Under the pieces are notes generated by a model that was given only the letters and a program-made list of their open reading frames with translations, did no database searches and was not told the origin of the DNA. From Aggregatimonas sangjinii (GTDB lineage Bacteria; Bacteroidota; Bacteroidia; Flavobacteriales; Flavobacteriaceae): 64,000 nucleotides of DNA. The stretch is taken from the NCBI RefSeq assembly GCF_005943945.1, contig NZ_CP040710.1, positions 1,127,001-1,191,000 on the forward strand, written 5' to 3'. Within the stretch, counting starts at the first letter, position 1; each line of letters starts with the position of its first letter. The translations under genes and the position numbers were made by a program. Positions 1 through 64,000 of the stretch are shown here, piece after piece.

Positions 1-131
1 TCAATTGAAATATCATCCAATTCAAAAACGGGTTCATTTATCATCGGTTCAAATTCACTGGACCTCTTCAAAGAATTGTTTCCAAGAAGGAGAATGCTTA
101 AGAGAATAATGGAAGACGTAAAAATTTTCAT
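1..131 (-). CDS. N-terminus of an exported protein (cut by window edge)
   Basis: An ATG at 129-131 opens a reading frame of about 43 codons that runs off the left edge. It starts with a charged MKIF, then a hydrophobic stretch of about 13 residues rich in Ile and Leu (SIILLSILLLG), as in a Sec signal peptide. No lipobox cysteine follows. The part after the signal is acidic (repeated E and D). Too little is visible to name a family. It points the same way as the YceI gene to its right but is 291 bp away, so co-transcription is uncertain. Confidence 0.55.
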   Translation of the reverse strand, partial: MKIFTSSIILLSILLLGNNSLKRSSEFEPMINEPVFELDDISI

Positions 132-258
132 GGTATATCAGATTTAAGGGGTTACATTCCAAAATATGCTGCGCTATGATTAATTTTTTCGTCCTGCAGC
201 ACTTCGTTGAAAATAAAGTCTTGCCTGGAACGCGGTAATAAATCAGCGTGCAACATTT

Positions 259-282
259 TACCTCGCATTTCGGTTCGAGGTA
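259..282. other. Small inverted repeat in the 132-422 intergenic gap
   Basis: The gap between the two leftmost minus-strand genes holds a perfect 7-bp inverted repeat (TACCTCG / CGAGGTA, 10-nt loop). No T-run follows on either strand, so it is at best a weak terminator or an operator. I see nothing else in the gap. Confidence 0.25.
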
Positions 283-422
283 GTTAGCTTAAGATAACTC
301 GTTTGGAAAAGTGGTTTGGTACTCGTGGAAGGTCTTATTTATTTACGGCGAAAATCGGTAAATAGACTTTTCATACTACATTAAGCCTAGTTATTCATTC
401 GTAGTACCATTTTTACCTGAAT

Positions 423-965
423 TTATTCAAATGGTTCCTCAGGGAGAAGTTCCAAAAACATATGCAGCGATACAACATGCGACCAAGTTTGAGTGCCCTC
501 AGGCGTCTCTTCGTACCACCGCATTCCATAGTCGGTACTTAATAGTTGACCCGTTATTTCGAATACGATTTTAGTCGGTCCGTTTTGGTCGTTAGCGGTA
601 ATTCCCAAATGTGCCGTGAGCGAGGCGAATTTTGAAATTCCGGTAATGCTCAGGTTGCCTTTTATGATGTAATGAGCTGGGTCAATTTGCACTATTCGAT
701 TGGAAACAAAAACGATATCCGGATGATTCCCTACGTCTAAAAACTCAGGGGAGCACAGTTTGCTATCACGCTCTTGATTTCTTGTGTTTACACTTGAGGC
801 TTTGGCCTGCAAGCGAAAACTGGCATCCTGAAAACCGTCAGGATTGGTTTGAAGTACATATCCCGAAAAAAGTTCCAATTGACCGACTATCTTGGGAATA
901 TTTAGATGATATAAATTGAAACCTACTTGCGAACGCGACATAGCTACTTTCCATTTTTTTTTCAT
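423..965 (-). CDS. YceI-like family protein
   Basis: This 180-aa protein has the YceI lipocalin-like pattern: an opening Trp followed by a region like sHS.V.F...Hl (WKVAMSRSQVGFNLYHL), then a G.f..fsG segment, a D-rich stretch with a 'spefldv..hP.i.F.s' strand near residues 70-90, and a 'G.L.itG' strand near 105. YceI folds are beta barrels that bind isoprenoids or other amphipathic ligands. No signal peptide is visible, so it is probably cytoplasmic, unlike classical periplasmic YceI. A second YceI-like gene lies at 12508-13038. The ATG at 963-965 is the first in frame. The exact ligand cannot be predicted. Confidence 0.8.
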   Translation of the reverse strand: MKKKWKVAMSRSQVGFNLYHLNIPKIVGQLELFSGYVLQTNPDGFQDASFRLQAKASSVNTRNQERDSKLCSPEFLDVGNHPDIVFVSNRIVQIDPAHYIIKGNLSITGISKFASLTAHLGITANDQNGPTKIVFEITGQLLSTDYGMRWYEETPEGTQTWSHVVSLHMFLELLPEEPFE

Positions 966-1217
966 CGCCCCGTTTTAAAAAGGTATTTGGCATTTACAAT
1001 AAGGTCTTATTTTCCTCGATAGTCGAAGAAGCTTCTCTAATGGTGATATGGGTTCATAGAAATCAAGCGTTTAATGTTTTGCCAATCGATTCTAAATGTA
1101 TTAAGTAACGGCCGCATGAAAATGATACGAATTAGCGTTATGACTTCACTTTTTAATGTAAAAAGAGCTAGTTCCTGGGCGAAGGCTTATTTTAGATTTT
1201 GAACAAATTCGTGGACC

Positions 1218-2054
1218 ATGAGCCGGAAAATCAATGAGCAGGATGTTATTGATACTTATGAACACCAAGAAGGTAGCACGAACCGTCAAAAATCGCAGGA
1301 GGAGATTCTGGTGGAACAGCTTTGTGAAGGCATGGAGGCCTATAAACAGCAGAACTCTAAAGTGTTTATAGGTTCAGTAGCCGCCGGTCTTGAAATCGGA
1401 TTCAGCTATCTATTGATCGTCGTACTCTACACCTTCTTAGAGGATAAATTTTCTGCCCATACCATACCTTATCTGGTGGCGTTTGCCTATCCTGTCGGAT
1501 TTATCATGGTAGTTTTAGGGCGGTCCATTCTCTTTACCGAGCAGACCTCATTGTTGGCACTACCCGTGCTGCATGGTAGACGTTCGGTACTACAGCTGTT
1601 GCGTTTGTGGGGGCTGGTCATCGCAGGAAACCTGATTGGCGGTTTTTTCATCGCCTTGATCATCTGTTGGGTGGGGTTTGCGACCGGGATTATTTCTCAA
1701 TACAGTATAGGGGAAATAGCGGGACATGTTACCGAGGCTGAACTCTATGTCATTTTCGGTAGTGCCGTGCTCGCTGGGTGGTTGATGGCATTGCTCTCGT
1801 GGCTGGTCACCTCGTCAAACGAGACTATTAGCCGCATTTTCGTTATCTATATGATCACCGCCATTGTAGGTTTTGCAGGTTTTCATCATAGCATTGTCGG
1901 AAACATTGAAGTATTGGCCGGTCTTTTGTTTACCGATGACATCCTGTTTTCGACCTATGTCGGGTTTCAGACAACCGCGCTTATCGGTAACGCCTTTGGA
2001 GGTGTAGTTTTTGTAGCCTTACTAAAATACCGTGCCTTTACCGCAAATTATTAA
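1218..2054 (+). CDS. Formate/nitrite transporter (FNT) family protein
   Basis: A 278-aa polytopic membrane protein. A hydrophilic N-terminal region of about 45 residues is followed by six hydrophobic segments. The first carries the FNT-type 'F..G..AGl.iG.sYl' pattern (FIGSVAAGLEIGFSY) and the third the 'LfteQT..l.lPvl' pattern seen in the YfdC-like branch of the family. FNT proteins are pentameric channels for small monovalent anions such as formate, nitrite or hydrosulfide; the long N-terminal extension and branch features do not fix the substrate. It converges on the giant sigma-54 regulator, with 26 bp between their stop codons and no clear terminator. Confidence 0.82.
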   Translation: MSRKINEQDVIDTYEHQEGSTNRQKSQEEILVEQLCEGMEAYKQQNSKVFIGSVAAGLEIGFSYLLIVVLYTFLEDKFSAHTIPYLVAFAYPVGFIMVVLGRSILFTEQTSLLALPVLHGRRSVLQLLRLWGLVIAGNLIGGFFIALIICWVGFATGIISQYSIGEIAGHVTEAELYVIFGSAVLAGWLMALLSWLVTSSNETISRIFVIYMITAIVGFAGFHHSIVGNIEVLAGLLFTDDILFSTYVGFQTTALIGNAFGGVVFVALLKYRAFTANY

Positions 2055-2080
2055 GAAATATGACCTTGTACATAAATCGG

Positions 2081-5000
2081 TCAACTTCTGGATATTCCGA
2101 GTTTACGCATTCTGGACTCTAGGGTAGAAGGCGCAACCCCCAACTGTCGTGCAGCACCATTCTTACCGCTGACCTTCCATTTTTTCTTTTCCAGAACCTC
2201 TAGCAGATAGTTGCGTTCTAAGAGATCTTTCTCCCTTTTTATGGCATCCATATCAAAGTCATCGGTCAATTTCAATGCCCTCGTATTGGTACCCTCCGAT
2301 GCCATCCATTCAAAATCGGCCACATTGGAATTTCCGGGATGAATCTCGATGATCTTGCCTTTTTGAGATATGATGGCCTGTTCGATGTTGTTCTGTAATT
2401 CCCTAACATTGCCCGGCCAGTCGTAGGCCTGAAACCGTTTTAACGTATTTGCGGTGAAACCCTTGAACGGCAGACCGTATTGTTCCGAAAATTGCCGTGC
2501 GAAAAAGTCGGCCAACAACAGCACATCTTCACCACGTGCGCGCAACGGAGGTACCTGAATGGGATACCCGTTCAGACGATAGAATAAATCGGATCGGAAT
2601 ATACCCGTGGTAATTTCTTCGTTCAAATTTCTGTTGGTCGCGGCGATGATCCGAATATCCAAGGGAATGGTCACATTGCTGCCCAGGCGTTCCACCTCAC
2701 GTTCTTGAATGACCCTGAGCAACTTGGTTTGCAATTCTAAAGGCATTTCCCCGATTTCATCTAGAAATATCGTTCCCTTATTGGCCAACTCGAATTTTCC
2801 TATTCGGTCTTTTACCGCGCCCGTAAAGGCACCGCGTTGATGTCCAAACAATTCTGATTCTACGATCTGCGACGGTATGGCCGCACAGTTCACCTTTACG
2901 AGCACCCTGTCTTTCCGGGTCGAATTTTCGTGAATGGCACGGGCGATCAGTTCCTTTCCGGTGCCGGTTTCACCTAAGATGAGCGCGGTAGCGTCTACGG
3001 CGGCTACTTCGGAAACCTGTGCGAACACGTCGCGCATCGCCTTGCTCTCGCCGATCATATGCTCAAAGTTGTAGGTTTCCTTGACCACGCTTTCCAGATA
3101 GGTTTTTTCCAATTGCAACTGCTCCGACATTTCTTTTATGGAGAAGGAAGAAAATAAGTTTTCCAAGGAAATTCTTAAGGTATTGCGAACACCTTCTAAA
3201 ATATTACAATGCCTAATGCTATAATGGTTCTTATCCTTGCTGAACATAAAAAAGTAAACTTCGGTATGCTTTTTCTTGAGATGCAATCTATGCGGCAATA
3301 CGGATTGTAGTCCCAATGCGTCCATATAGCCTTTGGTTGCTTTGGGTATATCCTTAAGTTGAATGACTTCATTCTCTTTTTTTGATAATTGAATCAACCC
3401 CTTTTGCGCCTTTGTGATTTCAGTTGTGGAAAGCTTTGTGATTTCTTCTATGTTTTTGAGGGATAGTTGACGCTTCTCAACAGGCGTGATCCACTCGTAT
3501 GTAAAATCATTGAGCCTGTCTTTTGTTACTTTGATTACCGTGGCAAAAGTGAAAGGGATCAAGGCCTTGTATTCTTGAAAAATATCATCCCATTTGTCAT
3601 TGGATTTTTGTTCTGTGGTCAGGATGTTGGATATTTTAAGTTCTAGATCCTGAATCGCGCTCTTCCAAAGGATTTCTTTTTTGGAAAGAATGTTGGCCAC
3701 GCAAATAGACACTTGCTCGGAAACCGACTTGTAATGTTTGATATGCTGTTCGTTAAAAACGCCTTCTTTCTTCAGTTTGAAGGCCATCATACCGATTTTC
3801 TTGCCTTGATTGACCAGAGGGCCTCCTAACAATTCCTTTACGCCGGCATTCACCATATCAATGTGGCGTGGATGCTCGGTGTTCTCCACCAGAAAATCCA
3901 TTGAGGTAATCACCGGGCCGTTATTGGCCAACCATTCCACAGACGATCCCTGATGTTTATATAAAGTTTGTTTTTCAACGGTCGCGCCCTTCCTATTTTG
4001 ATCCTCGACCTGATTTACAAATTTTTCGTTGATCAATTCATAGTGGTACGACTCGCTCTTGTCTAAAATCAACACACCTACCTGATCAAAAGGAATGATT
4101 TTCTTTACCACCGTATCAATGGCGTTATAGAGTTCTACGGCGTTGGTAGTTGCAGCCAAGGCCTCGGTAATTTCTAGAAGATTCTCACTATATTTCTTTT
4201 CTTCTTCCGTCTGTTGATTGGCGAGAATATTGGAAATAGCCACGGAAAGTTGCTCGGTAACATTCTGAAAAAGCGAAAACTGTTCTTTTTTAAAAAAATC
4301 TTTTTGCAAGGCATTGATACAGAACATCCCGAATACGGAATCACCAATTTTCAAGTTGGCGGCAAGGCAGTCTCGATACCCGCTATTAGGCATATCTACC
4401 AAGGTGAATTGATAGTAATCAGGGAAATCCCGTACCAATAGTTTAAAATCGAAGAGAACCGGACCATTTTCTTTTTCTATTTGAAGCATCATCCAATCAA
4501 TGAGAGAATCTTTATGTAATATTGATTCATTTCCACTTGCTAATAAAGCTGAATTAATTGGGGAAGAACTGATTTTGTCATTAAAACCAGCCATATCGTA
4601 ATGATATTTACCATCATCGGTCAATAAGAAAATGCCTACGTCAACGAAATTAAAAATGGGTTTTAGTTTGGTGGTCACAAAACTCAAAAAGTCGGGCAAG
4701 TTCCTGATTTTGGATACTGCGGAAGTGATTTCAAGTAAAGTGGCTTTTTCACGTTCGCGTTCTAGGATTTTTTCATTGGCGAGAATATTGGATACGGCTA
4801 TGGAAACCTGTTCAGCTATCGATTTAAAAAGTACCAAATGCTCTTCCTGGTAATAACCAGCTTGACTATGATTAAAACATAATAGACCTATGGATTCACC
4901 ACCGTGTACCAATGGACCTCCAATTACATTTTGCAGGCCACCTTCTAACATATATTGATGTTGCGGGTGCGGTGATTTTTTATCCAATTCTACAATATCT

Positions 5001-8000
5001 ATAGAAATAGGACCATTGTTCATAACCCATTCTACCGAACTTCCAGTATGTTTAAAACGAGTATGTTGTCCTAAATTAGTTTCAACGAGCTTTTGGGCAT
5101 CCGATTTTTGCAAATCGTCTGCCGTAATCAATTCGTAGTGGATATCTTCTTTTGCATTATAGATGAACAGACCAAGCTCGTCGTAGGGGAAAATTGGTTT
5201 GATATGGTCAAAAATAGTTCGGTATAAGCCAGAAGAATTCTTTACCTGCGCTACGGCTTCAGTAATTCTTAAAAGAGTATGGCTAAAGTTTTTTTCTTGC
5301 AAAAGGGCTTCATTGGCTAAAACGTTATTGACCGCCACAGCCAGTTGGTCTGCAATGGCTTGAAATAAGGGTAATTGGTTTTCTGAATAGGCATTCTCTT
5401 TGAAACTGTCAAAAGCCAAAGCCCCTATTATCGAATTGCCCACTTTTAGGGGTGTAAACATCATTTCTTTGAAACCCTGACTTTTCATAATGGGCATAAA
5501 GGCATTATCTGGAAATTTCTCTATTAAAGTGTCAATCGAACTTATTTCCGTGCTTTCGAGCATATAGGCTACGAGTGTATCTATATCCATATAGCCAGAT
5601 AAACCTTTGTTTGCCAGTTCTACATTACTATCGGTAAGGTTGTAATTATCGGTTACAGCTAAGTCTGCAAATTGATTCTTGTCCTCATTAAGTAGTACTA
5701 TACCGACGTCATCAATGGGAATCACTGGCTTTATTTTCTCGAAAATCACCCGGAATAATTCCTGCCTGTCTTGAATCGATGCTACGGCTTCGCTAATGGC
5801 GAGTAGGGTTTCCTTAAAGTTTTTTTCCTCTAAAAGTGCTTCTTTAGATAAAATATTGCTGGTGGCCACAGCGAACTGGTCTGCAATTGCCTGAAAGAAT
5901 TGTGGGTCTGTATTATTATATTCATTTTCATTCGTAGAATTTAATATGAAAACCCCTATAATTTCACCGCGATTTTTAAGCGGACCATATATCATATGCC
6001 TTAAACCCGTTTTAAGCATTGTCGCAATATGGGGATGCTTTACATTCTCAATAGGGCTGGTATACACCTTAGGGTCATTCAATACTTCTTGTACAAATGA
6101 TTCTTTGTTTGCAAATGGTCCTGTTCCTATTTTATTCCAGACTTGAATGCTGTGCATATCATTGGTAACTCCTTCATCAATGACCTCATAATGATGGTCG
6201 CCATCTATGATGAAAAGGCCGGGACATTCAAAAGGCACAATGGGCTGAACTTTCTCAAAAAGAATTTTAAAGAGCTCAGACCTATTTCGAATAGTGGTGA
6301 CCGCCTCGCTTATATTTAAAAGGGTCTCCTTAAAGTTTTTTTCTTCCAATAACGCCTCATTGGCCAAAACGTTTGCCACAGCGACCGCTAATTGGTCTGA
6401 CAAGGCTTGAAAAAGTGTGAAATCGCTTTCTGAATATTCATCTTCCTTGCGACTGTTAAAGCAAAGCACGCCAATTGTTTTACCGCCATATTTTAAAGCA
6501 CCGTAGATTTCTTGTTTCAAGCCCATTTTAAGCATACTCGCCTTATGCGGATGTACCATATCCTTTATTAATATGAGATGTGGGCCAGCGTCCTTGATAG
6601 AATGTTCAACAGGTGTGTTCTTGTTTTTAAATGGACCTCTGCCAGCGCTTTTCCATATATATAAAGTGGACTTTTCTTTAAGTATTTCCTCATCTAAAAT
6701 CTCATAATGTGAATCACCATCGATTATCATTAAACCTGGACTATCGGAAGGGAAAATAGGTGCAATAACCTCAAAGAAAACTTTGAAAAGTTCTCTCCAA
6801 TTTTGAATGGTGGCAATAGATTCGCTTATTCTTAATAGGGTTTCCTTAAAGTTTTTTTCCGCAATCAATTTTTCGGTACTCAGTATTTTATCGACCGCTG
6901 GCCCGACCTGGTCGGTCAATTGTTGCATCAAAGGTAATTGCGCATCGGTATAAATAGCCCTCTCGAGCGATACGAGTACGAGTACTCCTATAATCTCGTT
7001 TCCAGATTTTAAGGGTGCCGTAATGAATTGCTTTTGATTTTCGTTGGCAAGTATTTCGCGAAAAGCGAAATCTTTATGTGACAAAAACTCTTCAATCGTC
7101 CAAATGCGTAATGGTGTCTTTTGCATTCGTTTGGTCAACGAACAAAAGGGAATCCATTTGTCCATATTATGTTCGTACAAGGCGTTAGATACATTGGAAA
7201 GCTCGAGATACTCTTCACTTACGGTCAAATCGCGCCAATGGGTTTTTTCTTCATTGTAGACCACAACACCTAAATCATCGACTGTGATAATCGGTTTGAG
7301 GTAGTTTACTATGGTCGCCAACAGCTCTTTTCGGTCGAGAATGGTGGCCATAGCTTCGCTGATACCGAGAAGGGTTTCTTTAAATTGTTTTTCGCTGACT
7401 AGTGTCTGGTTATCTAGAATATTGCTTACTGCAACTGCAAGTTGGTCTGCAATGGCTTGAAAAAGCGGTAACTGACTTTGCGTAAAGAAACCGCGCTTTT
7501 TGGCATTGATACAGAAAAAGCCTAGCGTGTTTCCTGCGTACTTGAGTAGTACCTGCATACTATCGTGATAATTGGCCTCCACCAAATATTTACTTTGCTC
7601 GTATTGCGGAAACTGTTTGGCCATATCGGTCAAATCGATGATTATAGGGCCGTTTGCTTTGCGAAGCAAGGCTAGCTCCCAAGCCATATTGGAACCCTTT
7701 TCAATGGACAAGGGTTTGTTAACTTCAACATCAGCCAAGGCCTCTTTGGATTCTGGGGATAGTGCCAAAGCATTATATTTTAACGACCAATCTTCGAGTG
7801 CTGTTTTATCTTCGTTGAATACGAACAGACCCGTATCGTAAAAATTGAATATGGGCCGAATCTTGTCAAAAATTACTCTTAAGAGCTTATTGCCAGATTG
7901 TACGGTGGATATTACTTCGCTGATATTCAGCAAAGTTTCTTTAAAATTCTTTTCCTTGTCAAGGGATTCTTGAGCCAATATATTACTTAAGGCCACAGAG

Positions 8001-10093
8001 AATTGACTTCTGATACTATCAAATAATCGTAGTCTATAACCGTCAAGAATTTGCTCGGTCTTGAAATGGAAAAAGAGAATGCCTATGCTCACCTCTTGAT
8101 GTTTTAGCAATAGCGTAATACTGTGTTCTAGCCCGATATCCTTCATCAACAAAAGGCCAGGGTATTTGGGATATACTTTCAACCAGTCCGATAAAACAAA
8201 ATGCGCCACATCATCGCCCTCAAGTACTTTTTCTATGGGTGTACCTTTGGTATCGACCTGATTTTCTACCACTTCCTTATATAATGGATGGTCTGTGGTG
8301 CTTTTAGGCGACATCGTTAACGGGTGGTGATGTTTGTTTGTAGTAGTATCAACTAAACATAGTACGGCATCCGAAAAATTTACAATGGGTAGCAAATCGG
8401 TCATTATGGAATTGTACAGGTCCTCTCTGTTTCGAATACTGTTTACAGATTCGCTTATACCCAAAAGTGTCTGCTTAAAATTTTTCTCGTTCAATAATTG
8501 CTCATTAGCCAAAATATTACTAACCGCGACCGAAAGTTGGTCTGCGATATTAGGGTACAGTTTGTTTTTAGGATGATGTAGGTTCTGTGGTTCTTTAAAA
8601 TGAAAATTGATAAAGGCGATGAGCTCCCCTTGATTCTTTAGTTTTAATGAGGTGGTATGGTGCAAGTCTAAATCAGCCATTAAGTGAAGGCCTGGAAAAT
8701 CGGGATAATCCTGCAACCATTTAGATAGCTCGAAATAGTTGATGTCATCCCCATTCACTATCTGTTCGGCGGGCGACCTTTTGATGTCAAATTCAGTTTC
8801 CATAACGGCCGGGTACAACTTATTCTTTTGTGCAGGTTTAGACGCCATTGAGAGAATGTGCTTAAATGTCTGTCTATCGCTATCAATGGTAATTAGGGCG
8901 GCTTCATCAAATTGGATGATGGGTTGAATAAGATTCATTATAGTGTTGTACAGGTCATTCCTTTCCCTGATATTGGTCACAGCTTCGCTAATGCCGAGAA
9001 GGGTTTCTTTAAAGGTTTTTTCTGCTATAAGTTCATCCTTAACTATAAGATTATTTAATGCCAAAGCAATTAAATCTGCCAAACTTTGAAATAGTGGAAA
9101 ATCTTGTTCAAAATAGACGTTGGGTTCCAAAGAAATTAGATTGAATACACCGATGGGCTTACCGCTAATTATAAGTGGGGTACTGATTACCTGTTTTACA
9201 CCAGCCTCTTCTAATTCCTGAAAATGTGGGTGGTCTTTAATACGCTTAAGAAATTCTTGTCCGTCATATAACAGGGTGCCTTTTAGAGCATCAATAATAC
9301 TTGACTCTGGTTTCATATAGCCCTCAATGCTATTGCTTTTTAGGCTTATTGAGATATCTTCGTTGCCAACAAAGTCGACCATAAAATCTCTATGACGACC
9401 ATCGGGCAACACATGGAATAATCCTGAATCATCAAATGGAAAGAGCAGTTTCACTTTCTTATTGATAATGTCAAATAATTGCTTAAAATCGGAAACAGCA
9501 GCGGTTGCCTCACTTATACTTAAAAGATGTTGATTGATTGCATTTTGACGTAAGATTTCTTCCCTATCCAAAATATTAGAAAGCGTTACCGTTATCATAT
9601 CGGCTATTTTAGTAAAAAGGGGAATGTCTCTTTTACTGTAGGTGCTTTCTTTTTTTGACCATAACAAAAAGACGCCAAAGGTTTTAGAGTTTCTTATTAA
9701 AGGAATGCTTATAAATTGTTTTAATCCTTCACTATTAATATATTCGGTATGCGGATGTTTTGGATATTTCTTGAAAAATTCATCCACGGTCTCTGTGCGC
9801 AATTTTTCAGACGCAGCTTTCATTGACTTTTCGGGTGCTAACCATATATCTCCAAGATGTTGATTTATTGTTTTATTTGCTCCAAAGGATAACTCGGATG
9901 CAGAAGTTAAGTCTCGATGCCGTCCATCTTCGAGTACGTGAAAAAGGCCTACATCATCAAAGTCGATAACTTTGTTTACTTTTAAGAATATAGTTTGGAG
10001 CAATTCTGGTATGGATTGTACCGAGGTGATATCATTTAATATGGAATACAGGATTTCATTTTGGTCCTGATTCTTTTCTTTTTTCTTTTCCAT
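2081..10093 (-). CDS. Giant multi-GAF sigma-54-dependent activator
   Basis: A 2670-aa bacterial enhancer-binding protein. The N-terminal 2300 residues are tandem GAF modules of about 170-185 aa, each opened by a coiled linker of the type '[15 protein letters not shown]'. Linkers fall near residues 188, 360, 538, 717, 903, 1081, 1252, 1424, 1602, 1781, 1968 and 2148, which gives twelve clear GAF domains and a thirteenth divergent one before the ATPase. The AAA+ domain has Walker A GETGTGKE (2374-2381), the sigma-54 contact loop GAFTGA (2421-2426), Walker B FLDEIG and an arginine-finger region. A Fis-type helix-turn-helix ends the protein (about 2625-2668). GAF domains bind small ligands or cofactors, and sigma-54 activators normally carry one or two. 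No membrane segment is seen. Its promoter region holds paired TCACGA boxes. The target genes are unknown. Confidence 0.93.
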
Positions 10094-10124
10094 AGTTTAA
10101 ACCTTTTCTTAAAAATAATCCTAT

Positions 10125-10175
10125 TTCACGAAAATATCGTGAATGTCACGATTTTTTTTCGTTATATTTTCGTGA
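10125..10175. promoter_or_regulatory. Cluster of TCACGA/TCGTGA operator-like boxes
   Basis: Within 51 bp there are four 6-bp half sites: TCACGA at 10126-10131, TCGTGA at 10137-10142, TCACGA at 10146-10151 and TCGTGA at 10170-10175. The first pair forms a perfect 7-bp inverted repeat (TTCACGA, 5-nt spacer, TCGTGAA). The cluster starts 32 bp upstream of the giant sigma-54 activator and lies about 125 bp upstream of the divergent AraC-type gene. The dyad fits a site for a dimeric Fis-type helix-turn-helix, so autoregulation or control of the AraC gene is a reasonable inference. I did not find a convincing -24/-12 promoter beside it. Confidence 0.5.
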
Positions 10176-10297
10176 TTTAATTATGGCATGCAAGGTGTCT
10201 TTGCTTAGACGTCAATGAATTAGGGTATTGTCAGCGTATTTCGTTCAGAACCATTCTTGGTATCGTTTTAGGATAGTAAGCAGTAAAGAACGCTGTT

Positions 10298-11251
10298 ATG
10301 ACGACACTACTTAAAAACATTCCTAGCCTCGATATCGATCGCTTTGTTCAAAATTTGATGAATGCCCCCAACAGGCATACTATTACTCATCGAAACCAGA
10401 AGATGCAATTTCATATTTGCCGCCTTTCGGAAATTGATGATGCCTCTCCGTTAGACAAACCGCACATCTATGATTTCTTTACCATCTATTTCGTGGAAGC
10501 TGGTTCCCTTGCGAAAATCAATCAACTGGAATCGTTACAATTGAACGCCAAAGAGGTTTTCTTTTCAAAACCGGGCGAAATCAAGACCTGGCAGAAAATG
10601 AAGGGATTAAAGGGATATCTTCTTTCCTTTACCATTGACTACCTCTTGATGTTGATCAATGATAAGAACATCATCAACAGTTTCGATTATTTGATGCCCG
10701 ATTCGCAACGAAAATTTGCATTGGACGAAGCAAACTTTGCGTACTATCAAAATGTCTTCAATGAACTTGGTAAAGAGTATGCCGAGCCAAAACTACAGTC
10801 TACCGAACTTATTCGGTTCTGGATATTCGTGTTGCTGATTAAGACCAATCGGTTGCACCAGGAGCAACATCAACTGGTCAAACCGAAAAAACTTACCCGC
10901 TCCTCAGACGTTATCTGTGCCAAGTTTCTAAAACTTTTGGACGAGACGTTTACTGACTTGGCAAAAGGTACCATTATGAAACCCCCAAGGATAAAAGAGT
11001 TCGCCGAACTTTTGAATGTCAACCCTACCTATTTGGGGGAGTGCGTCAGAAAATCGAGCGGAAAATCGGCAAAGTCTATTATCAATAGAAAGACCCTCTT
11101 GTTGGCCAAATGCCAATTGTTGCATACCCAGAATAACATTTCCGAAATCGCGTACCAATTGGGTTTTGAAAGCCCCGGCTATTTTATTCGGTTTTTCAAA
11201 AAATTCGAGGAGCTGACACCCTTAGAGTTTCGAAAATCAATGAGTGCCTAA
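10298..11251 (+). CDS. AraC-family transcriptional regulator
   Basis: A 317-aa protein with an N-terminal cupin-like sensory region (about residues 20-180) and a C-terminal double helix-turn-helix. The second HTH shows the AraC signature 'iseIAyqlGFeSpgYFiRfFKk...lTPleFRks' at about 280-315. The first HTH lies near 245-268 (FAELLNVNPTYLGE). Proteins of this build bind a small ligand and activate adjacent or divergent catabolic genes. It is transcribed away from the giant activator and shares its promoter region. A small ORF follows 29 bp downstream on the same strand. The ligand cannot be read from the sequence. Confidence 0.88.
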   Translation: MTTLLKNIPSLDIDRFVQNLMNAPNRHTITHRNQKMQFHICRLSEIDDASPLDKPHIYDFFTIYFVEAGSLAKINQLESLQLNAKEVFFSKPGEIKTWQKMKGLKGYLLSFTIDYLLMLINDKNIINSFDYLMPDSQRKFALDEANFAYYQNVFNELGKEYAEPKLQSTELIRFWIFVLLIKTNRLHQEQHQLVKPKKLTRSSDVICAKFLKLLDETFTDLAKGTIMKPPRIKEFAELLNVNPTYLGECVRKSSGKSAKSIINRKTLLLAKCQLLHTQNNISEIAYQLGFESPGYFIRFFKKFEELTPLEFRKSMSA

Positions 11252-11280
11252 AGCTTTTTTATACCTCAATTGTTCATATT

Positions 11281-11565
11281 ATGATTACATACATTAGATA
11301 CCGTCTATATAAAAATAACATCCGGGAATTCGTTAGGGATATGAAAACCGCACTCGTGGGATTACATCGTTATAAAAATTGCACCTATTGCGACCTGACA
11401 GAGTGTGATTCTGAAAAAGAGAATTTCATACTGCGTATCGAATGGAATGCCAACGTTCAGGGAAATCCCTTGGAGTCAAAAGCACCGGAGATAATCACTT
11501 TTCTTAGTGCCATCAGAAAGCATCGTGAGTTTATTTTGGAAATGCGTAATTACAGCATTCTCTAA
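11281..11565 (+). CDS. Small protein, possible antibiotic-biosynthesis-monooxygenase-like fold
   Basis: A 94-aa cytoplasmic protein. The opening strand (ITYIRYRLYKNN), the central 'C..C.l.ecDse.e.fiLrieW' and the C-terminal helix ending in an M-rich tail resemble dimeric alpha/beta-barrel proteins of the ABM group. No catalytic residues can be assigned. It is 29 bp downstream of the AraC-type gene and probably co-transcribed, so it may act on or sense the same compound. The opposing TMEM175-like gene ends 17 bp beyond, with a small CAACC/GGTTG hairpin between them. The family call is tentative. Confidence 0.5.
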   Translation: MITYIRYRLYKNNIREFVRDMKTALVGLHRYKNCTYCDLTECDSEKENFILRIEWNANVQGNPLESKAPEIITFLSAIRKHREFILEMRNYSIL

Positions 11566-11582
11566 ATTTCAACCACAGGTTG

Positions 11583-12164
11583 TCACTCTTCTTCGTTGTA
11601 TATTTTTTCGACCTTTCGATTCGGAAAGAACCAAATGGCCGTATTGACCAAATAAACGATGCATCCGAGAATCGGGAAAAAATAGGTTACCCCGATACCC
11701 ACTACAAAAAGAAGCATTGAATATTTACCTTTGTTGTCCCCATCATGAAGTTTTACGATAGCGTCATCACCGGCGTGGGTTTTGGCCAAGTAATTCACCA
11801 ACAACCAAAAGGAAAAACTGGAACCCAACAGTATGATGCCATACAAGATCAATGCATTTCGGGCAAAGCCGCTTTCCCCGATCCAACTGGCGCCAAACGG
11901 AATCAGCGATAACCAGAACAGCAGGTGAAGATTGGCCCATAGAATCTTTCCGTTCACCCTCTTTGAGATACGTAACAGATGGTGGTGATTGCTCCAAAAA
12001 ATGCCTAAATACACAAAACTCAGGATATAGCTGAAGAAGTTGGGGAGTAACGGCAATAGTGATACAAATTCCACTTCGCTCGGCGCTTGAAAATTTAGGA
12101 CCATTATCGTAATGACGATGGCAAGTACCCCATCAGTAAATGTCTCTAAACGCTCCGTTCGCAT
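11583..12164 (-). CDS. TMEM175-type (DUF1211) potassium channel
   Basis: A 193-aa membrane protein with about six hydrophobic helices. It opens with the family hallmark R-x3-F-[ST]-D at residues 5-11 (R5, F9, T10, D11), followed by 'GVLAIViTImVL', the pore-lining first helix of bacterial TMEM175. The second region 'fwsNHHhLLri' carries the expected conserved HH. Bacterial TMEM175 proteins are tetrameric, weakly K+-selective channels. It is the last gene of a minus-strand run starting near 13.7 kb, 25 bp after the small unknown gene upstream. Confidence 0.85.
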   Translation of the reverse strand: MRTERLETFTDGVLAIVITIMVLNFQAPSEVEFVSLLPLLPNFFSYILSFVYLGIFWSNHHHLLRISKRVNGKILWANLHLLFWLSLIPFGASWIGESGFARNALILYGIILLGSSFSFWLLVNYLAKTHAGDDAIVKLHDGDNKGKYSMLLFVVGIGVTYFFPILGCIVYLVNTAIWFFPNRKVEKIYNEEE

Positions 12165-12189
12165 GTTGTATTTTTCGATAAATCACCTT

Positions 12190-12483
12190 TTACTTGAACG
12201 TCTTGACCGGTATCCGGGTCGTGTAATTCAAATAGCTGGTGTCGCTAGCGGATTTTAGCGTATACCTTCCGCGCTTATTTTTTTCTGCATAGGTCAAGGA
12301 ATGAATGCCATTGACAATTATAAAAAATAGGGTCTTTTTTTCGCTCATTAATCGTAGCACATCGGCGTAGGAGAAGTTCTTGACTTTTCCGTTATCATCA
12401 ACGCACTCAAGGTATTCAAAGTTTTCCTCACCGTCCTCCGCAGTACATTTGGTACAGTATTGAATGATGTATCTCTTTCCCAT
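12190..12483 (-). CDS. Small conserved-looking protein of unknown function
   Basis: A 97-aa protein without signal peptide or membrane helix. It starts with a strand and a CxxC pair (YCTKC), has a short helix like 'syaDVLRLMsekk', and ends with strands and a basic tail. The arrangement weakly recalls small DUF3892-type proteins, but I cannot confirm it. The ATG at 12481-12483 lies 24 bp after the stop of the YceI-like gene, so it is likely in that operon. Confidence 0.6.
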   Translation of the reverse strand: MGKRYIIQYCTKCTAEDGEENFEYLECVDDNGKVKNFSYADVLRLMSEKKTLFFIIVNGIHSLTYAEKNKRGRYTLKSASDTSYLNYTTRIPVKTFK

Positions 12484-12507
12484 GGCCTTTTTTCCATTGC
12501 ATTTGAT

Positions 12508-13038
12508 TTACTTTACTTCGGCCAGTTGCAAATCAAACCGTACACTTACCTTTTTTCCCAAAAAGACCGCTCCATTGGGTAATTCCGCGCCCTTTGCGAT
12601 TCCAAATACCTCTCTGTCAATTTTTGTTTTGGCGGTGAAACCAAACTTTCTCACACCATCCTTATCCTTGGCGCTTCCTCCTTTATTCATGATAAAGGTC
12701 ACGTCTCGTTTCTTCCCTTTTAGCTGGAGATTTCCTTCCAGTACAAATTGATTTTTCTTCCGTGCCTTAAAACTTGTCGAGGTAAATACGATTTTCGGAT
12801 GCGCCTCTGTATGGAACCAATACTCTGCCTGAAGGTGCTCATCACGCTGTGCGACGCCTGTATCGATACTGGCAACATCAATTTCAACACTTACTTCGGT
12901 GGCCGACCAATCTTCATTATTCCGAACGAACGATCCCGAAAATTCGTTGAAGGTTCCGCCAATACCCGATATTCCCAATAATCTGGCTCTAAAAGCGAGT
13001 GTGGAATGTACTTTCTCAATGACATACTTGGTTTCCAT
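12508..13038 (-). CDS. YceI-like family protein
   Basis: A 176-aa protein with a clear YceI profile: an opening 'KYVIEKVHSTLAF.aR', then 'G.FneFsGsfv', a 'vevdvaSIDTgv..RDeHL...ywf....hPkIvFtSts' block (residues 48-90), a 'veGnLqlKG..rdVtf' strand near 100, and a closing 'GkkVsv.fdlqla'. There is no signal peptide. These barrels bind long amphipathic molecules. It lies 15 bp after the stop of the NAD-binding gene and 24 bp before the small unknown gene, so the three are likely co-transcribed. It matches the family better than the YceI at 423-965. Confidence 0.88.
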   Translation of the reverse strand: METKYVIEKVHSTLAFRARLLGISGIGGTFNEFSGSFVRNNEDWSATEVSVEIDVASIDTGVAQRDEHLQAEYWFHTEAHPKIVFTSTSFKARKKNQFVLEGNLQLKGKKRDVTFIMNKGGSAKDKDGVRKFGFTAKTKIDREVFGIAKGAELPNGAVFLGKKVSVRFDLQLAEVK

Positions 13039-13053
13039 AAAAGGGCAGAGGAT

Positions 13054-13698
13054 TTAATTTGTGATTAAAATCGTTTGTTTGTCGTATCGTTTATCGGTTA
13101 TCAAATTGGCTAGCACCCTGCCGACGTCCTTTCTTGAAATAGTTTCCGGTTCTTTTTCGTTTTCGAGATCTTTGATAAAGCGTACCTCGCTACTTTCATC
13201 ATTGCTCAACTCCGTAGGTCTGATGATTGACCATTCAGGTAATTGGGAGTTTCGTACGATTTCTTCCTGTCGTGTTCTATCCTCCATAATTCTACCGAGG
13301 AGTACGGGTTCGATAATATTTCGGAAGATGAAACGGCCGTGCCCTTTGGAGTCTCCGGCGCCGATAGCCGTCATGCATATCAATCGCGGCACATTTGCCC
13401 CTTTCATTGCCTCTACCGTAATCAGGGTTCCCTTCTCACAGAGATCGGGAACATTGAACAGCGTGTCTTTGTTCAACGGAGCACCAAAAGTTAAAATCGC
13501 TACATCTTGATGTTGCATAGCATTTTGGACATCCTCTAATTTCGTAACATCGCCTTTGTAGATGGTCAGATTTGGATTCAAGTTTTCAATTTTTTCCACA
13601 GATCGTCCAAAGGCGGTTACCGTGTGGCCATTTTTAAGGGCGTAGTCCACCGTGTGTTGACCGACATTTCCAGTAGCGCCTATGATTAAAACGTTCAT
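13054..13698 (-). CDS. NAD(P)-binding atypical SDR / NmrA-like protein
   Basis: A 214-aa Rossmann protein. The dinucleotide loop GATGNVG sits at residues 7-13, followed by the helix and 'v.afgRs.ek' that sets NADP preference, then 'GDvtkledv.nAm...dvaiLtfG'. The central part 'gvpRlIcmtaiGaG' and the C-terminal 'iIRPteLsn' fit atypical SDRs used as NADH-flavin reductases or redox sensors. The catalytic Tyr-x3-Lys pair of classical SDRs is absent. It heads a probable four-gene unit with the YceI, small unknown and TMEM175-like genes. Confidence 0.82.
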   Translation of the reverse strand: MNVLIIGATGNVGQHTVDYALKNGHTVTAFGRSVEKIENLNPNLTIYKGDVTKLEDVQNAMQHQDVAILTFGAPLNKDTLFNVPDLCEKGTLITVEAMKGANVPRLICMTAIGAGDSKGHGRFIFRNIIEPVLLGRIMEDRTRQEEIVRNSQLPEWSIIRPTELSNDESSEVRFIKDLENEKEPETISRKDVGRVLANLITDKRYDKQTILITN

Positions 13699-13832
13699 TA
13701 GTTTCTTCCTTTTATGGTTAATAGAATCATATACCTGTTCCCGTTACAAGGGCTGACCATTGTTACAATTTCAATACCGCTAACAGATTAGCTGATCTTC
13801 TCAAGTATGAGTTTTTAGATGGTAGCGAAAAT

Positions 13833-14555
13833 CTACAGCGATTTTGTTTTTTCCGCTTTACATAGATTTTTTACTATATAGTCTTGCTGCATTTCATTCA
13901 ATCCAAACTGGGGTTTGCCATGTAGCGGCAAGATGTGTTTAAAGCGTTGCTCCACATTTTCCCAAAAACCCCTTAAGCGTTCATCATTTTCTTCGTTATT
14001 GGGAGGACGTTCAAAATAATATTGCTCCTCCTCATATGGTGAGCCTACCGCGCTATCACCGGTGAACAGAATTCCTCCATTCATTTCCGCATATATGACG
14101 ACACTACCCGGAGTATGACCCGGTGAATGATGTACTTGAACATTGAAGTCCGTGAAAATGTCTATGGCGCAGGTGATATCGAATAGAGCATTGCTATTCT
14201 TTGGAGTATCATCTGGATGAATGAAAATAGGTGCATTGCCTAAATCTTCACTTATTTCATGAAGGGGGGCGTAAGCTTGTCCCAAGAGGTCCCGATGGGT
14301 CAGAAAGACTCCGGATATACTATACCCATTGGCCATCCAGTTCTTCAAGGATTGTACGCTTTCATCACGGACTGCGTCGATGAGCAGTAGCTTTTTGTGT
14401 TCTTGATGTACAATAATGTACATGTTGCCGTAGCGGTAGCGATGTTTATCAGCTTTTATAGTGTAAACATTGTCTAGAATCGGGAGAATGCTACCTAGTT
14501 CAGCCGACAAAAACTTTTTGTGCAATGGCAGTGCGTTCTGTTCGGTGTCCTTCAT
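13833..14555 (-). CDS. Metallo-beta-lactamase-fold protein with altered metal motif
   Basis: About 240 aa. The fold is shown by 'LLLIDAv', the glyoxalase-like 'HHSPGHTPGSVviY', 'iLFTGDSAvGS' and 'iLPLHGkp'. The usual HxHxDH motif is replaced: after the strand 'SgVFLT' the sequence reads HRDLLGQ, so only the first His and one acidic residue are kept. A standard two-metal hydrolase site is therefore unlikely; a one-metal or non-catalytic role is possible. I start at the ATG at 14553-14555 (MKDTEQ) because the 11 codons before it are not typical of the family. It follows the broken isochorismatase gene in the same direction. Confidence 0.8.
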   Translation of the reverse strand: MKDTEQNALPLHKKFLSAELGSILPILDNVYTIKADKHRYRYGNMYIIVHQEHKKLLLIDAVRDESVQSLKNWMANGYSISGVFLTHRDLLGQAYAPLHEISEDLGNAPIFIHPDDTPKNSNALFDITCAIDIFTDFNVQVHHSPGHTPGSVVIYAEMNGGILFTGDSAVGSPYEEEQYYFERPPNNEENDERLRGFWENVEQRFKHILPLHGKPQFGLNEMQQDYIVKNLCKAEKTKSL

Positions 14556-14600
14556 GAGTTTTTTTTTAGTGAATATGACGTAAATCAAGAAAAATCGGAA

Positions 14601-15302
14601 CTATTTCGCATAGGCATCCTGGAAGCCTCCCCAAGCACTATGTTCTTGATACAATTTTCCCACCTTTGGGCCTTCGGGTGTTTTCCAATCCACCATGAGT
14701 TCAGAGGCAAGTGTACCCCACGTAATCATTGTAGCCCCGGCCTGTTGCATACGCATCATCGCCGCTTGTTCAACGATAGGCTGATCGGTGCCCGAAGCAT
14801 CGACCACAACATAGACTTCGTAACCGTTTGCGAGCAAATCCAAGGTAGTCAACTGGGTGCAGATATCAATTGAAATACCGCCGATGACTATCTTCTTTTT
14901 GCCGAACTTCTCGATGGCATCCCGAAAGGGTTTGGAGCCCCACGCACTTGCCGTATGACGTTCGATTTTGATGTCGTTTGACAAATGCTACTGCACCATA
15001 GGGTAGAAATCCCCCCTAAAACCTCCTTCGTCACCAAGAACTATGGTGGGCATATTGAAGATTTCGGAAACCTTTGCAAAGGCGGTAGCATTATTTACGA
15101 AAGTCGCCCTGTCTATGGTTCGGAGTCCTGGATCGAATCCTGTCAAATAGTCCACCATAACGAAAGTAGCGTTATCCTTGGCTATTTTCTGTGTGTATCG
15201 ATTGGGTTCTATCAGATTTGGGCTAGAAGTGAATGCAACGAGCAAAAAGCTTATTGTCAATACGCACACTGCTATGAATATCGTGTTCTTAGGGATTCTC
15301 AT
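14601..15302 (-). pseudogene. Isochorismatase-family hydrolase interrupted by an in-frame amber codon
   Basis: Two frames that look separate are one frame divided by a TAG at 14988-14990 (codon 105). The upstream half has an N-terminal hydrophobic segment (about residues 6-26, export or anchor) and 'FVMVDYLTGFDPGLRTI', holding the family's first catalytic Asp. The downstream half has 'GGISIDICTQL' with the nucleophilic Cys and 'VYVVVDASGTDQ'. The intact paralogue at 28651-29277 reads V-S-E-H-L where this one reads V-Q-stop-H-L, so the stop replaces a Glu by one substitution (GAG to TAG). A restart at a TTG (14984) would lack the catalytic Asp. It is probably inactive unless the stop is read through or is a sequencing error. 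Confidence 0.85.
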
Positions 15303-15358
15303 CTTTCTGTAAATTTATTGTTCATTTTAATTTTGAATGGTAAAGGAATTGGCTTCGA

Positions 15359-15784
15359 TCAATTGTCACCTTGAAGTGATTCTATCAATTTCATCACATT
15401 CGGATCGGCCGAAAGTTCCCTTTTTACGAATAACCATTTTCCATCCTCTTTTATTAAAACATCGTTGAAGGTACCCGTGCCCGCCATGGTATTCTCGTCT
15501 CTATTGAATACCGTTAAGTAACAGTACATCGTTGCATTTTTGCCGTCACCTTCAATTTCATGATTGGTCAATAGATGTCTTCTGCCTCTCGCGAAACTGT
15601 CTAATAGCCCAGGGAATTGTTTCCTTAAATCCTCTTTGCCTTTTGTGCTTCCCCAAAACCCGGAGAGTTCTCCATCATCCGCCCAAACGGTCATGTATTT
15701 TTCAACATTTTCACTGTCCATGGCATTATCGAATGTTGCCGTTAGTTGTATGATATCCAATTTATCTTCTGCTGTCAATTTCAT
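15359..15784 (-). CDS. SnoaL/NTF2-like protein
   Basis: A 141-aa protein with the NTF2-like cone fold pattern: an N-terminal helix pair (EDKLDIIQLTATFDNAMD), 'y...wadDgelsg' with 'G.edlrkqf', 'HlltNheieGdG..AtmycYl.vf', and a closing 'dvlikeDGKWLFvkReL'. Family members are ketosteroid-isomerase-like or SnoaL-like cyclases, or small ligand-binding proteins. No catalytic Asp/Tyr pair can be assigned with confidence. It lies 56 bp upstream of the broken isochorismatase and is followed in this run by genes of the same catabolic type, which suggests a role on the same small molecule. Confidence 0.8.
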   Translation of the reverse strand: MKLTAEDKLDIIQLTATFDNAMDSENVEKYMTVWADDGELSGFWGSTKGKEDLRKQFPGLLDSFARGRRHLLTNHEIEGDGKNATMYCYLTVFNRDENTMAGTGTFNDVLIKEDGKWLFVKRELSADPNVMKLIESLQGDN

Positions 15785-15853
15785 TATTTCTATGTTTTAT
15801 GGTTTATAAATGTGCTTTAAAGGGGACATAGTTCATCAATTTGATCATATTAT

Positions 15854-16246
15854 TTATTTTGCATTGAACATTTCGGGATCTACAAATCCGAAGTACTCTC
15901 TAAAACCCGATACTTTGTCATTAGTAAACTTAAACTGAATACTGTTATATCCTTCATAAGGATACCTGCCGCTCATGACCGTTCCTTTAGAATCAAAGCT
16001 TACCGCTGAATAAGACTCGTCGGTTGTAATAACTAGATTTGAAAAGGTCAAACTGTTAGGGTTTTCCTGTCTTTCCGAGATAAGTTCCTTCATTTTGATC
16101 AAGGCTTCTTTACCGGTGAATTTTCCCATCAATGGTTGTGAAAACAGGTCGAAGTCAGTGGAAAGCAGTTCAATGAATTCGATGTAATTACCGTCTGATT
16201 CTCCCGCTTGCCAAGCATTCAGCGCTATTTGGGTTATTTTTTTCAT
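15854..16246 (-). CDS. SnoaL/NTF2-like protein
   Basis: About 130 aa, NTF2-like: an opening helix 'ITQIALNAWQAGESDGNYIEF', a 'lls.dfdlfsqPl.G.ftGkeal.kmkel' region typical of SnoaL-like proteins, and strands ending in 'v.gfREYFGFvdpemf'. The second start, at 16244-16246 (MKKITQ), fits the first helix of the fold; an ATG 48 bp further upstream (16292-16294) would add 16 charged residues. It lies between an alpha/beta hydrolase and another SnoaL-like gene. Function beyond the fold is unknown. Confidence 0.75.
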   Translation of the reverse strand: MKKITQIALNAWQAGESDGNYIEFIELLSTDFDLFSQPLMGKFTGKEALIKMKELISERQENPNSLTFSNLVITTDESYSAVSFDSKGTVMSGRYPYEGYNSIQFKFTNDKVSGFREYFGFVDPEMFNAK

Positions 16247-16323
16247 GTAAGTTCCATGTTTTAGCTTCCTTTTACCGTCCTCAATTGACGGCATGTTATC
16301 TTCAAAGCGACCACCGATGATTA

Positions 16324-17163
16324 TTAAAAGAAATCCAATAGTTGACGATTCAGTAGTTTAGGCTGTTCATCCGCAATCCAATGGCCACATTCCGCTACGA
16401 CTGAACCCGTTACATCATTTGCTAGCTGTTCCCAACCAGGAACCATGAATTCCCCGGCACCCATTTCACCCCCCAATGCCAGCACCGGCATGTCGAGTTT
16501 CACCTTTGCCGTTACCTTAAAATGCTCTGTATCATCGAAGACCGCAGCGAAGTGTGCAAAGCCAGCTCGTAATGCTCCGGGCTTTTGAAGATTACGTACG
16601 TAATTCTCAAAATCAGCTTGGGACACTGCATCGGGGTTATAACTCCAGTGCCAGAAATACCACGCCAGTAATTCACGTTCTTTTCCGGCGATAAACTGTA
16701 TAGCAACGTCAGGTACCGTAAAAAAGGCCAACTGCCAAGCTTGCCAGTTTCGTACTGGTTGAAGCCCATGCTCATAACCAAAGCCAGGCGGAACATATTC
16801 GATGAAACACGCCTTCTTGACTCGGTCCGAAAATTGTGAAGCAAAGGAGTACGCTACGCCACCGCCATGGTCATACCCGACTAGGTTGATTTTATCTATT
16901 TCAAGGGCATTCAGAAATTTTTCCATATCCCGTGCTAGATTTTCTTTCTCATAACCTCCATCCGTTATAGTGGTACCTCCCATACCCCTTAAATCCGGGG
17001 CAATGACTCTGAAGTTTTTAGAAAGTTCAGGCATCATCTTTCGCCACATATGGGAATGCTGAGGAAATCCGTGAATCAATAGCAGTACATCACCCGTACC
17101 GCATTCTAAGTAAGATTGATCTAAGCTGCCAATTCTTTTCGTGTGATATTTTATCTCGCTCAT
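16324..17163 (-). CDS. Alpha/beta hydrolase, epoxide-hydrolase/dehalogenase type
   Basis: A 279-aa cytoplasmic alpha/beta hydrolase. The oxyanion strand reads LLLIHGFPQHSHMWR, followed by 'viAPDLRGMGgT'. The nucleophile elbow is GYDHGG, giving an Asp nucleophile as in soluble epoxide hydrolases and haloalkane/haloacetate dehalogenases rather than Ser esterases. The catalytic His is in 'ECGHWIADEQP'. The cap region is Trp-rich (WYFWHWSYNP), typical for fluoroacetate-dehalogenase relatives. It is 42 bp downstream of the isochorismatase-like gene at 17206-17889. A related but distinct enzyme lies at 27445-28305. Confidence 0.87.
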   Translation of the reverse strand: MSEIKYHTKRIGSLDQSYLECGTGDVLLLIHGFPQHSHMWRKMMPELSKNFRVIAPDLRGMGGTTITDGGYEKENLARDMEKFLNALEIDKINLVGYDHGGGVAYSFASQFSDRVKKACFIEYVPPGFGYEHGLQPVRNWQAWQLAFFTVPDVAIQFIAGKERELLAWYFWHWSYNPDAVSQADFENYVRNLQKPGALRAGFAHFAAVFDDTEHFKVTAKVKLDMPVLALGGEMGAGEFMVPGWEQLANDVTGSVVAECGHWIADEQPKLLNRQLLDFF

Positions 17164-17205
17164 TAGTATATTATTAGGGTACTGTAATTTCTTAACATCG
17201 AATGC

Positions 17206-17889
17206 TCAAAGATGAGCTTGTAGTGGGGGTGTCCCGATTTGTTCTTTCATCATATCGGCATTTTTGGCGACCCCTAAATAGTTTGACATCGCCACGGAAT
17301 ATTGTCCCATATGCTCGCTTAGCAAATTTGCGATATGCATGCCGTTTATCTGTGTATTATTGGCCAATTCGGCCAATACGGCCACCCAAGTCGTCACAAC
17401 GACGCCGGCCATTGCCAAGCGCTTCATGGTGACTTCCGTAACCAACGGATTCCAATCGGCGGAGGCATCGATTACGGCATAGACTTCGTAGCCCTCTTGA
17501 ACTGCCGCAATAGCCGGAAACGCTACACAGACCTCCGTTGCCAGTCCAGATATTACCAATTTGGTACGGCCTGTGGATTTCACTGCTCGTTTTGAGGTCT
17601 CATCGTTCCAGAAGTTGACATAAGGTCTATCGATGACACTTTCCCCACCAAAAAGTTCTATTAATTCCGGTAGCGTGGGGCCATTGGGGCCTTGTGGCCA
17701 ACTGGTCCCTAAGATGGTCGGAATATCGAAGGCTTTAGCGGTTTTTGCGTGACCCAGAATATTGTTCTTCAATAGTGCGGGATCGATCGACGTCAAAAAC
17801 GTGGATAGCCCCACCTGATGATCGATCATAACAAAGCAGCAATTGTCCGGAGTGAGTTCTGTGCGAAATGGATTTTTTAATTCATTCAT
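17206..17889 (-). CDS. Isochorismatase-family cysteine hydrolase
   Basis: A 227-aa protein with the family's two signature strands: 'CCFVMIDHQVGL' with the catalytic Asp near residue 23, and 'LVISGLATEVCVAFPA' with the nucleophilic Cys, followed by 'GYEVYAVIDASADWNPLV'. Members hydrolyse amides or enol ethers. The 'DASaDwNp...e.tm.Rla.aGv..ttw.avlaEL' tail fits the YcaC-like branch. There is no signal peptide, so it is cytoplasmic, unlike the relatives at 14601 and 18309. It is the first gene of a minus-strand run that continues with the alpha/beta hydrolase and SnoaL-like genes. Confidence 0.88.
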   Translation of the reverse strand: MNELKNPFRTELTPDNCCFVMIDHQVGLSTFLTSIDPALLKNNILGHAKTAKAFDIPTILGTSWPQGPNGPTLPELIELFGGESVIDRPYVNFWNDETSKRAVKSTGRTKLVISGLATEVCVAFPAIAAVQEGYEVYAVIDASADWNPLVTEVTMKRLAMAGVVVTTWVAVLAELANNTQINGMHIANLLSEHMGQYSVAMSNYLGVAKNADMMKEQIGTPPLQAHL

Positions 17890-18308
17890 AGCCTTTATTA
17901 CTTATTATGCTCTAGTTCAACTTATTTCTTGAGGTAAAGTTCCATATAAAAGGAGGTTGTGGATATTACTAATTTCCAGTTATTATGGTACTTTTTAATG
18001 CGTTTAAGGTGTTGGTCTAGCGAACATTTCAAAATAGGTAAGGAATCATTTAGATTACCATGAAAATGTCGGTAGCACCTTGATGTCGAATAATTTTTGA
18101 TAGTCAAGGCAATAATACTCTTATACCCTAGCGAAGGAAACCTTATCGTTGATCGGGGGATGCATCGACCGTTTATCAACTTCAATTCAGTGCACCTTAA
18201 TTTCTACCATCATTGCTTGCAAAAGTGAATTTCACAAGAGAAGGCATGGACTAATTTTGGATTTAGAAACTCAGGATACTACTATCCTAAAAACAAAAAT
18301 TCGACATT
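17890..18308. other. Divergent promoter region
   Basis: This 419-bp gap separates two divergent isochorismatase-like genes. It holds a short perfect dyad, GTGAA-T-TTCAC (18225-18235), about 75 bp before the ATG of the plus-strand gene, a possible operator. A minus-strand frame of 87 codons at 17922-18185 has a composition unlike a protein and is not called. Confidence 0.4.
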
Positions 18309-19052
18309 ATGAAAAATCTAATTACACTACTCGCAATCTTTATGGCATCATCGGCCATGGCACAATGGAAACAGTATAATCCGAATAAGAATAACGATCC
18401 TGCGAACGCTTCAAAGGAATTGATCAACCCGGCAAACCATACCTTAATGCTTATTGACCACGAGAGTCAGATGGCCTTCGCGGTAGAGTCTAATCCGATA
18501 GACGAAATACGAAATAATGTAGGGCTGATTTCCGCTATTTCCCAGCTTTATGAAATTCCGACCGTAATAACGACGGTTGCTGAAAAATCGTTCAGCGGAC
18601 CTGTTTTTCCTGAAGTTCGGGAATTCTTTCCCGATGAGAGCGGTTATATCGACCGTACTACGATGAATTCATGGGAGGATACACGGGTGGTCAAGGCCGT
18701 AGGCGCTTTTAAAAAACCCAAACTTGTTTTGGCCGGTCTTTGGACAGAGGTCTGTATTCTTTCCGCCGCACTTTCGGCCCTGGAAGACGGGTATGACGTC
18801 TATGTCATTACGGATGCTTGCGGTGGTGTGTCAAAAGAGGCGCACGATATGTCTATTGCCCGAATGATGCAAGCAGGTATCAAGCCCATGACGGCCATGC
18901 AGTATGGTCTGGAAATACACCGGGACTGGGAGCGTTCAGACACTTATGTTCAAATGAACGATATAATGAAAAAATGGGGAGGTGCCTACGGATTGGGAAT
19001 CGATTACAAGAAAACTTTGGATAAGTGGGAAAAGGAACATTCCGAAAAATAA
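18309..19052 (+). CDS. Exported isochorismatase-family hydrolase
   Basis: A 247-aa protein with a clear Sec signal peptide (MKNLITLLAIFMASSAMAQ, cleavage after AMA). The mature part has 'HTLMLIDHESQMAF' with the catalytic Asp and 'LVLAGLWTEVCILSAALSAL' with the nucleophilic Cys, then 'GYDVYVITDACGG'. The C-terminal 'mtamQYGLEIHRDWER' segment fits the hydrolase branch found next to pirin and similar genes. Export to the periplasm sets it apart from the cytoplasmic relative at 17206. It is followed directly by a strong terminator. Confidence 0.88.
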   Translation: MKNLITLLAIFMASSAMAQWKQYNPNKNNDPANASKELINPANHTLMLIDHESQMAFAVESNPIDEIRNNVGLISAISQLYEIPTVITTVAEKSFSGPVFPEVREFFPDESGYIDRTTMNSWEDTRVVKAVGAFKKPKLVLAGLWTEVCILSAALSALEDGYDVYVITDACGGVSKEAHDMSIARMMQAGIKPMTAMQYGLEIHRDWERSDTYVQMNDIMKKWGGAYGLGIDYKKTLDKWEKEHSEK

Positions 19053-19078
19053 TAAAGTTTTAGGTTGGTTAGTTGGTA

Positions 19079-19121
19079 AGGTTTGTCCTGACTATCTTAG
19101 GTCAGGGCAAATCTTTTGTTC
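19079..19121 (+). terminator. Rho-independent terminator after the exported isochorismatase-like gene
   Basis: A 14-bp stem (19079-19092 with 19101-19114), closed by an 8-nt loop and followed by a T-rich run. The two non-Watson-Crick positions are G.U wobbles only in the plus-strand RNA, which supports this orientation. The stem starts 26 bp after the stop codon. Confidence 0.75.
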
Positions 19122-19167
19122 TTTAAGGGTCCAAGAAAGGCACTAAACGATATTTGAACTAAAAAAT

Positions 19168-19880
19168 ATGAAAACAACACTTTATAAAGCCGAATCAAGA
19201 GGCCATGGCAATCATGGATGGCTCAAGAGTTATCACTCTTTTAGCTTTGCCAATTATTATGATCCGAAACGAATGGGTTTTGGTGTTCTTCAGGTTTTGA
19301 ACGATGATGAAGTAGCGCCAGGCATGGGTTTCGGTACCCATGGGCATAGCAATATGGAAATCATTTCGATACCTTTGGAAGGTGATTTAGAGCATAAAGA
19401 CGATATGGGCAATACTACGGTCATTCGTAGCGGGGATATTCAGGTCATGAGTGCCGGTACTGGCGTTAAGCACAGTGAATATAATCATAGTAAAGACAAT
19501 ACGGTAAAATTTCTACAGATATGGATAGTGCCAAAAAAGGCCAATGTCGAACCTCGATATGACCAAATATCATTAGATGAAGAAGACCTAAGAAATCAGC
19601 TTTGCCAAATAGTATCCCCTAATTCAGATGATGACGGTATTTGATCCATCAGGATGCTTGGTTTCATCTCGGGTACTTCGATAAGTCTACCCGACTTGAA
19701 TATATATTGAAGAAGAAATCCAATGGCGTTTATGCTTTTTTGTTGGAAGGAACTTGTTCCATAAATAATGAGAAGTTGGGAAAACGGGATGCCCTTTCGC
19801 TAGAAGATGTCACCACATTCAGTCTGGACATGGAAGCTTATTCAAGGATACTCCTGTTAGAGGTGCCAATGTCAAATTAG
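19168..19880 (+). pseudogene. Pirin family protein, split by a one-base frameshift
   Basis: Residues 1-158 form a pirin N-terminal cupin: 'NHGWLkSyHSFSFAnYYdpkrMGFGvLqVlNdD', then the metal site 'THGHSNMEI' and 'HSEYNHS'. The frame ends in TGA at 19642-19644 just where pirins continue with a W-I-H-Q-D-A-W motif. The next frame (19641-19880) resumes with IHQDAWFHLG and the C-terminal cupin. Adding one G near 19643 restores I-W-I-H-Q-D and one 237-aa protein. Pirins are iron-binding cupins with regulatory or quercetinase activity. This copy either lost function or carries a sequencing error. Confidence 0.88.
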
Positions 19881-20000
19881 TACTTGTTAGAACATCACAA
19901 ATTCCATTAGAACAAAGAACGGAGCGAATAAGATTTGCTTCAGTGCAATCCGTTATAACCTTTATTGAAGCCGTTGATTATGGTAATTCGGAAGTATCGT

Positions 20001-21368
20001 TTAATCAATCCAGACCGATTTTGTATTTACAAATTCCCGAATGCCATAACCCGAAAGTTCCCTCCCGTAGCCACTGTTTTTAATGCCCCCGAACGGTAGT
20101 CTTGGATCTGACACGACCAGCTTATTCACGAAGCTACTGCCAGCCTCCAATTGCAGGGCAACTTTTTCACCTCTTTCAGTATTTCCGGTGATGACACCCG
20201 AGCCCAATCCGTATTGGGAATTATTCGCTAGTTCAATAGCATGCGCTTCGTTCTTCGCTTTGATTACGGAGGCTACCGGTCCAAAAAGTTCAACATCAAA
20301 AGCCTCCATTCCCGGTTTCAAGTCGGCAAGAATGGTCGCCGGATAGTAAGCGCCTTTACCTTCAGGAATGTTTCCGCCCAAAACCAACCGACCTCCTTGA
20401 GAGATGGTTTTCTGTACTTGCTCATGGATTTCATCGCGTAAATCGTGCCGGGCCATCGGCCCGTAATAGGTATCCTCATCCGTGGGTTTGCCCATCTTTG
20501 CCTTCTTCATCTTTTCCGTAAATCGGTGCAAAAAGTCATCGTAGATAGCATCCAGTACTATAAAACGCTTGGCCGCGATACAGGTTTGACCGTTATTCTG
20601 TAGTCTACCATAGGTCGCCAAGTCGGTGGCCTTCTCCAAATCCGCATCGTCTAGAATGATATAGGCATCACTTCCACCGAGCTCCATAACGGTCTTTTTC
20701 AGATTTTGTCCTGCTATAGAGGCTACTGAACGCCCTGCGGGGTCACTGCCGGTCAATGTGACGGCAACGATGTTCTCATCCTCGATTATTTTTTTCACTT
20801 GTTTTGATCCGATGTTCAGGTTGGTGAATATCCCTTTTGGGAATCCCGCTTGCGAAAAAGCTTTCTCCAAAGCCTCCGCACAGCCTTGAACATTGGAGGC
20901 ATGCTTTAAAACTCCGGTATTTCCTGCCATTATAGCCGGCACCGCAAAACGAATCACTTGATAGAAAGGGAAGTTCCAGGGCATGACGGCAAGAATCACA
21001 CCTATTGGCTGAAACGTCACATAGCTTTTCGCCGCCTCGGTTTCCACTTTTTCATTCGCCAGTAGCTTCTTAGTGTTATCAGCGTAATAGCGGCATATCA
21101 AGGCACATTTCTCCAATTCCTTTCGAGCCTGACCAATGGTCTTGCCCATTTCTTGGGTGGCCAATTTTGCATATTCTTCCTTCTTTTCTTCCATCACTTC
21201 CGCCAACTTGTACATCATCGCCGCCCGTTCCTCGTAACTATTTTCTTTCCAAAGCTTAAAGGCACTATTGGCTTGCTGTACTTTTTCAAGAGCGGTTTCA
21301 TCGGAAATTCGGGCATATTGCGCTACTTTTTCACCCGTAGCGGGGTCTATAATTTCAGCATAATCCAT
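20001..21368 (-). CDS. NAD(P)-dependent succinate-semialdehyde-type aldehyde dehydrogenase
   Basis: About 455 aa, aldehyde dehydrogenase superfamily. It has 'AVMPWNFPFYQVIRFA' (residues 129-144), 'vTLTGS' for cofactor binding, the general base Glu in MELGG (about residue 229) and the nucleophilic Cys in NNGQTC (about residue 263), then 'PFGGIKNSGYGRELS' near the end. The short N-terminus and 'GKTIGQAR.ELEKCA' match the succinate-semialdehyde dehydrogenase group. The ATG at 21366-21368 leaves 2 nt after the stop of the ThDP enzyme, so the two are translationally coupled. Together they could turn a 2-oxo acid into the acid one carbon shorter (2-oxoglutarate to succinate). Substrate is inferred. 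Confidence 0.88.
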   Translation of the reverse strand: MDYAEIIDPATGEKVAQYARISDETALEKVQQANSAFKLWKENSYEERAAMMYKLAEVMEEKKEEYAKLATQEMGKTIGQARKELEKCALICRYYADNTKKLLANEKVETEAAKSYVTFQPIGVILAVMPWNFPFYQVIRFAVPAIMAGNTGVLKHASNVQGCAEALEKAFSQAGFPKGIFTNLNIGSKQVKKIIEDENIVAVTLTGSDPAGRSVASIAGQNLKKTVMELGGSDAYIILDDADLEKATDLATYGRLQNNGQTCIAAKRFIVLDAIYDDFLHRFTEKMKKAKMGKPTDEDTYYGPMARHDLRDEIHEQVQKTISQGGRLVLGGNIPEGKGAYYPATILADLKPGMEAFDVELFGPVASVIKAKNEAHAIELANNSQYGLGSGVITGNTERGEKVALQLEAGSSFVNKLVVSDPRLPFGGIKNSGYGRELSGYGIREFVNTKSVWID

Positions 21369-21370
21369 TA

Positions 21371-23032
21371 TCAATCTTTCTTTAGGTTCTGCGAGTATTC
21401 TTTAATAAGAACATTCAATATTTTATGGTTCAAGGAGTAATCTACGGCGAGGTCTATCAAGTGAACCCCGGTTGCGTGTAGACAGCTTTTTAAGGTCTTT
21501 TCAAAATCCTCAACAGAATTTGGTCTATGGCCTCTGGCGCCAAAACTTTCCGCATACTTTACGAAATCTGGATTGCCGTAGTCCAATCCGTATTTCGGGA
21601 AACCTTCGCCTTCTTGCTTCCATTGGATCATTCCATAGGCGTTATCATTCAATATAATTACAACCAAATCAAGTTGAAGGCGAACGGCGGTTTCCATTTC
21701 CTGCGAATTCATCATAAAACCGCCATCACCGTTGACTGAGATAACTTTTTTATCGGGATTCAGTTCTTTCGCCATTAGGGCGGATGCCAAACCTGCACCC
21801 ATAGTAGCCAGGGCATTATCAAGAATAAGGCTATTCTGCTTGTAGGCGGGATAGTTGCGTGCAAACCATAACTTATAAATTCCATTATCCAAGGTCACGA
21901 TACCATCTTCCGGAAGCATATCACGTATGATTTTGACCAAACGTTGTGGTAAGATTGGAAACCGGTCGTCCTTTTCATACTTGGTAAGACGTTTTGAGAC
22001 CTTGTCTCGAATAGCGAGGAAAAAATCGGTATCCCAACTTTTTGAATCGGCAACCAAGGCCTTTGTCAATTGGTGTACACTGTCCGCAATATCACCGATG
22101 ACATTGAATTGGGGGAAGTAGACTTCGTCGATTTCGGCCGCAAAGAAGTTGATATGAATCACTTTTCGTTCGTCTTCGGGATTCATAAAAAACGGCGGCT
22201 TTTCAATCGTGTCATGGCCCACATTGATAATCAGGTCCGCCTCGTCAATCGCTTCATGTAAGAAATCATAGTCCGATAATGCAGCTGTTCCTAAGTATAA
22301 GGGATGTCTTTCGTCTATGATACCCTTACCCATTTGGGTGTTGAAAAAGGGAATTCCCAATCTTTCCACGAATTCCGTAAGTGCCGTACTAGCTCTCTTC
22401 CTATTGGCTCCGGCGCCAATCAACAACAATGGCTTTTTGGCGGCAAGTATCATCTTAGCAGCCTCTCGAATCGTTTCGGGTCCTGCATTCGGAATTCTAT
22501 AGTTCACCACCTTGAACAACTTTGGGTCGGATACTTCTTCTTGTGCAATATCCTCCGGGAGTTCTATATGCACTGCACCGGGTCGTTCTTCGGTCGACAA
22601 CCTGAAGGCTTCTCGAATGATTGACGGAATGTGTTCCGCATGGGTTACTTGCTTCGTAAACTTTGTTAGTGGCTGCATCATCTCCACGACATCGATGATC
22701 TGAAATTTACCCTGCTTGCTTTTTTTGATAGGTTTTTGCCCCGTAATCATGACCAAGGGCATCGCCCCCAATTGTGCATAAGCGGCCGGTGTCACAAGAT
22801 TAGTCGCACCTGGCCCCAAAGTGGCCAAACAGACACCAGGTTTTCCGGTTAACCTTCCATACGTCGCGGCCATAAAACCGGCACCTTGCTCGTGTCGGGT
22901 AAGTACGAATTTGATTTTATCGGATTTTCTGAGCGACTCCAAAAAATCGAGATTTTCCTCCCCGGGTAGTCCGAAAATATATTCAACTCCCTCATTTTCC
23001 AGAGCACTAATACATAAGTCCGATGCTTTCAT
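21371..23032 (-). CDS. Acetolactate-synthase-like ThDP enzyme, candidate 2-oxoglutarate decarboxylase
   Basis: A 553-aa three-domain thiamine-diphosphate enzyme. The PYR domain has 'YIFGLPGEENLDFLESL' and the catalytic Glu48 in TRHEQG; the middle domain lies near 190-325; the PP domain has 'NGDGGFMMNSQEME' and 'NDNAYGM' for Mg2+/ThDP (about 445-485). It aligns with large subunits of acetolactate synthase, but no regulatory small subunit is nearby. The 'EnEGVEYIFGLPGEENL' start is, as I recall it, shared with the cyanobacterial ALS-like protein shown to be a 2-oxoglutarate decarboxylase, which is also encoded next to a succinate-semialdehyde dehydrogenase. A PhyH dioxygenase precedes it. Acetolactate synthase or a 2-hydroxyacyl-CoA lyase remain possible. 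Confidence 0.85.
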   Translation of the reverse strand: MKASDLCISALENEGVEYIFGLPGEENLDFLESLRKSDKIKFVLTRHEQGAGFMAATYGRLTGKPGVCLATLGPGATNLVTPAAYAQLGAMPLVMITGQKPIKKSKQGKFQIIDVVEMMQPLTKFTKQVTHAEHIPSIIREAFRLSTEERPGAVHIELPEDIAQEEVSDPKLFKVVNYRIPNAGPETIREAAKMILAAKKPLLLIGAGANRKRASTALTEFVERLGIPFFNTQMGKGIIDERHPLYLGTAALSDYDFLHEAIDEADLIINVGHDTIEKPPFFMNPEDERKVIHINFFAAEIDEVYFPQFNVIGDIADSVHQLTKALVADSKSWDTDFFLAIRDKVSKRLTKYEKDDRFPILPQRLVKIIRDMLPEDGIVTLDNGIYKLWFARNYPAYKQNSLILDNALATMGAGLASALMAKELNPDKKVISVNGDGGFMMNSQEMETAVRLQLDLVVIILNDNAYGMIQWKQEGEGFPKYGLDYGNPDFVKYAESFGARGHRPNSVEDFEKTLKSCLHATGVHLIDLAVDYSLNHKILNVLIKEYSQNLKKD

Positions 23033-23130
23033 TTAAATTTCTTTAATACTAATTTCTAATTCACCCTTACTTGTCAACCGACCTTCTATCCATGCTTTGA
23101 AAAGGATTTTTCGGACATTCTATTTGGATT

Positions 23131-24015
23131 TTAATTTGGCTCAAAAAGTAGTGGGAAGAATTTTCCCTGCATTTTGTCACCCTTCGGAACCGGAGGTACG
23201 CCCGCCAACAACTCATCATTCGTATTGCTGACCGTACCATCGGCAAAAACATTTAGTACAAAGGCCCTGCGGCTCCTATTGGATTTGTTCTCGTAAGAAC
23301 CATGAACCATCAAGGGATGATGAAAGGTTGCGTACCCTTTTTTCAACGCTATGGCCACGGGATTCTTAAATTGTTCCTTTTGTTCTTCGTTCAAGTAATT
23401 TATCAGGCCGTTCATATCACCAGCCAATGGCGGGGCATCTAATAGTCCCCATTTATGGCTTTTGGGAATATAATGCAAACATCCGTTTTCCGTATTTGCG
23501 TCATCCAACCCTGTCCAACAAGTGAGGTGTTGCATGGCGATGGTTCTTGTCCAGTACGAATAATCTTGATGCCAGGCTACTACACCACCGTGTTCTGCCG
23601 GTTTGCAAAATAACTGGTCGTGCCAAAAGCGAACGGGCTTGTTTTCCAATAGCTGATGGGCCGCCATGACAAAGGCCGGATTCCATAGCACATCGTGAAA
23701 CCCTTCGGTAATACGCCAATGACCCAAGGAATGGAATAGGACCGAATTCGGGTCTTCGGATTCATTACTATGAAATTCATAGAACAGTTCGTGTGCGGGA
23801 TGTTCGGGATCCAGTATTTCCCTCAATTCCTTTCGCAATTTTTCGACTTGTTCATTACTTAAGAGCTTTATGCCCGATACATAGCCCTCTTCATGAAAAT
23901 GATTCACCTGTTCGTCGGTCAATCGGTATTGCTGCCATTCTTCCTTTGAATTTGGCCAATCAAAAATGTTCGAGATCAAATGATGTTTCTCCGCTAAATC
24001 CTTTATTTTTTGCAT
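23131..24015 (-). CDS. Phytanoyl-CoA dioxygenase (PhyH) family protein
   Basis: About 294 aa, a non-haem Fe(II)/2-oxoglutarate dioxygenase. The metal triad is visible as H-x-D in 'VAWHQDYSYW' (about residues 149 and 151) and the distal His in 'HPLMVHGSYENKS' (about 238); the 2-oxoglutarate-binding Arg follows in 'NRSRRAF'. The segment 'CLHYIPKSHKWGLL' is typical of PhyH. I use the ATG at 24013-24015; a GTG 30 bp upstream is also in frame. It is 98 bp upstream of the ThDP enzyme and may share its operon. The hydroxylated substrate is unknown. Confidence 0.87.
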   Translation of the reverse strand: MQKIKDLAEKHHLISNIFDWPNSKEEWQQYRLTDEQVNHFHEEGYVSGIKLLSNEQVEKLRKELREILDPEHPAHELFYEFHSNESEDPNSVLFHSLGHWRITEGFHDVLWNPAFVMAAHQLLENKPVRFWHDQLFCKPAEHGGVVAWHQDYSYWTRTIAMQHLTCWTGLDDANTENGCLHYIPKSHKWGLLDAPPLAGDMNGLINYLNEEQKEQFKNPVAIALKKGYATFHHPLMVHGSYENKSNRSRRAFVLNVFADGTVSNTNDELLAGVPPVPKGDKMQGKFFPLLFEPN

Positions 24016-24219
24016 ATTTAAATTGACTTGTTTCAGACCTGTCACATCATATTCCAGGACGTTTCGTGTTGATGTATCTTTTTGGCCTTTTTCGCTTTAC
24101 TCATTCTGTAGGCTCAAAATATACATTACTTAAATATAGCGAAGATTCTACTAGAAACGATTGTCTTTTCTGCATATTAGTGTAGCATCCTTTTGAAACC
24201 GAATATTTGCAGACCCTTA

Positions 24220-25404
24220 CTATGATTTAAGCTTGAGCAGCGTATTGTCGTTCGTAGTTATATTGTATATAAAAAAGCCTACGCCCATCGTTGCCATGGC
24301 CAAACCGGCGTACAAAAATGCCGAATTCATAGTTGTGGCATCGGCCAAGGGTTGAATTAAAATTGGGGAAAAGAACTGCCCTAAAAACATAAATGCCGAG
24401 AGCAAGCCCATAATCGTTCCGCGCACTCTATTGGGTGCTACGTTCATTACTAAGGCGGTCGTGTTTGGCATTATGAGCCCATTTCCAAATCCGGCTATGA
24501 ACAGACTGGCCGTAATCCCGATGAAGGTGTCGAATGACGCTATGAGTACATATCCAGTACCCATGATCAGAAACGATGCCATATATAACCAGGAGGTATG
24601 AAAATTTGTATTCAGCTTTTTGTAAGCCAAGGATGAAATAGCTCCCGATAGCGTTCCTGCTGCAATGGCCAAGCCGACTTTAGTGCTACTTACTCCGATT
24701 TTGTTCAATATGAACGGTACTTGTACCGGCATCATGTAAAAGAACACCATGGTTACGAAAATCAAAAGTAGGAGAAATAGTATGGCATTACGTGGTTTAG
24801 GTTCTATGCTTTTTAGATTGGCTGATTCATCGCTTTCCATTTTTTCAGGTTCTTTAATGAACCGTATGGCCGGTATGACTATCAATAGGGATAACCCGTA
24901 TATGAAGAACGGACCTCTCCAACTCATTTCGGCTAGCACTCCACCTAGACTAATAAATAGGATGCCACCAATGGCCATGGCCGCCGCTTGCTGCCCCAAG
25001 AAATTACTACGCTCTTCGCCTTCGAAATAGTCAGCTATTAATGTGGAGGTCACGGTCATAACGATAGCTACGGCGATGCCTAACAGTCCTCTGCTGACTA
25101 AAATCCACATGAGACTGTCGACCAGACCGCCCAGACTTCCCCCGATTCCATAGAGTATAAGTGAAACTATCAAGAGTGTTTTTCGGCCGATTTTATCTAC
25201 CGCGACACCGGCGATAGGTGATATGATGGCTATGAACAGTGCAGGTAATGTGAGTATGAGTTTAGAAAGAAAATCCGAATCCGGATTGTCCGAAAAGGTT
25301 TCCTTTATCAAGGGTAGGGAAGCAGCAATAGTGGCCCCAGACATAACGGTAAGAGTACTGGATGCGAGAAGTGTGATTTTAACGAATTTGACGTTGATTT
25401 TCAT
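24220..25404 (-). CDS. Major facilitator superfamily transporter
   Basis: A 394-aa protein with twelve hydrophobic segments in two bundles. Between helices 2 and 3 is the MFS A-motif 'GvavDKIGRKtlLi', and helix 4 carries 'RGLLGIAVAIVMTvtSTLIaDYF', as in drug/H+ antiporters. The helix after the mid-loop reads 'mMPVQVPFILNKIG', typical of the multidrug-resistance branch. It starts 1 bp after the stop of the SnoaL lipoprotein gene, so the two are coupled. In this operon, with a porin, it likely takes up or exports the compound handled by the hydrolases. Confidence 0.86.
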   Translation of the reverse strand: MKINVKFVKITLLASSTLTVMSGATIAASLPLIKETFSDNPDSDFLSKLILTLPALFIAIISPIAGVAVDKIGRKTLLIVSLILYGIGGSLGGLVDSLMWILVSRGLLGIAVAIVMTVTSTLIADYFEGEERSNFLGQQAAAMAIGGILFISLGGVLAEMSWRGPFFIYGLSLLIVIPAIRFIKEPEKMESDESANLKSIEPKPRNAILFLLLLIFVTMVFFYMMPVQVPFILNKIGVSSTKVGLAIAAGTLSGAISSLAYKKLNTNFHTSWLYMASFLIMGTGYVLIASFDTFIGITASLFIAGFGNGLIMPNTTALVMNVAPNRVRGTIMGLLSAFMFLGQFFSPILIQPLADATTMNSAFLYAGLAMATMGVGFFIYNITTNDNTLLKLKS

Positions 25405-25405
25405 G

Positions 25406-25960
25406 CTATTGGTTTTCGACCCTTTGAAATGCTTGGCCGGCCAACGCCGTTGTGTCTAGGTAAATAACCTTATACTCGCGGGTTTTAAACAACCATTTTC
25501 CGTCCTTCTTGATAAGGCTATCCTTATAACTAGCGATATTGTAATTACTCATTTTGGCATTCCTCGCGATTTCGTTGAGATAGAAATTTGCTGTGGCCGT
25601 CTTGCCATCCTCGGAAAGATCGACATTAAAACTGGTATTGAGCTGTACGAAAAACTCCCAATCCGATAGTAAGTTTTCAAAGGCATTGGCGATACTATCA
25701 CGACCTTTAAAGGTCTTATTGATGGGTGGCCCAATGATCCATTTACTATTTTCTGCCCATAGACTTTGAAAAAGTTTCTTGTCTTGTAGTGCCGCAGCAT
25801 CGGAGTAGACGTTGCTTAAAGCGACAATCTGTTCCTTATCCCTAAATCGTTCGAACTCTGTTTTTAGTTCCAAAAACTCCTTACGTTCTACGCTGGAATT
25901 TGTGCAAGCGACACCTACCATTGTACAGGCTAAGAGCAAAATGCTTTTATTTAGTTTCAT
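25406..25960 (-). CDS. SnoaL-like lipoprotein
   Basis: A 184-aa protein with a lipoprotein signal: a hydrophobic stretch and a lipobox ending in VAC, with the acylated Cys at residue 19, followed by TNSS. The mature part starts with a coiled 'keFLELktEFERFRDKEQIvaLsnvYsdAaalqd', then the NTF2-like 'lfqsLWAenskWiigPP..ktfkGRDsIanaFenll', and ends in 'kDGKWLFktReYkviYLDT'. It is the envelope counterpart of the cytoplasmic SnoaL-like proteins at 15.4-16.2 kb. It sits between the porin and the MFS transporter genes. Confidence 0.82.
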   Translation of the reverse strand: MKLNKSILLLACTMVGVACTNSSVERKEFLELKTEFERFRDKEQIVALSNVYSDAAALQDKKLFQSLWAENSKWIIGPPINKTFKGRDSIANAFENLLSDWEFFVQLNTSFNVDLSEDGKTATANFYLNEIARNAKMSNYNIASYKDSLIKKDGKWLFKTREYKVIYLDTTALAGQAFQRVENQ

Positions 25961-26007
25961 ATGTTATCTATTTGAATATATAATGCGTTGTAATGTGATA
26001 CTATCAT

Positions 26008-27411
26008 CTAGAACCGAAATAGGAATGTGAGATTTAAAAAATCGCTGATTTCCATGGGCGTTGGGTTATCACGGACAAAACCGCCCGAATAGAAACGTGA
26101 ATAATTTATTGTTGAGCTCATATAAGGATTGAAAGTATAGGTGAGTTGGAAATTCAACTGGCTCCCTAGAAATTCTTTCTCCAGTCCATCAGGTTCTAAC
26201 AAAGGCATGCCGTTTCCTCCAATGTAAAGACCGTCCTCGACTGAGGTACGCCAATACCAGGCCCAGTCCACCAATAAGTTAAAATCATTTTCCTTAGCTA
26301 TTGTGAAACTTGGGTGAATGTCCCAAAAGTTGGAGGCGTAAAGTGCTCCCGCGCCCCGATAATACCCTTGTCGTGGGTACATGGGATTGAAGGAGTTCAA
26401 TTTAGTATCGGTAGAATCACGGTCACCTGTGAAATAATCGACTTTTAGGCCTATTCTTTTAGTGATGGAAGCCTTGGGATAAAAGGTATATCCCGTTTCC
26501 CCATAAAAACCAAAGGCGGCGATATTACTTTCTCCCACGGTCCCGAACTGGCCGATGGCCTCTACATCATAGTCCCATTTCCCTTTAATGTTGTACAATC
26601 TAAGGCCAAGGGAATGTCTAGTTTCTTCGCCTTCCGCATTAAAAAATTGAGAGATTTCGTCGATAAACCCAAAGTAATGTAGATCAATATTGCTATCTAG
26701 AATTTCAGCGGTATTCGACTGGGCGTAGACTCCCAAAAAGGTTTCTTCGGAATCCAAGATAGGATTGTCGAGAACTCCGGGTTGGTTATTTCCATATTTC
26801 GTCAAGAACCCATCTACCTTCCAACGAGAAGTTTCATAAATTAGCTTAATGCCTTCCCAATAGTGCCGTACGTTCGGCCCTTCCCTAATGGTGACCATTC
26901 GGCCCCTGCCGTAATTGAGTTCTTGTCTACCTAAGCGAGCTGTAAGAGATTCACTTCCGGTATCTATAAACTTATAGTCGGCGAAAAGATTGAGCAAAAA
27001 GAGTTCGTCCCTATCGATTACTCGCGCAGGAGTTTCCTTAAAAAGTTCAAAGCCCGATGCGGGCTGCACAAAAAATCTAAAGCGATTTCCCAAATGCAAA
27101 TCTGCGTGTGCCATTAGCCGCGTTAAAAGAAATCCCTCCCCTTCATCTTGGCGATTATGAATACTTTCGTAAAAAGACCTCAATTCACCACCAAAAGATA
27201 CGTAGGATGAACCCTCGGCATTCAATCGTATGAATTTGATGGTATCGAAAGGAGCAGTTGCCTTAGAACTGTCTTTTAGGAACCCATAGTTTTCTAAATA
27301 ACGTATAGGTAATATAGGAGGTCTAACGTCCGCTATTTCTTGTGCTTGAGTTTTGGAAAACCATAAGGAAATCAAGATGAGTAGTAGAATGCATTTTTCG
27401 AACTTTGACAT
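26008..27411 (-). CDS. Alginate-export-family outer-membrane porin
   Basis: A 467-aa protein with a signal peptide ending in TQAQ and an 18-strand-type barrel of alternating residues ending in an aromatic (FLFRF), as in outer-membrane beta barrels. Markers of the alginate_exp family are 'SfGGElRsFYE', 'rvfvQpasgfe', 'RdElFLlNlFaDYkF', 'aRLGRQELnYGrGRmvtiREGPNVRhyweGikli' and 'FNPMYPRqGYY'. Despite the name, the family covers porins for many organic compounds. It lies within the catabolic operon, 33 bp after the alpha/beta hydrolase gene. A relative is at 37304-38668. Confidence 0.86.
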   Translation of the reverse strand: MSKFEKCILLLILISLWFSKTQAQEIADVRPPILPIRYLENYGFLKDSSKATAPFDTIKFIRLNAEGSSYVSFGGELRSFYESIHNRQDEGEGFLLTRLMAHADLHLGNRFRFFVQPASGFELFKETPARVIDRDELFLLNLFADYKFIDTGSESLTARLGRQELNYGRGRMVTIREGPNVRHYWEGIKLIYETSRWKVDGFLTKYGNNQPGVLDNPILDSEETFLGVYAQSNTAEILDSNIDLHYFGFIDEISQFFNAEGEETRHSLGLRLYNIKGKWDYDVEAIGQFGTVGESNIAAFGFYGETGYTFYPKASITKRIGLKVDYFTGDRDSTDTKLNSFNPMYPRQGYYRGAGALYASNFWDIHPSFTIAKENDFNLLVDWAWYWRTSVEDGLYIGGNGMPLLEPDGLEKEFLGSQLNFQLTYTFNPYMSSTINYSRFYSGGFVRDNPTPMEISDFLNLTFLFRF

Positions 27412-27444
27412 AAGTCTTGATGGGCAGATTACTTTTTAAATAAT

Positions 27445-28305
27445 CTATTTGTAAAATTTCAGCAGTTGTTCTAACAAATCCTCTGGTTTTTCCTCTGCGA
27501 TCATATGCCCACAATCAGGTATAATACCTCCCTCTATCCTCTCACAATACGGCTCTAATTGAGAATGGGTATATGATGATCCGTATTCACCACCCAAGGC
27601 TAGTACCGCTACAGTGATTTTTCCATTTTCAATGGCCTCGGCAATTTGATCAGTGGTTTCTAAGGCATCACGGTACCAACCAACACTTCCCCGAATTCCA
27701 GCGCTGTTCGCATAAGTTCGCATATATTCATCCATGTCCTCCTCACTGACCGCTGCGGGATTATACAACATCAATCCGTGCAAATAGCTCCAAAACTCAC
27801 GTTCTTTACCAAGAATCAGGGTTTCAGGTAAATCAATCGCGGAATTGAAGCCGAAATGCCAATATCCACCGTGATTTTCTCTATTATATGTTGTGAATTT
27901 ATGGAGATTGACGCTCGGTAGAGGCTCATCCATATAAGTTATCGATGCCAGTTCTTCGGGAAATTTGGCCGCATAGAGAAATGTAGGTAAAGCGCCCATA
28001 TCCCAACCTACAACATTAACTTTTTCCGTGATCTGCAGCTGTTTTAAAATTGCTCTTAAATCTTCTACCAGATTCAGGCCGTCATATCCGTTGTTCGGTT
28101 TATCGCTATCGCCATAACCTCGCATGTCAGGACATATGACCATATAACCGTTTTCTACCAATTTTGGAGCAACTTTACGCCAAGTATATGATGTTCCCAA
28201 CCAACCGTGTACTAAAAGAATTACTTTTCCTTCACCGGCTTTTCTTATATGCAATCGGGTGTTGTTTACGAATAATTTAATATGTTCAAAATTTTCAAAT
28301 GTCAT
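27445..28305 (-). CDS. Alpha/beta hydrolase, epoxide-hydrolase/dehalogenase type
   Basis: A 286-aa cytoplasmic protein. The oxyanion strand reads 'VILLVHGWLGTSYTWRKVAP', followed by 'viCPDMRGYGDSDKPnnGYD'. The nucleophile elbow is GWDMGA, again an Asp nucleophile, and the catalytic His lies in 'DCGHMIAEEKPE'. The cap has 'GKEREFWSYLHGLMLYNPAAVSEED', close to the cap of the enzyme at 16324-17163. The two share domain order but differ in nucleophile context (GWDMGA against GYDHGG), so they are paralogues with probably different substrates. It lies between the DUF2798 and porin genes. Confidence 0.87.
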   Translation of the reverse strand: MTFENFEHIKLFVNNTRLHIRKAGEGKVILLVHGWLGTSYTWRKVAPKLVENGYMVICPDMRGYGDSDKPNNGYDGLNLVEDLRAILKQLQITEKVNVVGWDMGALPTFLYAAKFPEELASITYMDEPLPSVNLHKFTTYNRENHGGYWHFGFNSAIDLPETLILGKEREFWSYLHGLMLYNPAAVSEEDMDEYMRTYANSAGIRGSVGWYRDALETTDQIAEAIENGKITVAVLALGGEYGSSYTHSQLEPYCERIEGGIIPDCGHMIAEEKPEDLLEQLLKFYK

Positions 28306-28397
28306 CTTTGCTATTTTTCAGTTTGTTATTTATCGTCCAATATTGGAATAAAGTATGCACCAATCGAATTCCATTAGGCCAGCCGGTTGAAGTGCCT

Positions 28398-28640
28398 TTA
28401 GTTGTCTTTTGATTCATACGCTAAAAGTTTTGTGATGCGTTGAACTAATGGCATTGTTATGAAAACAATTGGAAGCACTATTATCCATGTTCTGAAAAAG
28501 TTTCTTAGCCATGTGGAAACAAAACTCTCGATGAATCCCTTGTCGAGCCAAAGCATTATCGCCGAAAGTGAGGCGCCTATGAACAAGGTCATCAGTAGCA
28601 TAAAAATCGGCATGTAGTATTTCGAAGGAAGTTTCTTCAT
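28398..28640 (-). CDS. DUF2798 small membrane protein
   Basis: An 80-aa protein with two membrane helices (about residues 10-30 and 45-66) joined by a loop. The pattern 'KLPSKYYMPIFMLLMTlfig..lSaimlwl..gf...FvstWlRnFfrtWiivLPivfitmPlvqriTk' fits DUF2798. Such proteins often stand beside regulators or small transporters; the function is unknown. It starts 10 bp after the stop of the isochorismatase-like gene. Confidence 0.8.
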   Translation of the reverse strand: MKKLPSKYYMPIFMLLMTLFIGASLSAIMLWLDKGFIESFVSTWLRNFFRTWIIVLPIVFITMPLVQRITKLLAYESKDN

Positions 28641-28650
28641 CTACGGCTAT

Positions 28651-29277
28651 TTAATTCTGATAAGACTGAAAAAAGCCACCCCAGGCACTGTGTTCCTGAT
28701 ATAATTTGCCGATCGCTTCACCTTCAGGAGTTTCCCAGTCACCCATCAATTCAGAGGCTAGTGTGCCCCATGATACCATTGTGGCTCCCGCTTGGGTCAT
28801 TCTGAGCATGGCTGCGTGCTCCACTAGTTTCTGATCGCTACCTGAGGCATCTACGACCACATATACTTGGTAACCATTTCGAAGAAGATCCAAAGTCAAA
28901 AGTTGCGTGCAGATATCCAATGAGATTCCGCCAACAATAATCTTTTGCCTTCCAATCTTCTCGATTTCCTCCTTAAATTTAGGCTCGTCCCAAGCGCTAG
29001 GCGTGTGGCGTTCTACACGGATACCATTTTCTAGATGCTCGCTGACCAAAGGATAGAAATTACCTCTAAAACCTGTATCCTCCCCCAAAACAATGGTCGG
29101 CATTTTAAAAATCTCTGTAAGCTTCGCTAACGCGGTTGCATTATTCACGAACGTCGCTTTTTCAATGGTACGAAGACCAGGATCGAACCCGGTCAAATAG
29201 TCTACCATAACGAATGTGGAATTTTTTGGAGTTAGCTTTTCCGTGTATGTCAGTCGGACTGAATTATCGTTGTTCAT
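28651..29277 (-). CDS. Isochorismatase-family cysteine hydrolase
   Basis: A 208-aa protein, the intact paralogue of the amber-broken gene at 14601-15302. It has 'STFVMVDYLTGFDPGLRTI' with the catalytic Asp and 'IVGGISLDICTQLLTLDLL' with the nucleophilic Cys, and ends in 'EGEAIGKLYQEHSAWGGF'. The two proteins match over most of their length, but this one starts at 'MNNDNSVRLTYTEKL' without a signal segment, so it is cytoplasmic. It is the first gene of the nine-gene minus-strand run. Confidence 0.88.
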   Translation of the reverse strand: MNNDNSVRLTYTEKLTPKNSTFVMVDYLTGFDPGLRTIEKATFVNNATALAKLTEIFKMPTIVLGEDTGFRGNFYPLVSEHLENGIRVERHTPSAWDEPKFKEEIEKIGRQKIIVGGISLDICTQLLTLDLLRNGYQVYVVVDASGSDQKLVEHAAMLRMTQAGATMVSWGTLASELMGDWETPEGEAIGKLYQEHSAWGGFFQSYQN

Positions 29278-30013
29278 TGCACTATCATTTTAGGGGGCAA
29301 AAAGTCTTACCCTGTTATTTAACCGTAAAGTTGATAGAAAACGAGATTTCGATAGTGTCCATTTTTCAAGGGAGTGTAGCACTTTTTCAGTATAAGAATT
29401 TTATGGGAGCTACACTGTTGCAAGTCTGTGACTTCTCAGCCTCAATCGTTCGCTGTCTCTATCTTCGAAGGGCCTGGATTATCACTTTACATCCGAATCA
29501 TATTTGAATCAGTATACTTCCTAATCCTACTCATTTCCAGAAAAACAATCAATTGGAGAGCACTTCATGATTCTTTTGTCATTTTTGATTGAGCGCACTA
29601 GCCGTAATAATTGCAATGCCCTTAAAAAGATTCATCAAGGAATTATTTTGTAGCGAAAATAAACGGTCGGTTCTCTGAAAATTCTACATTCTGTCAATTT
29701 TCGAGGGGTTGAATCTGGCTGCAAGTAGAAATACTGAAATGCTTAGAATTATTAATTTTACAGGCGTGACATCATAGATGATTACTTTGAAAAGTGAATC
29801 TCTCATAATAGCTTATTATCCCGCTACACAGAGCTGAAATGGCTAAGACTTTTACCCTGTAACACCTCTAAGATTCCAAGTAGATTTCGTACTCGTCCTA
29901 CCTCGCTGATTTGGTTTTTAGATAATTAGCCACTTCAAGAATTAAAAAGTAACATTATTTAGGCGTTAAGTCCTATCAAACAGTCCATAGAAGTAATTAT
30001 CTTATCGGTCTTA
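29278..30013. other. 736-bp non-coding stretch, divergent region
   Basis: It lies between the catabolic operon (minus) and the cyclase-like gene (plus). An 8-bp inverted repeat, AGTGTAGC / GCTACACT (29373-29380 and 29409-29416), has a 28-nt loop, and GCTACAC recurs near 29823. A CGGTCGGTT box is at 29664-29672. No frame here has protein-like composition. Confidence 0.4.
29664..29672. promoter_or_regulatory. CGGTCGGTT box (TetR-type half-site candidate)
   Basis: A 9-bp CGGTCGGTT. The same string occurs upstream of the RND efflux operon at 31266-31274. Related ACCGACCGGT-like dyads are common targets of TetR-type efflux repressors, but no such regulator is encoded in the window and only one half site is present, so this is weak. 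Confidence 0.25.
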
Positions 30014-30649
30014 ATGAGAAGTATGAAAAACGAAACTTTTAAGGCAAGCCCGACCCTATTATGTATACCTGATATCAGTGGTTTTACGAAGTTTATGACC
30101 GAAGTGGATTTTAAAGTCAGCTCGCAAATAATCCCGTCTTTGTTGAACAATATTATCTACACCAATTCTTTAGGGTTCAAGGTCTCTGAAATAGAAGGGG
30201 ATGCCATTCTTTTCTATAAACAGGGTGTGCTTCCAGAATTTGATGACTTGGTAGACCAGTGTAAACTTTTTTATAAGGAGTTTTACGAAGCTATGTTCGC
30301 CATTGCAAGTGATTTTAGCAAAGAACGCAAAGCTCACAAAACCCCAGATATGCTGGGCTTAAAAATCATTGTTCATTATTCGGAACAAATTGGAATGGCG
30401 CAAGTAGGTACGCACATAAAACTAATGGGCGAAGATGTCATTGTAGCACATCGGTTTCTAAAAAATTCGCTCAAGGAAAATGAGTATCTGCTTTTTTCCG
30501 ATGCAACGATGAATCAATATAGCGAAAAAGAAATGTCCTCGGCTCTCAACTGGCATGTGGTCAAGCAAAGTTCCATCGTTGAAAAAGATTTAGGTGAAAT
30601 TCCCTTTAGCTATATTGATTTGACACCGCTAGTGCCTACTGGCAACTAG
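30014..30649 (+). CDS. DUF2652 protein with class III cyclase-like motifs
   Basis: A 211-aa cytoplasmic protein. It opens with 'LLCIPDISGFTKFMTEVDF' and continues 'fKVSEIEGDAILFYK' near residues 55-70. These match the two metal-binding aspartates of class III nucleotide cyclases (DIxGFT and GDxxxa). The later part 'lGLKIIVHYSEqigmaqVGthIKLMGEDVIVAHRFLKNSL' resembles the cyclase C-terminal half, where 'G.dVn.A.R' is usual. The family is annotated as DUF2652 and its activity is unproven. A start at the fourth codon (30023) is equally possible. It stands alone and converges on the small gene at 30702. Confidence 0.7.
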   Translation: MRSMKNETFKASPTLLCIPDISGFTKFMTEVDFKVSSQIIPSLLNNIIYTNSLGFKVSEIEGDAILFYKQGVLPEFDDLVDQCKLFYKEFYEAMFAIASDFSKERKAHKTPDMLGLKIIVHYSEQIGMAQVGTHIKLMGEDVIVAHRFLKNSLKENEYLLFSDATMNQYSEKEMSSALNWHVVKQSSIVEKDLGEIPFSYIDLTPLVPTGN

Positions 30650-30701
30650 TACAGGGCGCAAACCATGAAATAAGATATCGTCTTGGTGATGTTTTAGAAG
30701 A

Positions 30702-31010
30702 CTATGGTGTAAACCTTAGCTTTTGTAGCATCTCAGCACTAGGAGGTTCGCTATACGCGCCATAGGCATCGATCAGTATTCCTTTAAGCTGATATCTTTT
30801 CGAGGAAATGGCATAGAGCACCGATTCGTCAGACGGGTTCGTGTTGCCGTCAAAACGATAATAACCATCTACCGTAAATTCTTCCGGTGCTATTTGATGA
30901 TGGGGTTCCTTACATTCCAAAAAAGATTTTTGAAGATTGAAATCCTTATCATACCCCAGCATTTTGAGGTCATTGATGGCGTCTACCAAACTATCATATC
31001 CTTTCTTCAT
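30702..31010 (-). CDS. Small conserved Bacteroidota protein
   Basis: A 102-aa soluble protein. Motifs such as 'yDSLvdAInDLKmlGYdkDFNLq', 'F.vDGYYRFDGNTNPsDESVLYAIsS' and 'KGiLiDAYGaYsEpps.eM' belong to a small family in Bacteroidota genomes that databases often label phosphoribosylpyrophosphate synthetase without good reason; it is far too short for that enzyme. The role is unknown. The ATG at 31008-31010 is A-rich upstream, and it faces away from the efflux operon. Confidence 0.75.
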   Translation of the reverse strand: MKKGYDSLVDAINDLKMLGYDKDFNLQKSFLECKEPHHQIAPEEFTVDGYYRFDGNTNPSDESVLYAISSKRYQLKGILIDAYGAYSEPPSAEMLQKLRFTP

Positions 31011-31421
31011 CCTTAAGATTTTCTTTGTTTCTACTTTGCTCTACCTAGAAAACTCCTTTTTTTAAAAACCACCTACCATAAACGATAGATGGTTTTAACC
31101 AACCAACCAAACTATTTTTTTGATGACAACATAATTCAAACCCACTACTACTTTAGCTGCCGGAATTATGATTGAAATACGCTTCAAATTTCTGATATCA
31201 TTCAAGCCGGTCGTTATACTTTTTACACTGTTTATAGTCATAATTCCGTGTCTAACATAAAACGTCGGTCGGTTTGTGAACGCCGCAAACCCCGTATCAC
31301 TTTAAAAAGTAATATCAAATCACTAATTATTGCTCTATTGAAGTACGTTGTTCTTGGGATATTTGGTGCTTCAGGATATTCAATCAGTATTGAAGAACCT
31401 TTGATCTAAAAACGCGATTTG
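31011..31421. other. Leader region of the efflux operon
   Basis: This 411-bp gap has an imperfect inverted repeat, AAAACCACCTA / TAGATGGTTTT (31065-31075 and 31086-31096), and a CGGTCGGTT box at 31266-31274. No other structure or coding frame is apparent. Confidence 0.4.
31266..31274. promoter_or_regulatory. CGGTCGGTT box upstream of the RND efflux operon
   Basis: Same 9-mer as at 29664-29672, here about 150 bp before the first efflux gene and inside a longer GTCGGTCGGTTTGT run. A TetR-type repressor site for the pump is the simplest reading. It is inferred from the repeat and the position only. Confidence 0.3.
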
Positions 31422-32534
31422 ATGATACGATATGTTTACATTTTTTTGATTTCTTTCCTTATCTCTTGTTCCGGTGGGAAAGAGGGTCAACAGGAACGGC
31501 CACTGCAATCCTTACCGGTAATAGAGGTCCAAAAGCAAGATGTAGTCGGTTATAAAATGATAACGGCCAATATAGAAGGGACGGTGAACGATGAAGTCAG
31601 ACCAAAAATATCCGGTTATATCACTAATGTTTATATAGATGAAGGGCAGAGAGTCAAAAAAGGACAACTGCTTTTTAAGTTGGAGACCCTCTCGGTAAGT
31701 CAAGACGCGTTGGCCGCAAAAGCTGATTTGGAGTCTACTTCCATAGAGGTAGAGAAGATTAAGCCCTTGGTCAAAGAAGGTATTATCAGCGAAAGGGAAT
31801 TGGAGACGGCAATTGCCTTGCAGTCAAGTTCTCGAGCTACCTATAACAGTGTTCTTGCGCAAGCCGATTATGGTAATGTGCGCGCATCGGTAAATGGTAT
31901 TGTAGGAGAGATTCCATTTCGGGTGGGTAGTCTGGTCAGTCCCAATGATGCGGAACCCTTAACGACCCTGTCGGAATTGAATGAAGTCTATGCCTATTAT
32001 GCCATGAATGAAAAGGACTATCTCACCTTTTTAAGGGATACCGAAGGAAATTCTACTCAGGAGAAAATCAAAAATTTCCCAAAGGTGAAATTGGTACTTG
32101 CCGATGACACTGAATATGAAGAAGAAGGTACGGTGGAAACTACGACCGGACAAATAGATACGCAAACCGGTACGATAAGTTTCCGGGCGCGTTTTTCGAA
32201 CCCGAAAGGATTATTGACGAACGGAAATAGTGGATATGTGAAAATACCACAATATTACAAAGACGTACTCGTGGTTCCGGAGCAATCAACCTTTGAAGAG
32301 CAAACTATTGTCTATGTATATACGGTAAAAGCGTCGGATACGGTACAGCAAAAAGCGGTTAAGCCTTTGACCCGTATCAATAACCTCCTTTTGATAGCAG
32401 AAGGACTTGGTGAAGGTGATAAAATCGTAGGCAAGGGATTGTCGAAAATAAGGGATGGCGCCGCAATAAAGCCAATACCCACCCCATTTGACTCAGTGGC
32501 TACTTCAACCAAGAGAATTTTCAAATCTAATTAA
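31422..32534 (+). CDS. RND efflux periplasmic adaptor (membrane fusion) lipoprotein
   Basis: About 370 aa. A short signal peptide ends in a lipobox (FLISC), acylated Cys near residue 15. The order is typical of AcrA/MexA: beta-barrel and lipoyl halves ('evRPKiSGYItnVYIdEGQrVKKGQlLFkLe'), a short hairpin (about 80-130) and the second lipoyl half 'yGnVrAsvnGiVGEIpfRvGslVSPNdaepLttLSel', then a barrel domain and a membrane-proximal domain. It links the inner-membrane pump to the outer channel. The ATG at 31422 is used; a TTG just before is in frame. It starts a three-gene operon. Confidence 0.92.
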   Translation: MIRYVYIFLISFLISCSGGKEGQQERPLQSLPVIEVQKQDVVGYKMITANIEGTVNDEVRPKISGYITNVYIDEGQRVKKGQLLFKLETLSVSQDALAAKADLESTSIEVEKIKPLVKEGIISERELETAIALQSSSRATYNSVLAQADYGNVRASVNGIVGEIPFRVGSLVSPNDAEPLTTLSELNEVYAYYAMNEKDYLTFLRDTEGNSTQEKIKNFPKVKLVLADDTEYEEEGTVETTTGQIDTQTGTISFRARFSNPKGLLTNGNSGYVKIPQYYKDVLVVPEQSTFEEQTIVYVYTVKASDTVQQKAVKPLTRINNLLLIAEGLGEGDKIVGKGLSKIRDGAAIKPIPTPFDSVATSTKRIFKSN

Positions 32535-32540
32535 CGTCAA

Positions 32541-35500
32541 ATGCTAAATACTTTTATAGAACGCCCTGTATTGTCTACGGTAATTTCGTTGATTATCGTG
32601 ATTTTGGGGGTACTTGGTCTTCAGAGTCTGCCGGTGACCCAATACCCGGAAATCGCACCGCCAACGATTAGTGTGACGACTTCCTACCCTGGGGCGAGTG
32701 CCGAGACTATCTTAGAGAGTGTCATCATTCCGATTGAGGAAGAAGTGAACGGAGTAGAGGGAATGGACTACATCACTTCTACGGCCAGTAATAACGGTAC
32801 CGCCTCGATCACCGTATATTTCAACCAAGGCGTAGACCCCGATATTGCCGCCGTTAATGTTCAAAACAGGGTCGCTCGTGCCAATAGTCTATTACCAGCA
32901 GAGGTTTTGCAGAATGGTGTGATAACGCAAAAGCAACAAGTAAGTGCGCTCATCTATTTTGGACTGTATTCTGAAAATGAGGATTACGACGCTACCTATA
33001 TTTCAAATTATCTAAATATCAACATTGTCCCGGAACTTTTGCGCATTGATGGTGTTGGAGAGGTGAGTCCGTTTGGAGATAAAAATTATTCCATTAGAAT
33101 ATGGATCAAACCCGAAAAGCTTAGAGCGTATAATCTGGTTCCTGCCGATGTTGTAGCAGCTTTAAATGAACAAAGTATCGAAGCCGCACCCGGAGCGTTG
33201 GGTCAAAATTCCGGAGGGGCCTTTGAATATGTCATTCAGTATGAGGGCCGCTTTAAGGACGCCGAGAAGTATGATGACATCGTGATTAAGGCATTGGACA
33301 ACAATCGCCTACTCAAACTTAAAGACGTAGCGGAAGTGGAATTGGATGCCTATTCCTACAATACCGTTTCCGTATTTGGGGATTATCCTTCCGTAAACGC
33401 TGGAATTTTTCAAACGCCGGGCTCCAATGCCCAAGCGATTATTCAAGAAATTCAAGGAAAGTTCGATGAGATGGAAAAGGAGTTTCCAAAAGGATTGAAA
33501 CTAACAATAAACTATAATATCAACAATTTTCTCGAAGAATCCATTTCGGGTGTAGTCTCAACTTTGATAGAGGCCTTTCTGCTGGTTTTCCTTGTTGTAT
33601 TTATTTTTCTCCAAAACTGGCGAACTACCCTCATTCCGGCAATCGCCGTTCCTGTCTCCATCGTGGGTACGTTTTTTTTCCTGCTCATCTTCGGGTATTC
33701 CATAAATCTATTGACACTGTTCGCCCTCGTACTCGCTATCGGAATCGTGGTAGATGATGCCATTGTGGTGGTCGAAGCCATTCAGGCAAAGTTAGAAGAA
33801 GGCGAAAAGGATGTTTTGAAAGCGACAAAAGATGCGATGAGTGAAATTGCGGGAGCGATCATATCCATCACCTTGGTTATGTGCGCGGTATTTGTGCCGG
33901 TAACCTTCTTAAGTGGCCCTACCGGGGTGTTTTATCAACAATTCGGTATTACGCTCATCGTAGCCATCATTATTTCTGCTATCAATGCTTTATCCCTTAG
34001 TCCAGCGCTGTCGGCTTTATTTTTGAAACCCGAGGAGGAAGAGACTAGCGATAAAAAGGAAAATTTCTTGACAAAGGCGAAGAATCGCTTCAATCAAGGT
34101 TTTGATAAACTGACCAAAAAGTATGGGAATACGATTGATTATACATGGAAGCACAAGTGGATCGTTCCATTAGCGCTGGTCGGTGCTGTCGCCGTTCTAT
34201 ATTACTACAACACGTCACTTGCGACGGGTTTTGTCCCGACCGAAGATAGAAGTATTCTATTTGCCAATATTGAACTCCCGCCCGGCGCGTCCTTGGCAAG
34301 AACGGCAAAGGCAACGGAAAAATTTGAAAATTTGGCAGCTCAAATACATGGAGTGAAAAGTGTCTCCGTAATCAATGGTCAAAATTTCTTTTCCGGGGCA
34401 GGTAGCCCATATGCACTCTCATTTATTGTATTGGATGGATGGGATGAGCGAGAGGCCGATTCCCTTGCCATCGAAAGTATCACTGGTCAACTCTTTGGTG
34501 TTGCGGCCCAAGTTGCCGATGCGCAAATGGTATTCTTTCAACCTCCACAGATTCCAGGATTTGGAAATTCAGATGGATTTGTGGTCAATCTGTTGAACGA
34601 TTCGGAAGCCAGTTTTATCGAACAGGATAGGGTCGCCAAGGAGTTCTCCGGAGCATTGACCCAACGGCCGGAAATTGCGTTTGCCCAAAGTTCTTTTAAT
34701 ACAAGCTTTCCACAGTACACAATGACGTTGAATACCGATAGGATAAAGTTGTCAGGTATCGCCATCAGCGATGTTCTGGCTACGATGCAAGGTTATGTCG
34801 GTGGAATTTACGTGAACAATTTTAGTCGGTTTGGTAAGCAATATCGCGTATTTCTTCAGTCTTTGCCGGAAGACAGGGAAGATGTGGCGGATATCAATGA
34901 ATTGTACATAAAGAACGCAAATGATAAAATGGCTCCTATAGGGGAGTTCGTAACCTTAGAACGTACCTATGGCCCCCAATTCGTAAACAGATTCAATCTC
35001 TTTAACTCAGTAACTATTAATGGGTCCACCGGACCGGGCTACAGTACAGGTGAAGCGATTTCGGCAATTCAAGAAGTAGCCGAGAATCTTGAGCAGGGGT
35101 ACAGTATAGACTTTTCTGGATTAACAAGGACCGAGGTCGATGCCTCGGGAGAGCTTATAACGATATTCGGCCTAAGCCTGCTCTTCGTCTTTCTTTTCCT
35201 GGCAGCGCAGTATGAGAGTTATCTAATTCCATTTGCAGTGATCCTGTCGTTGCCAGGAGGTATTGCCGGCGCTTATTTCTTTACGGCGATTTTCGGACTC
35301 CAAAGTAACATATACTTTCAGATCGCATTGGTGATGCTTATCGGGCTGTTGGCCAAGAATGCCATTCTGATTGTGGAATTTGCGATTCAAAGAAGAAAAA
35401 ACGGAGCTTCGATCGTAGACTCCGCCATATCGGGCGCCGAAGTGCGGTTAAGGCCGATTTTAATGACATCCTTGGCATTCGGTGCAGGTATGATTCCATT

Positions 35501-35702
35501 GGTAATTGCATCTGGTGTGGGTTCAAGGGGAGATAATTCTATAGGTACGGGTGCAGCCGGAGGTATTATCATAGGAACGTTTATCGGAATATTCTTGATA
35601 CCGTTCCTATACATCGTGTTTCAATCATTACAGGAAAAAATATCAGGCAAACCGATTGCTTCCGAAGAAACGGATAAAAAAAGTATTCCAAATGAGGCTT
35701 AA
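32541..35702 (+). CDS. RND efflux inner-membrane transporter, HAE1 type
   Basis: A 1053-aa protein with twelve membrane helices and two large periplasmic loops. Family motifs are 'FIeRPVLSTVIslIIVilG', 'LPVtQYPEIaPPtIsVttsYPGASAEtI', 'gIVVDDAIVVVEaI' in helix 4 with the proton-relay aspartates, and 'LiGLLAKNAILIVEFA' in helix 10 with the relay Lys. It is full length for HAE1 pumps. It exports lipophilic compounds using the proton gradient. It starts 6 bp after the adaptor stop and overlaps the outer-channel gene by 11 bp. The substrate range is not deducible. Confidence 0.95.
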   Translation: MLNTFIERPVLSTVISLIIVILGVLGLQSLPVTQYPEIAPPTISVTTSYPGASAETILESVIIPIEEEVNGVEGMDYITSTASNNGTASITVYFNQGVDPDIAAVNVQNRVARANSLLPAEVLQNGVITQKQQVSALIYFGLYSENEDYDATYISNYLNINIVPELLRIDGVGEVSPFGDKNYSIRIWIKPEKLRAYNLVPADVVAALNEQSIEAAPGALGQNSGGAFEYVIQYEGRFKDAEKYDDIVIKALDNNRLLKLKDVAEVELDAYSYNTVSVFGDYPSVNAGIFQTPGSNAQAIIQEIQGKFDEMEKEFPKGLKLTINYNINNFLEESISGVVSTLIEAFLLVFLVVFIFLQNWRTTLIPAIAVPVSIVGTFFFLLIFGYSINLLTLFALVLAIGIVVDDAIVVVEAIQAKLEEGEKDVLKATKDAMSEIAGAIISITLVMCAVFVPVTFLSGPTGVFYQQFGITLIVAIIISAINALSLSPALSALFLKPEEEETSDKKENFLTKAKNRFNQGFDKLTKKYGNTIDYTWKHKWIVPLALVGAVAVLYYYNTSLATGFVPTEDRSILFANIELPPGASLARTAKATEKFENLAAQIHGVKSVSVINGQNFFSGAGSPYALSFIVLDGWDEREADSLAIESITGQLFGVAAQVADAQMVFFQPPQIPGFGNSDGFVVNLLNDSEASFIEQDRVAKEFSGALTQRPEIAFAQSSFNTSFPQYTMTLNTDRIKLSGIAISDVLATMQGYVGGIYVNNFSRFGKQYRVFLQSLPEDREDVADINELYIKNANDKMAPIGEFVTLERTYGPQFVNRFNLFNSVTINGSTGPGYSTGEAISAIQEVAENLEQGYSIDFSGLTRTEVDASGELITIFGLSLLFVFLFLAAQYESYLIPFAVILSLPGGIAGAYFFTAIFGLQSNIYFQIALVMLIGLLAKNAILIVEFAIQRRKNGASIVDSAISGAEVRLRPILMTSLAFGAGMIPLVIASGVGSRGDNSIGTGAAGGIIIGTFIGIFLIPFLYIVFQSLQEKISGKPIASEETDKKSIPNEA

Positions 35703-37173
35703 ACCACATACATTAAAAATCATAACGATTATCCTGATAGTGCTGGCGTTACAGTCTTGTCTGGTCACAAAAGAATACGTAACCCCGGAAATCGAGATAC
35801 CTGATAACTTTAGGGATTTTAAGGATAACGATTCCATATCAATGGCCATGATGCCTTGGGAAGAGCTGTTCGAGGATACCGTACTGCGCGATCATATCAA
35901 CGAGGCCCTGACAACAAATTACGATGCACAACTTGCTTTACAGGATATACTGAGGGCCCAAGCACAATATAAACAGGGAAAGGCGGGATACCTGCCTACC
36001 TTATCGCTAGATGGCTCTGCGACTTCCTCGAAATTCAGCGGTAACGGCATTCAGGGACTACAGTTCGGAGGAGGAGATCAAGGAGGGAATCCGGCTGGAG
36101 GTTCGAGCAGAATCGAACAGTACAACCTTTCGGGAACCTTAAATTGGGAACTTGATATCTGGGGCGCTATTACCAGTAATAAAAAGGCCACCGCTGCCGC
36201 CTATCTCGCTACGGAGGCGGGACAGCGCGTGGTACGAACGGCCTTGATCGCCAACATCGGTACGCTCTATTACGAGTTGATCGCTTTGGACGAACAGTTA
36301 TTCATTGCCAGGCAAACGGTAGAGGCACGGAAAAATAGCTTCGATATCACACAAAAACTGAAGGAGGCGGGCCGGGAACGTGAGGTCGCCGTACAACAAG
36401 CAGGTTCACAATTAAAAATAGCCGAACTTTTGGAATTACAGTTGGAACTGGAAATCAAAACGACCGAAAATGCGTTCAGTATTCTTCTGGGCAAATCCCC
36501 AAGGGAAATCGAAAGAGGTGACTTTCGGGAAAGACCACCCAATCTGAATACTTCTGTTAGGTTACCGTCTGCCATTCTAAGAAACCGGCCAGATGTTATC
36601 CAAGCGGAGTTCAACCTGATCAACGCCTTCGAGCTGACCAACGTTGCCAAAACCGAGTTTTACCCAAAATTAACCTTGGGAGGAACTGCAGGGTTCAATA
36701 GTCTCGATGCAAGCGACTGGATCAGTAGTGCATCGTTTTTCAATGATCTTGTTGCAGGAATTACACATCCCCTGTTGAATAACCGGAAAATAAGGACGGC
36801 TTACGAAGTGGCGAAAATCGATCAACAGTCTGCCTTGCTCGAATTCGAGCGAACACTATTGATCAGTTATCAAGAAGTGGCCGACGCCTATCTGACCTAT
36901 AATTCTATAACGGAGCAATACAATGTTACCGACGAGCAAGTAGATTTTTTAGAGAATGCGTCGAACTACTCGCTGAAATTGTATCAAAACGGTTTTACAA
37001 ATTATTTAGACGTGCTTATTGCCGATACCAATTTACTAGACGCGCGGATATCATTGATCAACACCCGATTTGCCAAAATCAGTGCTACGATTGAACTGTA
37101 CAGAGCTCTGGGTGGTGGATGGAACAAGGTAATAGCACCAGAGGTAGTCACGACAGAGACATCCGAGGAATAA
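35692..37173 (+). CDS. Outer-membrane efflux channel lipoprotein (NodT/OprM type)
   Basis: About 493 aa. The ATG at 35692-35694 gives a lipoprotein signal ending in LALQSC, then 'YVTPEIEIPDNFRDF', the standard start of OprM-type channels; an upstream frame start at 35656 would lack a signal. Two repeats of the TolC fold follow, with long helical pairs ('LnWELDIWGaItsnkKAtaAay', 'LRNRPDVIQAEfnL') at about 140-170 and 300-330. It completes the tripartite pump and overlaps the transporter gene by 11 bp. Confidence 0.92.
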   Translation: MRLKPHTLKIITIILIVLALQSCLVTKEYVTPEIEIPDNFRDFKDNDSISMAMMPWEELFEDTVLRDHINEALTTNYDAQLALQDILRAQAQYKQGKAGYLPTLSLDGSATSSKFSGNGIQGLQFGGGDQGGNPAGGSSRIEQYNLSGTLNWELDIWGAITSNKKATAAAYLATEAGQRVVRTALIANIGTLYYELIALDEQLFIARQTVEARKNSFDITQKLKEAGREREVAVQQAGSQLKIAELLELQLELEIKTTENAFSILLGKSPREIERGDFRERPPNLNTSVRLPSAILRNRPDVIQAEFNLINAFELTNVAKTEFYPKLTLGGTAGFNSLDASDWISSASFFNDLVAGITHPLLNNRKIRTAYEVAKIDQQSALLEFERTLLISYQEVADAYLTYNSITEQYNVTDEQVDFLENASNYSLKLYQNGFTNYLDVLIADTNLLDARISLINTRFAKISATIELYRALGGGWNKVIAPEVVTTETSEE

Positions 37174-37303
37174 ATCAAAGATTTAATCTTTTGGGCAGTT
37201 GTAATACATTGAGACAACCTATTTAGAAAATCGGTCCCAGAAGCAATGTTCCATAAAATACTTCAGTCTCTAAAATTGCAAGCCCCGGTTATTATCGGGC
37301 CAA

Positions 37304-38668
37304 TTAAAATTTAAGCTGCGCTTCGCATAAAAAATGAAGGGTGTTCGTACCGAGACCCGAGGCTTCAATAAAATCCCCACGAATGAGGTAATTCGATTCC
37401 ATTCCGAAGCTTAATGAAGCAGAAAAATTGTAGGATAAGGCGGCCCCGACTTGATGGGCAATAAATTGTTCATCATTGAGATCTTCGTAGGACAGATTGA
37501 GACCGGCACCATAAATTCCATCGTCGGTAGATTCTCTCCAGAAGGCCACATAATCCGTAAAGAAAGTCCATTTATTGGTGCTATAGGTCAGCGAAGGATG
37601 GACATCGATAAGATTGGCGGGGCCAAATTGCGCAATTCTTCCGAAATAGGCTCCTCTAGGGTAGAGGGCGTTAAAGGTATTCAGTTCATTGTCCATAGGA
37701 TTATCATCGCCCGAGATGATTTCGCTTTTCAGGTCAAATGTTAAATTTCCTGACCCTAATGCCATTTTGTAGGCCAAGTTGACTGAGGCGGTCCAGGCGG
37801 AGATATCCGTTTCACCAAACTCACCGAATTGGTAGAGGAATTCCGTATTGAAACTCAATTTCGAATGTATGTTTCCGAAATAGCGAAGACCTAGAGAGTG
37901 CCTATTTTCTTCCGCTGTTCCTTGTTGGTAGCGAACTTCGTCCTTCCCAAATTTCAGATAGTAGATATCCAGATTTTGGTTTCTTGAACTGTTGGAAAAT
38001 GTATTGTAGGTTCCGAAAATATATTCATCCCCATCCAAAACATCGTTGTCGAAAGCAAAAGGATTTGTTCCCACTATTTGATAATAGAATGCTTCCAGTT
38101 TTATTTTGTCCAGGCGTCGTATCACATTGACACCATCAAAGTAGCGCCGTACATTGGGTCCCTCCCTAAAGGATATAATACGGCTACTGCCATAAGATAG
38201 GTTTTCTCGCCCCACCTTAAAGACCCAGTTATCATCGTCATATTTCAAGAAAAGTTGATTGAAAGCAAGTTCATCTCGGTCTACCGGGGATGGATTCTCT
38301 TTTGACACTATTGAACTACTGTTCAATTGCGCAAAAAATTGCCAATTATCGTGACGGACATCAGCATGTAACATCAGTCGACCTAAGACCCAACTGTCGG
38401 TTGCTCCTTCAATAAAATCCTGGTCATTGAAATATTCGAATTGCGTCCGGTAGCTTCCCCCAAAGGATAGCGAGCCGTTTTCGCCAAACGGAATGAACTT
38501 AATCTTGTCGTAGGTATTTCTGTTCTGTACATTTCTTAGAAAGGAGAAATCGTCATATTGACTGAGCACACCATATGCAAAAGGTTTCGGCTCATTTACG
38601 ACTTGCGCCCCTAATTGATAGAAGAAGAAACCCAATATGAAGAATGTCAGTGCGGCTTTGTTATTCAT
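37304..38668 (-). CDS. Alginate-export-family outer-membrane porin
   Basis: A 454-aa protein with a signal peptide ending near 'FFYQLGAQ' and a barrel ending in an aromatic (LKF). Shared features with the porin at 26008-27411 are 'LSFGGSYRTQFEYFNDQ', 'PVDRDELAFNQLFLKY', 'GRENLSYGSSRIISFREGPNVRRYFDGV' and 'NTFNALYPRGAYFGR'. It is the last gene of the tyrosinase operon, overlapping the SCO gene by 8 bp, so it may supply the outer-membrane path for the compound oxidised or processed there. Confidence 0.85.
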   Translation of the reverse strand: MNNKAALTFFILGFFFYQLGAQVVNEPKPFAYGVLSQYDDFSFLRNVQNRNTYDKIKFIPFGENGSLSFGGSYRTQFEYFNDQDFIEGATDSWVLGRLMLHADVRHDNWQFFAQLNSSSIVSKENPSPVDRDELAFNQLFLKYDDDNWVFKVGRENLSYGSSRIISFREGPNVRRYFDGVNVIRRLDKIKLEAFYYQIVGTNPFAFDNDVLDGDEYIFGTYNTFSNSSRNQNLDIYYLKFGKDEVRYQQGTAEENRHSLGLRYFGNIHSKLSFNTEFLYQFGEFGETDISAWTASVNLAYKMALGSGNLTFDLKSEIISGDDNPMDNELNTFNALYPRGAYFGRIAQFGPANLIDVHPSLTYSTNKWTFFTDYVAFWRESTDDGIYGAGLNLSYEDLNDEQFIAHQVGAALSYNFSASLSFGMESNYLIRGDFIEASGLGTNTLHFLCEAQLKF

Positions 38669-39302
38669 TGAGTAGGATATCGATATCTGCGATCAGGTCT
38701 GATGTACTTTGAACGTTGGTACCATCATAAATACCCCGAATTCTCCGTTTTCTGTCCACGAGGATAAAACTTCCGTCATGAACGAAGCTGTTGAGCGCTA
38801 ATTCGTCTTTCTTTGCGGTAACATAGTACTCCTTGGCGATTTTATCGATAGCACCATACGAACCCGTAACCAAGTGCCATTTACCGCGGATTGCATCCAG
38901 ATTTTCTGAATATTCCCTGAGTACCGATACGGAGTCGTTCAGGGTGTCGATTGAATGGGAAAGTATCATAAAATTGTCGTTGTCCCTGAAGTATTCTTGA
39001 AGGCGTTGTTTGTTTCCGCTCATTATAGGGCATATGGAAGGGCAGGATGTAAAAAAGAAGTCGGCGATGTAAATTTTATCCGTTACGTCAACCTGTGTAA
39101 CTTCTTCTCCGTATTGGTTGGTAAAACTAAAGTCGGGAATTTTGGAGCTTTTCAAGCGATTCTCCATCAACTCGAGACGGTTTAGGGAAATATTGTTATT
39201 CTCGGAAATTTTTCCTCCGGGTTCGGTAAAGAATACATAGTAAGCCATCATCAGAATACCGATTCCTGTGATTATAATCGCTATTCTTAAAAATCGTATC
39301 AC
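38661..39302 (-). CDS. SCO family copper chaperone
   Basis: A 213-aa thioredoxin-like protein with one N-terminal membrane anchor (about residues 5-25). The copper motif is C87-P-S-I-C91 inside 'FFFTSCPSICPIM', and the third ligand is His175 in 'NSFVHDGSFILVD'. SCO proteins load copper onto cytochrome oxidase or other exported cuproenzymes. It starts with GTG overlapping the TGA of the tyrosinase gene by 4 nt (GTGA) and overlaps the porin gene, so it is tightly coupled to a copper enzyme and not to oxidase genes. Confidence 0.92.
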   Translation of the reverse strand: MIRFLRIAIIITGIGILMMAYYVFFTEPGGKISENNNISLNRLELMENRLKSSKIPDFSFTNQYGEEVTQVDVTDKIYIADFFFTSCPSICPIMSGNKQRLQEYFRDNDNFMILSHSIDTLNDSVSVLREYSENLDAIRGKWHLVTGSYGAIDKIAKEYYVTAKKDELALNSFVHDGSFILVDRKRRIRGIYDGTNVQSTSDLIADIDILLNE

Positions 39303-40717
39303 GTCAAGAGCTCAAAAGTTATTTCCTCAATCTGCAATGGTTCATCCGGAATATTTCTTCCACGTACTTGAACCGGTTCGAAAAATACTTTGATGGCCTC
39401 TTTATTCTGTATTTTTTGGGCTATGCCTTTCGTGATTTCCACATGCATGTATACATCTTTTTCCAGTTTACCTTCTTCAGCGGATACAATAGGAAGAATG
39501 GTAAAGGTGCCTATGTACTTGCAATTATCGGCGCTAGGCTCTGTGTTTCCAAATAGAAAAAATACCCTGGAACAGTAAGGCATATAGGGTAATTTCGCCC
39601 TTTCAAATTTGAGTCGAACCTGTGTAACCTCGTTTCCGTCCGTTTTCGTAAGCATTTGAACTTTTTGCTCTTCTTCGATGGAAGTGTTGTAGACAGAAGA
39701 TGCCTTGACCATCTCGTAAGAGGGCACAATAAGGTCTTCCCTTGAATTGTAATCACCATCTGGACTGTTGAAATTCAAATCCTCAAAACGATAGCCCAGT
39801 TTTTCAGTATCCAGCACATCTTTCACTTTAATTTCTATGGGCTTACCTTTTTCATCGGTGAAATAAAAGACCTTTTCCAAGAATTCCTCATCGGTCGGAT
39901 TTTGATGATCGGGATCGGCATCCAACCAAGCTTGCCAGAAACGGTCGCAGTTACCGTGATGACCATAGAAAATAGGATCGTAGCCCGCAGCTACGAAACC
40001 GGCCATTTCACCACCGATCCAATTGTGGATGTTATTGTGAAAGCTCTGCTCGGCCATTCCATCAATTTGGGGCTCGCTTCCATCTTTGTAGAACGGATAG
40101 CCACCAAAAGTTGAAAACTTCCTTGCCCTTAAAGCTGGCCCCATATTCATAAAATCGAAAGGGATTATGTCATCCGGATTAACACGGCGCGTATCATTGT
40201 ACAGAGGATTGGAGTCCCCACCTTGATATTGCTCGGGTATACCTGGTTTTTTTGTCCAGTCCCAGTAATGTAGTGCCAGTTTCGGTTCTCGTACCGCATG
40301 TTGCAGTTTTTTTTCCAATGTCCACAAATATGTTCTATGCCATGGCCATACATACCAACTATAGTGCACCTGATAACTAAACTCGGTCGTCGCACAGAAT
40401 TTGGTGTGCAAGGCACCGTTCTCGCTCCATCCAGCTGGGTCCAAGGGCCAATCTGCGCTACGTTTTCTAAGAATACCGATGGCATCTTTAAGAAGTTGTA
40501 ACTCTGGGTCATCAGCTGACATAGTCGCAATATTCTTACGTGTCACTGTCGTACCTATGTTACCTTTCAACGTAGCTGCCACGGAAGAGATATCCGATTG
40601 AGCGTTTACTTCGGCACACGACTGTAACACCGTTGAGCCCAATGAGAGTCCAGTGGCTCCCCATGTAATATTCTTTAAAAATGACCTTCTAGTGTTAAAA
40701 TTATTCTTAGGTTCCAT
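39299..40717 (-). CDS. Tat-exported tyrosinase-family copper oxidase
   Basis: About 472 aa. The ATG at 40715-40717 gives a twin-arginine signal (TRRSFLKN) and a possible lipobox (VLQSC); the longer frame would overlap the DoxX gene. The binuclear copper site is visible: CuA histidines around 'LHTKFCATTEFSYQVHYSWY' and 'WPWHRTYLW', CuB as 'NNIHNWIGGEMAG' and 'DPIFYGHHGNCDRFWQAW'. A C-terminal beta domain (about 330-470) lies where tyrosinases and polyphenol oxidases carry a shielding domain. Such enzymes hydroxylate phenols or oxidise catechols, or may oxidise o-aminophenols. Its neighbours include a SCO copper chaperone. Confidence 0.9.
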   Translation of the reverse strand: MEPKNNFNTRRSFLKNITWGATGLSLGSTVLQSCAEVNAQSDISSVAATLKGNIGTTVTRKNIATMSADDPELQLLKDAIGILRKRSADWPLDPAGWSENGALHTKFCATTEFSYQVHYSWYVWPWHRTYLWTLEKKLQHAVREPKLALHYWDWTKKPGIPEQYQGGDSNPLYNDTRRVNPDDIIPFDFMNMGPALRARKFSTFGGYPFYKDGSEPQIDGMAEQSFHNNIHNWIGGEMAGFVAAGYDPIFYGHHGNCDRFWQAWLDADPDHQNPTDEEFLEKVFYFTDEKGKPIEIKVKDVLDTEKLGYRFEDLNFNSPDGDYNSREDLIVPSYEMVKASSVYNTSIEEEQKVQMLTKTDGNEVTQVRLKFERAKLPYMPYCSRVFFLFGNTEPSADNCKYIGTFTILPIVSAEEGKLEKDVYMHVEITKGIAQKIQNKEAIKVFFEPVQVRGRNIPDEPLQIEEITFELLT

Positions 40718-40731
40718 AGCTTTTTGTCGTA

Positions 40732-41208
40732 TTAGTAGTTTTTCTCTTTGAACCACAGTTTGCTGATGATACGATCAGCAGAATATTTTCCGGGCCCTAA
40801 AACGATGATTACCAAAAATGCCAAGGAATACATCAAAGGCACATCTTTTACGACCCAAGGATCGTTTGCGTGAACGATGGTCAAACCGATAAAGGGAATC
40901 ATGAATGCCCCAAGGGCAAAAACCCTAGTAAAGAGCCCCATGGCAATGAATATCGAGCAAATGACATTTGAGAAAATAGCAATTATAGTAGCTGTATAAC
41001 CACCCATGTTGAATGGGTCTGGAATGTGCTGCACTTCTTCTTGAAAATTCAATATCTTTTTTAACCCGTGTATAAATAAGAAAGCCATGGAAATAGCAAT
41101 ACGATATACCAACAGTACTACATCAGGCCTGCCGTGAGGTACTTTGGTATGGAGTAGCTGTTTCATCCATTTTTGAAATTTGTTCAGCTGTAACGTCGGA
41201 GTTTCCAT
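40732..41208 (-). CDS. DoxX family membrane protein
   Basis: A 158-aa protein with four membrane helices. It starts with a cytoplasmic helix, then 'vvLLvYRIaiSmaFLFIHGLKKIlNFQEEv.hIPDPfNMGGytAtiiAIfsNvicSIfiAmGLFTRvfaLGAFmIpFIGLtIvHanDPW', which matches DoxX. The family includes thiosulfate-quinone oxidoreductase subunits and proteins of redox stress. It lies 21 bp after the amidohydrolase gene and 14 bp before the tyrosinase start. Here it may couple electron transfer, but that is inference. Confidence 0.85.
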   Translation of the reverse strand: METPTLQLNKFQKWMKQLLHTKVPHGRPDVVLLVYRIAISMAFLFIHGLKKILNFQEEVQHIPDPFNMGGYTATIIAIFSNVICSIFIAMGLFTRVFALGAFMIPFIGLTIVHANDPWVVKDVPLMYSLAFLVIIVLGPGKYSADRIISKLWFKEKNY

Positions 41209-41229
41209 GGATTCTATTTTCTTTTGAGT

Positions 41230-43053
41230 TTAGTTGTTTTGATACCCACCAAAATATTTGACAGGAGACCATTCCGGTAAAACTTCGGGTAACTCTGGGT
41301 TGAGATTTTCAAATTCGTTCGCCGCATATACCACCTTCCCATTGGTGACGGTCAAGACCGAATGCAGGTTGTTGATTTCCGATTCCGGAATGTTGAAGTA
41401 ATCGTCCGACAGTACTGCAAAATCCGCATACATTCCCTTCTCTAAAGTACCCTTTACATCTTCCTCCTGGGAGAACCAGGCACTTCCCTTTGTGTATAGG
41501 TGAAGGGCCTCTTCACGCGACATTCTATTTCCGGCCTCCATATATTGGAGTCCTCCTACCGTTTTGCCAGACACCAACCAATGTAACGCTGGCCATGGAT
41601 TATAACTAGCTACACGTGTGCCATCGGTACCCGCTCCAATAGGGATTTCCATATCCAAAATTTTTCGAATAGGGGGTGCTTGGGCCGCCTTTTCCTTTCC
41701 ATAGCGTTCTACGAAGAACTCGCCCGCATAAGCCATTCGTGCCTGTACCGCAACACCTCCATTTAAATCCTTGATACGCTGTAGTTGTTCTTCCGTTACG
41801 GTCTCCGCATGGTCGATGGCCCACCTAATATTGGAAAATCCGTTGTTGGTCTCCTTGTTAACCTCTTCAAATACATCCAAAAACTGAGCAATGGTCTCAC
41901 CGTAGGTAGCATGTATTCGAAAGGGCCATTTCTTGTTCACCAAAAGTGTAACGACCTTCTTCAATTCCGGTCGCCAATTCTTTCTATCTTTCAACATCGG
42001 CTGGGGCGCTAGAAAATTTTCAAAATCGCCTGCACTCCATACTAAAAATTCACCTCCGCCTTCCAATTCATAACCATGGTCAAGATGCAATGCACCATCG
42101 TGAAATATGGTATTATTACCCATCCAAGTCTCAAATTCCTGAAATTCTTCTCCTTTGTCCTGTGGAAAAAGATAATATGACAATCGTATGGGCATTTCAC
42201 CATCTTCGGCCAACACCTTGGTTCCGCTATAATCCTTTGGGAATTTATGTCCTCCTCCACCTGCATCGATCCCGCTTGTAATTCCCAATCGGTTGAGCTC
42301 ACGGTAGAATTGTTTGGTAGAATTTACCATCTGATCCTCGTTCAGCGGGGGTAGTGCTCCTATACGCGCATATAGAATTCCAGGGTTCGGTTCTGCCAAC
42401 AGAACACCGGTCAATTTACCGTCCTTGCCCTTTTCAAAAGTGCTTCCCTCAGGGGCCTTTGTATTTTCATCTATTTTAAGTTCGTTCAAGGCCGCTTGGT
42501 TAAGCCAGCCTCGACTGTAGAGGAATAATACATAGGTTGGCACATCTCCTGTAGCTGCGTTAATTTCTTCGGGAGTCGGGAAGCGATTTTCTTCAAATTG
42601 AAATGGACTCCAACCTCCTATAACACGTACCCATTGTCCTTTAGGAGTTCTTTGGGCCTGCTCTTTGAGCATTTCAAGTGCTCTTTTCAATGTTTTTACA
42701 CCATCCCACCGAAGTTCGGCATTGTAAAACCGGCCCCCACGGGTAAGGTGCAAATGTGAATCGTTTAAACCCGGTATAACGGTTTTACCCTTAACATCGA
42801 TGATTTGGGTGTTCTCACCCTTTAGATTTTGCATTTCTGCGGTCGTACCCGTTCCAGAAATCAATCCGTCTTTTATTGCAATGGCCTCGACGGTAGACCT
42901 ATTGTCGTCCATAATCGCGATACGACCATTGGTGATGATTAAATCCGCTGTTTCTTGACCGGAGTTTTCCGAATTCTTATTTGTTTGTGACGTCCCTTCT
43001 TTACAGGAAATCGATAGTAATAGAATCAGTGAAAATAGTAAGGTAGACTTCAT
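41230..43053 (-). CDS. Amidohydrolase-family lipoprotein (YtcJ-like)
   Basis: A 607-aa protein with a lipoprotein signal (LLLSISC, Cys near 17). The amidohydrolase-3 fold is shown by 'DLIITNGRIaiMDdnRstveAIAIkDGlIsgtG', metal site 'PGLNDSHLHLTRGG', 'WAIDHAETVT' and the catalytic Asp in 'IGAGTDGTRVASYNPWPALHW', and a closing 'GmYADFAVLSDDYFniPe'. YtcJ-like enzymes hydrolyse N-acyl or cyclic amides or deaminate; the substrate is unknown. Its outer-face or periplasmic location and place at the head of the tyrosinase operon suggest it releases or modifies the phenolic substrate. Confidence 0.88.
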   Translation of the reverse strand: MKSTLLFSLILLLSISCKEGTSQTNKNSENSGQETADLIITNGRIAIMDDNRSTVEAIAIKDGLISGTGTTAEMQNLKGENTQIIDVKGKTVIPGLNDSHLHLTRGGRFYNAELRWDGVKTLKRALEMLKEQAQRTPKGQWVRVIGGWSPFQFEENRFPTPEEINAATGDVPTYVLFLYSRGWLNQAALNELKIDENTKAPEGSTFEKGKDGKLTGVLLAEPNPGILYARIGALPPLNEDQMVNSTKQFYRELNRLGITSGIDAGGGGHKFPKDYSGTKVLAEDGEMPIRLSYYLFPQDKGEEFQEFETWMGNNTIFHDGALHLDHGYELEGGGEFLVWSAGDFENFLAPQPMLKDRKNWRPELKKVVTLLVNKKWPFRIHATYGETIAQFLDVFEEVNKETNNGFSNIRWAIDHAETVTEEQLQRIKDLNGGVAVQARMAYAGEFFVERYGKEKAAQAPPIRKILDMEIPIGAGTDGTRVASYNPWPALHWLVSGKTVGGLQYMEAGNRMSREEALHLYTKGSAWFSQEEDVKGTLEKGMYADFAVLSDDYFNIPESEINNLHSVLTVTNGKVVYAANEFENLNPELPEVLPEWSPVKYFGGYQNN

Positions 43054-43161
43054 AACTATAAAATGTAAGTTTTTTCAAAATTGATTAAAACCTTGGGGTA
43101 AGCCGTAACACTAATTGATGCTTTCATATAACTTTTTAGGGTAACTGGTAAACCCGAACAA

Positions 43162-43203
43162 AGAACTCCCTAGAAAACCAATTCTCGTTTTCCAGGGAGC
43201 TCT
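43162..43203 (-). terminator. Rho-independent terminator of the superoxide dismutase gene
   Basis: A 17-bp stem with an 8-nt loop, directly after the dismutase stop on the minus strand. The two positions that do not pair as A-T or G-C become G.U pairs only in the minus-strand RNA, and a T-rich stretch follows in that direction. It should separate the dismutase from the tyrosinase operon. Confidence 0.75.
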
Positions 43204-43223
43204 TTAATTATCGTATTTAAACT

Positions 43224-43829
43224 TTACTTTGTATTCATATAGTTTTTAGCCACGGTAGACCAGTCAATCATTTCGAAGAAGGCGCTAACGTAGTCGGGTC
43301 TTCTATTTTGATAATTTAAATAATAGGCATGCTCCCAAACATCCAAGCCTAATATGGGAGTCCCGTTTTGTTCTTCGCTGTCCATCAGTGGGTTGTCTTG
43401 ATTTGCAGTACTTGAAATAAAAAGCTTTCCAGAATCTTCAACCGAAAGCCACGCCCACCCCGAACCGAATCGTGATTTCGCGGCATCGCCGAAATGACCA
43501 ATAAAATTCTCCATGGTACCAAAAGTTTCGTAAAAGGCGTTTTTAAATTCACCCTCCGGAATTTCGGTTTTGTCCGGAGCTAAAATGTTCCAGAACAGGC
43601 TATGATTATAAAATCCGCCACCGTTGTTCCGAACTGCCGTATTGTATTTGGAAATATTCCTCAGGATATCCTCTAAGTTTTCGTTTTCCCAGCCGCCTTC
43701 TTTCAAAGCATTGTTGAGTTTGTCAGTATATCCTTGATGATGTTTGGTATGATGAATACGCATGGTCTCTGCGTCAATATAGGGTTCCAATTCATCATAG
43801 GTGAATTGTAATTCAGGTAATGTGTACAT
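43224..43829 (-). CDS. Superoxide dismutase, Fe/Mn type
   Basis: A 201-aa protein, usual length. The N-terminal helices carry 'LpELqftYDELEPYIDAETMRIHHTKHHQGYTDKLNNAL' with the first metal His near 27, and the middle has 'GGGFYNHSLFWNILAP' with the second. The C-terminal domain has 'GSGWAWL', 'LGLDVWEHAYYLNYQNRRPDYV' with the Asp and last His. Fe against Mn use cannot be decided from these residues. There is no signal peptide, so it is cytoplasmic. The strong terminator after it suggests a single-gene unit. Confidence 0.93.
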   Translation of the reverse strand: MYTLPELQFTYDELEPYIDAETMRIHHTKHHQGYTDKLNNALKEGGWENENLEDILRNISKYNTAVRNNGGGFYNHSLFWNILAPDKTEIPEGEFKNAFYETFGTMENFIGHFGDAAKSRFGSGWAWLSVEDSGKLFISSTANQDNPLMDSEEQNGTPILGLDVWEHAYYLNYQNRRPDYVSAFFEMIDWSTVAKNYMNTK

Positions 43830-44176
43830 CGTTTAAATTTTTAAGATTTATAGTTATTCTTAAAATTACAGATGGTATCCGTTTAGAAGTTTCAATTATT
43901 GAAGAATTCATGTACTAAAAACTGAGATAAGGCTATCGAGGGGCTCGTTCCATTTACGATTTGAGCTAATAAAGGAGAAGATTTCCTTGAGTTCAGCTAT
44001 CCCGTATCAACGGTGTCGTTAAAACCAATAAATAAATTTCATCATGATTTACATTTGGTGAATATTAAAGTTCATTGCGTGGGCTTTGGACTATACCGTA
44101 ATTTCGTTAAGGCCATAGTTTGTACTACATTTAGTTCTGGCAGTCTCAAACAATAGCAGTAAAAAACTATCAAGGC
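43830..44176. other. 347-bp intergenic gap
   Basis: It lies between the dismutase and the phospholipase A gene, both on the minus strand. It should hold the dismutase promoter on its left side. I see no clear repeats, terminator or coding frame. Confidence 0.4.
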
Positions 44177-45004
44177 CTAATCCCAAAACAACAAATCCTT
44201 GAAAACAATTCCTATCCTTAGAAAATTCGAATTCATCCGATAGTCCAACATCGATTCGCCCTGTCCCACAAAGTATTGGAGGTACAAAAACTGATTCGTT
44301 CTTTTAGAGTATCTTAAGTTCACCGAAATTTGTGCACTCCCGCGCCAATCTGCTCGTAGTGCTTTCCTGAATTTGCCCTCGATAAAGAGGATGTCGGTCG
44401 GTCGCCAAGTGGCAGTCAACTCACCATAACCGATATATTCCAAAAGGTCTTGATTACCATCCTTAGTTCCGATGGGCGCCCAAGCCTCTAACGAAGAATG
44501 GAATTTATCCGAAAAAGCTTTATAGTAAAGTAGGGAGAAATAGTTCCAACTTCTGGAGTCCTCCTCGTCGCGACCGTTGGATTGATGTTCAAAAGCGAAC
44601 CACAGACCACCGTTTATTTCCCCGGCTTTATCGAACAACAGTCTGCCTAGACCAATTGACGGATTATAATTCGTATCCCGAAAGGGAAAGGAATCTTGGT
44701 AGATGTCCCAAAAGGAGATTTGTTGATACGTAAAAAACAAATGAGTATCAAAAGGCAATAAATCCCTTGATATAATTTGTTTAAAGCCCAATTGATATTT
44801 GGCGTCGCTATTCTGTGAATTCGGCGATTCATTTATCCTGGTTCCCGTTACAAAATAATTATCCCCGTAGATGGAGAAGGATGGTGTTTTCGACAATTCT
44901 TTTTGATACCTGCCGTCGTCTTGGTCCGTATCATTTTGTGCATTTAAGGATGTCGATAGACAACCTATTAAAATTATGGCGGAAAAAATTTTCTGATAAC
45001 TCAC
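44177..45004 (-). CDS. Outer-membrane phospholipase A
   Basis: About 275 aa. A GTG at 45002-45004 gives a clean signal peptide ending in SLNAQ; a TTG 36 bp upstream is also in frame. The barrel has the phospholipase A1 motifs: 'LFFTYQQISFWDIYQDSFPFRDTNYNP' and the catalytic His and Ser in 'FAFEHQSNGRDEEDSRSWN', spaced as in OMPLA (H-x-S-N-G). It ends in an outer-membrane-type strand 'RIGIVFKDLLFWD'. OMPLA dimers hydrolyse phospholipids in the outer leaflet after membrane damage, with Ca2+. It stands alone. Confidence 0.9.
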   Translation of the reverse strand: MSYQKIFSAIILIGCLSTSLNAQNDTDQDDGRYQKELSKTPSFSIYGDNYFVTGTRINESPNSQNSDAKYQLGFKQIISRDLLPFDTHLFFTYQQISFWDIYQDSFPFRDTNYNPSIGLGRLLFDKAGEINGGLWFAFEHQSNGRDEEDSRSWNYFSLLYYKAFSDKFHSSLEAWAPIGTKDGNQDLLEYIGYGELTATWRPTDILFIEGKFRKALRADWRGSAQISVNLRYSKRTNQFLYLQYFVGQGESMLDYRMNSNFLRIGIVFKDLLFWD

Positions 45005-45329
45005 TTTAAGGAGGTTTGCGAAGGGTAGAAAGCCCAACAATTCTTAGTCCTCAAATGTCAGTTATTCATGCCGCTCATGCATCTCACGAACTATTGCGAT
45101 GATAGTACTTTTTAGGGTTATCCAGAGTTCTGGACTACTTTTCCCGTTAAAGATTCTAGTAAGGAATACAAAGTCCGGAACACGGAATTTAATAGGGATT
45201 GGTTTAGATTGTTCTAAAATATTCAGTTACCTTTAATGGTACGGAGGAAATCCGAGCAAAAGTTACCTATTCGGTTACCTAGTTTAAAAATTTAAGAGTA
45301 ACATTTTGATTGTTAAGACTATAGGGTTT

Positions 45330-45395
45330 GGCGGTTAGTTCTGCCACCCCGACCAAGAAAATCCGATCACGACAGTGGTTGGATTTTTTGTTTTT
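45330..45395 (+). ncRNA. Structured unit A: hairpin plus terminator-like hairpin
   Basis: A 5-bp hairpin GGCGG / CTGCC (45330-45345) is followed by ACCCCGACCA and then a stem AATCC / GGATT (45360-45364 and 45381-45385) ahead of a T-run. The same order recurs in unit B with different stem bases, which points to a conserved RNA structure. It may be the 3' end of a small RNA or a tandem terminator. It does not form a tRNA. Confidence 0.4.
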
Positions 45396-45402
45396 ACAGC
45401 GT

Positions 45403-45418
45403 AGTGCCGATAGGCACT
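45403..45418. other. Perfect 6-bp hairpin with GATA loop
   Basis: AGTGCC-GATA-GGCACT between units A and B. GGCGGTTA, the start of unit A, occurs again immediately after it at 45421-45428. Confidence 0.45.
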
Positions 45419-45498
45419 TAGGCGGTTAAAGCGAAAATGACAAACGGGCAATAGTCCGTATCGGATGTTCTTGAGCACCGGCCTTCTTCAGGTTCACC

Positions 45499-45569
45499 GC
45501 AGGTAATCCTGCCACCTCGAGCACAAGCCAGTTCAGCAACGAACTGGTTTTTTGTGCTTTAATTTTTTT
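45499..45569 (+). ncRNA. Structured unit B: hairpin plus strong terminator
   Basis: A 5-bp hairpin GCAGG / CCTGC (45499-45512) is followed by CACCTCGAGCA and then a strong terminator: AGCACAA pairs with TTGTGCT (45520-45526 and 45552-45558) and CCAGTTC with GAACTGG (45528-45534 and 45541-45547), then a T-run to 45569. It has the same layout as unit A about 170 bp upstream. Confidence 0.5.
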
Positions 45570-45877
45570 GACAATTACCTGATAATCTATAAAGATTTGA
45601 AAAGGTAGGCCAAACGGAAATATAGTGTTCCAAATCGAGAGTAGGGTTGCGCCCTATGGAATTTCTTTTATTCGATTCTTCAATGGAATGCTTCCAAAAC
45701 AAGAAAGAATTTACGCCCTGATAAATCATGACATCTTACCACTAAACCAAACTGTTCAATGGGATGATATATTTATACATTGAGCATGAAGATTTAATTC
45801 TAGTTTCTTTTCTGGCAATACACCCAATCTACTCAAGGCCCCAGCAAAATTGATTATATGTTTTTTTTTATATAAAA

Positions 45878-45978
45878 TGTTAACATATTCGTATTTCGTG
45901 GGCGCACACATTATTTTTTAGTATTATTTGCTTTATTCACCTTATGTTAATACATTCACAAAAGTGTTAACGTTTTCA
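45878..45978. promoter_or_regulatory. TGTTAA boxes, possible LacI-type operators
   Basis: TGTTAA occurs at 45878, 45945 and 45965. The first is the palindrome TGTTAACA; the last lies in TGTTAACGTTTTCA, an imperfect 14-bp dyad with the central CG typical of LacI-family operators. A 7-of-8 match to the Bacteroidota -7 element (GATATTTG, 45988-45995) follows 9 bp downstream. The LacI-type gene at 60775-61842 is a candidate binder. This is inference from position and symmetry. Confidence 0.35.
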
Positions 45979-46070
45979 GGACAAATAGATATTTGATTTT
46001 GGGATTTTATCCAATTGATTTTAGAGGTATAGAATTTATATCATAACTCTGTATTAGAGTCCGAACCCTT

Positions 46071-46081
46071 CCCCCCCCCCC
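46071..46081 (+). repeat. Homopolymer of 11 C in the SusC leader
   Basis: A run of 11 C lies 87 bp before the SusC start codon. Such tracts are prone to slipped-strand length changes and could tune expression of the operon. The exact length given by an assembly should be treated with care. Confidence 0.6.
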
Positions 46082-46168
46082 ACTAATGGATGAATATCAT
46101 CCCCGGATACAGACTAGTAGGCGAAAAATAAGATTACGAATGATTATTAACCAACTCAACATCACATT

Positions 46169-49100
46169 ATGAAAAAAAGAGAACGATCAGCGCAAATTTT
46201 GTGCTTTGGATTCGCAGTGAATTCCAGGATTCACTGGTTCACCTTTGCCATCATTTTCCTGTTTATCGGTAATGCACATGCCTTATCGGCTGACATTATG
46301 TTAATGGAGCCGTTCCAATCGGTCATCACCGGAACGGTTACCGATGAAGCGGGCGTACCCTTGCCGGGTGCAAATGTTATTGAAAAAGGCACCACTAATG
46401 GCGTGGTAACCGATTTTGATGGGAACTACTCAATTGAAATTTCCGATCAAAACGCCATATTAGGGTTTAGTTCTCTTGGATTCCTAGCAGTTGAAGTTCC
46501 CGTTGGATCCAATACGACTATCAATGCGACCCTCAAAGAAGATGCCCAAAATCTCGAAGAAGTAGTGGTGGTCGGCTATGGTACGCAACAAAAGGAAGAT
46601 GTAACCGGTTCTTTATCCCAAGTTGACGGCGAAGCACTTACAATTGCGCCTCCCCCTAACTTATCAGCTGCACTTTCCGGACAGTTATCGGGAGTAATTG
46701 CGGTTCAAACTTCAGGACAGCCGGGGCAGGATAACGCGCAGTTCCAGATTAGGGGGCGTAGTACACTAGGGAACAATAATCCGCTAGTACTCATTGATGG
46801 AGTGGAAAGACCTTTTCAAAGGGTTAATCCTTTTGAAGTAGCAAGTGTGACTGCGCTTAAGGATGCAGCCTCAACAGCCGTATATGGTTCAAGAGCGGCG
46901 AATGGGGTATTATTGGTTACAACGAATCGTGGTAGAGCGGGTAAACCGACTATAAATTTCTCAAGTCAATATGGTTGGCAGTCTCCAACGCGCAGGCCGG
47001 ATTTGATGAATGCCAGTCAGTATGTATTGGCTTTCCGGCAATCCTTTTTAAACCGTGGCACTGCACCGGATGCATTGCCGTTTGATGATTTGGTAGCGGA
47101 TGCCGAGGCAGGAACGCTAACAAGCTATGACTGGTGGAACGAGACCTTGAAGAATTCCGCTCCACAACAACAATACAATTTTTCCGTAAATGGTGGGAAC
47201 GAGAGGCTCCGGTATTTTTTCTCATATGGGTTTTTAGATCAAGGTGCTTTTTATGAAAATGCAGGCTTTAAGCAAAGTAGCATTCGTTCAAATGTAGATG
47301 CGGATATAACAGACCGATTGAAATTCAGACTTAATGTAGCGGGCAGACTAGAGAATACATTAAGGTCGGCCGATAATGATAGTGAGATTTTCTCCAATGC
47401 GCTTCGGGCGAATCCACTTTTTCCGGTTTTTGTAGACGGTCTGCCAGGAGCGGAAGGCCTACCGCCAAATTCCTTGGGATTTGATGGCTTTAGTGGTAAC
47501 TCGGTAGGTGATGCCAACAGAAATGGCAGCGACAAGAGAGATAGCGATTATTTCCAGACGAATTTTCAGTTGGAGTACGATATTCCATGGATAGAAGGCT
47601 TGAGTGCCAAGGCGATGTATTCCTATGACCGGAATATTTCCAAACGAAAATCATTTTTTACACCATATATTTCATACCAACGAAATGAGGCGGATGGGCA
47701 GTTGATACCCAATGTAAGCGATAATTTGAGTTTCTTGGATGAAAGTAGGGGCGACTTTACGCAACAGACCACCCAGCTTAGTCTTAGTTATAAGAAGGAA
47801 TTCGAAAACCATTCAATTTCCGTACTCGGTCTTTTTGAACAAATTGAACAAAAAAGCGATGTTATAACGGCCTTTCGTGATGGCTTTATTTCTCCTGCCA
47901 TACAGGAACTTTTTGCGGGTAATGTAGGTAATGACCAAAATGGTGGTCAAGCTTCTGAAACGGCGCGAAGAGGTTATGTGGGGCGTATTGATTATGGTTT
48001 TAAAAATAGATACCTGTTTCAGGCGAACCTTCGCTTAGACCAATCCTATATTTTCCCCAAAGAAAATCGCAATGGTTATTTTCCTGCTTTTTCGGCAGGG
48101 TGGCGTATCTCTGAAGAAGCGTTCATGGTTGATTCTGAATTTATTACGGATTTAAAACTACGTGGATCATGGGGTATCACCGGTAACGATAGGGTTAATC
48201 CTTTTCAATTTACTACCGGCTTTGGCTTTGACGGCGGATATGTTTCCGATGGTATCTTTCTTCCCGGAATCAGCCCATCCGGTATTCCGAATCCAAATAT
48301 TACCTGGGAAACCGCTACCACTACCGATATTGGTCTAGAGGCTGAGTTTCTCAATGGCAAATGGGGATTGGAAGTGGATTATTATACCAAGCGTACCGAA
48401 GACATTCTTGCCCAAAGAAGTTTGTCTGTTCCGGGAACCTTTGGCGCTCAGCTACCTAGTGAAAACATTGGTATTGTTGATAGTTGGGGGTGGGAGTTTA
48501 CAGCGACTCATAAAAATACTATTGGTGATAATTTTTATTATAACATTGACGCCAATCTTACCCTAGCCCGAAATGAAATTGTATTTATAGACGAACCCGA
48601 GGGCGTCTTACCGGGAGCAAGTCTTACAGGAAAAGAAATAGGCGTAAGGGTAGGTTTCGTTGCCGATGGTTTGTTTCAGAATCAGGCCGAGATTGACAAT
48701 GCGGCAACCCAATTTGGCGAATTGGCGCCGGGCGATATACGCTATGTGGATATCAATGGAGACGGAGTGGTCAATCAAGACGACCGTCAGGCAATAGGTT
48801 CCAGTAATACACCGGGTCTTATTTATGGTCTTAATATGGATTTTGGCTTTAAAGGGCTTAGGTTGGCTTTTAACTTTCAAGGAGCAACCGACTATACTAG
48901 GGAGGTTGAGCCAAGAGGTTTTCTGTTAGACGTGGGTAATAATTTTGCCGTACTTACAGACTCATGGACGGTTGATAATCCTGATGCGCGGTATCCAAGA
49001 ATACTGCCGGATGGCAATACAAATAATAATCAAACCAGTACTTTTTGGGTAGAAGAGGTCTCTTTTTTGCGACTTAGAAGAGCGCAAATCAGTTATGACT

Positions 49101-49282
49101 TCTCCTCTGTATCCGAGAAATTGGAAGACATCGGTGTGAAAAATCTAAGTCTTAATGTATCCGGTACCAACTTACTCACTTTTACCAATATTTCTTTAGG
49201 TGATCCTGAAGGAACGGAAGGAAATTCATTATTTTACCCTATATCAAGGGTAGTATCTGTCGGACTCAATATAGGATTTTAA
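46169..49282 (+). CDS. SusC/RagA-family TonB-dependent glycan transporter
   Basis: A 1037-aa outer-membrane protein. A long N-terminal signal region (hydrophobic at about 24-40) is followed by a carboxypeptidase-D-like domain ('SVITGTVTDEAGVPLPGANV', 50-130), the TonB-box/plug region ('LEEVVVVGYGTQQKEDVTGSL') and 'FQIRGRSTLGNNNPLVLIDGVERPF', then the 22-strand barrel ending in 'VVSVGLNIGF'. It imports oligosaccharides with its SusD partner. It is the first gene of the operon and the SusD gene starts 22 bp downstream. Confidence 0.95.
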   Translation: MKKRERSAQILCFGFAVNSRIHWFTFAIIFLFIGNAHALSADIMLMEPFQSVITGTVTDEAGVPLPGANVIEKGTTNGVVTDFDGNYSIEISDQNAILGFSSLGFLAVEVPVGSNTTINATLKEDAQNLEEVVVVGYGTQQKEDVTGSLSQVDGEALTIAPPPNLSAALSGQLSGVIAVQTSGQPGQDNAQFQIRGRSTLGNNNPLVLIDGVERPFQRVNPFEVASVTALKDAASTAVYGSRAANGVLLVTTNRGRAGKPTINFSSQYGWQSPTRRPDLMNASQYVLAFRQSFLNRGTAPDALPFDDLVADAEAGTLTSYDWWNETLKNSAPQQQYNFSVNGGNERLRYFFSYGFLDQGAFYENAGFKQSSIRSNVDADITDRLKFRLNVAGRLENTLRSADNDSEIFSNALRANPLFPVFVDGLPGAEGLPPNSLGFDGFSGNSVGDANRNGSDKRDSDYFQTNFQLEYDIPWIEGLSAKAMYSYDRNISKRKSFFTPYISYQRNEADGQLIPNVSDNLSFLDESRGDFTQQTTQLSLSYKKEFENHSISVLGLFEQIEQKSDVITAFRDGFISPAIQELFAGNVGNDQNGGQASETARRGYVGRIDYGFKNRYLFQANLRLDQSYIFPKENRNGYFPAFSAGWRISEEAFMVDSEFITDLKLRGSWGITGNDRVNPFQFTTGFGFDGGYVSDGIFLPGISPSGIPNPNITWETATTTDIGLEAEFLNGKWGLEVDYYTKRTEDILAQRSLSVPGTFGAQLPSENIGIVDSWGWEFTATHKNTIGDNFYYNIDANLTLARNEIVFIDEPEGVLPGASLTGKEIGVRVGFVADGLFQNQAEIDNAATQFGELAPGDIRYVDINGDGVVNQDDRQAIGSSNTPGLIYGLNMDFGFKGLRLAFNFQGATDYTREVEPRGFLLDVGNNFAVLTDSWTVDNPDARYPRILPDGNTNNNQTSTFWVEEVSFLRLRRAQISYDFSSVSEKLEDIGVKNLSLNVSGTNLLTFTNISLGDPEGTEGNSLFYPISRVVSVGLNIGF

Positions 49283-49304
49283 AAAACACATTAAATTAAA
49301 TAAA

Positions 49305-51020
49305 ATGAAAAAGATTGTAACGATTTTAGCCCTCGGTCTTGTTCTGGTCAGTTCTTGTAACGACGACTTTCTAGATAAGGAGCCTTTAGACCAGCTCAGT
49401 GCCTCCACGGTATTCGAAGACCAAGCGTTGGCTCAAGCTTTTCTTAATAACATCATTGGGCTACTGCCCGCAGGACAATATAATAGCCCTGGTGGTGGGT
49501 ACGGTAATAGCTATTTGTTGGCATCCATCTCTGATGAGGCAAGGTCAAAGAGTGGCTGGGTTCCCTCGAATTCCGTTGTTCGACAGGGCGCCCTGAATCC
49601 ATTAAATTTGGGAGGTCTCGATATTTGGGATGAAGCTTATACGGCCATACGGCAAGTGAACGAATTTCTAGTAGGACTGGAGGGATCTTCCTTTGATGAG
49701 GAATTTAAAATTAATTCGGCTGCGGCCGCTCGGTTTGTAAGAGCTTGGTTTTATTTTGATTTAACGAGACGATATGGCGACGTGCCTTTATTGACCAAAG
49801 CGCAAACTTTGGACGATGATGATCTATTCCCATCGGAAACTCCAAGGAATGATGTTTATATTTTTGTAAACGAGGAATTAGAGGCTGCTGCAAGTGCACT
49901 GCCGAACAAATCAGAGGCCAAGTCAGGTCAGCTGACCAAACAGGCGGCAATAGCTTTAAACGCCCGCGCCATGCTTTTTGCCGAACGTTACGAAGAAGCG
50001 GCGAATTTAGCGGACGCACTCATTAACGGATCTGAAAACGATGGACTGGAACTTTATGGTGCCAATCCTGCAAATGCGGAGGAAGCCCGAAAAAACTACG
50101 CGGATCTTTTTCTTTCTACAGGCGGCAATGTGGAAACGGTTTATGAAAGCCTTTTTCTAGTACCGGAAAGAGTACATCAATTCGATAGGGGTAATTGGCC
50201 GGTGCGTTGGAGAAATGACAATGGCGGTCAGACCGATCCAACACAGGAGCTCATAGATGATTTTGAAATGGCGAACGGTCTCCCTATAGAGGATGATGAG
50301 TCCGGGTACAATCCTGCAGACCCATATAGTAATCGTGAAGCACGTTTTTATGCTTCTATTTTTTACCATGGCGCCGAGTTTTCAGAAGTAGCGCCCTCTA
50401 GGGGTGAACCATTTATAGATATGGAATGGAACGCCTTTAATGAAGGTCCTGGTACCGTTCGGGATGGTAATGCGTCCATTACGGGATATTTGGTCCGTAA
50501 ATTTGTAGATCCGTCAGTGGGTTTCGCGCCGGAGAGGGTGAGCAATACGGCCTGGCAAGAAATTCGATTTGCCGAAGTTTTGCTCATATACGCCGAGGCC
50601 GAAAACGAGCTAAACGGCCCTTCCGTAGACGTTGCAGATGCCGTCAATAGAGTACGAAGAAGAGCTGCATTGCCAGATTTACCGGCCGGACTTTCCCAAG
50701 TTGAGATGCGGGAACGTATTCGTCAAGAAAGAAGAATAGAATTGGTCTTTGAGAATCATCGCTGGTTTGATTTGATTCGGTGGGGTCAAGCTTCAACCGT
50801 CTTGAATGCCAACTATCACGGGATGAGAATAGACCGCAATGGAGTGCCGACGGCAGGTGAAGGCGGACCAGAACACGTTTTCGATCCCGCGCAACTTACA
50901 TTTACGGTTTTCGAGGATCCTGCTTTTAGTAATGTATTTCCGGATAGTTATATGCTACTTCCCATACCACAGGACGAGGTAGAGGCCAATACGAACTTGA
51001 GTCAAAACCCCGGATACTAA
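49305..51020 (+). CDS. SusD/RagB-family glycan-binding lipoprotein
   Basis: A 571-aa lipoprotein (signal MKKIVTILALGLVLVSSC, Cys 18) with 'DDFLDKEPLDQLS', the standard SusD start. TPR-like helices follow ('AARFVRAWFYFDLTRRYGDVPLLTKA', 'QAAIALNARAMLFAERYEEAA'), and the C-terminal 'QEIRFAEVLLIYAEAENELNG' and 'IRQERRIELVFENHRWFDLIRWG' are classic SusD markers. It is surface exposed and forms the lid of the SusC channel. A 12-bp hairpin follows it. Confidence 0.95.
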   Translation: MKKIVTILALGLVLVSSCNDDFLDKEPLDQLSASTVFEDQALAQAFLNNIIGLLPAGQYNSPGGGYGNSYLLASISDEARSKSGWVPSNSVVRQGALNPLNLGGLDIWDEAYTAIRQVNEFLVGLEGSSFDEEFKINSAAAARFVRAWFYFDLTRRYGDVPLLTKAQTLDDDDLFPSETPRNDVYIFVNEELEAAASALPNKSEAKSGQLTKQAAIALNARAMLFAERYEEAANLADALINGSENDGLELYGANPANAEEARKNYADLFLSTGGNVETVYESLFLVPERVHQFDRGNWPVRWRNDNGGQTDPTQELIDDFEMANGLPIEDDESGYNPADPYSNREARFYASIFYHGAEFSEVAPSRGEPFIDMEWNAFNEGPGTVRDGNASITGYLVRKFVDPSVGFAPERVSNTAWQEIRFAEVLLIYAEAENELNGPSVDVADAVNRVRRRAALPDLPAGLSQVEMRERIRQERRIELVFENHRWFDLIRWGQASTVLNANYHGMRIDRNGVPTAGEGGPEHVFDPAQLTFTVFEDPAFSNVFPDSYMLLPIPQDEVEANTNLSQNPGY

Positions 51021-51065
51021 GAATCTGGCAGGTGGGCATCAACACCACTCGGCCCTGATGAATAA

Positions 51066-51108
51066 AAAGGTTTGACATTAACTACGGTGGTACTCCTGTC
51101 AAACCTTT
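51066..51108 (+). terminator. Perfect 12-bp stem-loop after SusD
   Basis: AAAGGTTTGACA (51066-51077) pairs fully with TGTCAAACCTTT (51097-51108), loop 19 nt. The T-run is short and the next gene starts 18 bp later on the same strand, so it looks more like an attenuator or processing element that lowers expression of downstream genes than a full stop. Confidence 0.55.
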
Positions 51109-51126
51109 CAATATATAATTTGGTAT

Positions 51127-53133
51127 ATGATGAAGGGAGTTGCAGTATTGACGATTGTAATACTCTGCTTTTGCAGCATAACCCTCAATGCCCAAATTTT
51201 TACCGAAAGGGCCGAGGATTTTAAAATCGACCATTTCACTTCAGACCCCAATGCGATGGGTGGTGGTGTAGCGATTTTCGATTTCAATAATGACGGTTTC
51301 GAGGATATTTATCTAACAGGTGGTTTAGAAGATGATAAACTCTTTGAAAACCTTGGAAACGGCTCGTTTAGAGATGTGACCAAAAAAATGCGAATCACCC
51401 AATTCAACGGGATCAAGACAATGGGAGTAGTTGCGGGTGATGTTGACAATGATGGCTTTACAGATCTTTTCATTACTACGGCGGAAAATTCTAGGTGCTA
51501 TTTGCTCAAAAACCTGGAAGGCAAGTTTTTCTCCGATATTTCTCTGGCCGCAGGTATAAACCACCAGTCCTGGAGCATGAGCGCTACTATGGCGGATTAT
51601 GATTTAGACGGCGATTTAGATATTTACGTCGGTAATTACGTTGATTTTGACGCCCTACCCTTTGATCAGAATATTGACCGTCCCTTACCGGATTTCTTTT
51701 ATGAAAATAACGGTAACGCTACGTTCACCAAAATAGACAATCCCATAAATTCAGAGAATGAAGGCTGTACCTTGGCCACGTCATTTTCCGATATTGACCA
51801 AGACGGCGATTCTGACTTATTTGTACTTAATGATTTTGGGGATTTTTATATTCCGAACAAACTTCTTTTGAACAACTATCCCGCGAGCAGTTTTGACGAT
51901 ATTTCAGATTTTTCAGGGGTTAACGCGGCTATCAATAGTATGGGTGTTGCAGTAGGTGATTTTAATGAAGATGGTTATTTTGATTACTACGTAACCAATA
52001 TCGGGAATAATATTTTGCTTCAAAATAGCGGTAGTAATCAATTTAGCAATGTTGCCTTTGATCGCAAGGTGAATGACGGCACCGGTGTTTGTTGGGGAAC
52101 GGCCTTTCTTGATGTTAATAATGACGGACATCTCGATCTTTATGCCTCTAAAGGATCCCTGCTTAATTTAAACGATTCGCAGAATAACCTACTGTATATA
52201 GGTTTTGGAGATCAAGAATCGTTTCTAGATGCCTCAGGACTACTTGCCACCGATCAACCGAATAAAGCCAGGGGCATGGCTTACGGCGACTTGAACAATG
52301 ACGGTCAATTAGATATAATAGCGGTCAACATCCGCTTAGGCCCAGAGAATCGGGGTAAGACAAAACTATATATGAATTCAGGTAATGAAGATGCTAATTG
52401 GATTAAAGTTGCCTTGGAGGGTACGGATAACAATCGCAGTGCTTATGGAGCAATTGTAAAGGCCTACACGAATGGTAAGGAGCAAATTCGGGAGGTATCC
52501 GGAGGTAGTAGCTATCTTTCGGTGCATAGCAAAATGGTTCACATGGGCCTGGGTAACGCTGAAAAGATTGATAGTTTGGTAGTACAGTGGCCTAGGGGGA
52601 AAAAGAGAGAGGTATTTAAAGACTTAGAACCTAACTCCACTTATTCTATCCTTGAAGGCGATACCATTTATGAAAGGCTTTCAGAGACAGTTGTAATTTG
52701 TGAAGGCGAGAATGTAACCATAAACGGTAGCGTACAAACAGAAGAAGGGGTTTATCGCCAAGTTACGGACAAGGGCGAAGGTGATATTAATGTTCTTAGG
52801 CTCACTAAGTTAGTTGTTAAAGACACCGAATCCTCTGATTGTGATAGTGTTGTTATTCCAAAAGAGGAGGAGCTAAGCGAGCTTCAAATGAGTGTTTTTC
52901 CAAGCCCGTTCGAAAATAAGATCAACATAGCCCACGGCGACTCCTTTGACGAACAAGTGCAGGTTTTATTGAGTGATATTTCCGGAGTTATAGTTCAAAA
53001 GAAAATCATAAATGCAAAGAACACTTCTGGTCAAATCAAACTAAGTGGTTATGAAAACTTGCCATCTGGTATTTACCTATTGGTGATTGTCAGTAATGGA
53101 AAGACATATTCGCGAAAAATTATTAAATCATAA
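51127..53133 (+). CDS. FG-GAP/ASPIC-repeat protein secreted by the type IX system
   Basis: A 668-aa protein with a signal peptide ending in LNAQ. Seven or more calcium-loop repeats of the type D-x-[DN]-x-D-G occur (DFNNDGFED, DVDNDGFTD, DYDLDGDLD, DIDQDGDSD, DFNEDGYFD, DVNNDGHLD, DLNNDGQLD), as in beta-propeller FG-GAP proteins, followed by an ASPIC/UnbV domain ('REVSGGSSYLSVHSKMVHMGLGN', about 455-520). The last 75 residues form a T9SS type A sorting domain ('VFPSPFENKINI...GIYLLVIVSNGKTYSRKIIKS'). It is probably surface bound and binds glycan or Ca2+; no enzyme motif is seen. Confidence 0.88.
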   Translation: MMKGVAVLTIVILCFCSITLNAQIFTERAEDFKIDHFTSDPNAMGGGVAIFDFNNDGFEDIYLTGGLEDDKLFENLGNGSFRDVTKKMRITQFNGIKTMGVVAGDVDNDGFTDLFITTAENSRCYLLKNLEGKFFSDISLAAGINHQSWSMSATMADYDLDGDLDIYVGNYVDFDALPFDQNIDRPLPDFFYENNGNATFTKIDNPINSENEGCTLATSFSDIDQDGDSDLFVLNDFGDFYIPNKLLLNNYPASSFDDISDFSGVNAAINSMGVAVGDFNEDGYFDYYVTNIGNNILLQNSGSNQFSNVAFDRKVNDGTGVCWGTAFLDVNNDGHLDLYASKGSLLNLNDSQNNLLYIGFGDQESFLDASGLLATDQPNKARGMAYGDLNNDGQLDIIAVNIRLGPENRGKTKLYMNSGNEDANWIKVALEGTDNNRSAYGAIVKAYTNGKEQIREVSGGSSYLSVHSKMVHMGLGNAEKIDSLVVQWPRGKKREVFKDLEPNSTYSILEGDTIYERLSETVVICEGENVTINGSVQTEEGVYRQVTDKGEGDINVLRLTKLVVKDTESSDCDSVVIPKEEELSELQMSVFPSPFENKINIAHGDSFDEQVQVLLSDISGVIVQKKIINAKNTSGQIKLSGYENLPSGIYLLVIVSNGKTYSRKIIKS

Positions 53134-53150
53134 ACGCTAATACAAATTAA

Positions 53151-54557
53151 ATGAAAGGAAGAATAAAATATGGAAGTTTTTTGCATAGAAGCGCAGCCCT
53201 AACTTTAATGCTGTTCGTAGGCATTAGCTTTGCACAGCAAAAGAAAGATAATACGCCTTGGATTTCACTATTTGATGGAGAGACACTCAATGGATGGTCG
53301 CAAAAGGGAGGAAACGCCATTTACACTATTCGGGACGGGGTCATCGTGGGAACCACAGTAGACGAAAAGCCAAATACTTTTATGACCTCCGATAAAATGT
53401 ACGACGATTTTATATTGGAACTGGAATATAAGGTGGATCCAAAAATGAATTCCGGAATCCAGATCAGAAGCAATAGTTTTCCACATTACATGAATGGACG
53501 GGTACATGGATATCAAATAGAAATTGACCCCTCGGAGCGTGGCTGGAGCGCTGGAATATACGACGAGGCCCGTAGAGGATGGTTGCATCCGGTAGCCGAT
53601 GACAATACGGCGGCAAAGGAAGCTTTTAAACAAAACAATTGGAACCACTACCGGGTCGAGGCAAGCGGAGATACTTTAAAAACGTGGATCAATGGTGTGC
53701 CGGCCGCTCATTTAATGGACGACCAAACCGCAAGTGGTTTCATCGGGTTACAGGTACACGGTCTTTACGGAGATCAAAAGCCTGGAACCGAAATCGCATG
53801 GAGAAATATTCATATCCTGACCGAAGACTTGGAAACATATGCTCGAGAGAGTCCCCTTCCCGTTGTGGATAAAATGAACAAGCTTACCCGTAATGAGTCC
53901 GATCAAGGTTGGCAAATGCTATGGAATGGTAAGACCACAGCCGGCTGGCGCGGTGCAAAATTAGCCTCATTTCCGGAAAAAGGATGGATAATCGAGAACG
54001 GTGAACTTACGGTATTATCTACAGGTGGCGCCGAATCTACGGCAGGAGGCGATATCGTGACTACCGAGAATTATAGCGACTTCGAATTAATGGTCGATTT
54101 CAAAATCACAGAAGGCGCTAACAGTGGAATCAAGTATTATGTTGATACCGAAATCAATAAGGGTGCAGGATCGTCCATCGGTCTGGAATATCAGATTTTA
54201 GACGATGAAAGACATCCCGATGCCAAAGAAGGAAGTCAGGAGGGAAGCCGAACCTTAGCTTCACTCTACGACCTTATTATGGCCGATACCGATAAGCCGG
54301 TAAAGCCTATCGGGGAGTGGAATAGGGCACATATAATCTCCGTCGACGATCATGTTGAACATTACCTGAACGGTGCAAAAGTTTTGGAATACGATCGCAA
54401 AAGTGATGCCTACAGAAAACTCGTCGCTGAAAGTAAATACGCCAAATGGCCCAATTTTGGGGAATTGGTAGAAGGTCAGATATTATTGCAGGATCACGGT
54501 GATCTGGTATCCTTCAAGAACATAAAAATCCGTCCAATTAACAAACCGAAAAAATAA
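53151..54557 (+). CDS. Tandem DUF1080 protein (3-keto-glycoside hydrolase type)
   Basis: A 468-aa exported protein (signal ending in SFAQQ). It holds two DUF1080 concanavalin-like domains: one at about 35-225 ('WISLFDGETLNGWSQKGG', 'FILELEYKVDPKMNSGIQIRS') and one at about 250-465 ('MLWNGKTTAGWRGAKL', 'FELMVDFKITEGANSGIKYYV'). DUF1080 includes 3-keto-disaccharide hydrolases in Bacteroides that cut glycosides first oxidised at C3. An oxidoreductase gene follows 5 bp downstream. Single-domain members are the rule; the fusion may couple two steps or two ligands. Confidence 0.9.
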   Translation: MKGRIKYGSFLHRSAALTLMLFVGISFAQQKKDNTPWISLFDGETLNGWSQKGGNAIYTIRDGVIVGTTVDEKPNTFMTSDKMYDDFILELEYKVDPKMNSGIQIRSNSFPHYMNGRVHGYQIEIDPSERGWSAGIYDEARRGWLHPVADDNTAAKEAFKQNNWNHYRVEASGDTLKTWINGVPAAHLMDDQTASGFIGLQVHGLYGDQKPGTEIAWRNIHILTEDLETYARESPLPVVDKMNKLTRNESDQGWQMLWNGKTTAGWRGAKLASFPEKGWIIENGELTVLSTGGAESTAGGDIVTTENYSDFELMVDFKITEGANSGIKYYVDTEINKGAGSSIGLEYQILDDERHPDAKEGSQEGSRTLASLYDLIMADTDKPVKPIGEWNRAHIISVDDHVEHYLNGAKVLEYDRKSDAYRKLVAESKYAKWPNFGELVEGQILLQDHGDLVSFKNIKIRPINKPKK

Positions 54558-54562
54558 CCGAC

Positions 54563-55912
54563 ATGAGTACAAATAGAAGAAATTTCATCAAAAAAACGGC
54601 AATAGGTGCCGTAGGGGTAACGCTTGGTTCAACAAGTGTTAATGCAATGTCGGCTAAGAGTTATTCAAAAATTATAGGAGCGAATGATCGCTTGAATGTG
54701 GCCCTCCAAGGATTGGGACGACGTTATGGCGGCTATATTCCTGCAATCGCCGATAAAAGCAACAATATTGAATTACTGTATTTATGTGATGTTATGAAAA
54801 GTCAGCGGGAAAAAGCTGCCAATGCGCTTGCTTCCAAAATCGATAACAAGCCTAAGTTGGAAAATGATTTACGAAACATCTTAAACGATAAAGAGGTGGA
54901 TGCGGTATTTATGGCAACACCGGACCATTGGCATGCACCGGGGGCCTGTATGGCCATGCAGGCGGGCAAACACGTGTATTTGGAGAAACCTTGTAGCCAT
55001 AATCCGGAAGAAGGCGAGTTATTGGTGGCCTATCAGAAAAAATACGATAAGGTAGTGCAAATGGGCAATCAGCAGCGATCTTCATTACAGTCACAGGAAA
55101 TCATCAATGATATACATAATGGTATCATTGGAGATGTATACAATGCAATTGCTTTTTATACAAATAAGAGAGGACGTGTTCCTAATCAGGTTGAGGCCAA
55201 CCCCCCTGAAGGATTGGATTGGGAGCTTTTCCAAGGACCTGCCCCGAGAAGAGCTTATACCGACAATACATGGGATTACAACTGGCATTGGTATGGATGG
55301 GATTACGGTACGGCAGAAATGGGGAACAACGCCACCCATGAGTTGGATATTGCCCGCTGGGCTCTAAATGTGGAATATCCTGAACATGTAGAAGTGAAAT
55401 CCGGGAAATTTCAACACAAAGATGACGGCTGGGAAATGTATGACACTATGGAAGCCACATTCCGATTTGCAGGAAATAGAACCATTCAGTGGGATGGTCG
55501 TAGTAGAAACGGATTCGATAAATACGGTAAGGGCAGAGGGACGCTGGTCTATGGTTCTAAAGGGGCTACAATGATCGATCGTGACGGGTATAGGCTATAT
55601 GGCCTAAATGGTGAACTTATTAAAGAAAATGTACTGCCAGGAATCGAAGATGGAAACGCACTTGGCGGCGGTGGTCAACTTTCTGCGGCTCATACGGTAA
55701 ACTTTTTTGATGCCATTCGGGGAAAAGCAGCATTAACCTCCCCCATTGATCAAGGGGTAACAAGTCAATTATTAACGCATTATGCCAATATCGCCTCCCG
55801 CATCGATAATTCTTTTGAAGTGGATGAAAAAACAGGTCGTATATTTAATAGGGAAGCCATGAAATTGTGGTCAAGATCCTATGAGCCTGGCTGGGAAATA
55901 AAACACGTATAG
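54563..55912 (+). CDS. Tat-exported Gfo/Idh/MocA oxidoreductase
   Basis: A 449-aa protein. It starts with a twin-arginine signal (NRRNFIKKTAIGAVGVTLGS), then the Rossmann strand 'LNVALQGLGRRYGGYIP', the catalytic Lys in 'VYLEKPCSHNPEEG' and 'NNATHELDIARWALNVEYPEHV'. Periplasmic members carry a tightly bound NAD(H), as known for glucose-fructose oxidoreductase. Together with the DUF1080 gene just upstream it suggests oxidation of a sugar at C3 and later cleavage. The exact glycoside is unknown. Confidence 0.9.
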   Translation: MSTNRRNFIKKTAIGAVGVTLGSTSVNAMSAKSYSKIIGANDRLNVALQGLGRRYGGYIPAIADKSNNIELLYLCDVMKSQREKAANALASKIDNKPKLENDLRNILNDKEVDAVFMATPDHWHAPGACMAMQAGKHVYLEKPCSHNPEEGELLVAYQKKYDKVVQMGNQQRSSLQSQEIINDIHNGIIGDVYNAIAFYTNKRGRVPNQVEANPPEGLDWELFQGPAPRRAYTDNTWDYNWHWYGWDYGTAEMGNNATHELDIARWALNVEYPEHVEVKSGKFQHKDDGWEMYDTMEATFRFAGNRTIQWDGRSRNGFDKYGKGRGTLVYGSKGATMIDRDGYRLYGLNGELIKENVLPGIEDGNALGGGGQLSAAHTVNFFDAIRGKAALTSPIDQGVTSQLLTHYANIASRIDNSFEVDEKTGRIFNREAMKLWSRSYEPGWEIKHV

Positions 55913-56130
55913 CAGTTACCCATTAAACTCCCTGTTAAAACGACTAGTTTTCAAGTGATGGCTTTAGCTTAGATTGTAATTCGCTACATGCCATACGATT
56001 ATTAAAATGCAGGATATTTTCATAAGATTTGATCGATTGAAATGACGTTTGCCGCTGTGGCTCGGTAAATATTGGCTAAAACAGCTTTATACAAGTTGTT
56101 TTGGCAATAAAATAGTAAAATAGTAATATA

Positions 56131-58079
56131 ATGAAACCAATTAAATTTAGGTTTTTCAGTAGGATAGCCATCCTTTCTCTGCTAGTGTTTTTCGCTGCGT
56201 GCGGAAGCGTATGGGCTCAAGAGTTATTTCAAACTCGAGTTGTGGAAGAAGTGCCCGTGCGCCCTTGATCGGCAATATAGAAGGTAGAAATGTAAAATCT
56301 TTGAATGGTACATGGAATGCTTTGATCGATCCCAATCAGCAGAATGTATTCAACGACTTATTTCATTATGCAGAACGCAATCACAAGCCAGCTCCTGGTG
56401 AGTTGTTGGAGTTGACTATCGAAAACGGAACAACGCTAAAGGTTCCGGGGGATTGGAATACACAAGACGACCGACTATTTTTTTACAATGGAAAAGTCTG
56501 GTATAAACGCGATTTTCAAGTCGCTAAAAAAGAGGACAAGCGTTATTTTCTGCATTTCGGGGCTATCAATTACAAAGCGCAGATTTATGTAAACGGAAAG
56601 CATGTCGCCAGCCATACGGGTGGGTTCACTTCCTTTAATTGTGAAATAACGGATGCAATAGCAGATGGCAATAATTTTGTGGTCATCAATGCGAACAACA
56701 CACTTACGAATTCTGACATTCCCACATCACGAACCGATTGGCTGAATTACGGTGGAATTACGCGAGATGTAAATTTGGTGGAACTTCCAAAGGCGTATAT
56801 CGAAAATTACAAAATACAGTTAAACCCGGATAATCCGAAGGAAATTCTTGGTTGGGCTATGATTAATGGTGCTTCTAGTGGCGATATAAAAGTTATGATC
56901 CCAGAGTTGAAAATCAATGAATCCTTCCCATTGGAAAATGGAAAGGCCGAAATTCGTTTCAAAGCTTCTCCCGAGTTTTGGTCAATAGGGAATCCCAAAT
57001 TATACGATGTTGAGTTGACCTACGGAGAAGAGGTGGTCAAGGATTTAATTGGTTTTCGAACTATAAAAATTGAAGACTCCCAAATACTCCTTAACGGAAA
57101 ACCTACCATGCTGAAGGGCATTTCTATTCACGAGGAAGCCATTGGGGCCGATGGCCGCGCCCATAGTTACGAGCATGCAATTGAATTGTTGCAAGCTGCA
57201 AAAGAGTTGAACTGTAACTTCGTAAGATTGGCTCACTATACGCATAACGAGCATATGCTGCGTGCTGCGGATAAAATGGGGCTCTTGGTCTGGGCGGAAA
57301 TTCCGGTGTACTGGAATTTGGAATTTGAAAAACCGGCAGTGTTGGAGATGGCCAAAACTAGAATGGATGAAATGATCGGACGAGATCAAAACAGAGTAAG
57401 TATCGCCTTCTGGAGCCTTGGCAACGAAACACCGATAAGTGATGCTCGGAACACCTTTTTTCGTGCCTTGAATACGCATGTAAAAAGTGTTGATGATACA
57501 AGATTGACCACAGCCGCATTGGTTTTTGGTGGGGAAGAAATCGGCAAAATGGCAAAAGAATACTATTTCCCTACAATGGCAGGTGAGCAATTCGACACTT
57601 GGGACATCCATATCGAGGATGAACTGGCTTCCATTGTCGACCTTCCTGCAATCAATCAATATTTCGGTTGGTATTATTCTGGATTTTTAGCGCCCCAAGC
57701 GAAGATTCCACCTCTTAAAGCACGTCAGGTAATGTTGGATAATATGTCTAAAATACGTTTTCACATACCTGGTGATAAAGCTTATGTTTTTAGTGAGACA
57801 GGGGCAGGTGCCAGAAGGGGTATTTCAGGAAACGAAGAGGATATGGTTATCTTTAGTGAAGAATACCAAGCGTTGGTTTACAAGAAACAAATTGAAATGT
57901 GGCGTAATCAAAAAGGACTTGTAGGCATGTCACCTTGGATTTTAAAGGATTTTCGCTCGACCATGCGTCAACGTCAAGGAATTCAAGATTACTGGAATTT
58001 AAAAGGTCTTATAGACGATAATGGCAATCCCAAAAAGGCCTTTTTTGTCTTACAGGATTTTTATGATGAAAAAAACTGA
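56131..58079 (+). pseudogene. GH2 beta-glucuronidase-like enzyme with a frameshift after the signal peptide
   Basis: From 56131 a Sec signal peptide (about 30 residues ending in VWAQ) runs in one frame and stops at TGA just after 'VVEEVPVRP'. The enzyme, from 'LIGNIEGRNVKSLNGTWNALIDPNQ' on, is in the next frame. One extra C near 56262 (CCC to CCCC) would join the two as V-R-P-L-I-G. The GH2 order is clear: jelly-roll sugar-binding domain, immunoglobulin domain and TIM barrel with the acid/base Glu at 57426-57428 in 'WSLGNETP' and the nucleophile Glu at 57795-57797 in 'YVFSETGAGARRG'. It lacks a lipobox. Function depends on whether the missing base is real. Confidence 0.85.
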
Positions 58080-58562
58080 TTGGAAGAGATGCATCGAATA
58101 AGCATATGGGCAGGGGCATGAAAAAGCTCCAGAACTACCTTTGGTGTAAAACGTGAATTTATGTTATCGACGGTTTAAAGCATAACTAAAAGTGGTTCAT
58201 TTATCGGCCTATGGAGCCGACGCAATTGATGTTAGGAATTTTCATAAAGTGTCGCGTGGCTACGGCCTGAGTCAAAATACGCAAGACACTAAGGGCTTAA
58301 ACGCAAACCGGCAACATGAAATTCCACCAACCATCCTTTTCGCAATTCAGTTATGCCTAGTGCTGGACGATAGACTTTTTCTGCACTTCAAATAAAAAAG
58401 TTAACCCGCACAGCAATCGGTTTGTCTAAATAGTGCTGTCTTACTTTGCGTAATGAGTGGTGAGGGTGAGGCGCTATGCGCGTAGCTTGTTCGCGAAGTA
58501 TTAAACTCCAATAGACTTTATTAAGCCCTAACAATAACCCAGACTACTTGAGCCATTCTGTT
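58080..58562. other. 483-bp convergent intergenic region
   Basis: It lies between the GH2 gene (plus) and the haloperoxidase-like gene (minus). I see no strong terminator, repeat or protein-like frame; a plus-strand frame at 58192-58395 lacks codon-use support. Confidence 0.4.
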
Positions 58563-60740
58563 TTAGTTCTTGACCACTTTTTGAGTATGGATGATAGTAT
58601 CAAATTCATCGGTTACCTTTAAAACATATAATCCTGAAGGAATATTGAAAAGGTCTATTGCTGTACTGTGGGTATTTAACTCCATATTTTCTAATAACAC
58701 CAAACGGCCGTCCAGACCATAAAGTTTTACGATACATTTCCCTTGAAAATCGGTAGCTAGATTGATCTGATATTCAAAAGGTAACGGATAAAGTATTGAA
58801 TTCACGTTATTCGTATCGGATTCGTCCGTGTCGGTCGTGAACAACTGCTGGGCTTTGGCGAAGGCCTGTTTGCCAACTTGCTCGCCGATTAACCTACCGG
58901 GAATATCATCTATAGGTGGGTGAATACCACCCCAAATACGGGACAAGCTGGTTTGGTCGGACGCATCCCTATAGGTAGCCCATTGTAAAGTGAAGCTCTC
59001 GGTCGGACCTGCCTCGAAAATCAAAAACTCATTTGCCTCAATGTCAAATGTACCCATTCCACCGGGGAAAAAGGAATCTCCGGTCAACAAGGTCAGTACT
59101 TCGGCAGCAGCTCTTGAAAAAGTGGAATGTCCGGAAATATATCCTGCAAAAGGCGGTGTTACAAAAGTACCTCGCTGATACGGCCACCATCGCGTTCCCA
59201 AAATCCAACCGACTCCGGCGGTATCCATTCGGGGATCATCTATATAATCGGGACCTCTCCAAGCGTATATCTTTACTTGACCTACATTTTCCGCTGTACT
59301 TCCTGCCAAGGGGTCCGAGGCATCAATAAGTTCAATACTGCCAGGAATCAGCGGAAGGCCATGAGGGTCAAAACCGGGTAAAGACGGGTCTGTACTCTGT
59401 CCTTTACCGGCCATATAGCGAATGGCAGAAATAGGGCGAATATAATCGTAATATCCCTTTATTCCCCAAGTGGCAATGGCGGCGTCGTGCATGGCCCCAC
59501 CAAGAACGAGGTAGGCCTTTACGTCCCACTCCAAATCATTCATCTCACCGCCTACACCGCCAAATCTTTTCCTTATTTTCGGGTGGTCACTTATATAATT
59601 CAGAATGGTAAACCAATGCCCGGGTGGCGTTTCGGAATCTGGCCCATCGGCCCAAAATTCGGCTAGTACCCGGGCATAGTCCGAACGTTTGACCATCTGT
59701 GGGGTATATGGCAAATTGGTGCTTGGGTTCACTTCATGACCTGGACCAATATCTCCACCATCCATAAAATTATAAAATACCTTATATTCTTCAAGAGAGT
59801 TTGGGTAATTATTGATCTCTACATTGCCCAAAGATGCCGGTGAAATATCTATTTCCGTTGTGTCATTGGGGTCAAGATGGGCAGACCAAGCCGCCACCAA
59901 ACTAAAGTGCCATTTATAGGCATCATCGATTCCGTTATTTTCGGAATTTTGAATTAGTGGTGGCTCTGGGCTATCAAAATAGAGATATGAATCAAAACCA
60001 TTGTTCTTGGTAGTAAGGGCTGAACTTTCTAAGGCGAAGGGTACTACCGAGCCCCATTCCGGACTCAAAAATGAAGGAATTGCTACTGGCACCGTATTGC
60101 CGGATTGATCTACAAACAGGTCAAACGATAAGGGCTGCCACCTATTCGGGTCAATACCTGTGGGATCTTGATATTCATCCAGTACTAAAGGTGGGTTACT
60201 TGGTTCATAGAAGCTATTACTGTATTCTAACGACTCATTGGCACCATCCTGAAGTCCAAAATTGATCATTTGCTCCCCTAGATAATTGCCCAGTGCAGCG
60301 TAGGACCCACTGCTATAATCTGTTGACACAAATTCAGTATCATAACCATACGATTGAAAAAGAGAAACAAAGTTAGCTAGGGAAGTCGCGGCACCCGGAG
60401 AATTTTCGAAGCGATGCATTAATAATCTGAACAAGGCATAACCCATAATTTCCTGTCGAGCAGCATCGATGTTTTGGGGTTGAAGAATTCCTTCAAACCT
60501 ACAATTGAAACCACCATACTCCTTACCTAAAAAAAAGGTTTCCGCAGACCCGTCGAATAGTGCCCATGCATCATACATTAAAATAGAGCTATGGTACAAG
60601 TTACGGGCATGTACAGTTGGTCGGGCGAAGTCCGTTCGGATTGCATCGAGCAAAGTCTCGTTCCATTGTCTCGCCATAGACGGTTGCGCCCGACTTACAG
60701 CGAAGGAGCATAACAACAGAAGTAACGGAATCCTCTTCAT
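58563..60740 (-). CDS. Vanadium-dependent haloperoxidase-like protein with T9SS sorting domain
   Basis: About 725 aa. The ATG at 60738-60740 gives a signal peptide (MKRIPLLLLLCSFAVSRAQ); the longer frame would overlap the LacI-type gene. The PAP2/haloperoxidase site is visible as 'FAGYISGHSTFSRAAAEVL' with the active His, 'RWWPYQRGTFVTPPF' before it, and 'SLSRIWGGIHPPIDDIPGR' with the vanadate-binding His. The last 75 residues are a T9SS type A domain ('YPLPFEYQINLATDFQGKC...GLYVLKVTDEFD'). Such proteins halogenate or act as acid phosphatases; the substrate is unknown. It is 34 bp downstream of the LacI-type gene. Confidence 0.85.
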   Translation of the reverse strand: MKRIPLLLLLCSFAVSRAQPSMARQWNETLLDAIRTDFARPTVHARNLYHSSILMYDAWALFDGSAETFFLGKEYGGFNCRFEGILQPQNIDAARQEIMGYALFRLLMHRFENSPGAATSLANFVSLFQSYGYDTEFVSTDYSSGSYAALGNYLGEQMINFGLQDGANESLEYSNSFYEPSNPPLVLDEYQDPTGIDPNRWQPLSFDLFVDQSGNTVPVAIPSFLSPEWGSVVPFALESSALTTKNNGFDSYLYFDSPEPPLIQNSENNGIDDAYKWHFSLVAAWSAHLDPNDTTEIDISPASLGNVEINNYPNSLEEYKVFYNFMDGGDIGPGHEVNPSTNLPYTPQMVKRSDYARVLAEFWADGPDSETPPGHWFTILNYISDHPKIRKRFGGVGGEMNDLEWDVKAYLVLGGAMHDAAIATWGIKGYYDYIRPISAIRYMAGKGQSTDPSLPGFDPHGLPLIPGSIELIDASDPLAGSTAENVGQVKIYAWRGPDYIDDPRMDTAGVGWILGTRWWPYQRGTFVTPPFAGYISGHSTFSRAAAEVLTLLTGDSFFPGGMGTFDIEANEFLIFEAGPTESFTLQWATYRDASDQTSLSRIWGGIHPPIDDIPGRLIGEQVGKQAFAKAQQLFTTDTDESDTNNVNSILYPLPFEYQINLATDFQGKCIVKLYGLDGRLVLLENMELNTHSTAIDLFNIPSGLYVLKVTDEFDTIIHTQKVVKN

Positions 60741-60774
60741 ATTGTATCGATTTAAATTGGCCCGGATGTAAATA

Positions 60775-61842
60775 CTATACCAAAAACTCAACCGCCGAAG
60801 CGACTTTAAAATGGTCAATATTCTCTTTCGTGACAATTATCATTGGAGAACTGTATTTGAGTTTAGGCAATTTCTTCAACAGTAAGTATTCAAAAAGTAT
60901 TTTTACGCCTACATAGCCCTGTTCAAAAGGGTTTTGGTCTATTAAAAAATCAATACTCCCCTTTCTAAGATAGTCTAAATTGTATTGATGTGCGTCAAAT
61001 CCGACAATATGAATATCTGTCATATCCATACTGTCTAGGAATTTTGCCAAGATATACGAAGCACTTGAAGGCACAAAGAAACCTTTAATGCAGTCGTCCT
61101 TCATTAGCCCGTTACTAAGTATAGCTCCTACCTCGGATAATCCAAATTTCTCAACGTACACTTTTTTTATAATTCTCTTGATTTTGCGCTGTTCAAAATA
61201 ATTCATAAAACCATCGACCCTAGCTGCTATTGCATGGTGATTGTCAATATCCTTTTTGGACAAGATTATGGCTAAATGTTGCTTCCGTTCGGTAGAGATA
61301 TCCAACAACTTACCACATAAATATCCACTTTGAAACGAATCTTGACCTATAAACGAAAGGTGGCCGGTAGCTTCAATGTCAATATTGATACATACATACG
61401 CAATGTTTCTCGAATTGAGCTTCTCTACAAAATCTAAAGAAGTGTTATAAAAGAATGGGGCAAAAACCACTCCATCAGGATTCAATTCAAGAATCTGGTT
61501 CAAAGCATTTTTATATGATTCATGGTCTAACAGGTCAAAATAAAAACGATAGGCCTTAACACCATAATTTTTAATTTCTTGAAAGGCGAATTTCAATCCC
61601 TTGTGGGGTTCATACCAAAAATCAGTTTTTGACTTATATGTTGGAATTAAGGTAGCAATGGAATATTTTTTTTTGAGGGCTAAGGTACTAGCCAGGATGT
61701 TCCGTTCAAAGTCATATTTATCGAGCAATTTCCTGATTTTTTCCTTGGTCTTTTTCGATACCCCGGGACGATCATGAATAACCCTGTCCACCGTTCCGGT
61801 AGATACCTCGGCCTCTTCGGCAATATCTTTGATTGTTTTCAA
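60775..61842 (-). CDS. LacI-family transcriptional regulator
   Basis: A 355-aa protein with the LacI HTH at residues 3-25 ('IKDIAEEAEVSTGTVDRVIH') and hinge 'RPGVSKKTKEKIRKLLDKY', then a periplasmic-binding-like effector domain ('IATLIPTYKSK', 'GFDAHQYNLDYLRKGSIDFLIDQNPFEQGYVGVKILFEYLLLKK'). The TGTVDRV variant is common in Bacteroidota, in place of TVSRV. It starts with TTG (61840-61842), because an in-frame stop lies four codons upstream. It is the likely regulator of the haloperoxidase-like gene and possibly the SusC operon. Confidence 0.9.
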   Translation of the reverse strand: MKTIKDIAEEAEVSTGTVDRVIHDRPGVSKKTKEKIRKLLDKYDFERNILASTLALKKKYSIATLIPTYKSKTDFWYEPHKGLKFAFQEIKNYGVKAYRFYFDLLDHESYKNALNQILELNPDGVVFAPFFYNTSLDFVEKLNSRNIAYVCINIDIEATGHLSFIGQDSFQSGYLCGKLLDISTERKQHLAIILSKKDIDNHHAIAARVDGFMNYFEQRKIKRIIKKVYVEKFGLSEVGAILSNGLMKDDCIKGFFVPSSASYILAKFLDSMDMTDIHIVGFDAHQYNLDYLRKGSIDFLIDQNPFEQGYVGVKILFEYLLLKKLPKLKYSSPMIIVTKENIDHFKVASAVEFLV

Positions 61843-62407
61843 GAAATCTTTCTTAGAATAGTAAGCTGTTGAAAATACGACATTCTTTCAGACCTTTCTA
61901 ATAAAGGAGTAGCTACAATATAAGGAATATTCAACTAAGTGAAAGATGATTTTTCTCTTTTGTATTCCGCATAATTTGAAGGAGAGCGTAATTTATCAGT
62001 ATAGCTATCGGTCTCTCTTGATATACTCGCAACGTCAAATCACGCATAATAATTTACTCTCGTGAAAATACTTGTAATCGGTAATTATGAATTGATGGAA
62101 AATACCGCGGATTGCGTATTTTGATAGAGATTCTTGTGTTTCCTATAATTACTTATGTTCGAATTCTAACAACTGATTTATTAAAGTTGATGGAGACATT
62201 TTTTCAAATTGACTCAGTGGCGAGAAACAGTGGAATACTTACAATTAGGGCTTAAAATTTTAGTATTACTTGTCTTTTGATAGTTTTGATAAATTGAATT
62301 TATAAAAGTGCTAAGCATATCCGACCTCTTCGACGTTCTGAACATTTCTTTAGATGACAAAAATAACTTTTTAAAAAAGTAAAATTGATGGATAAGAAAT
62401 ATCCTGG
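61843..62407. other. 565-bp gap upstream of the LacI-type gene
   Basis: It separates the LacI-type gene from the small unknown gene at 62408-62773 (both minus strand), and should hold the LacI gene's promoter and the 3' untranslated region of the other. AT-rich, with no credible protein frame, repeat or strong hairpin seen. Confidence 0.4.
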
Positions 62408-62773
62408 TCAATCCAATTTGGATATAAATTCCGTCAGCATTTCTATTTGCAAGGCTCCTGCAAAGGGGTTGTCGGATCTGCCGTTGCAAAGCACCAAATA
62501 AAAACCGAGTTTAGTGGCCTTCCATTCGCGTATCACATATTTGTTCAACATATCTACTTTATAGAAATACCCGAAATGTTTTTTTGGATCGATGCCCAAA
62601 CCATTGCAAACGGTCATTGCCTTTTTGATGGCCAAATTGATGTCCTGCTCGTTTTCGAAACCATACCGTTTCAATCCATTCAATGTATAATTAAGCGAAC
62701 GATAGGCCAGCGCTTCTTGAAAGGCTTCCAGAACGGCATATCGTCTTGATCGATAACTTATTACATTTGCCAT
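62408..62773 (-). CDS. Small protein of unknown function
   Basis: A 121-aa soluble protein. It starts with 'MANVISYRSRRYAVLEAFQEALAYR', a basic helical region, then a helix-rich middle ('INLAIKKAMTVCNGLGIDPKKHFGYFYKVD') and ends in 'WKATKLGFYLVLCNGRSDNPFAGALQIEML'. I do not recognise the family. The ATG is 3 bp after the thioredoxin stop, so the two are probably co-transcribed. Confidence 0.7.
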   Translation of the reverse strand: MANVISYRSRRYAVLEAFQEALAYRSLNYTLNGLKRYGFENEQDINLAIKKAMTVCNGLGIDPKKHFGYFYKVDMLNKYVIREWKATKLGFYLVLCNGRSDNPFAGALQIEMLTEFISKLD

Positions 62774-62776
62774 AAT

Positions 62777-63076
62777 CTAGCTATATTTTTCAATTAAGGT
62801 TACAAGCTCTGATTTTTGTGAAACTCCGGAGTTTCTCCATACGATCTCACCATTTTTAAAGAGGATTAAAGTAGGCACTCCTTTTACTTGAAAGCGGTTC
62901 GCCCAAGGCTGGTTTTTGTCTACATCGATTTTAATGATTCTTGCCTTTCCGTCGATTTCATCCGATACTTCCTTGAGGATTGGTAGCTGTACTTTACATG
63001 GGCCGCACCAATCGGCATAAAAATCGATGAGAACTGGGCTTTCCGAATGGATAAGTCTGTCAAAATTTCCTTTCAT
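62777..63076 (-). CDS. Thioredoxin
   Basis: A 99-aa thioredoxin with the redox motif WCGPC at residues 23-27 in 'LIDFYADWCGPCKVQLPIL', then 'IIKIDVDKNQPWANRFQVKGVPTLILFKNGEIVWRNSGV' with the cis-Pro near 75. No signal peptide, so cytoplasmic. It is slightly shorter than typical Trx (about 105 aa). It lies 70 bp downstream of the DnaJ-like gene and just before the small unknown gene. Confidence 0.92.
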   Translation of the reverse strand: MKGNFDRLIHSESPVLIDFYADWCGPCKVQLPILKEVSDEIDGKARIIKIDVDKNQPWANRFQVKGVPTLILFKNGEIVWRNSGVSQKSELVTLIEKYS

Positions 63077-63146
63077 ATTTTTACATTTAGTCTAAATAAT
63101 TCTCCAACCGCTTTGCCACGGGGGATAGTCGGCTTCAAGAAAGTTT

Positions 63147-64000
63147 TTATACGTTGTCGCGTACTTGTTTCAATAATTCCTTTTGTTTTACTGTCAAATT
63201 TTCAGGGAGTTTCACATTTATAGTCGCCAATAGATCCCCAAATTTACCTGCCTTCCCGTAAATAGGCATTCCCTTACCCTTGAGCCTTACCGTCTTACCG
63301 TTCTGGGTGCCTTCAGGAATGGTGATGTTGACTTTTCCCGAGAGTGTTTCAACCTGCTGTTTACCACCCAAAATGGCCTTGAAAACATCTACCGGTGTAT
63401 CGGTATGAAGATTATCGCCCCTACGATTGAAAACGGAATGTCTTTCTACGTGAATATCTACATAAAGGTCCCCCGACTTACCACCACTACCTTTTTGGCC
63501 TTTTCCTTTGGCTCGTAATTGCAAACCGTCGTAGGCTCCCGGTTTTATTTTTAGCTTGATTTTCTCCCCATCTACATCCAAAATTCGTTCGGTGCCTTGG
63601 TAGGCTTCATACAAGCTTATGGAAATCTTACCGGAAACATCCGCTCCCGGAAAATCGTAGTTTGCCCGACCTCGACCACCACCACCGCCGAAAAACGATT
63701 CGAAGAAATCGGAAAAACCGCTTCCATTATCGAAACCACTTCCTCCCGCATATTCGTATGAACGTTTTCTTTCCCTGTTGGTATGCTGTTTACGTTGTTG
63801 TACGAAATCATCATAAGTGGCACCCGATTGTTGAAATTGTTCCCAGTCCGAGCCAAGGGCGTCATATTGCTTTCGTTTTTCGCTTGAACCGAGCACCTGA
63901 TAGGCTTCGGAAATTTCTTTGAACTTCTCTTCAGAAGCCTTGTCGCCCTCGTTTTTATCGGGATGGTATTGTGCAGCCAATTTACGATAGGCTTTTTTCA
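63147..64000 (-). CDS. DnaJ-family co-chaperone (CbpA-like), N-terminus beyond the window
   Basis: The frame runs to the right edge of the window, so the start codon is not visible. The J domain is seen from '[20 protein letters not shown]' with the HPD motif, followed by a Gly/Phe-rich linker ('[13 protein letters not shown]') and the C-terminal substrate-binding domains ('[48 protein letters not shown]'). The cysteine-rich zinc domain of type I DnaJ is absent, which fits the CbpA group. It stimulates Hsp70. Confidence 0.9.

Follow-up and report, generated by a model that had tools for sequence, protein, structure and literature searches.

The question raised by this locus is how a single transcriptional activator came to carry thirteen sensory modules in tandem, and what such an array could do. 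The window, i.e. the whole 64,000-nucleotide stretch of DNA analysed, contains on its minus strand an uninterrupted frame starting with ATG and coding for 2670 aa (Table 1). From the N- to the C-terminus, the translation is composed of thirteen GAF-type modules, an AAA+ domain with a GAFTGA loop and a candidate Fis-type HTH. Pfam analysis of the whole protein revealed Sigma54_activat at aa 2346-2512 (E 5e-71; PF00158, 238 bits for a cut-off of 20.2) and also AAA_lid_14. The GAFTGA loop lies inside a 13-residue stretch and is presented as essential for, or defining, enhancer-binding proteins in PMC3162934 and PMC12316311. The HTH is a candidate, the HTH_8 match being under its 22-bit cut-off; among six array relatives, L147, L149 and L156 pass this cut-off, L148 (20.1 bits) is under it, and L045 and L158 are unlisted. 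The rpoN gene is present in the genome (PF04552, 172.7 bits, frame of 491 aa). The sigma-54 domain, the GAFTGA loop and rpoN are in agreement with the first-pass annotation, which had called the gene a sigma-54 activator; judged from its sequence, the protein is a cytoplasmic sigma-54 enhancer-binding protein (bEBP) of the FhlA/NorR layout.

Table 1. Position of the features in the window; M1 to M13 are the GAF-type modules, numbered from the N-terminus.
Feature	Position	Strand	Basis or remark
Sigma-54 activator with 13 GAF-type modules, 2670 aa	2081..10093	-	translation and Pfam
Candidate Fis-type HTH	2099..2221	-	aa 2625-2665; HTH_8 18.1 bits, under cut-off
AAA+ sigma-54 interaction domain and lid, with GAFTGA	2339..3058	-	aa 2346-2585
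M13, divergent, common to four orthologues	3140..3682	-	tree, leave-one-out profile, model
M10-M12	3683..5311	-	orthologue counterparts at 47-59% identity
M9	5312..5842	-	54% to G003 module 2; 49% to single GAF of G380 receiver-GAF-AAA+ activator
M7 and M8, neighbours, 48-49% identical	5843..6874	-	modelled as two GAF folds
M6	6875..7408	-	groups with M9, G003 module 2 and receiver-GAF activator
M5	7409..7969	-	module alignment/tree
M3 and M4, 45% alike	7970..9037	-	group with G009/G004b/G005/G027 array modules
M2, cap type	9038..9562	-	module tree
M1, N-terminal cap	9563..10093	-	clusters with the initial modules of three orthologues
19-bp palindrome TTCACGA-N5-TCGTGAA, candidate binding site	10125..10143		only exact copy in genome
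Degenerate second copy, one half-site only, 33 bp on	10158..10176		read by position; absent from palindrome-scan output
Divergent AraC-type regulator	10298..11251	+	adjoins array in four orthologues

Thirteen linker positions were found, at aa 16, 190, 365, 543, 721, 908, 1086, 1258, 1430, 1607, 1786, 1972 and 2150; a shared motif placed eleven of them, and patterns written by eye placed the first and the last. Their spacing (172-187 aa, mean 177.8) reproduces the value of about 178 residues given earlier. Over the whole protein, GAF_2 (E 1.6e-88), GAF (E 7.7e-80) and GAF_3 (E 1.5e-51) of Pfam each matched 10 stretches. When the modules were searched one by one, GAF_2 and GAF each recognised 10 of the 13 at E <= 0.01, and GAF_3 8 of the 13; the outcome in which most modules would escape GAF profiles did not occur. 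Leave-one-out profiles were also built from the array's own modules, M13 being in no training set. M1-M12 were recovered with E values from 1.4e-35 to 7e-55 whereas M13 gave 1.9e-7 (27.6 bits, for 13.3 in the best of 200 shuffles), and the description as twelve clear GAF modules plus one divergent is therefore correct. By sequence, the nearest solved structure is 3k2n, the GAF domain of a sigma-54 regulator (E 8.1e-17). By eye, the module bodies differ in their HYE/HPH and FPG stretches.

Structure prediction of M7-M8 as a monomer (pLDDT 87.6, pTM 0.68) revealed two GAF folds with one 44-residue helix (149-192) between them, and the best Foldseek matches of this model include the tandem-GAF proteins PDE2A and PDE5A and a cyanobacterial adenylyl cyclase. 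In the monomer model of M13 with the AAA+ domain, whose pTM is only 0.46, a 45-residue helix (156-200) connects the two, and helices are present at the C-terminal end, in the HTH region. The helix/strand order of M13 is much as in M7, the GAF likeness of its fold being judged by element order only; the Foldseek list for this second model was filled by AAA+ proteins, including the sigma-54 activators FleQ, FlrC and NtrC1. The helical linker of M7-M8 is consistent with the signalling rod put forward by the first-pass annotation. Inter-GAF helices are set apart from S-helices in PMC1592074.

Homologues were collected from overlapping samples of 397, 395, 395, 397 and 325 genomes, with 4 to 10 candidates scored per genome. 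None of the other matches listed in the sampled genomes is as long as 2670 aa, and no second protein with this length and module number was among them. GAF arrays of 5-8 modules do exist, as do PAS arrays reaching 2186 aa, and longer arrays may occur elsewhere. Five other very long homologues (2186, 1932, 1751, 1628 and 1366 aa), taken as a possible sign of common 13-GAF proteins, were all PAS arrays on scanning. In nine chosen relatives, 5-8 GAF modules each were obtained by a relaxed, iterated count, a stricter first count being lower for some (G380 7, G001 4, G027 4). The statement that such activators normally carry one or two sensory domains fails for these closest relatives. The Dyadobacter array (L045) has 6 modules, L121 is a shorter array of the same type with three modules in the part examined, and a Spirosoma plasmid relative has a CDS of 2061 bp.

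At one locus beside a divergent AraC gene, four orthologues were found with 5 (G001), 6 (G004), 8 (G380) and 13 (window) modules, in agreement with the earlier view that module number can change. The first module, the last module and the AAA+/HTH part are common to the four, and the AraC gene is the only neighbour, among those read, that lies beside the array in all four loci. YceI and isochorismatase assignments in L147-L149 were made by eye. As the closest relatives carry 5-8 modules at the same place, the window protein is an extreme, changeable version of a known switch type.

The intergenic region shared by the orthologues holds paired 19-bp palindromes, of which the second is degenerate in the window. 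As read from the sequence, this pair, which the array gene and the divergent AraC gene have in common, is likely a binding site. It was not seen upstream of six other array genes (G003, G009, G004b, G005, G027 and Dyadobacter). Genome-wide enrichment is not clear (18 places with <= 2 mismatches, for 13 with the reversed control) and, with only a single exact site, a regulon defined from the palindrome was rejected. Sigma-54 promoter matches showed no excess in the 64-kb window; a hand-weighted scan gave 40 window hits, run without a control, and was set aside. A stretch before the AraC gene, TTGGTATCGTTTT, is present in the window and in L148 and is an unproven promoter lead.

Module trees were midpoint-rooted, with long branches behind the grouping of the last modules. 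The cluster of M9, M6, G003 module 2 and the receiver-GAF activator was recovered with a support of 99/98 in the tree from which five G004b modules, near-duplicates of G009 modules, were omitted; the clade holding M3/M4 reached 97/91 in one tree and 99/95 in the tree without these five modules. The middle of the array is a mosaic, M3/M4 grouping with another array subfamily and M6/M9 with a receiver-GAF activator. Simple tandem multiplication as the whole story was rejected, since some modules group with other genes. The module set would rather have been rebuilt over evolution between fixed ends: duplication would have given M7/M8 and M3/M4, and exchange with other activator genes probably gave M3/M4 and M6/M9, in a direction that we infer. 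Alternatively, M3/M4 or M6/M9 could belong to old classes of module that the orthologues have lost, with no exchange.

Taken together, we consider it fairly probable that the gene encodes an FhlA/NorR-like sigma-54 activator in which the sensory part expanded to 13 GAF-type modules, forming a dimeric signalling rod that controls the AAA+ domain, with a module set rebuilt by duplication and exchange. Modules of two or more subunits would lie paired next to each other, with helices running unbroken along the array, giving the long rod. Binding of a ligand or a partner at some modules would alter helix packing, and M13 and the 45-residue helix would relay this change to the AAA+ domain. The AAA+ domain would then assemble and remodel sigma-54 RNA polymerase at promoters with an HTH-bound enhancer. 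Several modules probably bind different ligands, and others may only be spacers. A bolder form of this reading is tentative: one activator would read up to a dozen different small molecules via a helical rod whose ends stay the same, and the lineage would swap sensor modules in and out from other activator genes, each species having its own inputs for the same output.

The amino-acid identity among M1-M12 averages 43% in the linker columns and 22% in the bodies. The linkers had been called near-identical; this stands for a 14-residue core, the only nearly constant part, found in most junctions, and is overstated for whole linkers. Diverged bodies joined by retained helices would be expected if the helix outweighed the pockets, i.e. 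if the array was mostly spacer, with one or two sensing modules and the other GAF folds inert, serving to extend the rod or to restrain the AAA+ domain, and a module number of 5-13 at one locus points the same way. However, all bodies are still recognisable in a single intact frame, and the likeness of M10-M12 to their orthologue counterparts exceeds what drifting spacers should retain; such a mostly inert array is rather doubtful. It seems improbable that the array is a docking scaffold, the AAA+ domain being controlled by protein partners instead of small ligands. Some GAF proteins act through protein contacts, and a regular series of thirteen diverged bodies would suit this role. On the other hand, no neighbour read other than the AraC gene is kept in all four orthologous loci, and the nearest named relatives answer to small molecules, NO for NorR and formate for FhlA, according to PMC4987338.

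At the DNA level, M1-M12 are 53% identical in the linkers and 41% in the bodies. The longest exact direct repeat within the gene is 25 bp, and likeness between modules is 44-59% for the six pairs measured, below the high identity between units of a recently expanded tandem repeat. Fourfold-degenerate sites agree at 0.33 in the linkers and 0.28 in the bodies, for 0.28 expected; the highest of the six pairs is M3/M4 (11/22). Synonymous sites are near saturation and the likeness of the linkers is thus mainly protein-level conservation. Maintenance of this likeness by gene conversion or by a recent duplication in tandem is disfavoured by the fourfold sites, although the linkers are slightly above expectation and M3/M4 is the highest pair. 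The proposal that repeated DNA could let module number change by recombination is not supported as a present process. A recent tandem-repeat expansion still changing in length within the species is most improbable: repeated protein modules, numbers differing between species and the M3/M4 agreement would fit it, but the fourfold sites as a whole, near background, the short direct repeat, the low DNA likeness and modules spread over different clades shared with other genes speak against it.

The reading retained here, an FhlA/NorR-like activator with a long rod, bears on how long multi-sensor proteins pass or combine signals along a rod. At a single locus, the modules joined to a closely related output domain number 5, 6, 8 or 13 and have counterparts that can be identified, and number and order could thus be compared directly with signalling behaviour. 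The findings also point to exchange of modules between sensor genes in these bacteria.

Among known systems, the formate-metabolism activators FhlA and HyfR have the same order of GAF, AAA+ and Fis-type HTH, the last being a candidate in the window protein, with about 44% identity over AAA+/HTH. FhlA carries two GAF domains. Its model NF011958 is the best NCBIfam match (491.2 bits, under the family cut-off of 830) and differs by its length, 692 positions for the 2670 aa of the window protein. The second-best match over AAA+/HTH, NF003451 (NorR; 390.5 bits, cut-off 476), corresponds to a protein with a single GAF, a non-haem iron NO sensor, instead of 13 modules; NO on this GAF lifts repression of the AAA+ domain, as reported in PMC4987338. 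The arrays of G380 (8), G004 (6), G001 (5) and Dyadobacter L045 (6) share the module family and the C-terminal part, three of these four being at the same AraC-flanked locus; they differ by their 5-8 modules and by the set of modules inside the array. In the same bacterial family, sigma-54 activators with PAS arrays, reaching 2186 aa, likewise have an extended sensory region preceding a related AAA+ domain but are built of PAS repeats with a few GAF domains, and in four of the five scanned a receiver domain is present at the N-terminus as well. The cyanobacteriochrome PtxD is not known to be an AAA+ activator. According to PMC5812497, it has seven GAF domains, and it resembles the window protein as a long GAF array with modules tuned differently, whereas it differs as a seven-module bilin photoreceptor for phototaxis.

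The uninterrupted frame of the array gene encodes 2670 residues, and the first-pass reading of its product as a sigma-54 activator with about 13 GAF domains was borne out by profile searches, in which the modules were recovered and a Sigma54_activat domain was found. In Pfam scans of the whole protein, GAF_2, GAF and GAF_3 each matched 10 stretches and the HTH_8 match was weak. When modules were scanned singly at E <= 0.01, GAF_2 and GAF were each detected in 10 of the 13. With profiles built without the tested module, all 13 were recovered: M1 to M12 (numbered from the N-terminus) gave E values of 1.4e-35 to 7e-55, and M13 one of 1.9e-7 (27.6 bits, the best of 200 shuffles reaching 13.3). The 13 copies of the linker, the predicted helical joint between modules, lie 172-187 residues apart; eleven were positioned from a common motif, the first and last by eye. 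Against its own genome, which also carries rpoN, the module profile gave 13 matches at E <= 0.001, all of them within the array gene.

Coordinates of the array gene and associated features
Feature	Location	Remarks
Array gene ORF	window 2081-10093	reverse strand
Sigma54_activat domain	array protein residues 2346-2512	lid also found; Pfam
Palindrome TTCACGA-N5-TCGTGAA	window 10125-10143	within 10094-10297, between array and AraC genes
Second palindrome	window 10158-10176	degenerate, single half retained
Formate/nitrite transporter gene	window 1218-2054	between array gene and YceI; not at that position in L147 and L149
Isochorismatase-type and alpha/beta hydrolase-like genes, aldehyde dehydrogenase, others	window 16324-29277	named by eye
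Receiver-GAF-AAA+ activator beside G380 array	L149:14641-16617	possible relative of M9 donor

A structure of M7-M8 was predicted from an alignment of 11 pairs of the window and 5 pairs from the Dyadobacter locus L045 (mean pLDDT 87.6). In this model a single helix (residues 149-192) spans the end of the first GAF and the start of the second. Among the 50 best Foldseek matches were tandem GAF proteins (PDE2A, PDE5A and 1ykd, a cyanobacterial adenylyl cyclase), numerous phytochromes and 3k2n, the GAF domain of a Chlorobium tepidum sigma-54 regulator, which was also the best PDB match by sequence. In the M13-AAA+-HTH model (pLDDT 80.5, pTM 0.46), M13 shows a helix and strand order much as in M7 and a helix (156-200) runs toward the AAA+ domain; sigma-54 activator ATPases filled its Foldseek list. 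Since inter-GAF helices, which have been distinguished from S-helices, can be parallel or antiparallel (PMC1592074), a parallel rod is an arrangement that the array may adopt.

Across M1-M12 the mean amino-acid identity was 43% in linker columns and 22% in the bodies. Fourfold sites, counted where the first two bases agree, were identical at 0.33 (135/411) in linkers and 0.28 (163/589) in bodies; composition alone would predict 0.28. Over six module pairs, DNA likeness was 44-59% and fourfold agreement ranged from 0/18 (M1/M2) to 11/22 (M3/M4); the longest exact direct repeat in the gene is 25 bp. The repeats thus appear to be mostly old, and linker likeness seems to be kept mainly via selection on the protein.

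Orthologous array genes were found in L147 (genome G004, array G004a), L148 (G001) and L149 (G380), with C-terminal identities to the window protein of 70%, 66% and 66%. At all four loci the array gene is divergent from the same AraC-type gene, and the arrays count 13 modules in the window, 6 in L147, 5 in L148 and 8 in L149. YceI-like genes (named by eye) lie downstream in L147 and L149, their place being taken by alpha/beta hydrolase genes in L148. L147 and L148 also have, close to the array, an isochorismatase-like gene very similar to that of the window.

In maximum-likelihood trees built from 63 and 62 modules, a single clade holds the last module of each of the four orthologues and of the G005 and G027 arrays (100/99). 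The first modules of the four also cluster (100/95 and 100/97 in the two trees), with M2 adjoining. M12 groups with the fifth module of G004a and the fourth of G001 (100/94; 100/100), and M11 with the fourth of G004a (99/95; 99/94). M10 is nearest by identity to G380_4 (49%), G001_2 (49%) and G004a_2 (47%), while M7 and M8 are mutually nearest (49%). The clade that contains M3 and M4 (97/91; 99/95) also holds modules of the G009, G005 and G027 arrays. M9 and M6 cluster with G003_2 and the single GAF of the receiver-GAF-AAA+ activator adjoining the G380 array (99/98), to which M9 is 49% identical. Shared ends and a mosaic middle point to construction of the middle by duplication and exchange among activator genes. 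Module loss from ancient arrays could also have left the same mosaic. For evolutionary reshuffling of array modules, these sequence relationships provide good evidence.

In each of the three orthologues there are two 19-bp palindromes, some of which have a mismatch at one position of the arms, and the distance from start to start is 33 bp (G004a -58/-91, G001 -44/-77, G380 -73/-106); the pair was absent upstream of six other array genes inspected. In G380 the palindromes read TTCCCA...TGGGAA, one with an altered arm, and the HTH stretch of the array protein is RPTTLEYRM, compared with APSTLESRM for both the window and G004a, and APTTLESRM for G001. Because palindrome and array HTH have both changed in G380 and the AraC HTH is nearly constant across the loci, this one event hints that the candidate site is bound by the array protein rather than by AraC. 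The exact window palindrome occurs once in the 4.72-Mb genome, and a genome-wide scan at <=2 mismatches gave 18 places versus 13 for the reversed control, so that no wider regulon is indicated. Possible targets of the array protein are its own gene and the AraC gene.

Homologues were searched with the C-terminal 389 residues of the array protein. In the family sample 95 of 397 genomes gave a match at E <= 1e-85, and among the matches listed the 2671-codon frame of the window was the longest, followed by 2205, 1945, 1808, 1758, 1752 and 1634 codons. The phylum sample gave matches in 131 of 395 genomes and, besides the window's, no frame above 1230 codons among those listed. The long frames of 2205, 1945, 1758, 1634 and 1369 codons proved in domain scans to be PAS arrays. 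These sigma-54 activators (L151, L152, L153, L154 and L160) come from the window's bacterial family and reach 2186 residues; all but one of the five begin with a receiver domain at the N-terminus. The 1808-codon frame (G380) is a GAF array; in the 1752-codon frame the module profile found no match.

Modules were counted in nine relatives that match this profile: by a relaxed count, eight in G380, six in G004a and in L045, and five each in G001, G003, G005, G009, G004b (the second array of G004) and G027. A stricter count gave seven in G380 and four in G001 and G027. High-scoring modules were present, own genome included, in 11/395 phylum (E <= 1e-24), 6/397 family (E <= 1e-26) and 5/325 class genomes (E <= 1e-15). 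One genome, of Dyadobacter psychrotolerans (that of L045; G803, contig C6), has module matches in four frames, of 1450, 1427, 1277 and 917 codons, lying within ~80 kb; the 1450-codon frame was confirmed as a sigma-54 activator, the other three being matches to the GAF type. On these matches and counts, GAF arrays are a sparse yet genuine group, and 13 modules is the highest count obtained.

No 13-GAF activator was found among the titles and abstract openings listed from the open-licence literature, two of the lists covering 20 of 1,660 and 20 of 43 papers, and we do not claim its absence from print. A large survey found a GAF domain in ~10% of sigma-54 activators and, in several activators, PAS or GAF alongside a further sensor domain, a pairing interpreted as dual activation or as integration of signals (PMC3162934). 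In the literature passages met, the highest GAF count was the seven domains of PtxD (PMC5812497). On the simplest reading, signals from the many modules would be passed along the helices by the same logic as in known GAF activators. The array protein is the longest GAF-array sigma-54 activator found in the sampled genomes; it represents a known kind of protein in an extreme form.
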